A stretch of DNA of 43,131 bases from a virus, in IMG/VR virus record IMGVR_UViG_3300012964_000018, positions 1-43,131 of that record, one strand, 5' to 3'. A program made the position numbers and the translations under genes. The notes beneath the pieces were generated by a model. It was not told the DNA's origin and did no database searches. It saw nothing but the letters and a program-made list of their open reading frames with translations. Each line of letters opens with the position of its first letter. Position 1 is the stretch's first letter. Of the stretch, positions 1-43,131 are shown piece after piece.

Positions 1-1
1 C

Positions 2-202
2 ATGACGGAGGTTGATCAGAAGACCCAAGAAGTCTATGAGCGGGACTCTGTTGTGATCATCAGTCCGTCGTACCTGAAATATTTTGGGGGCTACGCTGCT
101 AAAATGCGCCTGGGCCCGGGGATGCGTGGTCTTTCGGTTTGTGAGTTGCAGGAAGACGGTCGCATCGACGTGAACATCCACGCGCGCGGGAGGCGACTCT
201 AG
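2..202 (+). CDS. Hypothetical protein, possibly 5'-truncated
   Basis: A 66-residue reading frame opens at an ATG one base from the window edge, so an upstream start and the ribosome binding site cannot be checked. The product is slightly basic and has no motif I recognise. Its stop codon is directly followed by the ATG of the dNMP kinase gene, and the kinase's GGGAGG ribosome binding site lies in its last codons. It therefore looks like the end member of the nucleotide-metabolism operon. Function unknown. Confidence 0.6.
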   Translation: MTEVDQKTQEVYERDSVVIISPSYLKYFGGYAAKMRLGPGMRGLSVCELQEDGRIDVNIHARGRRL

Positions 203-796
203 ATGCTCTTGCTGGCTTTTGGAAACAAGGCGCGCAACGGAAAGGATACTGCGGCTGCAGCGATCCAGGACTACTTTGATCAAAAGCTCGCAAATCACAT
301 TATGTACTACGGCGAAGTGCCCTCGAAGATCGCTGCCCTTCCGCCGATTGTGAAGATTTTTAGGTTTGCTGACGGGGTTTACGAAGAGGCGCGCACGAAG
401 TACGGTATGACGGAGAAGAATTCGGTGCTGTTACAGCAGATTGGCCACGGTCGAAGACAGAGCGATCCGGAATATTGGATTCGTCAGTGCTTTGAAAAAA
501 TTGAGTCCGAGAAGGATTCAGGTCGTTTGATCGCCATTATTGCGGATATGCGTTATCGAAACGAGGCTGAATTCGTTAAGCGTCGAGGTGGGTTCCTTGT
601 CAACGTCACGCGTATCAATCCGGACGGGAAGCCTTACATTGCGCAGGATAGGTCGGCCGATCACCCTTCGGAGATTGAGTTAGATGATTGCAATTGGGAC
701 TATCGGATCGTCTCTAAAGAGGCGGCTCTTACTGGCGAGTACGCTGTTACTCTGGTTGAGTACTTGAGAGGAATTGGCGGATTGGGGGCAGTATGA
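203..796 (+). CDS. Deoxynucleoside monophosphate kinase (P-loop kinase)
   Basis: The 197-residue product starts with a short beta strand and a P-loop at residues 7-16 (GNKARNGKDT). This is the GxxxxGKD/T pattern of the phage dNMP kinases typified by T4 gp1 and T5. The following segment (FRFADGVYEEA) and IIADMRYRNEAE resemble the substrate and LID regions of that family, and the length is normal. The expected reaction is transfer of phosphate from ATP to dNMPs in the cytoplasm, feeding dNTP synthesis. The gene overlaps thyX by four bases (ATGA), so the two are probably translated together. Substrate specificity cannot be read from the sequence. Confidence 0.8.
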   Translation: MLLLAFGNKARNGKDTAAAAIQDYFDQKLANHIMYYGEVPSKIAALPPIVKIFRFADGVYEEARTKYGMTEKNSVLLQQIGHGRRQSDPEYWIRQCFEKIESEKDSGRLIAIIADMRYRNEAEFVKRRGGFLVNVTRINPDGKPYIAQDRSADHPSEIELDDCNWDYRIVSKEAALTGEYAVTLVEYLRGIGGLGAV

Positions 797-1452
797 AAAT
801 AATTGAGCCTTCAGCAGTTTTGATTCGTCCCCAGGGCGCAGAAGGGGGCTTGATTGCGCTCCGCACCATCGAGTCCATGGCTCGGATCTCGCACCGATCA
901 GAAGAAGCACAGACAGATGATTCATGGCGGCGATTTCTTACAGCGAACGTGTTGGAGCACGGTGACTGGAGTGTGACGGAGCACGGCACCGCGTCTGTGG
1001 TTTTTCGCGTCGATCGAGGCGTGACCCATGAGTTGGTACGTCACCGTTTGTTCTCCTTCACACAGGAGTCTACGCGGTTTGTGAACGGGCGCAAAACATA
1101 TCCTGACGGATTAGAGTTCATCGCGCCTGTAATCGATCACGGTCTTTCCATATTTTGGGTAGAAAGCCTCCGGCAAGCCGAAGATTCTTACATGGGCATG
1201 TTGGCCGAGGGTTGGAAACCACAGGAGGCCCGCTCGGTGCTTCCCAACGCCCTAGCATCGACCATCGGCGTCACAGGCAATTTTCGTAACTGGCGGCACT
1301 TCTTTTTGATGAGGACCACCAAAGAAACGCATCCTGATTTTCGCCGGGTCACGATTCCCTTGCTGGAAGTTTTCAAAGAGCGCATTCCACTTTTGTATGA
1401 CGACATTGAGCCGTTGGCTCGGCAAATTGACAATCTGAGAAAGGCTCGATGA
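793..1452 (+). CDS. thyX: FAD-dependent thymidylate synthase ThyX
   Basis: The 219-residue product contains the ThyX signature at residues 83-95 (RHRLFSFTQESTR), matching the RHRxxS motif with the downstream Ser and Arg that bind dUMP and FAD. The length fits ThyX. The enzyme converts dUMP to dTMP using methylenetetrahydrofolate, NADPH and FAD. The ATG sits in an ATGA overlap with the dNMP kinase, and its own stop overlaps the next start, so the three genes form one translational unit for dTTP supply. Nothing in the motif suggests inactivation. Confidence 0.95.
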   Translation: MKIIEPSAVLIRPQGAEGGLIALRTIESMARISHRSEEAQTDDSWRRFLTANVLEHGDWSVTEHGTASVVFRVDRGVTHELVRHRLFSFTQESTRFVNGRKTYPDGLEFIAPVIDHGLSIFWVESLRQAEDSYMGMLAEGWKPQEARSVLPNALASTIGVTGNFRNWRHFFLMRTTKETHPDFRRVTIPLLEVFKERIPLLYDDIEPLARQIDNLRKAR

Positions 1453-1877
1453 TGAAATCGATTTACTTGATCGGATCTCTTCGCAATCCAAACATCCCGG
1501 AGACGGCGCGCGAGATACGAGCGGCGGGGTTTGATGTGTTTGATGATTGGTTTGCTCCTGGCCCGGAGACGGATGATTTTTGGCGCAACTACGAGAAGTC
1601 GAAGGGGAGCAGCTACCAAGAAGCGTTGTATGGATACGCGGCTCGGCACGTTTTTGAGTTCGATAAATCACATCTTGATCGGTGTGATGCGGCGATCATG
1701 GTTATGCCGGCCGGAAAGTCTGCTCATTTGGAATTGGGCTACGTGCTCGGCAATAAAAAGCCGGGGTTTATTTTGTTTGACGAAGAGCCGGAGCGGTGGG
1801 ATGTTATGTATCAGTTCGCTACCGGTATTTTCTTTTGTAAGGAAGATTTGTTCAAAGCTTTGAAAATACTACGTTAG
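1449..1877 (+). CDS. Nucleoside 2-deoxyribosyltransferase-like protein
   Basis: This 142-residue protein has the fold landmarks of nucleoside 2-deoxyribosyltransferases. The N-terminal strand-loop is YLIGSLRNPN, a DDWFAPGPE segment lies near residues 32-40, and a C-terminal CDAAIMVMPAGKSAHLELGY block (residues 79-98) includes the likely nucleophilic Glu95. The family breaks or exchanges the glycosidic bond of deoxynucleosides or dNMPs. Next to dNMP kinase and ThyX it could salvage bases, make an unusual nucleotide or degrade host nucleotides. The start overlaps the thyX stop; an alternative ATG lies one codon downstream. The family is fairly clear, the substrate is not. Confidence 0.75.
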   Translation: MMKSIYLIGSLRNPNIPETAREIRAAGFDVFDDWFAPGPETDDFWRNYEKSKGSSYQEALYGYAARHVFEFDKSHLDRCDAAIMVMPAGKSAHLELGYVLGNKKPGFILFDEEPERWDVMYQFATGIFFCKEDLFKALKILR

Positions 1878-1886
1878 GAGAAAACG

Positions 1887-2282
1887 ATGAGCATCATTGA
1901 CAAGAAGACTGAGCAGGACGGACAGGTCATTAGCATGGAGCGCACTATTAAGTGCGACGCCGAGGGGTGCGAGAGCTCCGCGACGTTCAACCCCCAAGAC
2001 GTCGAACAGATCAAGGCGCTTCCTGAGTGGGTTCGAGCCTACCGTGTTGTGAACCGCGGCGATCGAAAGGCTTTCGGCTACTGTTCGGACGTCTGCGAAG
2101 TCAACGGTATCACCGCTGGCAATCACAATGTTCCAGAGCCGAAGAAGGTCACGGAAGTCACGTCCCAAGCAGAGATCAAGCAAGCCATTGCGAACGCAGA
2201 AGCTGCGAAGGCTCTTGCCGGCAAGGACGCGGGCACGGAAGCTGCGGCCAAGAAGACAATCCAACTGACTGACGGAGAATAA
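1887..2282 (+). CDS. Hypothetical protein with a putative Cys4 zinc site
   Basis: The 131-residue product starts at an ATG behind a strong AGGAG ribosome binding site. The N-terminal half carries two Cys pairs (CDAEGC near residue 23 and CSDVC near residue 70) that could form one zinc-binding treble clef. The C-terminal third is rich in Ala, Lys and Glu and is probably helical or disordered. It lies between the nucleotide-metabolism genes and the ClpP-like gene. I recognise no family, and zinc binding is inferred only from the Cys spacing. Confidence 0.75.
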   Translation: MSIIDKKTEQDGQVISMERTIKCDAEGCESSATFNPQDVEQIKALPEWVRAYRVVNRGDRKAFGYCSDVCEVNGITAGNHNVPEPKKVTEVTSQAEIKQAIANAEAAKALAGKDAGTEAAAKKTIQLTDGE

Positions 2283-2283
2283 C

Positions 2284-2676
2284 GTGCCTGAGTTCGAACC
2301 GATGCTCAAATCCTTTGTGGAGTTCGTTGGGATTTTCAAAGGTGAAGATCCTATGGTTTCTGTAGTTGCCGAGATCACGAAGGAAGGGTTCAAGTGGGAA
2401 ACGGTCCCGAATCCGAAATACTGCGTGCGCCAGAATTTTACAGTTGGTCACGCGGGTCCGGAAGACTTAGCACAGTTCGTTAATAAGGCCCTCCAGGAAA
2501 TTGCCATCCTGGGAGGCATGATGGTGCATAAGAAAGAGCCCCATCAGCAGTTTGATTTTAGCAATCAGGTCTTTGTTCCGATGCATATGTTTTCGAGAAT
2601 CGAGTGCATTGTAAAGAGGATCACTACTACTCCGGAGAATCCGGATGCGCTGGAGACGAAGGAGATGACAAATTGA
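2284..2676 (+). CDS. Hypothetical protein
   Basis: A 130-residue protein begins at GTG, one base after the previous stop, with GGAG eight bases upstream. The sequence is of mixed character with no clear membrane segment or catalytic motif. The central part (FTVGHAGPEDLAQFVN) does not match a family I know. The stop codon overlaps the TTG start of the ClpP-like gene, so the two are probably translationally coupled. Function unknown. Confidence 0.75.
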   Translation: MPEFEPMLKSFVEFVGIFKGEDPMVSVVAEITKEGFKWETVPNPKYCVRQNFTVGHAGPEDLAQFVNKALQEIAILGGMMVHKKEPHQQFDFSNQVFVPMHMFSRIECIVKRITTTPENPDALETKEMTN

Positions 2677-3260
2677 CGATTCCCATGAATCCATACCTTC
2701 GGAGCGAAGATGACGGCAGTCGGTTTATGATTTCTGGAGAGATAACCGCCGCCACCGCTTTTAATTTTATTAAGCATTACGACGGAGGCACGATTTTTCT
2801 AAGCTCGGTTGGTGGGGACATCGGCGCCACGTTGGCGATTTTTGACCACATTAAGTCGTTCGAGAACACCCGTATCGTGGCTACGGGCGTTAATCAGTCT
2901 GCGGCCGCGGTTCTTCTGCAGGCCGCCGACGTTCGCATCATGACTCGGAATGCGGTACTGCAGTATATCCCACCGCCGGAAAATCGGGACGTGGATCCGC
3001 AGCGTTGGTTTTTGCATTCAAATATCGTGAATCTCGTGCGCGAACGCACGGGGATGGCGCTGCCAGAGTCGTACGATCTGTTTGATGAGCAGATGATCAA
3101 TGCCGAGCGCGCACTGCAGCTGGGCCTGATCGATAAAATTGAAGGGAGAGAGGATGACTATGTCGACCCCAACGACCTCAGAAACTGGGAAGGTATTGGA
3201 CTTCCAGGAAGCGAAAGCTCGGTTGTTGAACCCGAACCGGAAATCCCCAGCGCCGAGTGA
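2673..3260 (+). CDS. ClpP-like serine protease homologue, catalytic His apparently replaced
   Basis: The 195-residue product (TTG start, GGAG eight bases upstream, start overlapping the previous stop) follows the ClpP fold. FLSSVGGDIGATLAIFDHI (residues 42-60) matches the ClpP SPGG handle region. GVNQSAAAVLL (72-82) puts Ser76 at the nucleophile position. AERALQLGLIDKI (144-156) matches the C-terminal ClpP signature, with Asp135 at the acid position. The segment that normally carries the catalytic His reads RNAVLQYIPPP (92-102), which places Tyr98 where His is expected. If the alignment is right, it is a pseudo-protease of ClpR type or a modified enzyme. Phage ClpP-like proteins are often prohead proteases, but this one is far from the capsid genes. 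A ClpA-type ATPase is encoded at 17751. An alternative ATG at 2685 has worse ribosome binding site spacing. Confidence 0.75.
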   Translation: MTIPMNPYLRSEDDGSRFMISGEITAATAFNFIKHYDGGTIFLSSVGGDIGATLAIFDHIKSFENTRIVATGVNQSAAAVLLQAADVRIMTRNAVLQYIPPPENRDVDPQRWFLHSNIVNLVRERTGMALPESYDLFDEQMINAERALQLGLIDKIEGREDDYVDPNDLRNWEGIGLPGSESSVVEPEPEIPSAE

Positions 3261-3486
3261 GGCGTTGTCGGGTGTCGTCGCACACTTCAAGTTCTCGCGC
3301 CTTCCGCGCGTTGAGCGCATTGCTCGGACTTTGGCCACGCTTTCCATTCAGTCTGATAACTGGGAGCCGTTTATTAGGTTAGCGGAGATGATGATCCCAT
3401 ATGTGGATTCAGACTTTACAACGCTTCCGAAGTGTGTTACTCTAGAAGAGGTCAATAATGCCGTTCAAGCCGATCAAGAGTCTTAA
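3154..3486 (+). CDS. Hypothetical protein overlapping the ClpP-like gene
   Basis: This 110-residue frame starts inside the end of the ClpP-like gene and shares 107 bases with it in another frame. A GGGAGAGAGG stretch at 3144-3153 serves either ATG 3154 or ATG 3160. The part beyond the overlap is clearly coding (RIARTLATLSIQSDNWEPFIRLAEMM) and looks helical. No family recognised. The long overlap makes the ClpP-like C-terminal tail and this N-terminus hard to separate. The real start may be either ATG. Confidence 0.65.
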   Translation: MTMSTPTTSETGKVLDFQEAKARLLNPNRKSPAPSEALSGVVAHFKFSRLPRVERIARTLATLSIQSDNWEPFIRLAEMMIPYVDSDFTTLPKCVTLEEVNNAVQADQES

Positions 3487-3760
3487 GGACGAAGAGCTTG
3501 TGGTTGATTTGATCAACCGTTATCGTCTTTTGGCTGCGTCAGACGACGCGTCGATAAAGCAGAAGCTCCATGCGCTTGCGCGAATTGAGTATCTGGCCGG
3601 TTTGGCTGGAGAGGATCCTGGAGAAGGATCCGCGGCTCTTCCGCCTCTGGAAGAGACAGAAGTGGCGGAAGAGGCATCGCCGGTACCGGAGCCGGTCTCG
3701 TCAGCTATTTTGCCGGCGATCGTGAAGGGCGTCGAGGGATCGAATTTCGATGAAATTTAG
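3458..3760 (+). CDS. Hypothetical protein, helical N-terminus and acidic Pro-rich tail
   Basis: A 100-residue protein starts at ATG 3458 behind GAAGAGG and overlaps the previous gene by 29 bases. Residues 1-55 look like two or three helices (SLKDEELVVDLINRYRLLAA, then SIKQKLHALARIEYLAGLAG). The rest is rich in Glu, Pro, Ala and Val and probably disordered. No known motif. It belongs to a run of small accessory genes before the exonuclease. Confidence 0.65.
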   Translation: MPFKPIKSLKDEELVVDLINRYRLLAASDDASIKQKLHALARIEYLAGLAGEDPGEGSAALPPLEETEVAEEASPVPEPVSSAILPAIVKGVEGSNFDEI

Positions 3761-3769
3761 GAGGGTCTG

Positions 3770-4111
3770 ATGGCCGTCGAGCATGCGCTTTTTGACGCGG
3801 GAGAAGGTCAATGGTCCGTGATCGCGGAGACTCCTGCGGGGACTATGGTGACTACATTTTCCGGGCCGGGGGCTAAACTGCGCGCGAACGCGTACGGGCT
3901 GTGGATGAATGGAAGGTTTCCCGTCCCGTTGCCTAAAGAGCTTTTCGTCACGGACGTCAAGGGACGCAAAATCAAATTGGTGCTTGACGGTGTTGAGTGG
4001 TCTTCTGATACGAAACGTGGTACTATTACAGCGCGTCCGAAAAACCCTATAGCGGAAGTGGATGTTTCGGGGAAACCGGAATCCGATGTTGTGATTGGAG
4101 AGAAACAATGA
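3770..4111 (+). CDS. Hypothetical protein
   Basis: A 113-residue protein follows a strong AGGAGG ribosome binding site. It looks mostly beta (VIAETPAGTMVTTFSG, KGRKIKLVLDGVEW) and has no Cys cluster or membrane segment. The ATG of the DnaQ-like exonuclease overlaps its stop by four bases (ATGA), so the two are probably co-translated. Function unknown. Confidence 0.7.
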   Translation: MAVEHALFDAGEGQWSVIAETPAGTMVTTFSGPGAKLRANAYGLWMNGRFPVPLPKELFVTDVKGRKIKLVLDGVEWSSDTKRGTITARPKNPIAEVDVSGKPESDVVIGEKQ

Positions 4112-4827
4112 TTTTGTTATCCGCGGACTTTGAGACCACGGGCCTGGACCCGTCGACTGATCGCATCATAGAGGTTGGTGCTGTTCTTTACTCCACGAAT
4201 ATGGATCAAGCGCTTGAGACCGCCGGCTTCCTCGTCAATCCCGAGATGCCTATTCCGACCGAGATCACGAAGCTGACCGGCATCAATAACGCCATGGTCA
4301 AGAAGTTCGGACTCGAGTCTAAGCACGCGTTTGAGAAGTATGCCGCGATGGTGGAAGTCGCGGACGCGGTTATTGGGCAGAATTTCTTGCGCTTCGATGC
4401 TCTCTTTGCCAACGCCTGGGCGGCGCGCGAGAAGCAAACGCTTCCGAGTCGCTTGATCATCGACACGCGTACGGATCTCCCGGGGGTGGAATCCAAGCAT
4501 CTCGGATATATGGCAGCCGATGCTGGATTCCTTAACCCTTTTCCTCACCGCGCAGTTTCAGATTGCATGACGGTCCTTAAGCTCGTCGCAATGCATAACA
4601 TCGACGATGTGGTGGCTCTTGCCAAAGAGCCCACGATTGTGTTACTATCTCAAGCGTCGATCGATGAGCGTCATTTGTGCAAGGCTCGGAAGTACCAATG
4701 GAATCCGGATTTCAAAGTCTGGTGGAAGGCTTTGAAGCAGTCGCAGGTTTCGAAAGAGCAGAACGAGGCGCCATTCGGGACGAGAATTTCGGACATCCCA
4801 GTTGAACGGTTGTGGCACAGTAGGTAA
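4108..4827 (+). CDS. DnaQ-like DEDD 3'-5' exonuclease with a C-terminal WWK tail
   Basis: The 239-residue protein has the three Exo motifs of the DEDD superfamily. Exo I is DFETTGLDP (Asp7, Glu9), Exo II is NFLRFD (Asn92, Asp97) and Exo III is HRAVSD (His147, Asp152). The Exo III His marks the DEDDh subgroup, as in DnaQ, ExoX and RNase T. Residues 175-210 form a small extra domain with CKARKYQWNPDFKVWWK, a Trp-rich module I have seen at the ends of other phage and ExoX-type exonucleases. It presumably degrades DNA 3'-5' for repair or recombination, since the phage polymerase carries its own proofreading domain. It is linked to the preceding gene by an ATGA overlap. Confidence 0.88.
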   Translation: MILLSADFETTGLDPSTDRIIEVGAVLYSTNMDQALETAGFLVNPEMPIPTEITKLTGINNAMVKKFGLESKHAFEKYAAMVEVADAVIGQNFLRFDALFANAWAAREKQTLPSRLIIDTRTDLPGVESKHLGYMAADAGFLNPFPHRAVSDCMTVLKLVAMHNIDDVVALAKEPTIVLLSQASIDERHLCKARKYQWNPDFKVWWKALKQSQVSKEQNEAPFGTRISDIPVERLWHSR

Positions 4828-4845
4828 ATCTCAAACGGAGGCAAC

Positions 4846-5385
4846 ATGCTTATCACGCAGAAAGTCTATGAAAAAGCCCCGACGGGCATCTATACCGCGG
4901 TGTTTGCGGATTACGTCGACCTGGGAATGAAGACGAATCCGTTCGCAAAGGGCAATCAGCCGAAAGAGCGTCCCCGCATTCTATTCACTTGGGTTCTGAA
5001 TGCGAAGGATGCAGAGGGCAATTACTATCGTGTCCAGCGGGAAGTTACGAAGAGTCTGCATGATAAGGCCGGCTTGCGGCAAGTTGTGCTTGACATGACG
5101 GGTGTGAACCCCGGTTCGGAGTTCGAGCTCGAGACTCTGATTGGTAAGTGCAACCTCGTTGCGGTGAAGAAGGGCGTGAGTCAGACAGGGAAGCCGAAGT
5201 CTACGATCGAGTCTTTCATGCCGGCGAAGGAAGTGTTCGCCGTCCCCGCGACCTTCGTTCGCGCGAAGGACCGCACCAACGATCAGGCCACGACTCAGAC
5301 TACTGCGGCGCAGACGGCTGCTCCTGCGGCTAGCCCAGCGGCCCAGGCGGCTCCGGTAGTGCAGGACGAAGACATCCCGTTCTAA
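4846..5385 (+). CDS. ssb: Single-stranded DNA-binding protein (phage OB-fold type)
   Basis: The 179-residue protein ends in DEDIPF, the acidic C-terminal tip typical of bacterial SSBs (DDDIPF) that docks replication partners. Before it lies an Ala/Thr/Pro/Gln-rich linker (about residues 135-172). The N-terminal 125 residues have a beta-rich pattern (GIYTAVFADYVDLGM, RPRILFTWVL, LIGKCNLVAV) found in a phage OB-fold ssDNA-binding family. The ATG follows GGAGG. The gene is followed at once by a strong terminator, so it ends the first operon and may be highly expressed. Confidence rests mainly on the tip and layout. Confidence 0.82.
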   Translation: MLITQKVYEKAPTGIYTAVFADYVDLGMKTNPFAKGNQPKERPRILFTWVLNAKDAEGNYYRVQREVTKSLHDKAGLRQVVLDMTGVNPGSEFELETLIGKCNLVAVKKGVSQTGKPKSTIESFMPAKEVFAVPATFVRAKDRTNDQATTQTTAAQTAAPAASPAAQAAPVVQDEDIPF

Positions 5386-5409
5386 GAGCGGGCTTTCGGT
5401 AAGCGATAA

Positions 5410-5440
5410 GAGAGGGGGCTTCGGCCCCCTCTCACTTTCA
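5410..5440 (+). terminator. Rho-independent terminator after the SSB gene
   Basis: A perfect 10-bp inverted repeat (GAGAGGGGGC at 5410-5419 and GCCCCCTCTC at 5424-5433) encloses a TTCG tetraloop and is followed by ACTTTC. The G/C-rich stem and UUCG loop are classic for intrinsic terminators, though the U-tract is short. It separates the nucleotide-metabolism operon from the replication block. Confidence 0.88.
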
Positions 5441-5453
5441 GAAAAGGATGCTC

Positions 5454-6248
5454 ATGCCGCGGAGAGTCACAACCGAAGAGTTTATAGAGCGGGCGAAAGC
5501 GGTCCACGGGGGCAGGTATGATTATTCGTCTACTGTGTATGTGAACGCTAACGCGAAAATAAAATATGTGTGCCCCGTTCACGGAGAGGTTGAACAGTGG
5601 CCTAAGGTTCATGTCCGCAACTCGGCCTCGAGAAAGTCTGCTGGGTGCCCTAGATGTATTCGCAGGCAAGGCGGACCCGTTCGTCAGCGGTCAGGTGAGA
5701 CGTGGGAGTTTCCGTGCGTTCATGGTGTTGTTACCTTGCCCGCTCGTGGGGTATCCAATGGTCAAGTTCGTTGGTCTCCGAGTTTGGAGAGATGGTATTG
5801 CAGGTCCTGCGATGCTTTAGTTCACAAGAAGAGTAGAGATGGATCGGGTAGGCAAGGCCTTCTGAGCCGCATGAAGCATATTGTCCGGAGTAGTAAGGAC
5901 AATGCTAAAAAGAGTGGATACGCTCCGATATCGGAGTCTCCGGAAGATTTACTGAGGATGTGGGCTTTGCAGGGCGGGGCGGATGCCATTACAGAGGAGC
6001 CTATTGATTTATTGGCGGCGGTTGCTCACCACGACCACGATTGCGGAAAGACTTTTGGGTTTGTTTCTTCGTGGGTGAATCTCGCGGAGGGACATCTTAG
6101 AAAGCTTTCGTATGAAGGTCGAGCGAAGATGTTTGCAAAGATGTTTCCTGAAGAAGTCAAACGGGCAACAGAGCTTTTGTCGGAGACGACGGTAAAGGGT
6201 GAAAATGACAAACGCCGGACAACATCCAGCGATTGCATTTCTGAATAG
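5454..6248 (+). CDS. Putative free-standing homing endonuclease (DUF723-like N-terminus, HNH/EndoVII-like C-terminus)
   Basis: The 264-residue protein opens with TTEEFIERAKAVHGGRYDYS and a CPVHGEVEQWP segment, the pattern of the DUF723-type DNA-binding repeats found in phage homing endonucleases. More Cys pairs follow (CPRC, then CRSC near residue 116). The C-terminal part contains AHHDHDCGKTFGF and VNLAEGHL, which resemble the beta-beta-alpha metal motif of HNH/endonuclease VII nucleases without its zinc Cys. The ATG at 5454 is chosen because AGGA (5445-5448) overlaps the in-frame ATG at 5448. The gene sits between the SSB terminator and the primase gene, and its last 44 bases overlap the primase start. 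Catalysis is inferred. Confidence 0.7.
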   Translation: MPRRVTTEEFIERAKAVHGGRYDYSSTVYVNANAKIKYVCPVHGEVEQWPKVHVRNSASRKSAGCPRCIRRQGGPVRQRSGETWEFPCVHGVVTLPARGVSNGQVRWSPSLERWYCRSCDALVHKKSRDGSGRQGLLSRMKHIVRSSKDNAKKSGYAPISESPEDLLRMWALQGGADAITEEPIDLLAAVAHHDHDCGKTFGFVSSWVNLAEGHLRKLSYEGRAKMFAKMFPEEVKRATELLSETTVKGENDKRRTTSSDCISE

Positions 6249-8373
6249 TCTCTTTTTGCCGGGGGACTTGATCTGCCTTCAGTTAATACACCAAAAGAGT
6301 CGAGGCACGGCCGTTCGGTTCCTGAAGGCCGAAGATGTAAACGATGATGTAATTCGACTTCTGCAAGAGAAGAACGCAGAGGGCTATAATATATATTTTT
6401 GCCCGAATGCATTTGTTTCGGGGGCCTCGCGCCGGAAGAAAGAATTTGTTGGAGAGATAAGAACAGCTTTCATTGAGATTGACAACGACGCGATCGTTTC
6501 TGTTGACAACATCGACGACTCGGTTTTTGTGGGCCAGGTTCCCGAGCCAGCTTTCATTACCGAATCTAGTCCCGGAAAGCGGCAGGTTTTTTGGAAGTTA
6601 CAGTCGGGCTTTACAACTTCTCAGCTCGAGGCATTAAATCGCTCTCTCCTTCTCCGCTTCGGGGGAGATCCTGCGTGTTCGGATGTTGTTCGTGTTCTTC
6701 GCTTGCCGAATTTTGAAAATTTGAAATACGATTCAAAACCCCTCTCAAAAATCCTCGTTGCAGGCGACAGCTCTCGCCACTCTCTGGAAGAGTTCAGCCT
6801 CCCGATCCAAGAAAATAAGACAGTCGTTAAGATCGAAGCCAAAGAAGAGGAACTGCGATCCATCGCCACTTTTCTTGAGAAGGCGTTAGACGAATCGGGT
6901 ATTGATTATGATGGGCCCAGAGTTTGGGGACAGACAGGATATTTGTGGGAGTTGGGAAGTTGTGTTTGGGCCGCAGACCATACTACTGGAGAGGGCGGCG
7001 CGTGCATTATACTTATGAAATCTGGGGCGATTTCATATTCTTGCCGTCATTCTAGCTGTATGAGGAATCACAGAGATTGGCTGCAGTTTCGGGAGCTGAT
7101 TGAGACTCGCGTCGGTCACAAGTTTGCGTTTGCGGAGAAGAAGGATTGGAGTTCGGGCGTTATCCTTGGTGATGGGCCGTACACCGATGTTAAGCCTCCG
7201 ACGATTTCGAAGGCCATAGGTCTTCGCGACGATATGTCAGATACTGTTCTTTCTGGTCGGCTGGGCGAGCTTTGTCAGACCCGCCTCATTGATCAGAAGC
7301 GCTTTCCTATCGCGTATGCTTGGCCCGCGTTGCTTGCGGCCGCGGGCGTGATGGTGCCTCCGGTTCCCGCGAGTCCCGATGTAGTGACCGCGGTAGACCC
7401 CATGACCAATTCGTTCACTGCTCTTGTTGGTCCCGTCCATAGTGGAAAATCACAAGCGATCAATTGGGCAAACGGAATCATCGGCCTGCCGCGTGAGATG
7501 TATTCGGAAGTCCGTGCCGGCTCCTCGGAGTCTTTGTTGCGCAAGCTGATGGGCATGAAGAAGAAGGGAACGCTCATGCGTTCTCTTTTGATTGACCTGG
7601 ATGAGTGGGCGCATCTCTTCGCTAAGGCCTCCATCGAGAGTTCATCTTTTGCGACGTTTCTCCAGACGGCGTTTTACAAGAATCACGTCAACGTTGTCCT
7701 GGGCGGGGGTTTTGAAGTCGATCTCATTTGCGCCCTCACGTTGATCGGCGGCATCGTCGAGGATGATTTCAGTTCATGCTTTGGAGCGAAGTCCATGGGG
7801 GGCTTGCACGATCGTTTTGTTTTCGGCCTCTCTCCCTCGGATTACAATTTCATGTATCAGCCGTTCGAAGGGAAGCCGGAAAAGCTTGAGCCTGTCATGG
7901 TCGCCATCGACAAAGACGTATGGGAGATGGTTAAGGTAATTCGAAGGGAGACGGGAGCCGGGCGCGAAGCTGAGCATGCGGTGCGCGCGGCGCATATTTG
8001 TGCATCGTATGACGGGCGTATAACTCTCCATGCCAAAGACTGTGAGGCTTCGGTTCGTGCTTTCGTTGCAGATCAGCTTCGGGTTCGTGAGATCTTGCGC
8101 CCCAATGAGGGCGTTACGAACGATGCGGCATGCGCGAACGAGATACTACTGTGGATGAAAAACAATGCTCCGAACGGTGAACTCGTGCCCGAGCGTCGTC
8201 TGCAGCACGGCATCCGCCGGCAGCTTTCAAAACTGGGTCCAGGCGTGTTTCGATCGTCGGTTACAAATCTCATGATATCTGGTATGCTTGTAGTTGGCGA
8301 TGATCCAACCGGCAAAGTGTGGGGCGGTCGGCGTCCGAAACTCTACCAGCTGTGCGTTGAGGAGAACTCTTGA
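6205..8373 (+). CDS. Bifunctional primase-helicase (AEP/RepB-like primase plus P-loop ATPase)
   Basis: The 722-residue protein has an N-terminal primase-like domain with archaeo-eukaryotic primase motifs: AFIEIDND (89-95), ESSPGKRQVFW (120-130) and CSDVVRVLRLPNF (158-170). A Cys/His cluster with SCRHSSCMRNHRDW follows near residues 280-300. The ATPase part has Walker A GPVHSGKS at 409-416 and Walker B LLIDLDEW near 461-468. A C-terminal winged-helix-like segment ends the protein. It should prime and unwind DNA at the phage fork. The ATG at 6205 follows AAAGGG; a GTG at 6199 is possible. Its start lies inside the upstream endonuclease gene and its stop overlaps the polymerase start, so expression is coupled on both sides. 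Confidence 0.82.
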   Translation: MTNAGQHPAIAFLNSLFLPGDLICLQLIHQKSRGTAVRFLKAEDVNDDVIRLLQEKNAEGYNIYFCPNAFVSGASRRKKEFVGEIRTAFIEIDNDAIVSVDNIDDSVFVGQVPEPAFITESSPGKRQVFWKLQSGFTTSQLEALNRSLLLRFGGDPACSDVVRVLRLPNFENLKYDSKPLSKILVAGDSSRHSLEEFSLPIQENKTVVKIEAKEEELRSIATFLEKALDESGIDYDGPRVWGQTGYLWELGSCVWAADHTTGEGGACIILMKSGAISYSCRHSSCMRNHRDWLQFRELIETRVGHKFAFAEKKDWSSGVILGDGPYTDVKPPTISKAIGLRDDMSDTVLSGRLGELCQTRLIDQKRFPIAYAWPALLAAAGVMVPPVPASPDVVTAVDPMTNSFTALVGPVHSGKSQAINWANGIIGLPREMYSEVRAGSSESLLRKLMGMKKKGTLMRSLLIDLDEWAHLFAKASIESSSFATFLQTAFYKNHVNVVLGGGFEVDLICALTLIGGIVEDDFSSCFGAKSMGGLHDRFVFGLSPSDYNFMYQPFEGKPEKLEPVMVAIDKDVWEMVKVIRRETGAGREAEHAVRAAHICASYDGRITLHAKDCEASVRAFVADQLRVREILRPNEGVTNDAACANEILLWMKNNAPNGELVPERRLQHGIRRQLSKLGPGVFRSSVTNLMISGMLVVGDDPTGKVWGGRRPKLYQLCVEENS

Positions 8374-10547
8374 CGAAGCTGCACATGGACTTTGAGTCCA
8401 GGTCGGCCCTCGATTTGAAATTGGTTGGGCTCGATAATTACTCTCGGCACCCAAGCACTCGAGTGCTTATGCTGGCGTGGGCTATCGATAAAAATCCAGT
8501 CCAGCGGCACGAGTGGCAATCAGAGACGAATAGGCCGTGTTTGGAAGATCTCCCTCCGGAGTTTCGGGAGGCGCTGAGAGATCCGCAGATTTTGAAATAC
8601 GCGTGGAACGCGGGCTTTGAGCGCACCATGTTTCAGACCCAGTTTGGTGTGTGGATTCCGTACGAGCAGTGGCGAGACCCCATGGTTTATGCACGGTATC
8701 TTTCTCTTCCGGGCGCCTTAGCGGATTTTCAAAAGAACTTAGGATTGCCGCTGTCCGCGGCAAAGATGTCGGAAGGGAAGCGTCTCATTAAACTGTTTTG
8801 CAAGCCTCTCAAAGAGCGCAAGAGAAAAAAGAAGGGGCAAGATGACGGCCTTCTGTTTGATATTTCTCCCCTATCTGGGGCGGTAGTGGAAGCGAAATTC
8901 AACAACTGGCAGACTCACCCAGACGACTGGAAAATTTTTGGAGAGTACTGCAGCCAAGACGTCGTGGCCGAACGGGATGCCGGCGAGTTTTGTGAAAAGT
9001 ACTTTCCGTTGCCCGAGACAGAATTGCGTGGCTGGTTCTTGGATCAAAAGATCAATCAAGCCGGTATGCCCGCGGACGATAAGTTCGCTGAGAACTCTGT
9101 GATTCTTGCGGAGCGTGCCAAGAATAATGCCAAGGAGGAAGCGAAGAAGCTTACTGGTCTCGATAATCCTAATTCTCGAGACAAGATGCTTGTGTGGTGC
9201 CAAGCTCGTGGGTACACATTCAAGTCGCTTCGGAAAGAGCCGGTATCGATTTTTCTTTCCGGCGAGAATGTGGATCCTACCCTTCGCGCGGCTCTTGCGC
9301 TCCGTGCGGAGTCCGCAAAAACGTCTTATACCAAGTTGAAGAAGATTCGTTCTGCAATCGCTCCCGACGGGCGGTTGCGGAACCAATTTTTGTTTATGGG
9401 GTCTGCTCGTGCCGGCCGGTGGTCCGGGCAGGACGTGCAGTTGCACAACATGGCGCGCCCCATCAAAGAGCTCGAAGAGCAGGAAGTCTTGGATCGGGTT
9501 CGAGACGCCATTTACAAGTTGGACTATCAGGGAATTAAGAACATCTATCCTGGCGTAATTACGGCGGTCACGTCTTGTATTCGATCGGACTTCGTTGCTC
9601 CGCCCGGCAAACGTCTGAACGTTTGCGATCTCAACGCCATTGAGACGCGTGTCGCAGCATGGTTTTGTGAGTGTGAGGCGCTGCTTAAAGTATTTTGCGA
9701 TGGGCGCGACCCGTATCTTGACTTCGCATCGCGCATGTACCAAATCCCGTACGAGGAGTTGTATAAGCGATACAAGGCCGGAGATCCTGAAGCGAAGAGG
9801 ATGCGCCAGATCGCGAAGCCCGCGGTGTTGGGTTGTGTGTACAGGCTGAGCGGCGGCGAACTTGTCCTGAATCGGTACAAAGATTTGGTAAAGGGTGGCC
9901 TGTGGGGCTATGCCGAAAACATGGGCGTGAAGATGGATCAGAAGACGGCCCACAAATCGGTTGCCGTTTTCCGAGAGGCCTACGAAGAAATTAAGTTTAT
10001 GTGGTACCATCTCGAAGACGCCGTCGCAAAAGTCCTCAAGCATGGCGGCACCGTTGAGTTGGGCCCGGGCGGCTGTGTTGTAGTTGGGAAGATCACGCGC
10101 CGGGGCAAGATGCCGATTTTGTATATCCAACTTCCTTCCGGTCGGCGCTTGCACTACATCGACGCCCATCTGGAGACGAGAGAGCGCAAGGGCAAGGACA
10201 AAGACGGCAAGTCGACTACGTACACCAAGGAAGGCATGGTGTACAAGGGCATCAATCAGATCACGAAGCAGTGGTCGGACATCGAGACGAACGGTGGCAA
10301 ACTTCTCGAAAATATTGTTCAAGCTATGGCGCGCGATGTCCTTTTGCATTCGATGTTTTTGGCTGACGATTTTGGCATGAGAATCGTGGGTCATGTACAC
10401 GACGAGGTCATAACACTCAGTGATGATGATCCGCTTGAGTCGGGTTTGGAAACTCTTAAGTGGTGTATGTCGCAACCGCCGGCCTACATGCCGGGATTTG
10501 TCTTGACAGCGGAAGGGTACGAGGCGTACTATTACCGTAAAGGATGA
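8370..10547 (+). CDS. Family A DNA polymerase with 3'-5' exonuclease domain
   Basis: The 725-residue protein starts at TTG overlapping the previous stop, with GAGGAG upstream. The proofreading domain shows DFE near residue 7, NAGFE near 82 and the YCSQD exo III motif near 193. Polymerase motif A is CDLNAIETRVAAW, motif B is RQIAKPAVLGCVYR and motif C is GHVHDEV. Residue 487, equivalent to Phe762 of E. coli Pol I, is Leu. There is no 5'-3' exonuclease domain, as is usual for phage replicases. With the primase-helicase and SSB it forms a replisome core. A 574-codon open frame on the other strand is a shadow. Confidence 0.95.
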   Translation: MTKLHMDFESRSALDLKLVGLDNYSRHPSTRVLMLAWAIDKNPVQRHEWQSETNRPCLEDLPPEFREALRDPQILKYAWNAGFERTMFQTQFGVWIPYEQWRDPMVYARYLSLPGALADFQKNLGLPLSAAKMSEGKRLIKLFCKPLKERKRKKKGQDDGLLFDISPLSGAVVEAKFNNWQTHPDDWKIFGEYCSQDVVAERDAGEFCEKYFPLPETELRGWFLDQKINQAGMPADDKFAENSVILAERAKNNAKEEAKKLTGLDNPNSRDKMLVWCQARGYTFKSLRKEPVSIFLSGENVDPTLRAALALRAESAKTSYTKLKKIRSAIAPDGRLRNQFLFMGSARAGRWSGQDVQLHNMARPIKELEEQEVLDRVRDAIYKLDYQGIKNIYPGVITAVTSCIRSDFVAPPGKRLNVCDLNAIETRVAAWFCECEALLKVFCDGRDPYLDFASRMYQIPYEELYKRYKAGDPEAKRMRQIAKPAVLGCVYRLSGGELVLNRYKDLVKGGLWGYAENMGVKMDQKTAHKSVAVFREAYEEIKFMWYHLEDAVAKVLKHGGTVELGPGGCVVVGKITRRGKMPILYIQLPSGRRLHYIDAHLETRERKGKDKDGKSTTYTKEGMVYKGINQITKQWSDIETNGGKLLENIVQAMARDVLLHSMFLADDFGMRIVGHVHDEVITLSDDDPLESGLETLKWCMSQPPAYMPGFVLTAEGYEAYYYRKG
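10503..10532 (+). promoter_or_regulatory. Possible sigma70-type promoter in the end of the polymerase gene
   Basis: TTGACA at 10503-10508 is followed, after 18 bases, by TACTAT at 10527-10532 (10 of 12 consensus positions). Transcription would start about 12-14 bases before the next ATG at 10552. That leaves a very short leader, so it may instead serve genes further downstream. It lies within coding sequence and could be chance. Confidence 0.35.
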
Positions 10548-10551
10548 CACG

Positions 10552-11466
10552 ATGAACATTTCAACATTGGCAGCGAAGAAGTTAGAGAACTTCACGGAAG
10601 AAGAGAAGGTCGCCCATTACAGCGAAGTTTGCGAAGTTCTGGGATTGGATCCTCGCAAGCGGCCGTTCGAGTACCTTTACGTCGACAATGAGTACGAGGG
10701 CCGCAATCTCATTCTCTACGTCACAAAGGCTGGCTCGAATCAGCTTCGAGCCAACATGGGCATCGATATTGAGCCGGTTGCTATTACGATCCAGGCCGGC
10801 GTCGCGATTGCAGTTGCGAATGCCGCGGACAAGACTGGCCGTACTGACTCCTGTGTGGGCGCGGTTACGATTGAGGGCCTGACTGGCAAGTCGCTCGCCA
10901 ATGCCGTCATGTCCGCGGAGACCAAGGCCAAGCGTCGTGTGACGATTTCAATTTCGGGCATTGGTTTGCTTGACGAGACCGAAGTTCAGGACTTGTCCGG
11001 GACGGTTACGAAGGTTGTGCCGGACGCGCCACAGGTTTCGGCGCCGCAACTGACCGCTCCGGCCACAGCGGCGGCCACAACCCCCACGGAAGTTATCTCT
11101 TCTATCGATCCGATGATCATCGAGGCTGGTCGCCAGATGGCTCAGCGTGGGCACGAAACGTTCATTGCTCCATTGTTAGCGGCGGCTGCCGCGGAAGCGG
11201 ATCGCAAGCCTACAACCGAAGAGATAACGGAATTTCGGAAGCGGTACGAGAAGTTGGTTATTGACCTGCAGATGAACGGCGTGATCGCTGCCCCGGGTCA
11301 AACCGCAGCTAAGCGTATTCGAACGTGGTTTCTTCAAAAGGCGGGATGCGACGGAAGAGATTTGACTTTTGGAAAGTGGCGGGATACACTTGGTTTTATG
11401 GAGCAGGGAGTGGCGTCCGAGGGCATCAAAGGCCTCGTCGTCCGAGTTCTCAAGGAGACAGAATAA
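10552..11466 (+). CDS. Candidate single-strand annealing/recombination protein
   Basis: The 304-residue protein has an N-terminal domain of about 145 residues. It ends with SAETKAKRRVTISISGIGLL, a pattern (TKAKRR followed by GIGLLDE) that recalls phage RecT/Rad52-type annealing proteins and related DNA-binding proteins. A Pro/Ala/Thr linker near residues 155-180 joins it to a helical C-terminal domain. The gene lies between the polymerase and a UvrD-like helicase, with a RecB-like nuclease further downstream, as expected of a phage recombination module. I do not recognise the family with certainty; it could be another DNA-binding replication factor. Confidence 0.5.
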   Translation: MNISTLAAKKLENFTEEEKVAHYSEVCEVLGLDPRKRPFEYLYVDNEYEGRNLILYVTKAGSNQLRANMGIDIEPVAITIQAGVAIAVANAADKTGRTDSCVGAVTIEGLTGKSLANAVMSAETKAKRRVTISISGIGLLDETEVQDLSGTVTKVVPDAPQVSAPQLTAPATAAATTPTEVISSIDPMIIEAGRQMAQRGHETFIAPLLAAAAAEADRKPTTEEITEFRKRYEKLVIDLQMNGVIAAPGQTAAKRIRTWFLQKAGCDGRDLTFGKWRDTLGFMEQGVASEGIKGLVVRVLKETE

Positions 11467-11468
11467 AC

Positions 11469-11702
11469 ATGTTTGAATCGGCTCCCGAAGAGAGCTTCAT
11501 CGAGCGGGTGTTGTCGAATTTGTTTCCCCCGAAGTGGCCCGCTCTGCATCCCAAAAATGATCTTTCTGGGTCTTTGGAATATCAAGGGCGCAAGAGTCGT
11601 ACGGGCGTGGACCACTCGCCTCTGATGGCAGTGGGGCGCGTTGTCGGGGAGGCGCAGCCTCGCCGCGTGCTTCTGATGGGGCCGAGGACTTCGTGGACTT
11701 AA
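11469..11702 (+). CDS. Small hypothetical protein upstream of the helicase
   Basis: A 77-residue frame starts at an ATG two bases after the previous stop; GGAGACAG, a weak ribosome binding site, lies upstream. It contains no recognised motif. Its last ten bases overlap the GTG start of the helicase, which suggests coupling. Its position filling the gap supports a real gene, but nothing shows its function. Confidence 0.5.
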   Translation: MFESAPEESFIERVLSNLFPPKWPALHPKNDLSGSLEYQGRKSRTGVDHSPLMAVGRVVGEAQPRRVLLMGPRTSWT

Positions 11703-13555
11703 TCCTGAATCCAGAACAGTTGGAGGCGGTCGCCGCGCGCGAGGGGTACTGGTGTTGTATGGCCGGACCCGGCAGCGGGAAAACTAGAGTCATTACTGAG
11801 CGGTACAAAGAGCTGAATGCTCTCGGCGGCCACATTCTGAATCTGACTTTCACAAGGCAAGCTGCTCAAGAGATGGCCAAGCGCGCCGGCCTGGACGAAG
11901 AGCAGACTGTATTTCGAACGTTTCACAGCTTTTGCCGGGAGCTGATCTATAAAGAATCCGCCCACCTGGGGTTCGAACTCATCGCGTGCCCTCCGGAGCA
12001 AGGCAAGATCGTGAAGCTTTTGGGATCGCTGTGCCGGCGATTTGGTGCGATCAAGTACAAGGATCTGGCGCAATACATTTCGGAACAGAAGCGCAAAGGT
12101 ATTGCTCCGGAGTTTGCGCGTGGTCGAGGAAGTTTGGTTTTGGCGTACCAGGAGTATGAGAGTGCGTGTCGGAATCAGGGTTGGCTGGACTATGACTCGA
12201 TGATCGTCGAGACGGCCAATCTGCTCGAGAGGAACGCGGAGGTCCGAGCCCGGTGGCAATTTGATTGGGTTCAAGTGGACGAAGCGCAGGACACTGACGC
12301 GGTGCAGTTCAAGATCATCAAATTAATCTCAGAGGAGCACAAAAATGTTTTCCTCGTTGGCGACGAAGAGCAGCTTCTTTATTCATGGCGCGGAGCAGTT
12401 CCTGATTCACTTTCGTCATTCACTACTCTTTTTCCCGGCGGTAAGTTTATCTATCTTTTTCGTAATTACCGCTCTACTCCTGAGATCGTTCAGTTCTGCA
12501 AAGAGAATGCGCCTAAACAGTCTGAACTTATCAGCCGACTGGTGTCGGAAAGAGAGTCTGGAGTTCCTCCCACCATTATTCGATATGACTCAGATGTTCA
12601 CGAAGCGGAGTTTACCATCTCGTCTATTATCGAGCCCGAAGATACAGCTATCCTCGCTCGAACTAATCGACAGCTCGCTCGTTTCGAAAATATCTGCATT
12701 GAGCGAGGAATTAAGTACAGTCTGCTCGGCAAGGCCGGATTCTGGACTCAGCCTGAGACCCGAAATGTGCTTGCTCTACTGCAGGCTAGCATCTATCCTA
12801 CGGACGCAGCGGTTGCTACAATTATCCAGTGTCCCTACGACTGTACCCGCTTCCTCCGAAAGCGAGACGTCCTCGATGCCATTAAGTCCAATCGCAAAGA
12901 CGGCGACGAAAGGTCGTACATCGAAATCCTCTCGGACTCGTCGGCCTTCAAAGGCTTCCCGGAGAACCAGCAAGAAAATATCCGGAGGGTTCAAGCATTC
13001 ATACGACGCCTCCACGCTTCCTCGGTAGAGTCGGCGTCACAGACGTTGAAAAGAGTACTTGATGTTTCAGATGTGCTGACGTATTATGAGACTGAAGAGG
13101 AAAGCGACGGGGACAACGATGCGATCGAAAACATCAATGAGATCTACAAAATCTCGGCGCGGTTCCAAAACGCCAAAGAGTTCCTTGACTTCGCCCGGCG
13201 GGCAATTGCAGCTAGTCGCAAAAGTAAACAGAAAAGATTGACGATTAGCACCATCCACCAGTCGAAAGGTCGGGAATTCAAAGAGGTATTTCTGGTTGGT
13301 GTTTGTGAAGGTATGCTACCTCATAAGCGCGGGGAGTTGGCAGAAGAGCGACGTATATTTTTTGTAGGGTGTTCTCGTGCTGCCGAGCGTCTTTGGATTT
13401 CGTATTTTGGACCACCGTCTTCTTTTCTCGAGAGGTACATAAACGATGGACAGCAACAAGAAGCGCATAGAATACAAGAAGAGAGGATTGTGCGGGTGCG
13501 GCCGCAAGCCACCCTTGGGTTTGAAAACCTGTCTTCGGTGTCGGAGGGGGACTGA
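11693..13555 (+). CDS. UvrD/Rep-like superfamily 1 DNA helicase
   Basis: The 620-residue protein has the SF1 helicase motifs in order: NPEQLEAV (Q motif), AGPGSGKT (Walker A, 24-31), LTFTRQAAQEM (Ia), VDEAQD (II, Walker B), SWRG and NYRSTPEIV (III/IV) and STIHQSKGREF (V). A motif VI-like GCSRAAERLW lies near the end. It presumably unwinds DNA 3'-5' in recombination or replication. GTG is taken as the start because the conserved Q motif begins five residues later and GAGGA lies just upstream. Its last 110 bases are overlapped in another frame by the HNH gene at 13446. Confidence 0.92.
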   Translation: MDLILNPEQLEAVAAREGYWCCMAGPGSGKTRVITERYKELNALGGHILNLTFTRQAAQEMAKRAGLDEEQTVFRTFHSFCRELIYKESAHLGFELIACPPEQGKIVKLLGSLCRRFGAIKYKDLAQYISEQKRKGIAPEFARGRGSLVLAYQEYESACRNQGWLDYDSMIVETANLLERNAEVRARWQFDWVQVDEAQDTDAVQFKIIKLISEEHKNVFLVGDEEQLLYSWRGAVPDSLSSFTTLFPGGKFIYLFRNYRSTPEIVQFCKENAPKQSELISRLVSERESGVPPTIIRYDSDVHEAEFTISSIIEPEDTAILARTNRQLARFENICIERGIKYSLLGKAGFWTQPETRNVLALLQASIYPTDAAVATIIQCPYDCTRFLRKRDVLDAIKSNRKDGDERSYIEILSDSSAFKGFPENQQENIRRVQAFIRRLHASSVESASQTLKRVLDVSDVLTYYETEEESDGDNDAIENINEIYKISARFQNAKEFLDFARRAIAASRKSKQKRLTISTIHQSKGREFKEVFLVGVCEGMLPHKRGELAEERRIFFVGCSRAAERLWISYFGPPSSFLERYINDGQQQEAHRIQEERIVRVRPQATLGFENLSSVSEGD

Positions 13556-13934
13556 TCACCTTCGTCGAAAATATCTTCGGGAGGGTCTTTGTATTTGCAG
13601 TCGGAAGATCGACGTTAAAGGATTTGCGAAGTGTTCCATCTGTCGTAAGCAAACGAATGAGAGAAATCGTAAGCTGAAACTAGAAGTGATTGCAGCGTAT
13701 GGGGGCAGATGTCAATGTCCAGGTTGTTTGGTTGTAGAGCCAGAGTGGCTGAGCATGGACCACGTTGAGGGCGGCGGGCTAAAGCATCGCCGGGATCTGA
13801 AAGTGTTAGGGCTAGATTTTTACAGGTGGTTGAAAAAGATGGGGTTTCCGAAAAAAGGATTTAGATTGTTGTGTTATAATTGCAATCTGTCGCGTGGGCA
13901 TTTTGGGTATTGCCCACACGAGAGGAGAAGTTGA
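13446..13934 (+). CDS. HNH endonuclease with tandem zinc fingers, probably homing
   Basis: The 162-residue basic protein carries two Cys4 clusters (C16, C18, C29, C32 and C49, C51, C63, C66). They precede an HNH-like nuclease core with CQCPGC (89-94), LSMDHVEGGG around His106 and LLCYNCN (141-147). This architecture fits small phage homing endonucleases. The gene overlaps the helicase 3' end by 110 bases and ends exactly on the first base of the nuclease gene ATG. It looks inserted between two replication genes. GAGAGG lies ten bases before the ATG. Confidence 0.75.
   Translation: MDSNKKRIEYKKRGLCGCGRKPPLGLKTCLRCRRGTDHLRRKYLREGLCICSRKIDVKGFAKCSICRKQTNERNRKLKLEVIAAYGGRCQCPGCLVVEPEWLSMDHVEGGGLKHRRDLKVLGLDFYRWLKKMGFPKKGFRLLCYNCNLSRGHFGYCPHERRS
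13872..13880 (+). promoter_or_regulatory. Possible extended -10 element before the PD-(D/E)XK nuclease gene
   Basis: TGTTATAAT contains an exact TATAAT preceded by the TGn extension. It lies about 54 bases before the nuclease ATG, within the 3' end of the HNH gene. No good -35 box is seen 16-18 bases upstream. It may let the nuclease gene be expressed despite the inserted endonuclease gene, or may be chance. Confidence 0.25.
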
Positions 13935-15106
13935 TGGGTTTCCTTTTTATCGATTACAAAGGCAATCAAAAAATTCGACACAGCTATTCCGCGGGCCAGG
14001 AATTTGATCGCAACCCATATCTGTTTTATCTCCGTCGCGTCGTGGGCTGGAGCGAGAAGGATACGAAGGCGGCATTGCTATTTGGACGCGCACTCGAGTC
14101 CGCGATTCAGTTCTACCACGAAAATAACGGTAGTGGCGCCGTCGAGGAGTTTGAGCGCCTGTGGGTTGTCCACAAAGATAAGGATGATCTGATCTACACG
14201 AAGCGCGAGCGAGATTGGGAGTCTCTTAACCGCGCCGGCCGAGAGATGATGCAGCTCTATAAGATTCGCCAGCCAGGCTTGCCGATGCCTATGTCGACTC
14301 GGTTCCAGCGGGAGTTCACGCGTGAAGTCTTCCCGGGGGATCCTAAGTTTGGCGGCATCGAGTTTTACGGAAAACTTGACGCGATGCCCTCCGTTGATCC
14401 CTACCACCCCTTGTTGACCAAGATCGAGTGGCAGGACAAGTATGGTCTTGTTCGGCCGGTGATCGTCGACATCAAAACTAGCGGCCAGGACTTTTCCGAC
14501 TCTCCTGGTATCTGCGCCCACGATATTCAGCTCCGATCATATTCGTGGCTGACGGGCAAGCGGGACGTTGCGTTCCTTTGGTTCAAGAAGAACTTGCACG
14601 AGATCGAGAAGGGCACTAGCGTCACACTCTTGGCTGATGCGAAGCCATTCAAAGCCGGCGAAGAGGCTGTGGTGGCGCACTCAACGGAGGCCGAGGGCAC
14701 CTTCATTGTGAAAGATGATTTTGTAATGGAGGAAATGAAGAAGTTTGTGGGGGATAAGCCGACTACGAAAGAAGGAAAAGCTCGGAAGCTTGAGTTTCTT
14801 GAGAACGCCGCGACGCGAGTTTCGAAAGACATTCTTACGCGCCAGCGTATTCAGTTCAATTCTGGTATCGTATCTATCGAGAGCGCCGAGGATGTAGGTC
14901 GCCACATCGGAAATCAGATCGCGCGCATTGTTGCGGCCTGGGATTCTAAGACGTGGCCTAACACGTTTGGCGTGCGGTTCCCTCACGATGATCGGCAGGA
15001 TCCGTTCTTCCGAGCATTCATTCAGAATGATACGATGTTTCGGGATAGCTTTTTTGAGAAGAAGGGCGAAGAACCGATGGATGATTTCGGCGAAGCCGCA
15101 GAGTGA
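13934..15106 (+). CDS. PD-(D/E)XK (RecB/Cas4-like) nuclease
   Basis: The 390-residue protein has the motifs of the RecB-like nuclease family: FGRALESAIQFY near residue 50, FYGKLDAM near 138 and VIVDIKTSG near 177, followed by HDIQLRSYSWL. Asp, Asp and Lys in the second and third blocks would form the metal site. A characteristic C-terminal FeS cluster as in Cas4 is not evident. It probably processes DNA ends together with the UvrD-like helicase and the candidate annealing protein. ATG 13934 follows GAGGAG; earlier in-frame starts lie inside the HNH gene. Confidence 0.82.
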   Translation: MGFLFIDYKGNQKIRHSYSAGQEFDRNPYLFYLRRVVGWSEKDTKAALLFGRALESAIQFYHENNGSGAVEEFERLWVVHKDKDDLIYTKRERDWESLNRAGREMMQLYKIRQPGLPMPMSTRFQREFTREVFPGDPKFGGIEFYGKLDAMPSVDPYHPLLTKIEWQDKYGLVRPVIVDIKTSGQDFSDSPGICAHDIQLRSYSWLTGKRDVAFLWFKKNLHEIEKGTSVTLLADAKPFKAGEEAVVAHSTEAEGTFIVKDDFVMEEMKKFVGDKPTTKEGKARKLEFLENAATRVSKDILTRQRIQFNSGIVSIESAEDVGRHIGNQIARIVAAWDSKTWPNTFGVRFPHDDRQDPFFRAFIQNDTMFRDSFFEKKGEEPMDDFGEAAE

Positions 15107-15111
15107 GGAAG

Positions 15112-15330
15112 ATGATGACTAGAGTCAACTGTGTTATCAAAGGCTGCACCAGCTTCATTGATCTTTCAGAACCGGTCGCGGAGAAGTGCAGCTACATTTG
15201 TAAGAATCATCCGCGGGCGGTGCAGTGTCGAGCAGTTCCTGGGCGTCCGGAGTATGATCCGAGGCGAGACGAAGTGGATAAGGAAGTAGCTTTTCAAACG
15301 GTCGCAAACGACCCGCAGTTGAGGAGATAA
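15112..15330 (+). CDS. Small Cys-rich hypothetical protein
   Basis: A 72-residue frame starts at one of two adjacent ATGs (15112 or 15115) just behind GAGGAAG. CVIKGC near residue 6 and CSYICKNHPRAVQC near residue 27 give five Cys and a His that could bind one zinc ion. No family recognised. It lies between the nuclease and two further small genes. Confidence 0.6.
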   Translation: MMTRVNCVIKGCTSFIDLSEPVAEKCSYICKNHPRAVQCRAVPGRPEYDPRRDEVDKEVAFQTVANDPQLRR

Positions 15331-15332
15331 CG

Positions 15333-15533
15333 GTGAAGACGACTCTGATGGGCAGTCCGGATGTGACTAATACGGATCCCGCGTACTGGGAAAAAGTTCT
15401 GGAGTTACGTGGTCTGTCTATGGACTGCGGGGCTCCTTCGCGTTCAGGTTTCAGAAACCATCCAGATATTGTTTTGTTCTCCGATTTGAAGGGAAGAGAC
15501 AAAAATGAGATTGGGCTACAATACCGATTTTGA
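15333..15533 (+). CDS. Small hypothetical protein
   Basis: A 66-residue frame starts at GTG, two bases after the previous stop, with GAGGAG upstream. It has no motif I recognise. It overlaps the following HTH gene by 29 bases, and that gene's GGGAAGAG ribosome binding site lies inside it. Confidence 0.5.
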   Translation: MKTTLMGSPDVTNTDPAYWEKVLELRGLSMDCGAPSRSGFRNHPDIVLFSDLKGRDKNEIGLQYRF

Positions 15534-15996
15534 TATTTTGAATCGGCTGTTCGATGATCACTACCATACCGGCCACGCCGGCTTCCAGATAGGATCGGTT
15601 CGCAAGACGAAAAAGAAAGTTCCGGACTGGGCCTCCAGCAACAAAAAGATAATGAGGCTGTTGCTCCAGGTCTTTCCGAAGTTGGCGACGGACGAGAACC
15701 AGCGCCGCCGTGCAGCAACTTGGGCGGCGGTGATATACCTATCCTACCGGGCGGGTCTGTCCGATCGCACCATCGCGGGGCAGTTGGGGTGCTCCGTCCA
15801 CCGGGTTGAGGACTGTCGCTATCGTGCCGGTTTGGTGGCCAAGGGCTTGCAGACCAAGGGGCTGCCGCGCAAGAGGCGGGGGCGGCCGGCTAAAATCTCG
15901 CGTACTCCCGCACCTTTTATAGAGGCAGCGGAAGACCGATCGTCGGAACCCACGCCAGCAAGCGTTCAGGGTGCAGGAACTGCCTCGAAATCTTAA
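15505..15996 (+). CDS. Helix-turn-helix DNA-binding protein
   Basis: The 163-residue protein contains a sigma-region-4/resolvase-like helix-turn-helix around residues 75-110 (LSYRAGLSDRTIAGQLGCSV, then EDCRYRAGL). A very basic stretch follows (KRRGRPAK, an AT-hook-like core) and then a Pro/Ser/Thr-rich tail. It could be a transcription regulator or a small terminase subunit; no other TerS candidate was found. The codons for the tail contain the first copy of the 25-bp repeat at 15896. DNA binding is likely, the role unknown. Confidence 0.65.
   Translation: MRLGYNTDFDILNRLFDDHYHTGHAGFQIGSVRKTKKKVPDWASSNKKIMRLLLQVFPKLATDENQRRRAATWAAVIYLSYRAGLSDRTIAGQLGCSVHRVEDCRYRAGLVAKGLQTKGLPRKRRGRPAKISRTPAPFIEAAEDRSSEPTPASVQGAGTASKS
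15896..15920 (+). repeat. 25-bp direct repeat, copy 1
   Basis: The segment contains TCTCGCGTACTCCCGCACCT and five further bases, and is identical over 25 bases to 19925-19949. This copy lies within the last quarter of the HTH gene, 85 bases before the gene at 16006. Exact identity is unlikely by chance and is not explained by protein coding, since the second copy is intergenic. It could be a protein-binding site, a phage-specific promoter, or a scar of recombination. Confidence 0.85.
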
Positions 15997-16005
15997 GGTG
16001 GGTGA

Positions 16006-16608
16006 ATGATAAAGAGCGTCATCGTTCATTCGTGCAACTGTCGGACGGCGGATACGCCGTCCTCATTGCTCGTCCCTAACGTGAACTACCTCACCGTCGG
16101 GGACGGCTGGTATCGTCCTCTCCCACCGAAATGCAAGTGCCGAAAAAAGATAACGTACAGTGACGCAGATGATTATGTTCACGCCGGCAAAGCACTCGTC
16201 GTCTCTCGGTTCAAAGAGGGGCGCCTCGTCGAAACCATTGATCGAGGTGCGTATGGCGGAGTCCCGATGGTGTGGATGCCCCAGGAGCGGACGAAGACGC
16301 CCCGCGTCGATCTTCCAGGGAAAGCGGACATAGAGCGGGCTTTTATCGACAAGCTGGACAAGTACATTGAGCTTATCGACTTGAATCACGAGTTCGCTCT
16401 CGAGAGTCGGAGGCTGATGTTTTATGGCATAGTTTTGGAAAAGGGAGAATACAAAAGCGGATCCCCGATGTCGGTGGCAGATCCTTTTGAGGGCCGAGTA
16501 CTTTTCATTGACTTTAATCAGCAACCTAGTGCGAGTACTGGTCGGACGGTGTCGGAGAAAGAATGGACGACCATTGAAGAAAGACTTGACGCCGGGGTTG
16601 ATCGGTGA
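16006..16608 (+). CDS. Hypothetical protein with N-terminal Cys cluster
   Basis: The 200-residue protein starts at ATG behind AGGTGGGTGA. Cys residues at CNC (10-12) and CKCRK (43-47) could form a zinc site, followed by YSDADDYVHAGKALVVSRF. The C-terminal half is charged and probably helical then beta. It is the first gene after repeat copy 1. No family recognised. Confidence 0.65.
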   Translation: MIKSVIVHSCNCRTADTPSSLLVPNVNYLTVGDGWYRPLPPKCKCRKKITYSDADDYVHAGKALVVSRFKEGRLVETIDRGAYGGVPMVWMPQERTKTPRVDLPGKADIERAFIDKLDKYIELIDLNHEFALESRRLMFYGIVLEKGEYKSGSPMSVADPFEGRVLFIDFNQQPSASTGRTVSEKEWTTIEERLDAGVDR

Positions 16609-16620
16609 TACGCTTTCCAA

Positions 16621-17187
16621 ATGAGCAAACAACTAAAATACATATTGATGTTTTGGCTGTTGCTTGCGGGCGCGAAGGGCGTTTTTGGATTGTGGTCGCC
16701 TCCTTCCCCCTCCTTGTCGATGAGGGCGTTTACTCCCGATGACTTTGACTCGTTCAGAGCGCAAGAACGCAGGCATTTGCAGGAAGTGCGCGAAGTTGGT
16801 CGAGCTAAGGCCATATACGATCGGTACGGATGTGACGAAAGCTTGGCGGTACCTACCGCAGCGTTTGCCGGTCGTGTACATGTACCCGCAGCCGTCGTGG
16901 CTGCGGATGTGGTGGTTGAGTCGAGTTGTCGAGAGGGGGTTGTTTCGTCTGCTGGGGCAGTTGGTCTCATGCAGGTTATGCCCTCAATACATCATGTCGA
17001 TCGACGGTCTTTGTTTAATCGCGAGACGAATCTTCGGGTCGGTACGCAGATTCTTTCAGGGTATGCGCGCGCTCACGGGGGATTGCGAGAAGGCCTCCGA
17101 CACTATTACGGCGTCGTCGAAGGCTCAACAGAATCCGACGAGTACGCTGATCGAGTTCTTTCTGTAGCATACGGGAGACAAAGATGA
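16621..17187 (+). CDS. Secreted lytic transglycosylase (SLT domain)
   Basis: The 188-residue protein has a signal sequence or N-terminal anchor (YILMFWLLLAGAKGVFG, residues 7-23) after a Lys. Its SLT-like domain carries the catalytic Glu100 (VVESSC), AGAVGLMQVMP at 111-121 and NLRVGTQILSGYARAHGG from 137. These are the Slt/MltE family hallmarks. It would cleave peptidoglycan from the periplasmic side. Its role could be genome entry, lysis support or tail assembly, and the signal sequence argues for action during lysis or maturation rather than as a virion enzyme. The ribosome binding site is weak. Confidence 0.85.
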   Translation: MSKQLKYILMFWLLLAGAKGVFGLWSPPSPSLSMRAFTPDDFDSFRAQERRHLQEVREVGRAKAIYDRYGCDESLAVPTAAFAGRVHVPAAVVAADVVVESSCREGVVSSAGAVGLMQVMPSIHHVDRRSLFNRETNLRVGTQILSGYARAHGGLREGLRHYYGVVEGSTESDEYADRVLSVAYGRQR

Positions 17188-17507
17188 TTCGAATTAATTT
17201 GGTGACGCCCGAGCAAGTCAAACTTTTGGAGGCTACCGCTAAGTTCTATCGTTCACAGCGCAACCGGTCGTTCTCGGAGCGGCATCCTGAATTGGGCAAG
17301 ATGATTAATTGTTCAGTGTGCGATCGTCGCCATCGATCGTCGATTGAGTGTGTTCCGATTTATGCTGTCGGGAAGTATGATCCGGAGAAGAAAGTTTTGA
17401 TTGCGCCGAAGACGCGCAAGGGGGTTATGGGTGCGGCGGCGTTCGCGAAGAAGCGCATTCGACCCCACCGGAACGCTATGACGCTCCAGGTCCTTGCGCG
17501 CGAATGA
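17184..17507 (+). CDS. Hypothetical basic protein with CxxC site
   Basis: A 107-residue basic protein overlaps the transglycosylase stop by four bases (ATGA). A CSVCDRRH motif near residue 43, with another Cys at 56, may bind zinc. The C-terminus is rich in Arg and Lys. No family recognised; nucleic-acid binding would fit the charge but is not shown. Confidence 0.6.
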   Translation: MIRINLVTPEQVKLLEATAKFYRSQRNRSFSERHPELGKMINCSVCDRRHRSSIECVPIYAVGKYDPEKKVLIAPKTRKGVMGAAAFAKKRIRPHRNAMTLQVLARE

Positions 17508-17751
17508 GTTGTTTGCTGCCGCTCTCCTTCGAACCCGGCCAGATCTCCCTCCCGCCATAGAACGAGTTGAGTATACTCCTCCGGAGCATCTACCTTCGTG
17601 GCAGCCGGATATGGCGCGGTACACGAGGCAAGCATTTCAGGAAATTCGCGGGAAGCGCGAGGCCCATCGGCGGATGAAGAGGCACCAGCAGCAAGTCGCT
17701 CGCGGTATCAATTTTGGGTTGATTGATCCAGGTATTCGTCCGGCGGCATAG
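17494..17751 (+). CDS. Small basic hypothetical protein
   Basis: An 85-residue frame starts at TTG 17494 within the previous gene (14 shared bases). An in-frame TTG a few codons on is also possible. It is rich in Arg, with a helical KREAHRRMKRHQQQ segment. Its stop overlaps the GTG of the AAA+ gene by one base. Function unknown. Confidence 0.5.
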   Translation: MRANELFAAALLRTRPDLPPAIERVEYTPPEHLPSWQPDMARYTRQAFQEIRGKREAHRRMKRHQQQVARGINFGLIDPGIRPAA

Positions 17752-19169
17752 TGAAATTTTTAAGCGAGGCCCTGATGAAGCTTAAGTGGAGCAAGAAGAC
17801 GCCGCCGGCGATTCGACTTGATGATGGTAAGATGACTGCAGAGGCCGCGGCGCTCGAGGCCGGTCTTAGGAAGAGGGTGATTGATCAGGATCGCGCCATC
17901 GCTCAATTTGTGCGGGCGTATGAGTCTTGGCAGACGGGTTTGAGTGATCCGGATAAGCCGCTTGCTAATCTTCTATTTTTGGGACCGACCGGCGTCGGCA
18001 AGACGCATTTGGTTGAGGCTTTCTGTGATCAGATGTGGGGAGCGCACGACATGCTTCTCAAGGTGGATTGCTCTGAATATCAGCACGGCCACGAAACAGC
18101 CAAGCTGATCGGATCTCCTCCGGGGTATGTTGGATACAACGAGGGGTCTGCGCGCCTCTCTCAGGATGCACTGCAGAAACACTGGAAGAGTACCAAGGGT
18201 CCGAAAATTTCTGTTATCCTTTTTGACGAAATCGAAAAGGCACACCATAACCTTTTCCAGTTGCTTTTGGGGTTGTTGGACAGAGGATTCATTACCCTCG
18301 GCAATGGCGTGAAGGTTGACATGCGGGCGTGCGTGGTGGTCATGACGTCTAACCTGGGCGCGAAGGATGTGAGCAAGCATTTAAATGAGGGGGGCATTGG
18401 TTTCTTGCATTCAGGGACCAAGGATTCTACGGATCAGAAAATATACGAGACGTCCATGAAGGAAGTGAAGAAGCACTTTCAGCCGGAGTTCATTAATCGC
18501 GTCGACCGCATTGTTGTGTTTCGAGCACTTTCGGATAATGGCCTTCGAGAAATCCTCGACATCGAGCTCGGCAAAGTTCAAGATCGCATTCTTTCTACGG
18601 GACGGTTCACTCTTTTGGATGTGTCTCGGCGCGCGAAAGATTTTTTATTGGCGGAGGGAACTAGCGCGGAGTACGGCGCTCGAGAGTTACGGCGGGCCAT
18701 CGAGAGATTTTTGGTCTCGCGCGTGACGCGCCTCATTGCTACAGATCAAGTGAAGTCGGGCGATATGGTCCTTGCGGACTATGATCCCGAAGAAAAGAAG
18801 ATGATGTTTCATTTACAGGCCGGCGTGGTGGACATTCCAGAACTAAAGTTTTCTGTGACGGATCTAGCAAAGATTCCGGTCAGCGATGGGAAAGCGGCGC
18901 CGGATTCTCTTGGGCCGCGGCTTTTAGGAAACGGAGCCGCTCCGGCTCGCAAAATGACGCCTTCGCCCCCTCGTAATGGTAAATGCGAGAAGTGTGGAGA
19001 GCCTTGGACAATTTTCCACTACTGCGCACTCCGTCGCCCAAAGCTTTACGGGGCCACTATGGATGAATGGAAGTCAGGGGATCCACTTTTGGGTTGCGAT
19101 TGCGCAATATGTTCGAGTGTTCGATGCGATTTAGAAAAAGGAGGAAAGGTATGGCGCCCAAGATCGTAG
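17751..19169 (+). CDS. Single-ring ClpA-type AAA+ unfoldase with IGF loop and Cys-rich tail
   Basis: The 472-residue protein matches the second AAA+ domain of ClpA/ClpB. It has GPTGVGKT (78-85, Walker A), the pore loop GSPPGYVGY (121-129), VILFDE (155-160, Walker B), MTSN (sensor 1), FINRVD with Arg250 as Arg finger, and YGAR (sensor 2, 308-311). Between sensor 1 and the Arg finger it has GGIGFLHSG. The IGF at 216-218 lies where ClpA and ClpX carry the IGL/IGF loop that docks ClpP; ClpB lacks this. The N-domain and first AAA+ ring of ClpA are absent. The last 65 residues are Cys-rich (CEKCGEPW, CDCAIC), probably zinc-binding and perhaps for substrates. GTG 17751 overlaps the previous stop; ATG 17775 is an alternative. 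Confidence 0.9.
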   Translation: MKFLSEALMKLKWSKKTPPAIRLDDGKMTAEAAALEAGLRKRVIDQDRAIAQFVRAYESWQTGLSDPDKPLANLLFLGPTGVGKTHLVEAFCDQMWGAHDMLLKVDCSEYQHGHETAKLIGSPPGYVGYNEGSARLSQDALQKHWKSTKGPKISVILFDEIEKAHHNLFQLLLGLLDRGFITLGNGVKVDMRACVVVMTSNLGAKDVSKHLNEGGIGFLHSGTKDSTDQKIYETSMKEVKKHFQPEFINRVDRIVVFRALSDNGLREILDIELGKVQDRILSTGRFTLLDVSRRAKDFLLAEGTSAEYGARELRRAIERFLVSRVTRLIATDQVKSGDMVLADYDPEEKKMMFHLQAGVVDIPELKFSVTDLAKIPVSDGKAAPDSLGPRLLGNGAAPARKMTPSPPRNGKCEKCGEPWTIFHYCALRRPKLYGATMDEWKSGDPLLGCDCAICSSVRCDLEKGGKVWRPRS

Positions 19170-19348
19170 ACGGCGGTGAAGTGGGATTTTGCGAGGAGTG
19201 CGAACAGGAACTCTCTCTGGATTCTTTCTCTCACTATGACCCAGAGGAAGACAACATTTGTGATTCGTGTCTTGATGATCTCGGCGATGAGATATACCGT
19301 GAGGATTACGATTCGGAAGAAGAAGAGGACGTGGAGTTCGAGGAGTAG
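19151..19348 (+). CDS. Small acidic zinc-ribbon-like protein
   Basis: The 65-residue product starts at ATG 19151 behind AAGGAGG and overlaps the end of the AAA+ gene by 19 bases. It has CEEC and CDSC pairs about 24 residues apart, which fit a zinc ribbon, and a strongly acidic tail (DYDSEEEEDVEFEE). It is encoded just behind the unfoldase, so it might be an adaptor or partner, but only proximity suggests this. Confidence 0.65.
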   Translation: MAPKIVDGGEVGFCEECEQELSLDSFSHYDPEEDNICDSCLDDLGDEIYREDYDSEEEEDVEFEE

Positions 19349-19350
19349 TC

Positions 19351-19866
19351 ATGAGTGACTTCGACAATTGCCTGAATTGGGTTTTGCAGTTCGAGGACCG
19401 CGGACTGACCGGAAAAGTGGTAACTCTGAAAGATGGTGCGGGCCTCACTCGCTTCGGTATTGCGCAAAACAAGCACTCCAATGTTCCGGCGGAATTTTAT
19501 ACTTGGCCGGCGAGTCAGGCGTTGGCTTTTGCCCGCGGCTTCTACTATTCGGAGTACTGGATGCATTTGCATGCTAGCGTTTTTGAAACGGATGAACTTG
19601 CGGCCACGTTGTTGTCCTTTGCCGTCAATGATGGCGTACACAAGGCCGTGAAGCTTCTCCAGGGGGTTCTGGGCTTCGCTGGGGCGGCGGTGGACGGCGC
19701 AGTGGGCCCAAAGACACTGGCAGCCATGGAGTCGATCTCGGACGAGGGCGCAGCGGCCGCGGGCCTCCGGTCGGCCCAGGAGGCCTTCTACCGGTCCTTG
19801 GGTGGACAATATTTGTCAGGGTGGCTGAAGAGGGCAGAGACGATTTACCCGGCCCTCCCAAGTTGA
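19351..19866 (+). CDS. Endolysin, GH108-type N-acetylmuramidase
   Basis: The 171-residue protein has the GH108 start VLQFEDRG with the probable catalytic Glu15, then DGAGLTRFGIAQ (28-39). The C-terminal half is a peptidoglycan-binding-like region with AVNDGVHKAVKLLQGVLG and VDGAVGPKTLAAM. The length is typical of these muramidases. It should hydrolyse peptidoglycan at lysis. No signal sequence is present, so it needs a holin; candidates lie at 20182, 20938 and 21183. It is separated from the transglycosylase by the AAA+ gene. Confidence 0.87.
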   Translation: MSDFDNCLNWVLQFEDRGLTGKVVTLKDGAGLTRFGIAQNKHSNVPAEFYTWPASQALAFARGFYYSEYWMHLHASVFETDELAATLLSFAVNDGVHKAVKLLQGVLGFAGAAVDGAVGPKTLAAMESISDEGAAAAGLRSAQEAFYRSLGGQYLSGWLKRAETIYPALPS

Positions 19867-19924
19867 TGATTCGATTGGGCTTTAAGTCCTTTAGAATCAA
19901 TGAGTTACAGATGTAGGTGACAAT

Positions 19925-19949
19925 TCTCGCGTACTCCCGCACCTTTTAT
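19925..19949 (+). repeat. 25-bp direct repeat, copy 2, in the endolysin-downstream gap
   Basis: This copy is identical over 25 bases to 15896-15920 and lies in the 124-base gap between the endolysin and the gene at 19991. The gap also holds an inverted pair (CGCACC within the repeat and GGTGCG just after it, loop about 11 bases) and the palindrome CCCCATGGGG at 19974-19983. That palindrome overlaps the next ribosome binding site. No sigma70 promoter is apparent in the gap. The two repeat copies bracket seven genes, from 16006 to the endolysin. Confidence 0.85.
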
Positions 19950-19990
19950 GTGAGGGTGCGTGGGAACTTTCTACCCCATGGGGAGGAAAT

Positions 19991-20185
19991 GTGACTAAGC
20001 AGCCTCGGTACGTCTACACCTGTTTTAAGTGTGGTGGATCTGTCACCAAGCCGCCTCTGATAGCTCTTAAGGGCAAGGAGGACGCCAAGGGCGCCCACCT
20101 GGGGCTCGGCGGGTGGCGGTGTCCCATTGATGGGCCAACGAAAGTAAAACGCCGGCTGAACAAGCCGAAAGAGGAGCAGTCATGA
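19991..20185 (+). CDS. Small basic protein with CxxC site
   Basis: A 64-residue frame starts at GTG behind GGGGAGG with good spacing; the ATG two bases earlier is followed at once by a stop. It has CFKCGG near residue 11 and a single CP further on, plus a basic C-terminus (KVKRRLNKPKEEQ). A zinc ribbon is possible. It is the first gene after repeat copy 2, and its stop overlaps the next small gene. Confidence 0.65.
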   Translation: MTKQPRYVYTCFKCGGSVTKPPLIALKGKEDAKGAHLGLGGWRCPIDGPTKVKRRLNKPKEEQS

Positions 20186-20301
20186 TTGCAGCTGCCATTG
20201 GTTTTGTTGTCGGAGTTTTTGTCGGCGGGTATCTCCAATACAAGTACGGCACTTCGGTGGAGAAGAAGGGCTCCGCGGTCGTTTCCGCCATCATCAAGTA
20301 A
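20182..20301 (+). CDS. 39-residue single-span membrane protein
   Basis: A short gene of 40 codons starts at ATG 20182, overlapping the previous stop (ATGA), with GAGGAG six bases upstream. The product begins MIAAAIGFVVGVFVGGYL, a clear hydrophobic span. It is followed by QYKYGTSVEKKG and a short tail. It lies downstream of the endolysin and upstream of other small membrane proteins, so a role in lysis (pinholin- or antiholin-like) is possible. Only hydrophobicity and position support this. Confidence 0.65.
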   Translation: MIAAAIGFVVGVFVGGYLQYKYGTSVEKKGSAVVSAIIK

Positions 20302-20326
20302 ATTTTCCCGCCTCGGAGAAAATCCC

Positions 20327-20806
20327 ATGCCGGTTTGTCGCTTGTGTGTTGTAGATAAGATGGAGAATGAGTTTTCAATTATCTCGCATAGTGGCAACCG
20401 TAGGAAAATATGTCGCGAATGTACAAATTTTCAGCAACGGATTCGAAATTCATCTTACAGTGGTAAGAAAAAACAGCACGAGGCGTATCTCAAGCAGAAG
20501 AAAAAGAACCCCGGCAACGTTTCTATTAGAAAGAGATATGGGATAACTCAAGATCAATACTCATTTCTTTTAGATCAACAGAAAGGTTTGTGCGCTCTGT
20601 GTGGCAAACCCCCAAGAAAAAAGAAGTTGGCCGTTGATCACTGTCACAAGACAAGAGTTATTCGTGGATTGTTATGTAATTTGTGCAATGCGATGCTGGG
20701 TCGCATGAATGACGATCCTGGAATATTTTTGAAGGTAGTACAGTATTTACAGGAGGGCGGCTTTGCCACTATACGAATATTTGTGCCACGCCGGTCACAA
20801 AACTGA
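20327..20806 (+). CDS. Endonuclease VII-like nuclease, probably homing
   Basis: The 159-residue protein has the endonuclease VII (T4 gp49-like) core: CALCGKP (89-95), VDHCHKT (103-109) and GLLCNLCNAMLG (114-125). Four Cys bind zinc and the DHCH holds the catalytic His. An N-terminal Cys pair (C4, C7, C29, C32) and a Lys-rich linker precede it. Such proteins either resolve Holliday junctions or act as homing endonucleases. The more A/T-rich composition than its neighbours, the site between small lysis genes and the 44-base overlap with the next start favour homing. GGAG lies eight bases before ATG 20327. Confidence 0.8.
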   Translation: MPVCRLCVVDKMENEFSIISHSGNRRKICRECTNFQQRIRNSSYSGKKKQHEAYLKQKKKNPGNVSIRKRYGITQDQYSFLLDQQKGLCALCGKPPRKKKLAVDHCHKTRVIRGLLCNLCNAMLGRMNDDPGIFLKVVQYLQEGGFATIRIFVPRRSQN

Positions 20807-20969
20807 AAGAGTAAAATCCATTAAAGTGACCGCCAAGCAATTGGAGAACGATACGTGTGACGAGTGTGGCGCGAAGGCCTCACTTATTCCGTCGCGCGTT
20901 GCGCGTCCAGTTTTGGTTGGCTCCGGCTTCCACGAAAATGACTACAGACACGGAAAACTTGGCACTTAA
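20763..20969 (+). CDS. FmdB-type zinc ribbon protein
   Basis: The 68-residue product begins MPLYEYLCHAGHKTE and has CDECG near residue 32. This matches the FmdB/CxxC_CxxC_SSSS putative regulatory family, whose members start with PxYEYxC. The TTG start at 20763 follows AGGAGGG with ideal spacing, and that ribosome binding site lies inside the endonuclease gene. The first Cys pair is incomplete (CHAGH), so His may replace a Cys. Role unknown. Confidence 0.72.
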   Translation: MPLYEYLCHAGHKTERVKSIKVTAKQLENDTCDECGAKASLIPSRVARPVLVGSGFHENDYRHGKLGT

Positions 20970-21186
20970 GTGTACTCTCCCCCGCCGGCTCACTAATTGG
21001 CTGCAAGGCAAGCACACGGCTTTTGTCATTTTCTTTGCCCTTTCTGGATTTGTTCTCGCGTGGTTTGGTAAGCTGACGGGCCCGTATGTTGGGCTTTGTT
21101 CGGTTCTTCAAGGCGCGGTCCTCGCCCACTCCGTTAAAGAAGATCATTTCAAAAGCGACCGTAGTGATAACGGCGATCCTCAATGA
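20938..21186 (+). CDS. Candidate holin, two membrane spans
   Basis: The 82-residue protein has hydrophobic spans at about 27-43 (TAFVIFFALSGFVLAWF) and 46-64 (LTGPYVGLCSVLQGAVLAH), a basic N-terminus and a charged hydrophilic tail. The size and topology fit a class II-type holin. It lies about 1.1 kb downstream of the endolysin. It overlaps the preceding gene by 32 bases and the following one by four. Holin function is inferred from topology and place. Confidence 0.6.
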   Translation: MTTDTENLALKCTLPRRLTNWLQGKHTAFVIFFALSGFVLAWFGKLTGPYVGLCSVLQGAVLAHSVKEDHFKSDRSDNGDPQ

Positions 21187-21482
21187 TTCAAAATCAGGAT
21201 GTTATGAATGACGACTCCGCACTACTCATAATGAAAGCCATTGGCGACGCCAAGGCCGAACTCAAGGAAGACATTGGACGAGTTCATACTGAACTTACCA
21301 AGGACATTGGGAAAGCCACGTTTTCTCTGGGGGCTTTTCAGGGTAACGTAGAAGCTCGTTTGGCTGCAACAGAAGATTCTTTAAAGACTCAGAAGAAACA
21401 GCAGTTCGTAGTCTCCTATGTCGTTATTCCGTTTTTGACGGTGACTCACGCCATAGCAGCCCACTTTGGGATTAAAGTTTAG
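21183..21482 (+). CDS. Coiled-coil protein with C-terminal membrane span (XhlA-like)
   Basis: The 99-residue protein has a charged helical region (about 20-75, with ELKEDIGRVHTELTKDIGKA) and a C-terminal span QFVVSYVVIPFLTVTHAIAA. This layout resembles XhlA-type holin partners of phages. It starts in an ATGA overlap with the candidate holin, which supports a joint lysis role. A similar coiled-coil start is seen in the partial gene at 42950. Assignment is by topology only. Confidence 0.55.
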   Translation: MIQNQDVMNDDSALLIMKAIGDAKAELKEDIGRVHTELTKDIGKATFSLGAFQGNVEARLAATEDSLKTQKKQQFVVSYVVIPFLTVTHAIAAHFGIKV

Positions 21483-21496
21483 TTCGGAGAATAACG

Positions 21497-22168
21497 ATGC
21501 CGGGTGACAAACCTACGGAACAAGAGAGAGCCAGTCTCGCGACTGACCGCGGCAAAACAGCGGCAGGACTCGCGAAGGCGGGAAAATTAGCGCCGGGCGA
21601 AGCTACGCAAAAGTTTTTGTCAGCGCAGGGCGAAGCCGAGAAAGTAGGTAAACTTGATCGGGCTGAGTTCACTAGATTGTCGGAGCAAGGAAAACTTGCT
21701 TTGGCGGGATATAAAAAGGGCACTGCGTCTGTTCCGAAGACCGGTCCGGCCGTGGTCGACGAAGGCGAAGCGATAATCCCGAAAGATAAAGCGAAGAAGA
21801 ATCGCGGGCTGATCGAAGGTCTTCTGGATGGCAAGGACGGCAAGGAAGCCGAGGAAGAAAAGAAAGAGGGCAAGAAGGATAGCCCCAAAGAAGAGAAGAA
21901 AGAACACGAAAAGAAAAAGCCGGTGAAGAAGAAAGCCAAGCACCGTGTTCACACGATGCACATTAAGCGAGCTCACGGCGGGTTCATTGTCAATCATGAA
22001 GTGGAGCCGGCCGAGGATGGGACGATGCCGTCGAGTGAACAGAATCCGCCCCACGTTGTTTCCGACATGGACGCGCTCAAGTCTCATGTGGATGAACACA
22101 TGGGCGGAGAGGAAGGCGGGGGATCTCTCGCGGAGGCTCAGCCGTCGCCTGCTATGCCGCCGGCGTAA
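21497..22168 (+). CDS. Lys/Glu-rich hypothetical protein with GEAIIP motif
   Basis: The 223-residue protein has a central, strongly charged run of Lys and Glu (about 110-150), probably disordered. Before it lies GTASVPKTGPAVVDEGEAII, a motif like those at the C-termini of some phage tail and virion proteins. A Gly- and Glu-rich tail follows. The protein at 27127 shares the EGE-x-x-IP element. It precedes terminase, so it may be virion-associated. No catalytic features. Good AGAATAACG-type spacing but only a weak ribosome binding site. Confidence 0.65.
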   Translation: MPGDKPTEQERASLATDRGKTAAGLAKAGKLAPGEATQKFLSAQGEAEKVGKLDRAEFTRLSEQGKLALAGYKKGTASVPKTGPAVVDEGEAIIPKDKAKKNRGLIEGLLDGKDGKEAEEEKKEGKKDSPKEEKKEHEKKKPVKKKAKHRVHTMHIKRAHGGFIVNHEVEPAEDGTMPSSEQNPPHVVSDMDALKSHVDEHMGGEEGGGSLAEAQPSPAMPPA

Positions 22169-22211
22169 ACGATCATAACTTCTCCCGCCGGATTGGCGGC
22201 ACAGGTGGGAT

Positions 22212-24197
22212 ATGGTTCAGTGGACCGAAGATGGAATCTACGAAGCCGCCATCGAGCATGCGAAATCAGAAGATCGTGGTCTCGACATCAAAGACTTCTG
22301 GTTTTTGGCCGATGAGCGGTGGGCAGGGGCCCCTCCTCGAGACCTCGAGGGGCTAGAAGCCCGGGCGTGGGAGTATCACAAGTTCGACAAGGCTATCGCG
22401 AAGCATGCAGTCAATCGCGACGAGATGAATGTCGCGGCGTCGATTCGTCGGGTAGAAAATGCTCGACGGGCCAAAGAGGCCGGACAGATTACGCCGGAGC
22501 CCAATAGTTTTTTGACGTGGGCCTGCCGCGGGAACCTCATGTTCCTGGCTCGTGAAGTGTTTGATAAATTTTTTACCTTCGAGGCTCACGCGCAGATTTG
22601 TAACTTCTTCGTTCAGAAAGATCAAACGAAAGCGATTCGCGAACAGGATCGCATGAAGCGTCGGCTGCTTCTATTTGGGCGCGGCACGGGCAAGAGCACA
22701 CTGGACATGGTCGACTGTGTCCAATGGATTGTCAATTTCCCCAACATCCGCATCATGGTAGTGACCGGCGTTGTTGAGCTGGCCATCGCGTTCGTTACCG
22801 AGACGAAAGATTATTTTGTGATCGATGAAGATGCCGAGCCGACGTCGTTTCAGCGTCTATTTCCGGCTTGGTGCATTCCGGCCGACAAGCGCGGTCGCAT
22901 GACGCAGCTGGTTTGCCCCGCGCGCGACAAAGCGATCGACCAGAAGCGTGGCGCCACGCTGTGGGCCTCTTCTATTTTGAAGGCTTCCACCGGTCAGCAC
23001 TGCGATATCATCAAGGGTGATGATACGGTTCACGAGAAGAACGTTGAGACCCCGCCCCTGATCGAGAAGGTTGTCAAAAAGCTCGAGAAGATTGAGAACA
23101 TTTTGAACGTCGGTGGATTCATCGACTGGATTGGAACGCCGTATGCCGGCAACGATGCTTACGCTCGCGCGCTGGCTTACGCCAAAGAACACCCCGAACT
23201 TCAGTTGGTGCTTCGTGTTCCGTCTTTGATCCGAAAGCCGGAAAGCATCTACAAGAATGAAGCCGAGTGTGGTAAAGACGATTTCGTTGAAACATTCCCT
23301 AAAGATAAGATGGGGAATCCGATGCTCACGTTCGAGCATCTTTGGGAGCTCCGCAGCCGGAAACCGGAAGACTTCAAGTCGCAGCAGATGCTGGACCCTT
23401 CCGGCATCAAGAAAGTTACCTTCAAGCTTGAACTCCTCCATCGACAGACTGTCGTTGGGGATGTGATCCCGGGAACGCTGGTCAAGTATTTGTTCATTGA
23501 CACGGCGAACACGGATAATTCTTGGAGTGATTATTCGGTAGCGCTTGTAGTCGGCGTTGACTACGAGGGTCGCGCGTACGTTCTGGATTGCTACCGTGGC
23601 AAAGATGACGACGGCTCCGAGAAGATCAAAGCTATCGCAGAACTGATTCAAAAGCACAATCCGAAAGTTGTTTTTATCGAGGATGCGCAGGGCGCCAAGT
23701 ATTTGGAGAAGCCCATTCGCGAGTACGCGGCGCAGTTGGGTCTTCGTGAATTCCCGCCGGTTCAGTGGAACACTCCAGATCGGACTCGAGGGGCGAAAGC
23801 TCAGCGGATATTTGCTCTGGAGCCGGTCCTGGCGATGGGCAAGTTGTTCTTCTCCGCCTCGCTGAGTTGCTTGTCGGATCTCTACGACGAGTTTGTGAAT
23901 TTTGGTTCAGTGATCCACGATGACATTCCGGACTGCTTGGGCGGTGTTCTTCACATCATTAACTTGATGCCCCCGGTTCCTATGCCTCCGGAAGAAGCCG
24001 CGCGCATTGAGGCCATTCGAAAGAAAGAAGAAACGTATAATTTTGGCAATGCCAACTTCGAAGACGAAGTCTGGCGTCAGCAGCTAGAGTCGGCCGGAGT
24101 GCAAGTCGAGATTCCGATTCCCGAAGCAATCCTTCCTGAGTACCATCCGGAAGACGACATAGTCGATTACTTCAGCGTCGCAGGAATGAAGAAATGA
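22212..24197 (+). CDS. terL: Terminase large subunit
   Basis: The 661-residue protein has an ATPase with Walker A FGRGTGKST (155-163), a Walker B-like CDIIKGDD segment near 270 and a C-terminal RNase H-type nuclease. The nuclease has LFIDTANTD (first acidic Asp), ALVVGVDYEGRAYVLDCYRG and VVFIEDAQGAKYL. This is the layout of TerL packaging motors, which cut the concatemer and pump DNA into the prohead through the portal. The first 100 residues are an extra helical region. No adjacent small subunit was recognised. The start at 22212 follows GGTGGG. Confidence 0.93.
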   Translation: MVQWTEDGIYEAAIEHAKSEDRGLDIKDFWFLADERWAGAPPRDLEGLEARAWEYHKFDKAIAKHAVNRDEMNVAASIRRVENARRAKEAGQITPEPNSFLTWACRGNLMFLAREVFDKFFTFEAHAQICNFFVQKDQTKAIREQDRMKRRLLLFGRGTGKSTLDMVDCVQWIVNFPNIRIMVVTGVVELAIAFVTETKDYFVIDEDAEPTSFQRLFPAWCIPADKRGRMTQLVCPARDKAIDQKRGATLWASSILKASTGQHCDIIKGDDTVHEKNVETPPLIEKVVKKLEKIENILNVGGFIDWIGTPYAGNDAYARALAYAKEHPELQLVLRVPSLIRKPESIYKNEAECGKDDFVETFPKDKMGNPMLTFEHLWELRSRKPEDFKSQQMLDPSGIKKVTFKLELLHRQTVVGDVIPGTLVKYLFIDTANTDNSWSDYSVALVVGVDYEGRAYVLDCYRGKDDDGSEKIKAIAELIQKHNPKVVFIEDAQGAKYLEKPIREYAAQLGLREFPPVQWNTPDRTRGAKAQRIFALEPVLAMGKLFFSASLSCLSDLYDEFVNFGSVIHDDIPDCLGGVLHIINLMPPVPMPPEEAARIEAIRKKEETYNFGNANFEDEVWRQQLESAGVQVEIPIPEAILPEYHPEDDIVDYFSVAGMKK

Positions 24198-24538
24198 AAA
24201 TGCCCCGAATTCCGTACGGCTATTTGCTACTCGGCCCCTCGATTGCATCCGCTGTTGGATTTCTATCGAACGCGATTGTGATGGGAGTTAATAATGGCGC
24301 GATGCCTGTTTTGTATTCGGGCGGTTGCCCGGCTTTTAACGAGCGGTACGGAGACGATATTCTTCACTCCTGCATGACGCATGCAACGCATCTGAAAGTT
24401 CTTGCGGACTGGATTATGATCCGAGGGCTAGGGGCAGCGAGTCCTGGGGATTTTCTGGAATGGCTTTATGATGTGACGTACGTGCCCTCTCTTGTCGCGT
24501 GGGCCGCCTTAATACTCCGGGACGAGAATAAAAAGTAG
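24194..24538 (+). CDS. Membrane protein of unknown function
   Basis: The 114-residue protein starts in an ATGA overlap with terL (a second ATG lies two codons on). It has hydrophobic segments at about 9-32 (YLLLGPSIASAVGFLSNAIV) and 93-107 (SLVAWAALIL), with a soluble middle holding two Cys and several His. A membrane protein between terminase and portal is unusual. No family recognised with confidence. Confidence 0.65.
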   Translation: MKMPRIPYGYLLLGPSIASAVGFLSNAIVMGVNNGAMPVLYSGGCPAFNERYGDDILHSCMTHATHLKVLADWIMIRGLGAASPGDFLEWLYDVTYVPSLVAWAALILRDENKK

Positions 24539-24549
24539 TAGGAGACGTT

Positions 24550-24879
24550 ATGCCATCGCAGAACTTTCAAAGTAACCCGCTCGTAGTCACTGCGGCTATG
24601 AAGACCTCGCTCAAGAATTATCTGGGGCCGGCTTGGGTTCCAAATGGCCGTTTTCGTGTCAAGGAAGTAGTGTGGTCCGGATCTGTTACAAACGGCGACA
24701 CGTACGCCATTACGGATGGCGCGTCTTCACAACCGGTTACGATCGCACAAGGTCTTGCAGTGACTGCAGATCTTGGCGTTCCGCAGACGATTAACTTGGG
24801 CCTGGAAGTTGCTGATCTTCAAGTCACTCAGATCTCGAGTGGGTATCTGATGATTTATCTCGAGACGATTGACGGGTAA
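24550..24879 (+). CDS. Small putative virion protein
   Basis: The 109-residue protein follows TAGGAGACGTT. It looks all-beta with frequent Gly, Thr and Val (VKEVVWSGSVTNGDTYAIT), as in small head-decoration or tail proteins. It lies between terL and portal. The 127-base gap after it holds only a weak 4-bp hairpin with a T-run before the portal ribosome binding site; a 19-codon frame there is not convincing. Virion role is inferred. Confidence 0.6.
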   Translation: MPSQNFQSNPLVVTAAMKTSLKNYLGPAWVPNGRFRVKEVVWSGSVTNGDTYAITDGASSQPVTIAQGLAVTADLGVPQTINLGLEVADLQVTQISSGYLMIYLETIDG

Positions 24880-25006
24880 TAGAAATGACCCGCGCGAAGC
24901 GGCTCTCCGACTCAGGGGATAGTTGGGAGCCCGGCCGGCCCTAAGACGGCTATACGCGGAAAGCAATCCCCGCCCATTTTTCATCCCACCCCAGGAGGGG
25001 CTTCAT

Positions 25007-27121
25007 ATGGCTTTAGTGCCGAAAGACGGCTCCACTTCTGGAGAGATTGATATCTCGCAAGTCAAATCACCCCAGGAGATCGCTAAGGAAGCGGCCCTGC
25101 AGTTGGTGGTTCAAGACGCCTATCGAACCAAGTCGTGGATCGAGTCTCGGTATTTCAACATCCGGTGGGTCGAGTGCGACATGTTGTATCAGTCTCCTCC
25201 GTCGATCAAGACGTGGGAGGGGACCGGTGTGCCTCGCGCCAACATCTCGAAATTTACTGTCGCGACGCACATCAATGCGATCAATTCGAAACTGATCGGC
25301 GGTCTCTTCTACGAAGAGCCTCCGTTCCAGCTGCGGCCGGACGCGGGAACTACGGCTGATACGGCGCGCGCGATTTCGACCATCCAGGCAGATCAGCTGG
25401 ATCTCATGGGCTTCAAGCAGGAAGTGAAGTACGGCATGTTTTCGTGCTTGCTGAACGGCACGGGCATTTGGAAGTATGGCTGGAAGGAATACTACGAATC
25501 CTACACCAACTACAAGCCCGTCGCCGAACCGATCAAGTCCACGGATCCGGTCACTGGGGCAGAAACCGAAATAGATACAGCTGAATCCGATCTGTTTGAA
25601 ATAACCGAGGATGAGCGTTTGATTGCGCGGCCGTTCTTTGAGGCCTGCGACATTCGTTCCGTCCTGGTGGACCCGGGCTGTCGCGTTCCGGACATTCGAA
25701 AAGCCAAGTTCGTCATTCACGAATTTTATGTGACGTACGACGACCTCATGAAGATGAAGGATGAGGTCTATCAAGACGCCGCCGGGAAACTTCAGCACCG
25801 GTACGATCTTCCCACAGAGGAAGAGATCCGATCGTGGTTCGATACACCTAGCGCAGCGGCCAACATCGCTCCGATCGCGCAGAACCTGAACGCGGCCAAC
25901 AACGCGAATTACATTCAGCACGCGGCGCCGCAGTATGAAAAGACGACTCAGGATCCTCTCCAACAGCCGCTCGAGATGCTGGAGCGCTGGGACAACGACA
26001 AAGTCATTACGGTTCTGCAGCAGCGGAAAGTTATTCGGAACGAGCCCAATCCGTTCCGGAAGATTCCTTTCTACTCTGTTTGCTGGTGGATGATTCAAGA
26101 CTGCTTCTGGGGCATCGGGCTCGGCACTGCGCTGGGCGGCGAGCAACGGTTGCAGCAGGGCTTCATCAATGCCGTCGCGGACATCGGTACATTGGCGGCC
26201 AATCAGCCAATCATCCGCAACCGCGGCGCAAACATCAATACGCAACAGATGAGAGCTCGTCTGGGTGGGTTCATAGATGTCGATGGCGACGTCATGAAGG
26301 CTCTCCATCCGATGGACCTCCCCAAGATCCAGAGCGAGATGTTCGGAATTGTTTCGGCGTCGGAAGCTCGTACGGAAGATAGTTCGGGCGCCAGTAATCA
26401 GTTCACGATCGGCTCGTCCACCAAGCGTGGCCAGGGCGGTGCGCTCCGCACAGCTACGGGCGCCGGCGGCATGATGCAGGCGGCCATAGATCGCATCGGC
26501 GGACTGGCCGAAGATTTCGTGCGTCAAGTCTATCAGCCGTTCTTGTGGCAGATGTACGAAATGAACAAGAAGTTCTTGCCGGCTACGGTTTATCGCCGAA
26601 TACTGGGCGACAAGCTTGGTCCCACGTACCGTGCGTCTATCAAGAATTTCATGCTGTCGGGCGTCGAGTCCTTCGACGTACTGGCCGGCAGCCACCTTGC
26701 TACCAAGCAGCAGATGGCGCAGTCGTTGCCCCTGCTTATGCAGTACTTCATGAACCCCGCGTTGGCCGAGCAGGTTGCGGATATCAACGGGGAGTTCATC
26801 GAGTTCAAGGAATTGCTGCACATGCTGACGGATTCCGGCGGCTGGGGTGGCGGGCAGTTCTATTCGATCTTCAAGCCTCTGACGGACGAGATGAAGAAGG
26901 CTCGTCAAGCCAAAATGAATCCGATCCAGCAGAAGACCGCGGCTCAGGCGCAGCTGAACGAGCAGAAGTCCAAGCTACGTCAGGTTGAGTTGCAACAGGA
27001 ATGGACTCAGCGCGCGGCCGGAGATGTGATTCGACATTCGATTGAAGCCGCCAGTGGCCCCTTGGCCATCACCGGCACGCCCGGAGGGCCGGGTTTTGGT
27101 GGTGGTGAGCTAGCAGGATAA
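25007..27121 (+). CDS. Portal protein
   Basis: The 704-residue product begins at ATG 25007 behind AGGAGGGG; the frame is open further upstream but has no ribosome binding site there. It shows features of large portal proteins: YGMFSCLLNGTGIWKYGWKE, a CDIRSVLVDPGCR clip-like block, FYSVCWWMIQDCFWGIGLG and a long helical C-terminus with KQQMAQSLPLLMQYF. Position after TerL and before the scaffold and capsid genes supports it. Its size is like that of P22-type portals. The portal forms the dodecameric channel for DNA packaging. Confidence 0.85.
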   Translation: MALVPKDGSTSGEIDISQVKSPQEIAKEAALQLVVQDAYRTKSWIESRYFNIRWVECDMLYQSPPSIKTWEGTGVPRANISKFTVATHINAINSKLIGGLFYEEPPFQLRPDAGTTADTARAISTIQADQLDLMGFKQEVKYGMFSCLLNGTGIWKYGWKEYYESYTNYKPVAEPIKSTDPVTGAETEIDTAESDLFEITEDERLIARPFFEACDIRSVLVDPGCRVPDIRKAKFVIHEFYVTYDDLMKMKDEVYQDAAGKLQHRYDLPTEEEIRSWFDTPSAAANIAPIAQNLNAANNANYIQHAAPQYEKTTQDPLQQPLEMLERWDNDKVITVLQQRKVIRNEPNPFRKIPFYSVCWWMIQDCFWGIGLGTALGGEQRLQQGFINAVADIGTLAANQPIIRNRGANINTQQMRARLGGFIDVDGDVMKALHPMDLPKIQSEMFGIVSASEARTEDSSGASNQFTIGSSTKRGQGGALRTATGAGGMMQAAIDRIGGLAEDFVRQVYQPFLWQMYEMNKKFLPATVYRRILGDKLGPTYRASIKNFMLSGVESFDVLAGSHLATKQQMAQSLPLLMQYFMNPALAEQVADINGEFIEFKELLHMLTDSGGWGGGQFYSIFKPLTDEMKKARQAKMNPIQQKTAAQAQLNEQKSKLRQVELQQEWTQRAAGDVIRHSIEAASGPLAITGTPGGPGFGGGELAG

Positions 27122-27126
27122 CGAAC

Positions 27127-27780
27127 ATGGCGAGAGACACTAAAGTAGAAAAGGCGTTTCACGAAGTCTACAGTAAAGTTCCTAAGACGGTCAAGGCCAC
27201 GGGCAAGACGGGCGAGGCTAAGCGCAAGATGATGGTGGCGGTTGCCCTCTCGAAAGCGAGAGCGGCCGGCGCACGCATCCCCAAGATGCATGAGGGGGGC
27301 GAGATCCCGGAGGATGGTGCCTACGAAATGAAGGAAGGCGAGCGAGTCATCCCGGCCGGACAGGCGGATGCCAAAGTCAAAATCAAGATCAAAGTCAAGG
27401 GCGCAGACGCTATGAATATGCTGGGTGGCAAGAAATCAGAGGGGCCAGTGGTCGGCAAGGGTGGCGTTCCGGAGTCCAGAATGTCACCCGTCAAGACGGA
27501 GCCCGCGACACAGTTCCCGCTGCACAAGTTGCCGGCGGCCATGGAGATCCCCAAGAATACCGAGGGCGCATCTGTTCCGGGAACGCACTGCAGCACGTCG
27601 ACCCATCCAGCCCTGGCGGACAGAACGACAGAGCATTATGAAGCGGACGGCATTGGCGGCAGCGGAGTTCGTAATCGTTCGGCCGAGGGCACTACGAGCC
27701 GGCCGGGTCACGAAGCCACCGCGGAGCGGCAGGCCCACGTTCGGGCAATGCGGGCCAAGAAAGAAGAATCATTCAAGTAA
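27127..27780 (+). CDS. Hypothetical virion-associated protein with EGERVIP motif
   Basis: The 217-residue protein has a basic N-terminus (about 1-60) and then EDGAYEMKEGERVIPAGQ, like the GEAIIP element of the protein at 21497. This is followed by VKIKIKVKG and a low-complexity Gly/Pro/Thr/His tail. It lies between the portal and a small gene before the scaffold. The shared motif suggests a common fold or attachment function in the two proteins. No enzyme features. Confidence 0.65.
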   Translation: MARDTKVEKAFHEVYSKVPKTVKATGKTGEAKRKMMVAVALSKARAAGARIPKMHEGGEIPEDGAYEMKEGERVIPAGQADAKVKIKIKVKGADAMNMLGGKKSEGPVVGKGGVPESRMSPVKTEPATQFPLHKLPAAMEIPKNTEGASVPGTHCSTSTHPALADRTTEHYEADGIGGSGVRNRSAEGTTSRPGHEATAERQAHVRAMRAKKEESFK

Positions 27781-27798
27781 CCTTCCGGGAGGACCGGC

Positions 27799-28209
27799 AT
27801 GGCGTACGATTCAGAATTGAGATCGGATATAGACGCGATCGCGACTCCGCTTCCGGTAGTGAAGTTGAAGACAGATCGCTTTCAGCACAAAGATTTCACG
27901 CAGAACGAAGTGCAATTGCTCGCGGATCTGGCGAACATGCCGCATTACCAAGTTCTCCTCCGATTGATGGAGGGGGAAGTGGAGCGGGGCGAAACGGACC
28001 ATTTCAAAGCGTATAAGCAGAAGGAAGAGTTTGAACGTTTGGGGCTTATCGCAGTTGCCCAGCGGATTTTCTTTGAGCGCATTCAGAAAGAAGTTGAGCA
28101 TCAGAAACAAGAGCTTTTGGATTTTCTTGAAGAGCAGCAAGCCTCCGAGCAACTGAAGCAAGTTCCTCTGGTAGAGCTGATGAAGGAGTCCGTAACACAG
28201 GGCTTCTAA
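27799..28209 (+). CDS. Hypothetical helical protein
   Basis: A 136-residue, mainly helical, charged protein (QRIFFERIQKEVEHQKQELL) starts at ATG behind GGGAGGA. It is encoded between the portal and the candidate scaffold. The 44-base gap after it has a weak hairpin (GCCTC/GAGGC). A small structural or assembly role fits the position but is not shown. Confidence 0.65.
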   Translation: MAYDSELRSDIDAIATPLPVVKLKTDRFQHKDFTQNEVQLLADLANMPHYQVLLRLMEGEVERGETDHFKAYKQKEEFERLGLIAVAQRIFFERIQKEVEHQKQELLDFLEEQQASEQLKQVPLVELMKESVTQGF

Positions 28210-28253
28210 CAAATAATCGACCACGCCTCGGATTGAGGCCTAGGAGATTCACA

Positions 28254-29390
28254 ATGGACATGTCAAGATTCAACTCCCCCGAGGCGAATAGCCGGGGTAC
28301 AGGTGTTCCGGTCGGAGAATCCGATCCGGAAGTACAAGAACAAATTCGAGCAGACGAAGAGGCGGCCGCTGCAGCCGCCGCGGCGGAGACGGTGATCGAG
28401 CCCGTAGTTGAGACTCCTCCCGTTGTGCCGGTCGCAGAGACACCAGTCGTTGTGCCCGTTGTCCCGGCCGAAGAGGAAGATGATCTCTTCCAGAAGGTCG
28501 AAGGCGGATGGGAAGTTCGAGTCAAGAGTTTGATTCCGGGCGGCCAGGACCAAGTCTATCGTGGCCGGACCAAGAAAGAAGTCACACTCAAGTTGGCGGA
28601 GGGGCAAGCGAACGCGCAAAAGCGCATTCATGAGCTCGATCGCGCCAAGAGACTCAAGAACATTTTGCTCGAGCCCGAAGTTCTGGCTCCGGCCCCCACG
28701 TTCGAACGCCGGCAGCTGTCAGCGGACGAGACGTACAAGCTAACCAATCAGCTTACCGATCCCGCCAAGGCACCGGCGGCATTGCGCACGCTGATGGAGG
28801 CTGAGCTGGGGGCGCCCCTCGAGACTGTCCGCGGTGCGCTTTCCCGGACGAGCCTTGAGGCCGAAGAGAATCGCTCGCGTGTGATTGCGCGAGAGTGGGT
28901 AGAGAACAATCCTTCCTTCTATGCCTGCCCGGAGAACATCCAGGCGATGGGCGATTTCTTCAAGGATCGGAGTTGGTCTGTCACCACAAAGAATATGGAC
29001 ATCGCTTACAGCTTCCTGGACGCGTCCGGCGCATTGTCGGAAGCCCCGATAGAGGAAGAAGTACGCGGGACTGTACCGGCTTCCGCCGGGACAGTTGCAG
29101 CACCCGCCGCCCCCGTGGCGGCAACACCCGTTACGCAGCCGGCCCCCGCGAGCGCATTGCCCGCAAAGCCCCCTATGTATCGGCCAGCAGGGCCCAGTTC
29201 GACCGGAGTAACCAGAGATTCCGCCACTGTCCGACCGGCGTCTCAACCCGCAGTACCGGCTACTCCCAAGGTCGTCTTGTCCGTCGAGGAATATCGAAAG
29301 ACTCCGATGGCAGAAGTGAGACGTCGATACCGCCAAGAGCCGGGTTACAGGGCCGCGGTAGACGCACTCATTGCGAGCAATCAGATCTAA
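28254..29390 (+). CDS. Candidate scaffolding protein
   Basis: The 378-residue protein starts at ATG 28254 behind AGGAG. It is acidic at the N-terminus with an Ala/Glu/Pro/Val-rich region (20-85). It has a helical middle and a Pro/Ala/Thr-rich linker near 285-345, and ends with a short basic helical segment (EEYRKTPMAEVRRRYRQEPG). This composition, and its place directly upstream of the major capsid gene, are typical of scaffolds, whose C-terminal basic helix binds capsid protein. No protease motif is visible. Confidence 0.65.
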   Translation: MDMSRFNSPEANSRGTGVPVGESDPEVQEQIRADEEAAAAAAAAETVIEPVVETPPVVPVAETPVVVPVVPAEEEDDLFQKVEGGWEVRVKSLIPGGQDQVYRGRTKKEVTLKLAEGQANAQKRIHELDRAKRLKNILLEPEVLAPAPTFERRQLSADETYKLTNQLTDPAKAPAALRTLMEAELGAPLETVRGALSRTSLEAEENRSRVIAREWVENNPSFYACPENIQAMGDFFKDRSWSVTTKNMDIAYSFLDASGALSEAPIEEEVRGTVPASAGTVAAPAAPVAATPVTQPAPASALPAKPPMYRPAGPSSTGVTRDSATVRPASQPAVPATPKVVLSVEEYRKTPMAEVRRRYRQEPGYRAAVDALIASNQI

Positions 29391-29431
29391 CGATGTTCTG
29401 TGCAACGCAATACCTCAGTAGGTAACAAGTC

Positions 29432-31093
29432 ATGGCTGGATACTCCCCCGCATCAAACGTCCAGGCCAACTTGCCGCAGTCGACCGTGAAGTTCTATGAC
29501 AAGGACTTCATCGACAACCTGAAGGCTTGGGAATAATTCTTGGTCTTCTAAAATTCGGCTATATCCGTTAATATCTCTTGACGAGCGTTTTGAAATTTGC
29601 TAATCTTAGAGACGAGACGGAGGAAAGATTGTCATGCGACTCACTAAAGAAGAGCGCGCGTACATGGCAGGAATAATGGACGGAGAAGGAAGTTTTACCG
29701 TCGTTTATAATGCCAAGTTCAAAGCGTTTGTTCAAGATATCGGTTTTAGTCAAACCGTAAAACTGCTGCCGAAATGGTTTCAAGAATCTTTCGGCGGCTC
29801 TTTGAGACGCATTCAACGTAAGGAGTTTAAGTATAGGCGCCACAAGCCAATTTGGCGGTGGCGAATATATGGGCATGAGAAAGTAAAAGTTTTCATCTGC
29901 TCTTTGCTCCCTTACTTGCGCTTGAAACAGAAACAAGCAGAGCTAGCTTTGGAATTTCACAGTTTGGGACGACAGCATAATACACGCCGTCGCCATCAAA
30001 TTGTAAAGGCGCTGCATAAACTGAATCAACGTGGACAAAATCCCCAGAGACTAATACGCCGGACACCTCGCAAAACGAAGTGAAGATAGAGCCCGAACTC
30101 ATAGGCGACTATGAGAGCGCCCCTACGGTGACGTAGACGGCCCAAACACAATTGGAGACCCCGTTCGTCCGTTGCTCGGAACGTCGGGATCTTCCCATCA
30201 ATAGCGGTAACCAGTTGGTCCTGTTCGAATACAATACTTTCGGCGCTAACACCTCACAGGTGTCGCCGGAAGGTCAGGTTCCGTCGGGTATCACCACGTC
30301 GTTGGTCACCAATACTTCGACGATCGGTGAATACGCCGATTACGCTTCATTCTCGTCTTTGTCTCTCGCCACGGCGATTGACAACACCGTCGAGAACGTC
30401 GCAAAGGAACTGTCGTTCCGCTTGGGTCAGTCCCTGAGCAACCTCGTCCGCTATACCGTTGACGGCGCGTCCGCCATCGATAGCTCGGTCCTGGTCCAGC
30501 TCGCGGCTGCTTCAAGTGCCAGCTTTACGTCTCTGAATATTGGCGCGATCCGCGCGTCGGTGCAGTCTATGGCCGGCCGTTCGATTCTGCCTTTCCTCGA
30601 GGCGAAGAAAATGTTCGCGGGTATCGTCCACCCATTCGCGTGGGGCGACGCTATCAACGACACCAGCAACAACTCGCCGATCGATGTGCTCAAGCACACC
30701 AGCGAGGGCCTGATGAAGATGGAAGAGTTGCCGACGACCGACCTGACGGAGGTTTTTGAACTCCCCGGGACCGGCGTCCAGTTCTTCCAGACCAATCTGG
30801 TCACCCAGACCGGTAACTATAAGACGACCGGCGCCACGGCGCTCCGTACTTATATTTTCGGTCGGGACGGCGTGATTGCCATCAATCTCGCGGGTCGTGG
30901 AGACACGGCTTACGGGGACGGCAATTACCGCGGTATCAAGTGTTCCGTGCAACAGAACGCGCCTAACAGCGTAGCTGACCCGGAAGGCCTGATCCCCGCG
31001 TGGACGAGCTACAAGGTGCATTTCACAAGTACGTTACCCCCGGACTCTACCCAGAGGGTCAGACTCATAGACGCCCTCTCGGGAATTTCTTAA
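29432..31093 (+). CDS. Major capsid protein, gene split by a group I intron
   Basis: Exon 1 (29432-29527) encodes 32 residues ending FIDNLKA. Exon 2 (30155-31093) continues in frame as ETPFVRCSERRDLPINSGNQ and encodes 312 residues, giving 344 residues after splicing. Without splicing, translation stops at a TAA at 29534-29536. Exon 2 reads like an HK97-fold capsid protein, with a long helix region (TVENVAKELSFRLGQSLSNL), DVLKHTSEGLMKMEEL and YIFGRDGVIAINL. Its position after the scaffold supports this. The splice point was set by the pairing described for the intron. Exon 2 has an in-frame TTG at 30152, but no ribosome binding site precedes it, so separate translation is unlikely. Confidence 0.82.
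29528..30154 (+). mobile_element. Group I intron in the major capsid gene
   Basis: The 627-base insert splits the capsid gene. The 5' exon end GAAGGCU can pair with the internal guide GGUCUUC (29542-29548), leaving the U.G wobble at the splice site that group I introns require. The intron ends in G (30154). Near the 3' end AAGATAGAGCCC resembles the J8/7-P7 segment. Two hairpins with GNRA loops follow: CTCATAG-GCGA-CTATGAG (30098-30115) and CTACG-GTGA-CGTAG (30123-30136), like P9 elements. The 3' exon GAGA can pair with UCUU just before the guide (P10). A LAGLIDADG gene fills the middle. The P3-P7 core could not be fully resolved by eye. Confidence 0.8.
29634..30083 (+). CDS. LAGLIDADG homing endonuclease, intron-encoded
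   Basis: The 149-residue basic protein has one LAGLIDADG motif (YMAGIMDGEGSFT, residues 10-22), so it would act as a homodimer. It would cut intronless capsid alleles to spread the intron. The ATG follows CGGAGGAAAG. A weak promoter-like pair (TTGACG at 29578 and TAATCT at 29601, 17 bases apart) lies upstream in the intron. The composition is more A/T-rich than the capsid exons. The stop codon overlaps the start of the conserved 3' intron core. Confidence 0.85.
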   Translation: MRLTKEERAYMAGIMDGEGSFTVVYNAKFKAFVQDIGFSQTVKLLPKWFQESFGGSLRRIQRKEFKYRRHKPIWRWRIYGHEKVKVFICSLLPYLRLKQKQAELALEFHSLGRQHNTRRRHQIVKALHKLNQRGQNPQRLIRRTPRKTK

Positions 31094-31099
31094 CCGAGG

Positions 31100-31128
31100 T
31101 TGACAAACTACGCAAACCGGCGTATAAT
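31100..31128 (+). promoter_or_regulatory. Exact-consensus sigma70 promoter after the capsid gene
   Basis: TTGACA (31100-31105) and TATAAT (31123-31128) are separated by exactly 17 bases, a perfect match to the bacterial housekeeping promoter. It starts seven bases after the capsid stop. Transcription would begin near 31135, just before the hairpin at 31140 and the HNH gene at 31190. It is the best promoter in the window and would be read by host RNA polymerase. Confidence 0.85.
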
Positions 31129-31139
31129 CCGGTAGATGA

Positions 31140-31163
31140 GGGGAGGAGCCTCCACTCCTCCCC
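31140..31163 (+). other. Strong hairpin in the leader of the HNH gene
   Basis: GGGGAGGAG (31140-31148) and CTCCTCCCC (31155-31163) form a 9-bp stem with loop CCTCCA. No T-run follows, so it is not a standard terminator for the capsid transcript. Since transcription from the promoter at 31100 would start about five bases before it, it may be a protective 5' stem or an attenuator. The 5' arm also contains an SD-like GGAGG that would be hidden. Confidence 0.6.
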
Positions 31164-31189
31164 AAATCGATCTCATGGAGGTGAGATGC

Positions 31190-31813
31190 ATGTACGTGAT
31201 TAAAAATATAGACCTAAAAGGTCAAAAATTCGAAAGGCTTTTAGTTTTAGAAGCCGCCGGAAAAGATCACAGAGGCAATCGACTTTGGAAATGCCTTTGC
31301 GACTGCGGTAACTTCGCTGAAGTCATTACTTGGCGGCTAAGAAGTAAAACAACTAGAAGCTGTGGTTGCATTCAACTAGAAAGCGCGAGAAACATAAATC
31401 TCTCGCCTCCCGGAGAAGCCGCTTGCGTTCAACTTTTCCATCAGTATCGTTACGAGGCAAGACAACGCAAATTAGTTTTTGAACTGACAAAAGAACAGTT
31501 TCGAAAACTAACCAGTAAAAATTGTTTTCATTGTGGGCGTGCCCCGGCCCAATCAAAAACTTCTAGAAACACAAATGGATCTTACATCCACAATGGTATA
31601 GATCGTATGAATAGCAACTTAGGGTATACTTTTGAAAATTGTGTGCCCTGTTGCAAGACTTGCAACTTCATGAAATTAGACATGACCCGCGAAGCCTTCA
31701 TTCAAGCGTGTCGATCAGTAGTAGAACATCTGGAAAAGCAAAATGGCCCGTCTAACCTACGCAACACGAAAGAAAATGCCCAAGAGCACGTTTGCCGTTC
31801 CTTCGAAGCGTGA
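31190..31813 (+). CDS. HNH homing endonuclease (paralogue 1 of 3)
   Basis: The 207-residue product starts at ATG 31190, eight bases after GGAGG; other in-frame ATGs upstream lack spacing. The N-terminal part has DLKGQKFERLLVLE, then WKCLCDCGN and TRSCGC, a Cys-rich DNA-binding module. The nuclease core has CFHCGRAP, HNGIDRMNSNLGY and NCVPCCKTCNFMK. The same order occurs in the proteins at 34216 and 36479. It is A/T-rich compared with the capsid gene and has its own promoter. Its last 71 bases overlap the start of the next gene in another frame. Confidence 0.82.
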   Translation: MYVIKNIDLKGQKFERLLVLEAAGKDHRGNRLWKCLCDCGNFAEVITWRLRSKTTRSCGCIQLESARNINLSPPGEAACVQLFHQYRYEARQRKLVFELTKEQFRKLTSKNCFHCGRAPAQSKTSRNTNGSYIHNGIDRMNSNLGYTFENCVPCCKTCNFMKLDMTREAFIQACRSVVEHLEKQNGPSNLRNTKENAQEHVCRSFEA

Positions 31814-32126
31814 GGGCGGAAAGGGTGGCTACCCCATCCCTGATATTGCCCATGGCCGTAACGCCCTCGCACGCGTAGCACAGCACGGCACTCCTGCTGA
31901 GAAATCAAAAGTCCGCGCTGCAGTGAAGCGTAAGTTCCCCTCAATTAAGGTCGGCGGCGACAAGCACATGGAGAGCCCTTACTGTGTTGAGGGTGGAGCG
32001 ATCCGTACTTCGATCGGGGTGGCAATGCCTTCCCTCGATACTCGCATTCTTGCACCCACGTCTTACCCCGCCGGAGACAAGCCGAAGTCGGGTCCGGCCG
32101 GCGACGCTAAGCACGTCAAGATCTAA
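31743..32126 (+). CDS. Small conserved phage protein (YPIPDIAHGRNALARV family)
   Basis: The 127-residue basic protein has LTYATRKKMPKSTFAVPSK followed by YPIPDIAHGRNALARVAQHG and AAVKRKFPSI. I recognise this pattern from small proteins common in phages and related elements, of unknown role. The ATG lies inside the preceding HNH gene with only a weak GGAA-type ribosome binding site, so coupling may matter. It lies directly after the capsid region and could be a virion or DNA-associated protein. Confidence 0.72.
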   Translation: MARLTYATRKKMPKSTFAVPSKREGGKGGYPIPDIAHGRNALARVAQHGTPAEKSKVRAAVKRKFPSIKVGGDKHMESPYCVEGGAIRTSIGVAMPSLDTRILAPTSYPAGDKPKSGPAGDAKHVKI

Positions 32127-32210
32127 GTGGGAAAAATAGAAGTGGCGGATCTTTGGGTGTCCTCGATCACCGGGGGCTCCCTCTACATCACCCTCGACGA
32201 ATCTGACTAA
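32127..32210 (+). CDS. Possible 27-residue peptide
   Basis: A GTG directly after the previous stop opens 27 codons in frame ending at TAA 32208-32210 (VADLWVSSITGGSLYITLDE). There is no clear ribosome binding site, and the 148-base gap otherwise contains only the AAAGGAGGG site of the next gene. It may be a decayed or coupled short gene. Weak support. Confidence 0.25.
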   Translation: MGKIEVADLWVSSITGGSLYITLDESD

Positions 32211-32274
32211 CCAATTTTACACCGCGCCGGAGCTGCCCTCCGTCCCGCGCATTAAAGCACCAAAGGAGGGTCTT

Positions 32275-32778
32275 ATGGGCCTAGCATCTCCAGTTTCACA
32301 AAGCGGAGCTTGTCCACAGGTTGTAAACGAACAGCGGCTGTTGTTTGTTGCTCGGTTTCCAAACGGCGGGTACAACTGGTCCGGCGGGGGCACTGGAGTC
32401 TACTCCAATGCTTCGATGCCGAATTACGTTCCGGCCGGCGAGGAAGGAGTTACGGGTGGCGGGCGCAGCATGGTTTGGGATGTCGTAGACGGCGGTGGGA
32501 ATCAGAACTCCGCTGGCGCCATCTGCTCGTCTTCTGGCCAAGTTATTGGTCACATCATCTGGGATCCTATTCTGGAAGAGTTTGTCTTTCGAATGACAGA
32601 AGCCCGGGATGCCCATATCGGTCGTCCAGTTGCCGGAAGCTCTTCGGGTTCTGATGCTGTTCAGATCAAGAGCTTTTTGACTTCCATCAACGCGACGGAT
32701 CCAGATTGGCCGAAGCAGCCGCAGCTCGACATCGTTGGCGACGTCAATTCTGCCGACGGTTCCAGCGACGTCAGCTAA
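32275..32778 (+). CDS. Putative virion protein, Gly/Ser-rich
   Basis: The 167-residue protein follows a strong AAAGGAGGG ribosome binding site, suggesting high expression. It is rich in Gly, Ser and Asn (YNWSGGGTGVYSNASMPNY) and looks beta-structured, with no catalytic motif. It ends just before a terminator. A head-decoration or tail role would fit the expression signals and place, but the family is unknown. Confidence 0.65.
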   Translation: MGLASPVSQSGACPQVVNEQRLLFVARFPNGGYNWSGGGTGVYSNASMPNYVPAGEEGVTGGGRSMVWDVVDGGGNQNSAGAICSSSGQVIGHIIWDPILEEFVFRMTEARDAHIGRPVAGSSSGSDAVQIKSFLTSINATDPDWPKQPQLDIVGDVNSADGSSDVS

Positions 32779-32794
32779 CCAGTTTCACAATCCA

Positions 32795-32826
32795 GAGGGG
32801 TGACTTGCGCCACCCCTCACAATTTT
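32795..32826 (+). terminator. Rho-independent terminator
   Basis: GAGGGGTG (32795-32802) and CACCCCTC (32811-32818) form a perfect 8-bp stem with loop ACTTGCGC, followed by ACAATTTT. It lies in the 60-base gap after the virion gene at 32275 and just before the ribosome binding site of the next gene. It would end transcripts from the capsid region. Confidence 0.82.
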
Positions 32827-32838
32827 ATGGAGAGTCCT

Positions 32839-33471
32839 ATGCCGATCAAGATCGGTCTTGGTACAGAGAGGAATCGAGACGAAGCCCCGTGGCAAAGTTA
32901 TGACCGGGACATGGACGTTACCCGCGGCTGGTCCGATCGCCTTAAAGCCGATGTTGAGCTCTACAGCCATCGGCGCCACGAAAAGACTTCGAATCAAAAT
33001 CTGGAAGAACTTTGCCGGCAGAAAGAGATGTCAAATGAGTCGGTGAAAGATTACAAGTTCGATGACCAGGACGAGATCGTAGCTCTCGCGGCGGCGCGCG
33101 TAGGCAAGATCATGTCCGTCTTCAAGTTTTGGGATCTGCTCCAGACCATCATCCCCTGCTACATATCGGGAACGGTTCGGAAAGGTCTCGCAGGGTTGGC
33201 CGTCCTTGTCCCGACGGAGAACGGACCAGAATGGAAGTACGTGTGTGGAATCCAAGTCGGCTGGATGCACGAGTACAGTGAATTCTGGCTTGACTCTCAC
33301 GGCTTGCCGCTAAACGAAAAGTGGCGCGGCTGGCGGGGGACGGTTCTTTTCCGTCTGATCACAGGCGGATTCATTTCTGAAGCTGATGCCCACCGAGTTT
33401 TTGGCGAGCCGTTGGGGCCCGCCTCGAGACTCTATCGGGAGCGACTTCAGTATTATCGCAACAGGAAGTAA
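32839..33471 (+). CDS. Hypothetical protein
   Basis: The 210-residue protein starts at ATG 32839 with GGAGAG four bases upstream (ATG 32827 overlaps that site). It has a charged, helical N-terminal half and a region with KFWDLLQTIIPCYISGTVRK, then Trp-rich segments (WRGWRGTVLFRL) and SEADAHRVFGEPL. No family recognised. It follows a terminator in the virion block. Confidence 0.65.
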   Translation: MPIKIGLGTERNRDEAPWQSYDRDMDVTRGWSDRLKADVELYSHRRHEKTSNQNLEELCRQKEMSNESVKDYKFDDQDEIVALAAARVGKIMSVFKFWDLLQTIIPCYISGTVRKGLAGLAVLVPTENGPEWKYVCGIQVGWMHEYSEFWLDSHGLPLNEKWRGWRGTVLFRLITGGFISEADAHRVFGEPLGPASRLYRERLQYYRNRK

Positions 33472-33510
33472 CGGCTGACTGTCACGTACGCGGGACGGCA
33501 GACGAAACTG

Positions 33511-33524
33511 GTCCCTACGGGGAC
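33511..33524 (+). other. Short UNCG-loop hairpin before gene 33537
   Basis: GTCCC (33511-33515) and GGGAC (33520-33524) form a 5-bp stem with a TACG loop, directly before the GAGGGG ribosome binding site of the next gene. It could shape translation initiation or be a 3' end processing site. The 65-base gap contains nothing else clear. Confidence 0.4.
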
Positions 33525-33536
33525 GAGGGGAAAGTC

Positions 33537-34136
33537 ATGATCGAAGATCACAAGGACGGAATTGAGCAGTTGACCGGAGGCCCTAAGCCCACGGTTAGAG
33601 TGAAGAGTCAAGCCGAAATCGACGCGGCGGTGTCTGCCGTGCGGTTGGAGAAAGAAGAGCTTGAGCTCGAAATGCAGAAGCTTACTCTCCAGAAGCTGAG
33701 ACACGATATTGCCGTCATCAATCAGCACAACGAGCAGGCGGCTATGTCGCGAGAGGCCGTACAGGACTCGCTCAAGCACGGAGACGCAACAGAGTTCGAA
33801 AAGGAATCGCTCTGCACGCACATGAAGGGCGGCAACGCCGATCAAATGTTGCGTGGCGCGCCGGCGCAAGGCAATGATCAGAACAACTTCGCTATGTTCC
33901 AGCACACGCTGACGACTGGCGTCACCTTCCGGTTGTGCTCGCGCTGTGGCAAGACGTGGTTCCCGGGAGACCCGGATTACAAGTGGGCGATGACTCGCTC
34001 TACTAAAAACTCACCCTCCACCGGCTGTCCCTCTCCGGGGCTTATTCGCTTTCCGGAGAAAGTACAACGTAAGTCCTACATACCTCATACTGGCGCCAAT
34101 GATTCTCGTCATTCGGCCGGTATGGATTCACAGTAA
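33537..34136 (+). CDS. Coiled-coil protein with a zinc-ribbon-like C-terminus
   Basis: The 199-residue protein starts behind GAGGGGAAA. Residues 25-75 form a likely coiled coil (EKEELELEMQKLTLQKLRHD). Near residue 135 it has CSRCGKTWFPGDPDYKW, half of a zinc ribbon, with single Cys residues elsewhere (CTHM, GCP) as possible partners. It ends just before a terminator. Role in virion or assembly is unknown. Confidence 0.65.
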   Translation: MIEDHKDGIEQLTGGPKPTVRVKSQAEIDAAVSAVRLEKEELELEMQKLTLQKLRHDIAVINQHNEQAAMSREAVQDSLKHGDATEFEKESLCTHMKGGNADQMLRGAPAQGNDQNNFAMFQHTLTTGVTFRLCSRCGKTWFPGDPDYKWAMTRSTKNSPSTGCPSPGLIRFPEKVQRKSYIPHTGANDSRHSAGMDSQ

Positions 34137-34164
34137 AAATCCTCGCGGCCTAATTAACTGCGAG

Positions 34165-34200
34165 TGGGGGCGAGCCCTAATCTCGCCCCCAAACCTTTCT
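34165..34200 (+). terminator. Rho-independent terminator
   Basis: TGGGGGCGAG (34165-34174) and CTCGCCCCCA (34182-34191) form a perfect 10-bp stem with a 7-base loop CCCTAAT, followed by AACCTTTCTATT. The T-run is interrupted, but the stem is very stable. It separates gene 33537 from the HNH gene at 34216. Confidence 0.8.
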
Positions 34201-34215
34201 ATTAGGGAGAAAGAT

Positions 34216-34770
34216 ATGGGCGCATTTAGAAATCTTAATGGGAGAGTTTTTGGGAAATTGACAGTTGTTGGTCACTGCCAGGATCAATCGGTTCAAAAAG
34301 GCACACTTTGGAATTGTCGGTGTGAGTGTGGAAACTTTCACATTGTCAACGGTGGAAATCTTTTAACTGGCCGTACTAGAAGTTGCGGATGCTATCAATT
34401 TTTATGGGGACGATTTCCAGAAGAAGAACGAAATTTTCGACTGTGGTTTTCAAACTACCAGTCTAATGCTAAAACTAGAAAGATAGAATTTTCTATAGGT
34501 GTGGAAGATTTCAGGAAGCTGGTCAGCGCCCCTTGCCAATATTGTAGGAAGGATCCAAAGCCCTACCGAGGATACGGCCGCGATGAAACGGCTCCTTATT
34601 TTTGTAATGGATTAGATCGCGTAGACAACACAAAAGGCTATACGGCCTCAAACTGTGTTCCTTGTTGTACGGTCTGCAATCTCATGAAACGTGGCATGAC
34701 AGTAGAACAATTTTTATCCCACGTTCAATCCATTGCACTCAACAACAAGGAGAACGACAATCGGGAATAG
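34216..34770 (+). CDS. HNH homing endonuclease (paralogue 2 of 3)
   Basis: The 184-residue protein starts at ATG 34216 behind AGGGAGAAA. It has NLNGRVFGKLTVVG, then WNCRCECGN and TRSCGC, and a nuclease core with CQYCRKDP, CNGLDRVDNTKGY and NCVPCCTVCNLMK. These match the proteins at 31190 and 36479 in order and spacing. It is A/T-rich against its surroundings. It follows a terminator and has no obvious promoter. Its last 11 bases overlap the proposed start of the next gene. Confidence 0.82.
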   Translation: MGAFRNLNGRVFGKLTVVGHCQDQSVQKGTLWNCRCECGNFHIVNGGNLLTGRTRSCGCYQFLWGRFPEEERNFRLWFSNYQSNAKTRKIEFSIGVEDFRKLVSAPCQYCRKDPKPYRGYGRDETAPYFCNGLDRVDNTKGYTASNCVPCCTVCNLMKRGMTVEQFLSHVQSIALNNKENDNRE

Positions 34771-35830
34771 CACAACCCAATTACAGCAGATCGTCGACTA
34801 TTGCAAAACTCACGTCGAATTGAATCCAGTTCTGTCCCAAGGTGGTTTCTCCCAAGAGCCTGCGTTGACCATTGCAAACGATGTCATGACTGCAATGATG
34901 GCGCAACCGTTTAATCCGAAATGGAATGTCCAAAGATTTCCAGTAATGTATACGAATAGCTGGAGTCAGGACTACCCCTCCAACGTAGTTGACCTTGGTT
35001 GGCTCGAAACCGGAGTCATCTTCAACATCAACTCCACTGCAAATCCCAAAAACAGATATGATCTCGAAACCAACCGCTTCCTGCCCGAGACGTCTGTTCA
35101 ATATGGTCGGCCCGGTCAAGTTTCTTGGGTCTACAACTTCAATGCGATCTACGGCATCTGGGGCGGCGCCAATCTGCAGGAGGGCTCGGCCCTGAACCCC
35201 GCGGCCGGTTCTGTCTATGGCCCTCTGGTTGGTGCGAGCGTCAACGCCCAGCCCAAGAATCCCCTCACCCAAGTCGTTGACCCCAACGGCAATTTCTGGA
35301 CCCTGATCTACACTCCCAACTTTTATACCGTGGGCTGCACGCTTGGCGCCACCCAGCCGACATGGCCCACCACCATTCAGTATCCTACCCTCACGAAGCC
35401 CAACACTGTCGCGACTACAATTGCTGACGGAACTGGTGTGTGGACTGCGCTCAATCCCAGCGCCTTCGCTTTGCGTCTCAATCCCATCCCGTCGCAAACT
35501 GGCGTTGTGTGGCAGATTCGCGCGTGGTATCAGAAGCGCCCGCCTCAGTTCACGTCGCTCAGTCAGTACTTGGATCCTATTCCGGACGACTTTGTTCCGT
35601 ACTTTCGGCGCGGATTTGTGGCCTACACGTACATGCACTCGAAAGACAAACAGGTGCTCGCGAAATTCGATCGGCAGCAAGCGCTGTGGAGAGAATCATT
35701 GATGACGTACATCCGTTCCGGCGATCGCGAACGCGACAACACTGGAATGTATCCGAGCGAAGGAATCATGAATTCACCCTACATTGATTATATGGGGCCA
35801 GCGAATCCCTACTTCCCGGGCGGTGGTTAA
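34760..35830 (+). CDS. Neck/tail-tube candidate (paralogue A), possible ATC start
   Basis: The protein is about 356 residues if it starts at ATC 34760, which lies seven bases after AAGGAG (34747-34752). The only standard in-frame start is TTG 34733, which has no ribosome binding site. The ATC codon aligns with the start of the related protein at 37042. The two share QEPAL/KEPAI, a YLET/WLET segment and a region of RLNPIPSQTG/RLLPVPDQTY type. They also share IPDDF/IPDQF followed by a helical C-terminus. Position before the large nozzle-like gene suggests a gateway or adaptor protein of a short-tailed phage. The gene is certain, the function inferred. Confidence 0.72.
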   Translation: MGNSTTQLQQIVDYCKTHVELNPVLSQGGFSQEPALTIANDVMTAMMAQPFNPKWNVQRFPVMYTNSWSQDYPSNVVDLGWLETGVIFNINSTANPKNRYDLETNRFLPETSVQYGRPGQVSWVYNFNAIYGIWGGANLQEGSALNPAAGSVYGPLVGASVNAQPKNPLTQVVDPNGNFWTLIYTPNFYTVGCTLGATQPTWPTTIQYPTLTKPNTVATTIADGTGVWTALNPSAFALRLNPIPSQTGVVWQIRAWYQKRPPQFTSLSQYLDPIPDDFVPYFRRGFVAYTYMHSKDKQVLAKFDRQQALWRESLMTYIRSGDRERDNTGMYPSEGIMNSPYIDYMGPANPYFPGGG

Positions 35831-35833
35831 TCT

Positions 35834-36469
35834 ATGAGGGTTCTTGTCTACATTCCGCGCCACGGAAAAACAACGGATTCAGACAAGCACATTTTCCGAG
35901 GCAACCGCGACTCGAAGCTGAACGAAGAAGGCTTTCGAGATGCGTTTGAACTGCGAGAGTTTTTCAGAGACTTGGCCTTCGGAGACATTTACGCTTCGGA
36001 CAGAACACGCTCTATCCAAACCGGCCACATAATTGGAGAACCACACGACAAAGTGCCTTACGTCACGAAGGCTCTTGAGCCGTGGAGAATTGGAGAGCTC
36101 ACAGGCAAAGACAAATTGGAATACGGTCCTGTGATGCAGCACTACATTGACAATCCCGAGGAAGAAATTCCGGGCGGAGAATCTCGCAACGATTTTGAAC
36201 ACAACCGCATCTACCCTCTGATAGTGGAAGCCATAGAGATGGGTCTTGATGGGCCGCCTCCTATTATCGTTGGGCACTCTTCCATCATCCATGCCGCCGT
36301 TAACTTGATCAACGGAGACGGCTCTAAAACTCTCGCCGTGAAGCCGGGTGGCATCATAATAATCTACCTGGAAGACGGGGAGATTAAGATAAAAGCGGTT
36401 TTCAAGAAGGGAAAAGAAGATTCATCTTACGCGGTGGCGGACAAAAAGCATCAGTCCCCCTCCTCTTAA
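35834..36469 (+). CDS. Histidine phosphatase (phosphoglycerate mutase-like)
   Basis: The 211-residue protein has the histidine phosphatase motifs. RHG at 9-11 carries His10 as the phospho-acceptor. FRGNRDSKLNEEG (21-33), SDRTR (55-59), a Glu at 82 in LEPWRIGELTG and VGHSS at 146-150 with the second His complete the set. All key residues are present, so it is probably active. It would remove phosphate from a small molecule or protein. Its place between two tail-type genes is unexpected. It starts four bases after the previous stop, with only weak ribosome binding site sequence (GGTGG). Confidence 0.88.
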   Translation: MRVLVYIPRHGKTTDSDKHIFRGNRDSKLNEEGFRDAFELREFFRDLAFGDIYASDRTRSIQTGHIIGEPHDKVPYVTKALEPWRIGELTGKDKLEYGPVMQHYIDNPEEEIPGGESRNDFEHNRIYPLIVEAIEMGLDGPPPIIVGHSSIIHAAVNLINGDGSKTLAVKPGGIIIIYLEDGEIKIKAVFKKGKEDSSYAVADKKHQSPSS

Positions 36470-36478
36470 AGGACCAAC

Positions 36479-37057
36479 ATGGCAGGAAAGCCAAAAGATT
36501 TGACTGGAAAACGTTTTGGGAGGCTTGTTGTTTGTTTTCGTCTCGACGGTCCTCGCGCCAAGAGTGTATGTAAATGTGATTGTGGAAACATCACATCCGT
36601 CAAGGCACAGTATTTGAATAGTGGAGCCGTCAGAAGTTGCGGATGCAGGATGGGAAACCGCGGATCAAAATACTCAGGAGACCAACTAAGTCTTAAATAT
36701 TCTTTCGCGCAGTACAAACACGGAGCTAAACGCCGCGGTTTATCTTTCAGCATTGGCATTGATGAGTTTAAAAACCTAACATCGTCGAATTGCTTTTACT
36801 GCGATCGTCCGCCCAACAACCCATCCACGCTGCCTCCAGCTCTTTTGAGAAAGTATAAAGATCCAGTAGTACCGTATCTGAGTAATGGGATCGATAGAAA
36901 GAATAACACGTTGGGATACGTAGTCGAAAATTGTGTCCCTTGCTGTCGCGAATGTAATTTTATGAAACAGAATGTTTCCCTTCCTGATTTTATAGATCAG
37001 ATTCTTAAGATATCAAAAAAGTTTCCCAACGGAGGTCTCCTTTGGCGGCAACTATAA
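36479..37057 (+). CDS. HNH homing endonuclease (paralogue 3 of 3)
   Basis: The 192-residue protein starts behind AAAGGACC. It has DLTGKRFGRLVV, CKCDCGN and VRSCGC, then a nuclease core with CFYCDRPP, SNGIDRKNNTLGY and NCVPCCRECNFMK. The order and spacing match the genes at 31190 and 34216, so the three are copies of one family. It is A/T-rich. Its last 16 bases overlap the TTG start of the next gene, whose GGAGG site lies within it. Confidence 0.82.
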   Translation: MAGKPKDLTGKRFGRLVVCFRLDGPRAKSVCKCDCGNITSVKAQYLNSGAVRSCGCRMGNRGSKYSGDQLSLKYSFAQYKHGAKRRGLSFSIGIDEFKNLTSSNCFYCDRPPNNPSTLPPALLRKYKDPVVPYLSNGIDRKNNTLGYVVENCVPCCRECNFMKQNVSLPDFIDQILKISKKFPNGGLLWRQL

Positions 37058-37986
37058 CTCTGCTAAATACTATTGCTTGGGCACAAGCATTTGTTAATTG
37101 GGCCGATTTACAAGTAGGCGTGAACAAAGAACCCGCGATTACTTCTGCGAACATCGCCCTCCAAACCATTGTAGGCCCTCCCTTTGTGTGGCCCTGGAAT
37201 CGCGCCTCGGGAACATTTTTAACGACGCAGGGAACCCAAGACTACAACTCTTCGATCGCCACCTTTGGGTATCTTGAGACGGCCACTCTTCAGCCGGCCG
37301 CCGTCATTACTTCCGCCGCGTTGACCAACAACGTCATCACTTATCAGGCGATCAATAAGTTTTCTACTCTCCTCCAAAGTCCGAAGCCTTTTACGGTTTC
37401 AGTGACTGGTTGCACGACTTCTGCTTTCAACGTCACTCAGGGCACTGTGGTGCGTGCGGATGCCACTTCTTTTGATGTCAATCTGACCCATGGCAACATC
37501 GGCTCTGAAGTTGAATCCGGCGCCTTGGCGCTGGCTGGCTTGATCTTCCCCATGGAGTTGAAGTGGGGGTCCTTGAGCGAGGCAACAGAACAGGATCGGC
37601 CCTCATTTATCGCGACACAGGATACCAGCGAGAGCGGAGTATCCGCGGTGTTCCGCTTGCTTCCGGTTCCGGATCAAACGTACCAAGTCAATTTGACGTA
37701 TCAACAGGCACCGACGCTTTTTGCGGATCCCGGTTGGACGTGGGGCATTCCTGATCAATTTCAATACATCTACTCCTACTTCTTCTTGTTTCTGATTCTT
37801 GACTACTTTGACGATCCGCGTGCCGCTCGCTATCGACAGCTAGCTGTGTCTTCGCTTCTGGCCCGTCAGAGCGGTTTGAGTGAAACAGACAGAAATTTGT
37901 TCATCGGCAATTGGTTGCCGCTAGTGGCAGAGGAACAACAGAAGCAGCAAAGTACTTCGCAGGGCGCACAAGCCAGGGGGCTATAA
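37042..37986 (+). CDS. Neck/tail-tube candidate (paralogue B)
   Basis: The 314-residue protein starts at TTG with GGAGG six bases upstream. It shares KEPAITSANIALQTIVG, GYLETATL, RLLPVPDQTYQV, IPDQFQYIYSYFF and a helical C-terminus with the protein at 34760. The central beta-rich region differs. Two related genes before a nozzle-like gene suggest duplicated gateway or tail-tube proteins. The stop is directly followed by the next GTG (TAAGTG). Confidence 0.72.
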   Translation: MAATITLLNTIAWAQAFVNWADLQVGVNKEPAITSANIALQTIVGPPFVWPWNRASGTFLTTQGTQDYNSSIATFGYLETATLQPAAVITSAALTNNVITYQAINKFSTLLQSPKPFTVSVTGCTTSAFNVTQGTVVRADATSFDVNLTHGNIGSEVESGALALAGLIFPMELKWGSLSEATEQDRPSFIATQDTSESGVSAVFRLLPVPDQTYQVNLTYQQAPTLFADPGWTWGIPDQFQYIYSYFFLFLILDYFDDPRAARYRQLAVSSLLARQSGLSETDRNLFIGNWLPLVAEEQQKQQSTSQGAQARGL

Positions 37987-40900
37987 GTGCCGGGACCGAA
38001 TCTAATTCAAAGCCTGGGTGGACAGGCACAGAAGCCCGCGAGGTTCACAAGCATTTTCACTTCGCGGTTCTTCCTGGGTCTTTTCACCAATCGCAACCTC
38101 CTGCGCGGCCCTCTCAATCTGATTTTGTCAGATTTCTATCATGCTGGCACAACGGATGTGCTGTGCGACGGAAGCAACACCGAGCTCTACATTCAGCTGA
38201 CGATGGTTCGGCGGCCGGGAAATCCCAAGTTCTCCTCGGCCACTGTGGTGGGGTCGCCGGATACTTTCTACTCTTTCCACCGCAGCGATGGAGCGATTCA
38301 GACGATCGTTGATACGGAAAATACCGTTCAGTACTTGACTTCGTCCGTGAACACGAGCATCTTCACCAAGGCTACGGGGGCGGGGGAAGGATATTTTCAG
38401 GGCGTACTGAACACCCTCTACATGGCTGACGGGGTAGATCTCTTGCAGTATACCCCGACCGGGAACACGAATCCCTCGACGGGAACAAAGGTTTGGAATT
38501 GGGGAGGCCCGGCGCCCACCAATGCCCCTTCGATCACTGTGCTTGCTTCGGGCTTTAACAATCCTGCATGGGCCGCGAGTACTTGGTATTCCACCATGGG
38601 GATCATAAGAGCCACGCCCACCGGCGGCGCAGCTACTCTGTACCAACTTTCTTCCGTAAACTCAGATCCGTCTAATCCAAATTCGACTCAAATTGGAGTT
38701 AGCGGAAACGGTCAGCCGAATTTTAGCACGTCTCCTGGCGGTCAAACGGTAGACGGGAGCGTGACTTGGTACTGCTCCACGAGTGCGGTTCAGTTGTGGA
38801 AGCCGAAAACGTTCTACAACCAGTATAACGTGATCTGGGATCCCGGGACAAACGGAATTTATTTTGCGTCCCACAACTTTCCCATTCAGAGCGCTAGCGC
38901 GCCGCCCAATTTTAACCATACCATCATCGGCAGTGCAACCACGGAAACTTCCGGAATGCGTTGGCGGTATTTGGGAACTCCGGGCGGGACGTGCCCGCTG
39001 TGGAAAAAGTCGACGGCATACACCGCCTTTCCTTTCGCCGATGATGCAACTCTTACTGTGACGACCGCGGTGATTGTCGAGCCGGTAATTCCTACTGTCG
39101 CGAATATGGCGTCAGGAAATCCGCCCATCTACATTCAGTTTTGTCGGGTTGCGGGAACTTCTGCGTCCTCTTTTACGCAGCCTAACTTCCCAGCAACGCC
39201 GAGATTCGTCGTGTCCGCGGATGGACAACTCTCTTGGACTTGTCTTGGTCTGTCGGCTTATCCATCAGTGGGGACGACTTTGGTTCCGTGGGCTCCTGGG
39301 CAGCCGACTTTTTCGGCATATGTGGACTCAAACAGTAACATCCAAGTTTGTATCGCAGCCGGCACTGCGGCAGCTTCTGCTCCGGTAACTCCTCTCCCCA
39401 ATTACGGAGACATAACTGCAGACGGTCTAACAGCCCTGTGGTCAAACTGTGGTCCCGTCACCAATGCCCAGTGGCGTGCGGCCAGCAACTACTATTTGCC
39501 AATTGCAGGTTTTGCTCCGCCTTTGGCAGCCATCAAGTTTGGCGGGGCGGCTATCACAGACACGAACAACAACCAGGAATTTGTTTCACAGTCTGGATTT
39601 TCTGGGAATGCCGCTCCCGCATGGAGCACGACCGTTGGTGGAACCACGACAGACAATACTGGCGGAGGGACGGCCGTCGGTGTAGTGTGGGTCGAGAATG
39701 GCGCCGTGCTTACGAATTCTTTGACGTGGTCCTCCGGCTACGCGTATGCCTACTCGTTCAAGTCGCGAACGGCGGGGGACGTTTACAGCTTCGGCACGAC
39801 AGTGCCCGCCAATTTACGACAGCTCCCGCCGCTCCAGACAAACTATTTGCCGGCGCCTTCTGGAGCACTAACGGGTGACGTCACCACTGCCTCCCCGATT
39901 CAGATTTTGAACTCGCCAAACCTCACGGGCGGCATCATTCAGCTGAGTGGTCTCGGCACGCTGGACCCTCAGTACGACACAATTGAAATCTACCGCTCTG
40001 TGAACGGTGGGCAGCAGGGCACTGTTTTGCTGTTCCTCACCGACATCCCTATGCCTCTTCCTTCGGGCGGAGTACCGGGAACTTGGACGTTCCAAGACTA
40101 CATGCCTGACTTGGCCACGTCGACAGTACTGGTGGGACTCAACCCGCTGGTTACTGCACCGATCGCCCATCAGAATGATCCTCCTCCGGGGCAGACTGGC
40201 AGCACAGTGACCTCAAGCGGACTGATTGGACTGGTGTATCACCAAGGCCGGCTGTGGGGCTTTGTCGGATCAACGGTGTATGCTTCGGGCGGGCCGGATA
40301 CAAATCCTGGCAATGGTTTCGATGCGTGGCCGCCGACCAACAATTTTCCTTTCCAGTCGCTCATCGTGAAACTCCTCCCGACGGCGGCAGGGCTTCTGGT
40401 CTTTACTACGACTGACCTCTACTTCATTGGCGGAGGGCCGGCAATAGGGTCCTACTATAGCCAACTGTTTGTGCCCGGCCTGGGAGTTTCGTCTCCCAAT
40501 GCCGTCACGATGGTAAAGGGTCTGCCGTACATCTTTGCGTCCGATCGGCAGCTTCTGGCCATAGATCCTTCTTCGGGCGGCATCACGCGCGTCGGACACC
40601 CGATCGGTGATAAGCTTGATCAATTCAACCCCGCGAACGTGTATCTCACGTATCACTCATACGGTGATCGCGATCACGCGATCTTCATTGGAGATGGGGC
40701 AACTGGATGGTATCGGTGCGATCCCTCACTTGCGCCCGATAGCGATACAACTGGTCCCGTATGGTCACCCTTCGCCACTGTCAATGGCGGTCACTGCAAG
40801 GCCATCGTATCAGTTGAAACTTCTCCAGGCGTGCATCAATTGTTAGTGGGGGATGACAGAGACGATCAGTACGTACTGACGCGCGATTCTAATTTTGCGG

Positions 40901-41343
40901 TCTTCACTGACGGTGGTGCAGTTAGCACAGGAAGTGGAGGAACCGCATACGATGCCTACTTCACTATGGGCAACGTCGTGTTGTGCTCTCCCGGCCAGAT
41001 GGCCGAGATGGCCTTCATCGAAATGGACTTTACTCAGGTGGGCTCACAGCCTACGGTCTCAATTCTTTTCGACGAACTCAGTGCGACAAATGGGGCGGCG
41101 TTCGAGATTATTTCGGGCTCGTTTGTGTCCGACCCTCCGAAAAAGTATGGGCTTACTGCGACACCGAAAACAATGTGGAGTAATCGTTACTACTTCGGGC
41201 AGACAACTGTGGCCAATACTTATCAGCAGCCTCTGCCGGCGTGGTGCAAATCCTTCCAACTGAAGGTAGACTTTGGCTCCGACGTTGTCATGAATCAAGC
41301 GTTGTCGATGTGCGTGTTCGGTGCCCTTTACCAGGAGAAGTAA
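37987..41343 (+). CDS. Large tail protein, nozzle-like candidate
   Basis: The 1118-residue protein starts at GTG right after the previous stop. The N-terminus has ARFTSIFTSRFFLGLFTNRN, NLLRGPLN and LIQL/LTMVRRPGNP, which recalls the start of podovirus nozzle proteins (T7 gp12 type). The rest is beta-rich with repeated aromatic-Gly-Thr-Pro modules of the WKPKTFYNQYNVIWDP and WKKSTAYTAF kind. These suggest inserted carbohydrate-binding or propeller-like domains. It ends with DFGSDVVMNQALSMCVFGA. It is the largest protein in the window and surely virion-related. Confidence 0.75.
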   Translation: MPGPNLIQSLGGQAQKPARFTSIFTSRFFLGLFTNRNLLRGPLNLILSDFYHAGTTDVLCDGSNTELYIQLTMVRRPGNPKFSSATVVGSPDTFYSFHRSDGAIQTIVDTENTVQYLTSSVNTSIFTKATGAGEGYFQGVLNTLYMADGVDLLQYTPTGNTNPSTGTKVWNWGGPAPTNAPSITVLASGFNNPAWAASTWYSTMGIIRATPTGGAATLYQLSSVNSDPSNPNSTQIGVSGNGQPNFSTSPGGQTVDGSVTWYCSTSAVQLWKPKTFYNQYNVIWDPGTNGIYFASHNFPIQSASAPPNFNHTIIGSATTETSGMRWRYLGTPGGTCPLWKKSTAYTAFPFADDATLTVTTAVIVEPVIPTVANMASGNPPIYIQFCRVAGTSASSFTQPNFPATPRFVVSADGQLSWTCLGLSAYPSVGTTLVPWAPGQPTFSAYVDSNSNIQVCIAAGTAAASAPVTPLPNYGDITADGLTALWSNCGPVTNAQWRAASNYYLPIAGFAPPLAAIKFGGAAITDTNNNQEFVSQSGFSGNAAPAWSTTVGGTTTDNTGGGTAVGVVWVENGAVLTNSLTWSSGYAYAYSFKSRTAGDVYSFGTTVPANLRQLPPLQTNYLPAPSGALTGDVTTASPIQILNSPNLTGGIIQLSGLGTLDPQYDTIEIYRSVNGGQQGTVLLFLTDIPMPLPSGGVPGTWTFQDYMPDLATSTVLVGLNPLVTAPIAHQNDPPPGQTGSTVTSSGLIGLVYHQGRLWGFVGSTVYASGGPDTNPGNGFDAWPPTNNFPFQSLIVKLLPTAAGLLVFTTTDLYFIGGGPAIGSYYSQLFVPGLGVSSPNAVTMVKGLPYIFASDRQLLAIDPSSGGITRVGHPIGDKLDQFNPANVYLTYHSYGDRDHAIFIGDGATGWYRCDPSLAPDSDTTGPVWSPFATVNGGHCKAIVSVETSPGVHQLLVGDDRDDQYVLTRDSNFAVFTDGGAVSTGSGGTAYDAYFTMGNVVLCSPGQMAEMAFIEMDFTQVGSQPTVSILFDELSATNGAAFEIISGSFVSDPPKKYGLTATPKTMWSNRYYFGQTTVANTYQQPLPAWCKSFQLKVDFGSDVVMNQALSMCVFGALYQEK

Positions 41344-41348
41344 TTTAG

Positions 41349-42929
41349 ATGCCTACGATTGCAGAAGCTACCGCGCCGCGGGATACAAGTAGCCTTGAAC
41401 CGGTTGCTGCGCCTCTTCCGCCGACCCGGCCGCCTTTGCCGGCTCGAGCCAATCTGCCTGGAGCCAACCCTCTGGTACTGGGCAATCTTCCTACGATTTT
41501 TGGATCCTCTCCTGACTTCCAAAGAAATTTTTATCGGCCGGGCACATCACAAACGCGTATCCCACCCCTCCCTCCGCAAGCTAATGTGGCGGTGGGCGCG
41601 GCAACGAGGTCGCAGATTATTGTTCAGCAGGCGAGCCCCGCTATTGATCTTCAGGTAAATGGCGTAGATAATCCCGATCAAACGAAATTGAATCTGACAG
41701 GGACCGCCGTCGTTTACGGTCCTGGCCCTGGGCAGGTTGCGATTACTGCAGGGTCAGGCGATGGGCTGGTGCACGGCGATCCAATTTGGGATCTGGATAG
41801 CTCGGTCGCGTACTGGCGAGATGATTTTAAATTAGGTACAGCTACGGTAACTACTAACGGAGCAAGTACTTTTGGGGAACTGAAATGGGATGGTGTTACA
41901 GCAAGTGGTGGGGCTTGGAATAAAGGAACGTCCCCTCATGCCTTTCCGCATGTTGGATGGGTAAATTCGGTAACAGGAGCGACGGCTTCTACCTACTCGG
42001 CAATCTTTTTTCCGTTTGCGAATACTGCTGGTGCGTTTCATAATGCCATGCCCCTACTAGATTATCCCGGATGGAAAATGGTATGGGTGTTTGGCACGTA
42101 TAATTTTCGGAGCTTTAACGACGTTTCTATATTTCCATTAACAAAGAAACAGTTGTATATAGGACTTTCTCCTTGTTTATATTCCGTGACATGGGCACCC
42201 GGCGGAACAGTGAATGCCCGACCACCTTATTTCCTAGGATTACGATTTGATACTGATACGACATCTCCCGCCATCGGCGACAGCACTTTCCATTTCGAGA
42301 TTGTTGCGAATCCCAACTTTGCGCAAACCCGAAATAATACTCAAGGAACGGTAGTAGACACAGGGATTACTCCCACTGAGTTTACATCATATCGTTTAGA
42401 GATGACGTATAAATCATCGTCCTCTTTAACTATGAGCTTATACGGCAGTGATGGCTCTAATGCGACCCATACTTTCACATCCATTCCAACCCTTAGTTCT
42501 ATCGCGGGAACGGGCGGCCTAGTCATAAATCTTGCTCGAAAGAATGGTCTGGGAGGAATTGTTTATGCGGCAAACGCGTCATTTGGAACCTCTAACGCCT
42601 TTTATGCAATTGGCAGCAAATTTACGATAAGCGGAAATACCGACAATGCCGCTTTTAATACATCAGGAACGATTATAGGAGATGGACTTGGAACTCCTAT
42701 ATTTATTTTTCCCGGTTCAAATATATCGACTTCACCAGCAAACGCCGGTACGACAATTACTGGCTACCCCGGTCTGACTCCTTATTTTGGTTGGGGCAAT
42801 GATACCCAAAGTACTCCTGACTCCGCTACAATTGGCATAGATTTCTTTAGCCTTGTTTGGAACTCTGGATTAGCTAGTAGTCCACTTGCTCTCACAAGTC
42901 TCGCAAGTAGATTTACAACTGGATCTTAA
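41349..42929 (+). CDS. Tail fibre or receptor-binding protein candidate
   Basis: The 526-residue protein has a Pro-rich N-terminus (20-85), a conserved-looking segment around residues 98-135 with DNPDQTKLNLTGTAVVYGPG, and then a long beta-rich Gly/Ser/Thr-rich region. From about 41820 the DNA becomes clearly more A/T-rich and the codon choice changes, which marks the C-terminal two thirds as a likely exchanged host-recognition module. AGGAG lies 11 bases before the ATG. Fibre function is inferred from place, composition and mosaic structure. Confidence 0.7.
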   Translation: MPTIAEATAPRDTSSLEPVAAPLPPTRPPLPARANLPGANPLVLGNLPTIFGSSPDFQRNFYRPGTSQTRIPPLPPQANVAVGAATRSQIIVQQASPAIDLQVNGVDNPDQTKLNLTGTAVVYGPGPGQVAITAGSGDGLVHGDPIWDLDSSVAYWRDDFKLGTATVTTNGASTFGELKWDGVTASGGAWNKGTSPHAFPHVGWVNSVTGATASTYSAIFFPFANTAGAFHNAMPLLDYPGWKMVWVFGTYNFRSFNDVSIFPLTKKQLYIGLSPCLYSVTWAPGGTVNARPPYFLGLRFDTDTTSPAIGDSTFHFEIVANPNFAQTRNNTQGTVVDTGITPTEFTSYRLEMTYKSSSSLTMSLYGSDGSNATHTFTSIPTLSSIAGTGGLVINLARKNGLGGIVYAANASFGTSNAFYAIGSKFTISGNTDNAAFNTSGTIIGDGLGTPIFIFPGSNISTSPANAGTTITGYPGLTPYFGWGNDTQSTPDSATIGIDFFSLVWNSGLASSPLALTSLASRFTTGS

Positions 42930-42949
42930 AAACATTTCGGAAAGATAAA

Positions 42950-43131
42950 ATGGAAATTGAAAAAATATTACTTGATCTTTCAAAAGAACAAGCTGCGACT
43001 CAACAAGCAGTAATCGATTTAGGAAATCGATTACTTGGGGCGAGTGGCCAACCCGGTGCTTTGCCCATTCTTTATCAAGAACAAAAGGAACTCTCTAACC
43101 GCGTCAATTCAGTTGAGAAAAAGGTTTGGTA
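42950..43131 (+). CDS. Partial coiled-coil protein, cut by the window end
   Basis: Sixty codons are visible from ATG 42950, behind a weak GGAAAGATAAA. The product is charged and helical (MEIEKILLDLSKEQAATQQA, then RVNSVEKKVW) and resembles the start of small coiled-coil proteins that end in a membrane span, as in the protein at 21183. It is A/T-rich like the preceding fibre module. It runs off the window, so full length and function are unknown. Confidence 0.6.
   Translation, partial: MEIEKILLDLSKEQAATQQAVIDLGNRLLGASGQPGALPILYQEQKELSNRVNSVEKKVW

Follow-up and report, generated by a model that had tools for sequence, protein, structure and literature searches.

Phages use or redirect host Clp proteases, and phage-encoded Clp proteins are themselves already known. 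The locus considered here lies in a 43,131-nucleotide stretch of DNA from a soil-type phage (positions 1 to 43,131 of the IMG/VR record IMGVR_UViG_3300012964_000018, hereafter the window), and raises the question of whether a Clp-type ATPase with one ring might still dock on a ClpP ring, and whether that ClpP would be supplied by the host or by the phage. An answer bears on how a phage might control proteolysis in the cell it infects, and this compact system, which unites a single ring, a retained docking tripeptide and a ClpP-like gene conserved alongside, offers a direct test of phage control of protein degradation.

Domain architecture of the ATPase

The preliminary description placed the gene at 17751-19169, and this frame is indeed real and open over 472 codons; the start, however, is likelier to be the ATG at 17775 than the GTG at 17751 (which would yield 472 residues), because a purine-rich AGCGAGG lies just 5' to the ATG and this position aligns with the starts of the orthologues in the phage loci L001, L086 and L089. 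The resulting protein of 464 residues (17775..19169, + strand) is identified by its ORF, Pfam matches, alignment and predicted model as a single-ring, D2-type Clp/Hsp100 AAA+ ATPase. Its residues 69-340 are covered by AAA_2 (PF07724, 132 bits against a cut-off of 27) followed by ClpB_D2-small (PF10431, 53.7 bits against 21.9), and the protein has neither a first ring nor an N-domain, with only ~20-40 residues preceding the AAA+ domain. The earlier reading of the protein as the equivalent of the second ring alone thus holds, as does its claim of an intact catalytic apparatus, each of the named motifs being recovered once and unimpaired in a search of the protein. These comprise, all on the + strand, the Walker A motif GPTGVGKT (17982..18005, residues 78-85), the pore-1 loop GYVG (18123..18134, residues 125-128), the Walker B motif VILFDE (18213..18230, residues 155-160), the sensor 1 TSN (18345..18353, residues 199-201), the Arg finger FINR (18489..18500, residues 247-250) and the sensor 2 GAR (18675..18683, residues 309-311). 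Alignment and motif searches further revealed a C-terminal zinc-ribbon-like motif of the form CxxCG..W....H.C (18984..19025, + strand), which is kept in the syntenic phage ATPases, is absent from the aligned chromosomal relatives, and might bind zinc.

The predicted model of the ATPase (mean pLDDT 76.7, exceeding 90 in much of the core and low-confidence in the tail beyond ~residue 350) matches the D2 rings of ClpC, ClpB and ClpA with Z scores of 28-33 over ~300 residues in a comparison against PDB structures, with ClpC, in several cases from ClpC-ClpP complexes, occupying the top rows. The D2 rings of ClpC and ClpA (e.g. Staphylococcus aureus ClpC and Escherichia coli ClpA), which supply these best structural matches, share the domain order, motifs and docking-loop position of the phage protein, which in contrast to them lacks the N-domain, the first ring and, with respect to ClpC, the middle domain. 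The D2 ring of ClpB/Hsp104 is similar in fold and in sequence score (259 bits for the ClpB profile TIGR03346, against a cut-off of 1232), but ClpB is two-ringed and lacks an xGF loop. ClpX likewise combines a single ring, an IGF loop and a zinc-binding module; nevertheless, it belongs to another AAA+ subfamily and its zinc domain is N-terminal rather than C-terminal like the motif of the phage ATPase. The ClpX equivalog profile scored 32 bits against a cut-off of 359, and the ClpA profile TIGR02639 230 bits against 993, with only profile positions 446-730 matched.

In a phylogenetic tree the window ATPase, its phage orthologues and chromosomal proteins from Acidobacteriota form one D2-only clade with 100/100 support, and all two-ring proteins fall outside it; rooted at its midpoint, this tree does not give the direction between phage and chromosomal members. 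The profile cut-offs, the missing first ring and the position in the tree together reject an assignment to ClpA proper or ClpB proper. Hence the label "ClpA-like" used in the preliminary description is only approximate: the protein sits in a distinct D2-only clade together with Acidobacteriota chromosomal proteins.

The putative docking loop and its conservation across relatives

The putative ClpP-docking loop GGIGFLHSG (18390..18416, residues 214-222, + strand), identified by alignment, column conservation and motif search, contains the tripeptide IGF at 18396-18404. In the family alignment this tripeptide lies between sensor 1 and the Arg finger, in register with the IGL/IGF loop of ClpA, as had been proposed for it. 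At the same position in the reference alignment Acinetobacter ClpA has SIGF and S. aureus ClpC has AGF, whereas the ClpB proteins of Acinetobacter and Thermus thermophilus show a deletion, in agreement with the earlier remark that ClpB lacks this feature. The IGF/IGL loops of ClpX and ClpA are flexible and seat in clefts between ClpP subunits (PMC9035409, PMC7707817), while ClpB does not partner a protease (PMC5540906).

Across 88 single-ring proteins of the family the Gly of the xGF loop is invariant (88/88), the Phe is present in 86/88 and the residue preceding them is hydrophobic in nearly all, while the flanking columns are highly variable, with entropies of 2-3.7 bits. The first residue of the tripeptide varies among I, M and Y in the syntenic phages and is F in the phage locus L194. 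In the reading frames of this window, a 51-residue stretch should contain an xGF tripeptide 0.04 times by chance; this expectation, and the near-invariance of the two residues amid variable columns, rule out a chance tripeptide. Such conservation is the mark expected of a short functional peptide embedded in an otherwise free loop. The predicted model gives this loop low confidence and shows it as the least ordered part of the core, between two confident helices, which fits a flexible docking loop but is no proof of one. The placement and conservation of the IGF tripeptide point to a loop of the type found in ClpP-dependent unfoldases, and from them we infer with good reason that the protein docks on ClpP.

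Syntenic orthologues of the ATPase were recovered in six further phage loci (L001, L083, L084, L085, L086 and L089), and later searches added single-ring members from the phage contigs G007, G008, L192 and L193. The gene persists across phages whose TerL, PolA and UvrD proteins are only 41-54% identical. A scan of bacterial genomes recovered more than 560 relatives, the best 80 of which all come from Acidobacteriota and are nearly all single-ring ORFs with a [L/M/I]GF motif; by a strict motif pattern the single-ring family is present in at least 31 of 297 Acidobacteriota genomes. These chromosomal proteins (~37-46% alignment identity) share with the phage ATPases the single D2-type ring, an EFQ/EYQ-HSHEIAKLIGSPPGY block and the xGF loop, but differ from them in lacking the C-terminal zinc-ribbon motif, the phage context and a nearby clpP. 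Across 80 chromosomal loci there was no conserved operon partner and no clpP gene within ~7 kb, the commonest neighbor being an SDR-type dehydrogenase family (recognized by eye) in 20 of the 80; three genomes bearing such relatives all gave strong matches to canonical ClpP. A search of the open-access literature for single-ring Clp proteins from Acidobacteria or from phages found nothing relevant, and the acidobacterial family thus appears undescribed in open-access papers; its existence shows a lone D2 ring bearing a docking loop to be a stable design. In one Acidobacteriota contig (L136) a two-ring Clp gene with an LGF loop (2899-5568) occurs near a single-ring gene (6611-7789) on the same strand.

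The nearest relatives of the window ATPase are single-ring, but the majority of viral relatives in IMG/VR have two rings, a length of ~670-1200 residues and an xGF or VGF loop, and a phage unfoldase with an xGF loop is therefore not rare. These two-ring ClpA/ClpC-type proteins (phrog_4871; 34-42% identity) resemble the window ATPase in their loop and in being phage-encoded, but have sequence ahead of the D2 ring and belong to another clade. In the viral contigs L045, L053, L057, L060 and L068 a two-ring ClpA-type gene is followed by a canonical ClpP a few kb downstream, forming apparent phage-encoded ClpAP pairs. Seven Clp-family members, among them ClpA, ClpX and a proteolytic subunit, are encoded by the jumbo phage Atu_ph07 (PMC6102473), ClpP or ClpS is present in jumbo phages (PMC7824862), and the phage P26059A carries ClpP (PMC5964084). 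The present system departs from these known phage Clp components in having a single, D2-only ring, a zinc-ribbon-like tail and a short ClpP-like gene conserved alongside it.

The ClpP-like protein of the same phages

The candidate phage-encoded partner, which the preliminary description did not name, is a ClpP-family protein of 195 residues (2673..3260, + strand), recognized by Pfam, profile comparison and a predicted model, with a probable TTG start that is preceded by a strong AAGGAG and overlaps the stop of the previous gene. It matches PF00574 with 40 bits against a cut-off of 20.2, its counterparts also lying above the cut-off, so that the match extends to all four contigs bearing the gene; hhalign against the ClpP profile gives a probability of 97.8, and in a low-confidence model built from two sequences (pLDDT 57.7) the top 50 PDB rows are all ClpP, with Z scores up to 13.8. 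Among PHROGs it comes closest to head maturation proteases (phrog_94 at 1.5e-10), and no annotated phage bearing this gene was found in the phage collection.

The equivalent of the ClpP nucleophile, Ser76 in GVNQSAAA (2898..2900, + strand by alignment), is kept in all four proteins (window, G004, G007 and G008). The catalytic His is kept in the other three but is replaced in the window by Ile99 (2967..2969, + strand, likewise by alignment), with no His between residues 60 and 114. The Asp position, assigned by its spacing to the conserved block that follows, is occupied by Asp in the window, G007 and G008, while G004 has a Gly there and an invariant Asp three residues on. The full Ser-His-Asp triad is accordingly found in G007 and G008, and the window copy, lacking the His, looks catalytically impaired. 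The N-terminal axial loop seems to be absent, because the sequences begin only at about the first core strand, and most of the aromatic and hydrophobic residues that we take to line the docking cleft of E. coli ClpP (Y60, Y62, M92, F112, L114 and L189; assigned by eye) do not appear to be kept in our alignment.

Both the ATPase and the ClpP-like gene are present in 4/4 of the long contigs of this lineage, all probably incomplete records; the other lineage contigs begin too near the ATPase to show the ClpP position. The ClpP-like gene lies 13-15 kb upstream of the ATPase (~15 kb in the window) and ~22 kb ahead of the portal gene, in an early replication region beside thyX, nucleotide kinase and exonuclease genes rather than by capsid genes. 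The ATPase gene is flanked by nuclease and endolysin genes, upstream of those for TerL and the portal. A divergent phage, G009 (the L194 phage, 82.7 kb), has a single-ring ATPase with no ClpP match. A search with the portal protein found no relative in 396 Acidobacteriota genomes, and no prophage or host assignment was obtained from it.

Possible mechanism and alternative explanations

We consider it probable that the phage ATPase is a minimal unfoldase consisting of a single, D2-only ring, which is driven by ATP and docks on a ring of ClpP. Six copies would assemble into one ATP-driven ring and thread a protein through the GYVG pore, while flexible [I/M/Y]GF loops on the lower face of the ring would insert into the apical clefts of ClpP, which would then degrade the threaded protein. 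As the N-domain and first ring are missing, the choice of substrates would have to fall to the pore or, in the phage members, to the zinc-ribbon-like tail. The chromosomal relatives keep the loop with no nearby clpP, and three of the genomes bearing them hold strong matches to canonical ClpP, which suggests general ClpP as the natural partner. Since the chromosomal relatives would use canonical ClpP and the window ClpP-like protein looks impaired, host ClpP is the likeliest partner in the window phage, with the ClpP-like protein as a second candidate, perhaps as a mixed or accessory subunit.

The suggestion in the preliminary description that the unfoldase might work with a phage subunit is strengthened by the ClpP-family protein encoded in the window phage and in three of its relatives, though the window version lacks the catalytic His. 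Taken further, the ATPase could dock on this protein instead of host ClpP, forming the phage's own two-part protease; we regard this, the main rival, as unlikely. In its favor are the presence of both genes in every contig long enough to show both loci, the ClpP affinity of the protein by Pfam, hhalign and structural comparison, the retention of Ser in all four copies and His in three, and the placement of the gene away from the capsid genes, together with parallels in the viral contigs with ClpP close downstream of a two-ring ClpA and in the several Clp proteins of Atu_ph07 (PMC6102473). Set against it are the Ile in the window copy and the Gly in G004, the apparent loss of the axial loop and of most cleft residues, the low confidence of the model, the divergent ATPase of G009 with no ClpP match, and the possibility that shared ancestry within a single lineage explains the co-occurrence. 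Such a pair has a stronger case in G007 and G008, whose copies retain the whole triad. Less likely again is a version in which the lineage possesses a Clp machine independent of host Clp, made of the ring with its zinc-ribbon tail and a ClpP-like protein devoid of the axial loop, the window copy, with its His lost, then forming a non-cutting ring or a subunit mixed into host ClpP. Docking on host ClpP and a phage-internal pair are compatible, docking on a ClpP being common to both.

That the ATPase acts independently of any protease, as an unfoldase or remodeler in virion assembly or the disassembly of host complexes, its xGF loop having no role or contacting another phage protein, appears improbable. 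Its gene neighborhood, with nuclease and endolysin genes on either side and TerL and the portal further downstream, and the translocation or virion-assembly roles suggested for phage ClpA/ClpX (PMC7824862), would suit such a function; but a loop of no function would be expected to drift, as it has in ClpB, and the strong constraint on the GF amid varying loop positions argues against this. It is quite improbable that the ClpP-like gene encodes a head-maturation protease to which the ATPase is unrelated. Its PHROG matches and the reading of phage ClpP homologs as prohead proteases (PMC5964084) favor that assignment, but its early-region location, far ahead of the portal, speaks against it, as does the missing His of the window copy.

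Several other features of these loci were observed. Small Cys-rich, zinc-ribbon-like proteins encoded at 17184-17507 and 19991-20185 of the window are syntenic around the ATPase in related phages, and in G007 a MazG-like gene (recognized by eye; L183:3050-3490) lies between the ATPase and endolysin genes, where the window has none. Long antisense ORFs at 8871-10595 and 25067-26908, both on the - strand and opposite the DNA polymerase and portal genes, are probably codon-usage shadows. Three window ORFs (31136-31813, 34099-34770 and 36479-37057) look like structural-region paralogs, because all three match the same ORFs in L084, L086 and L089.
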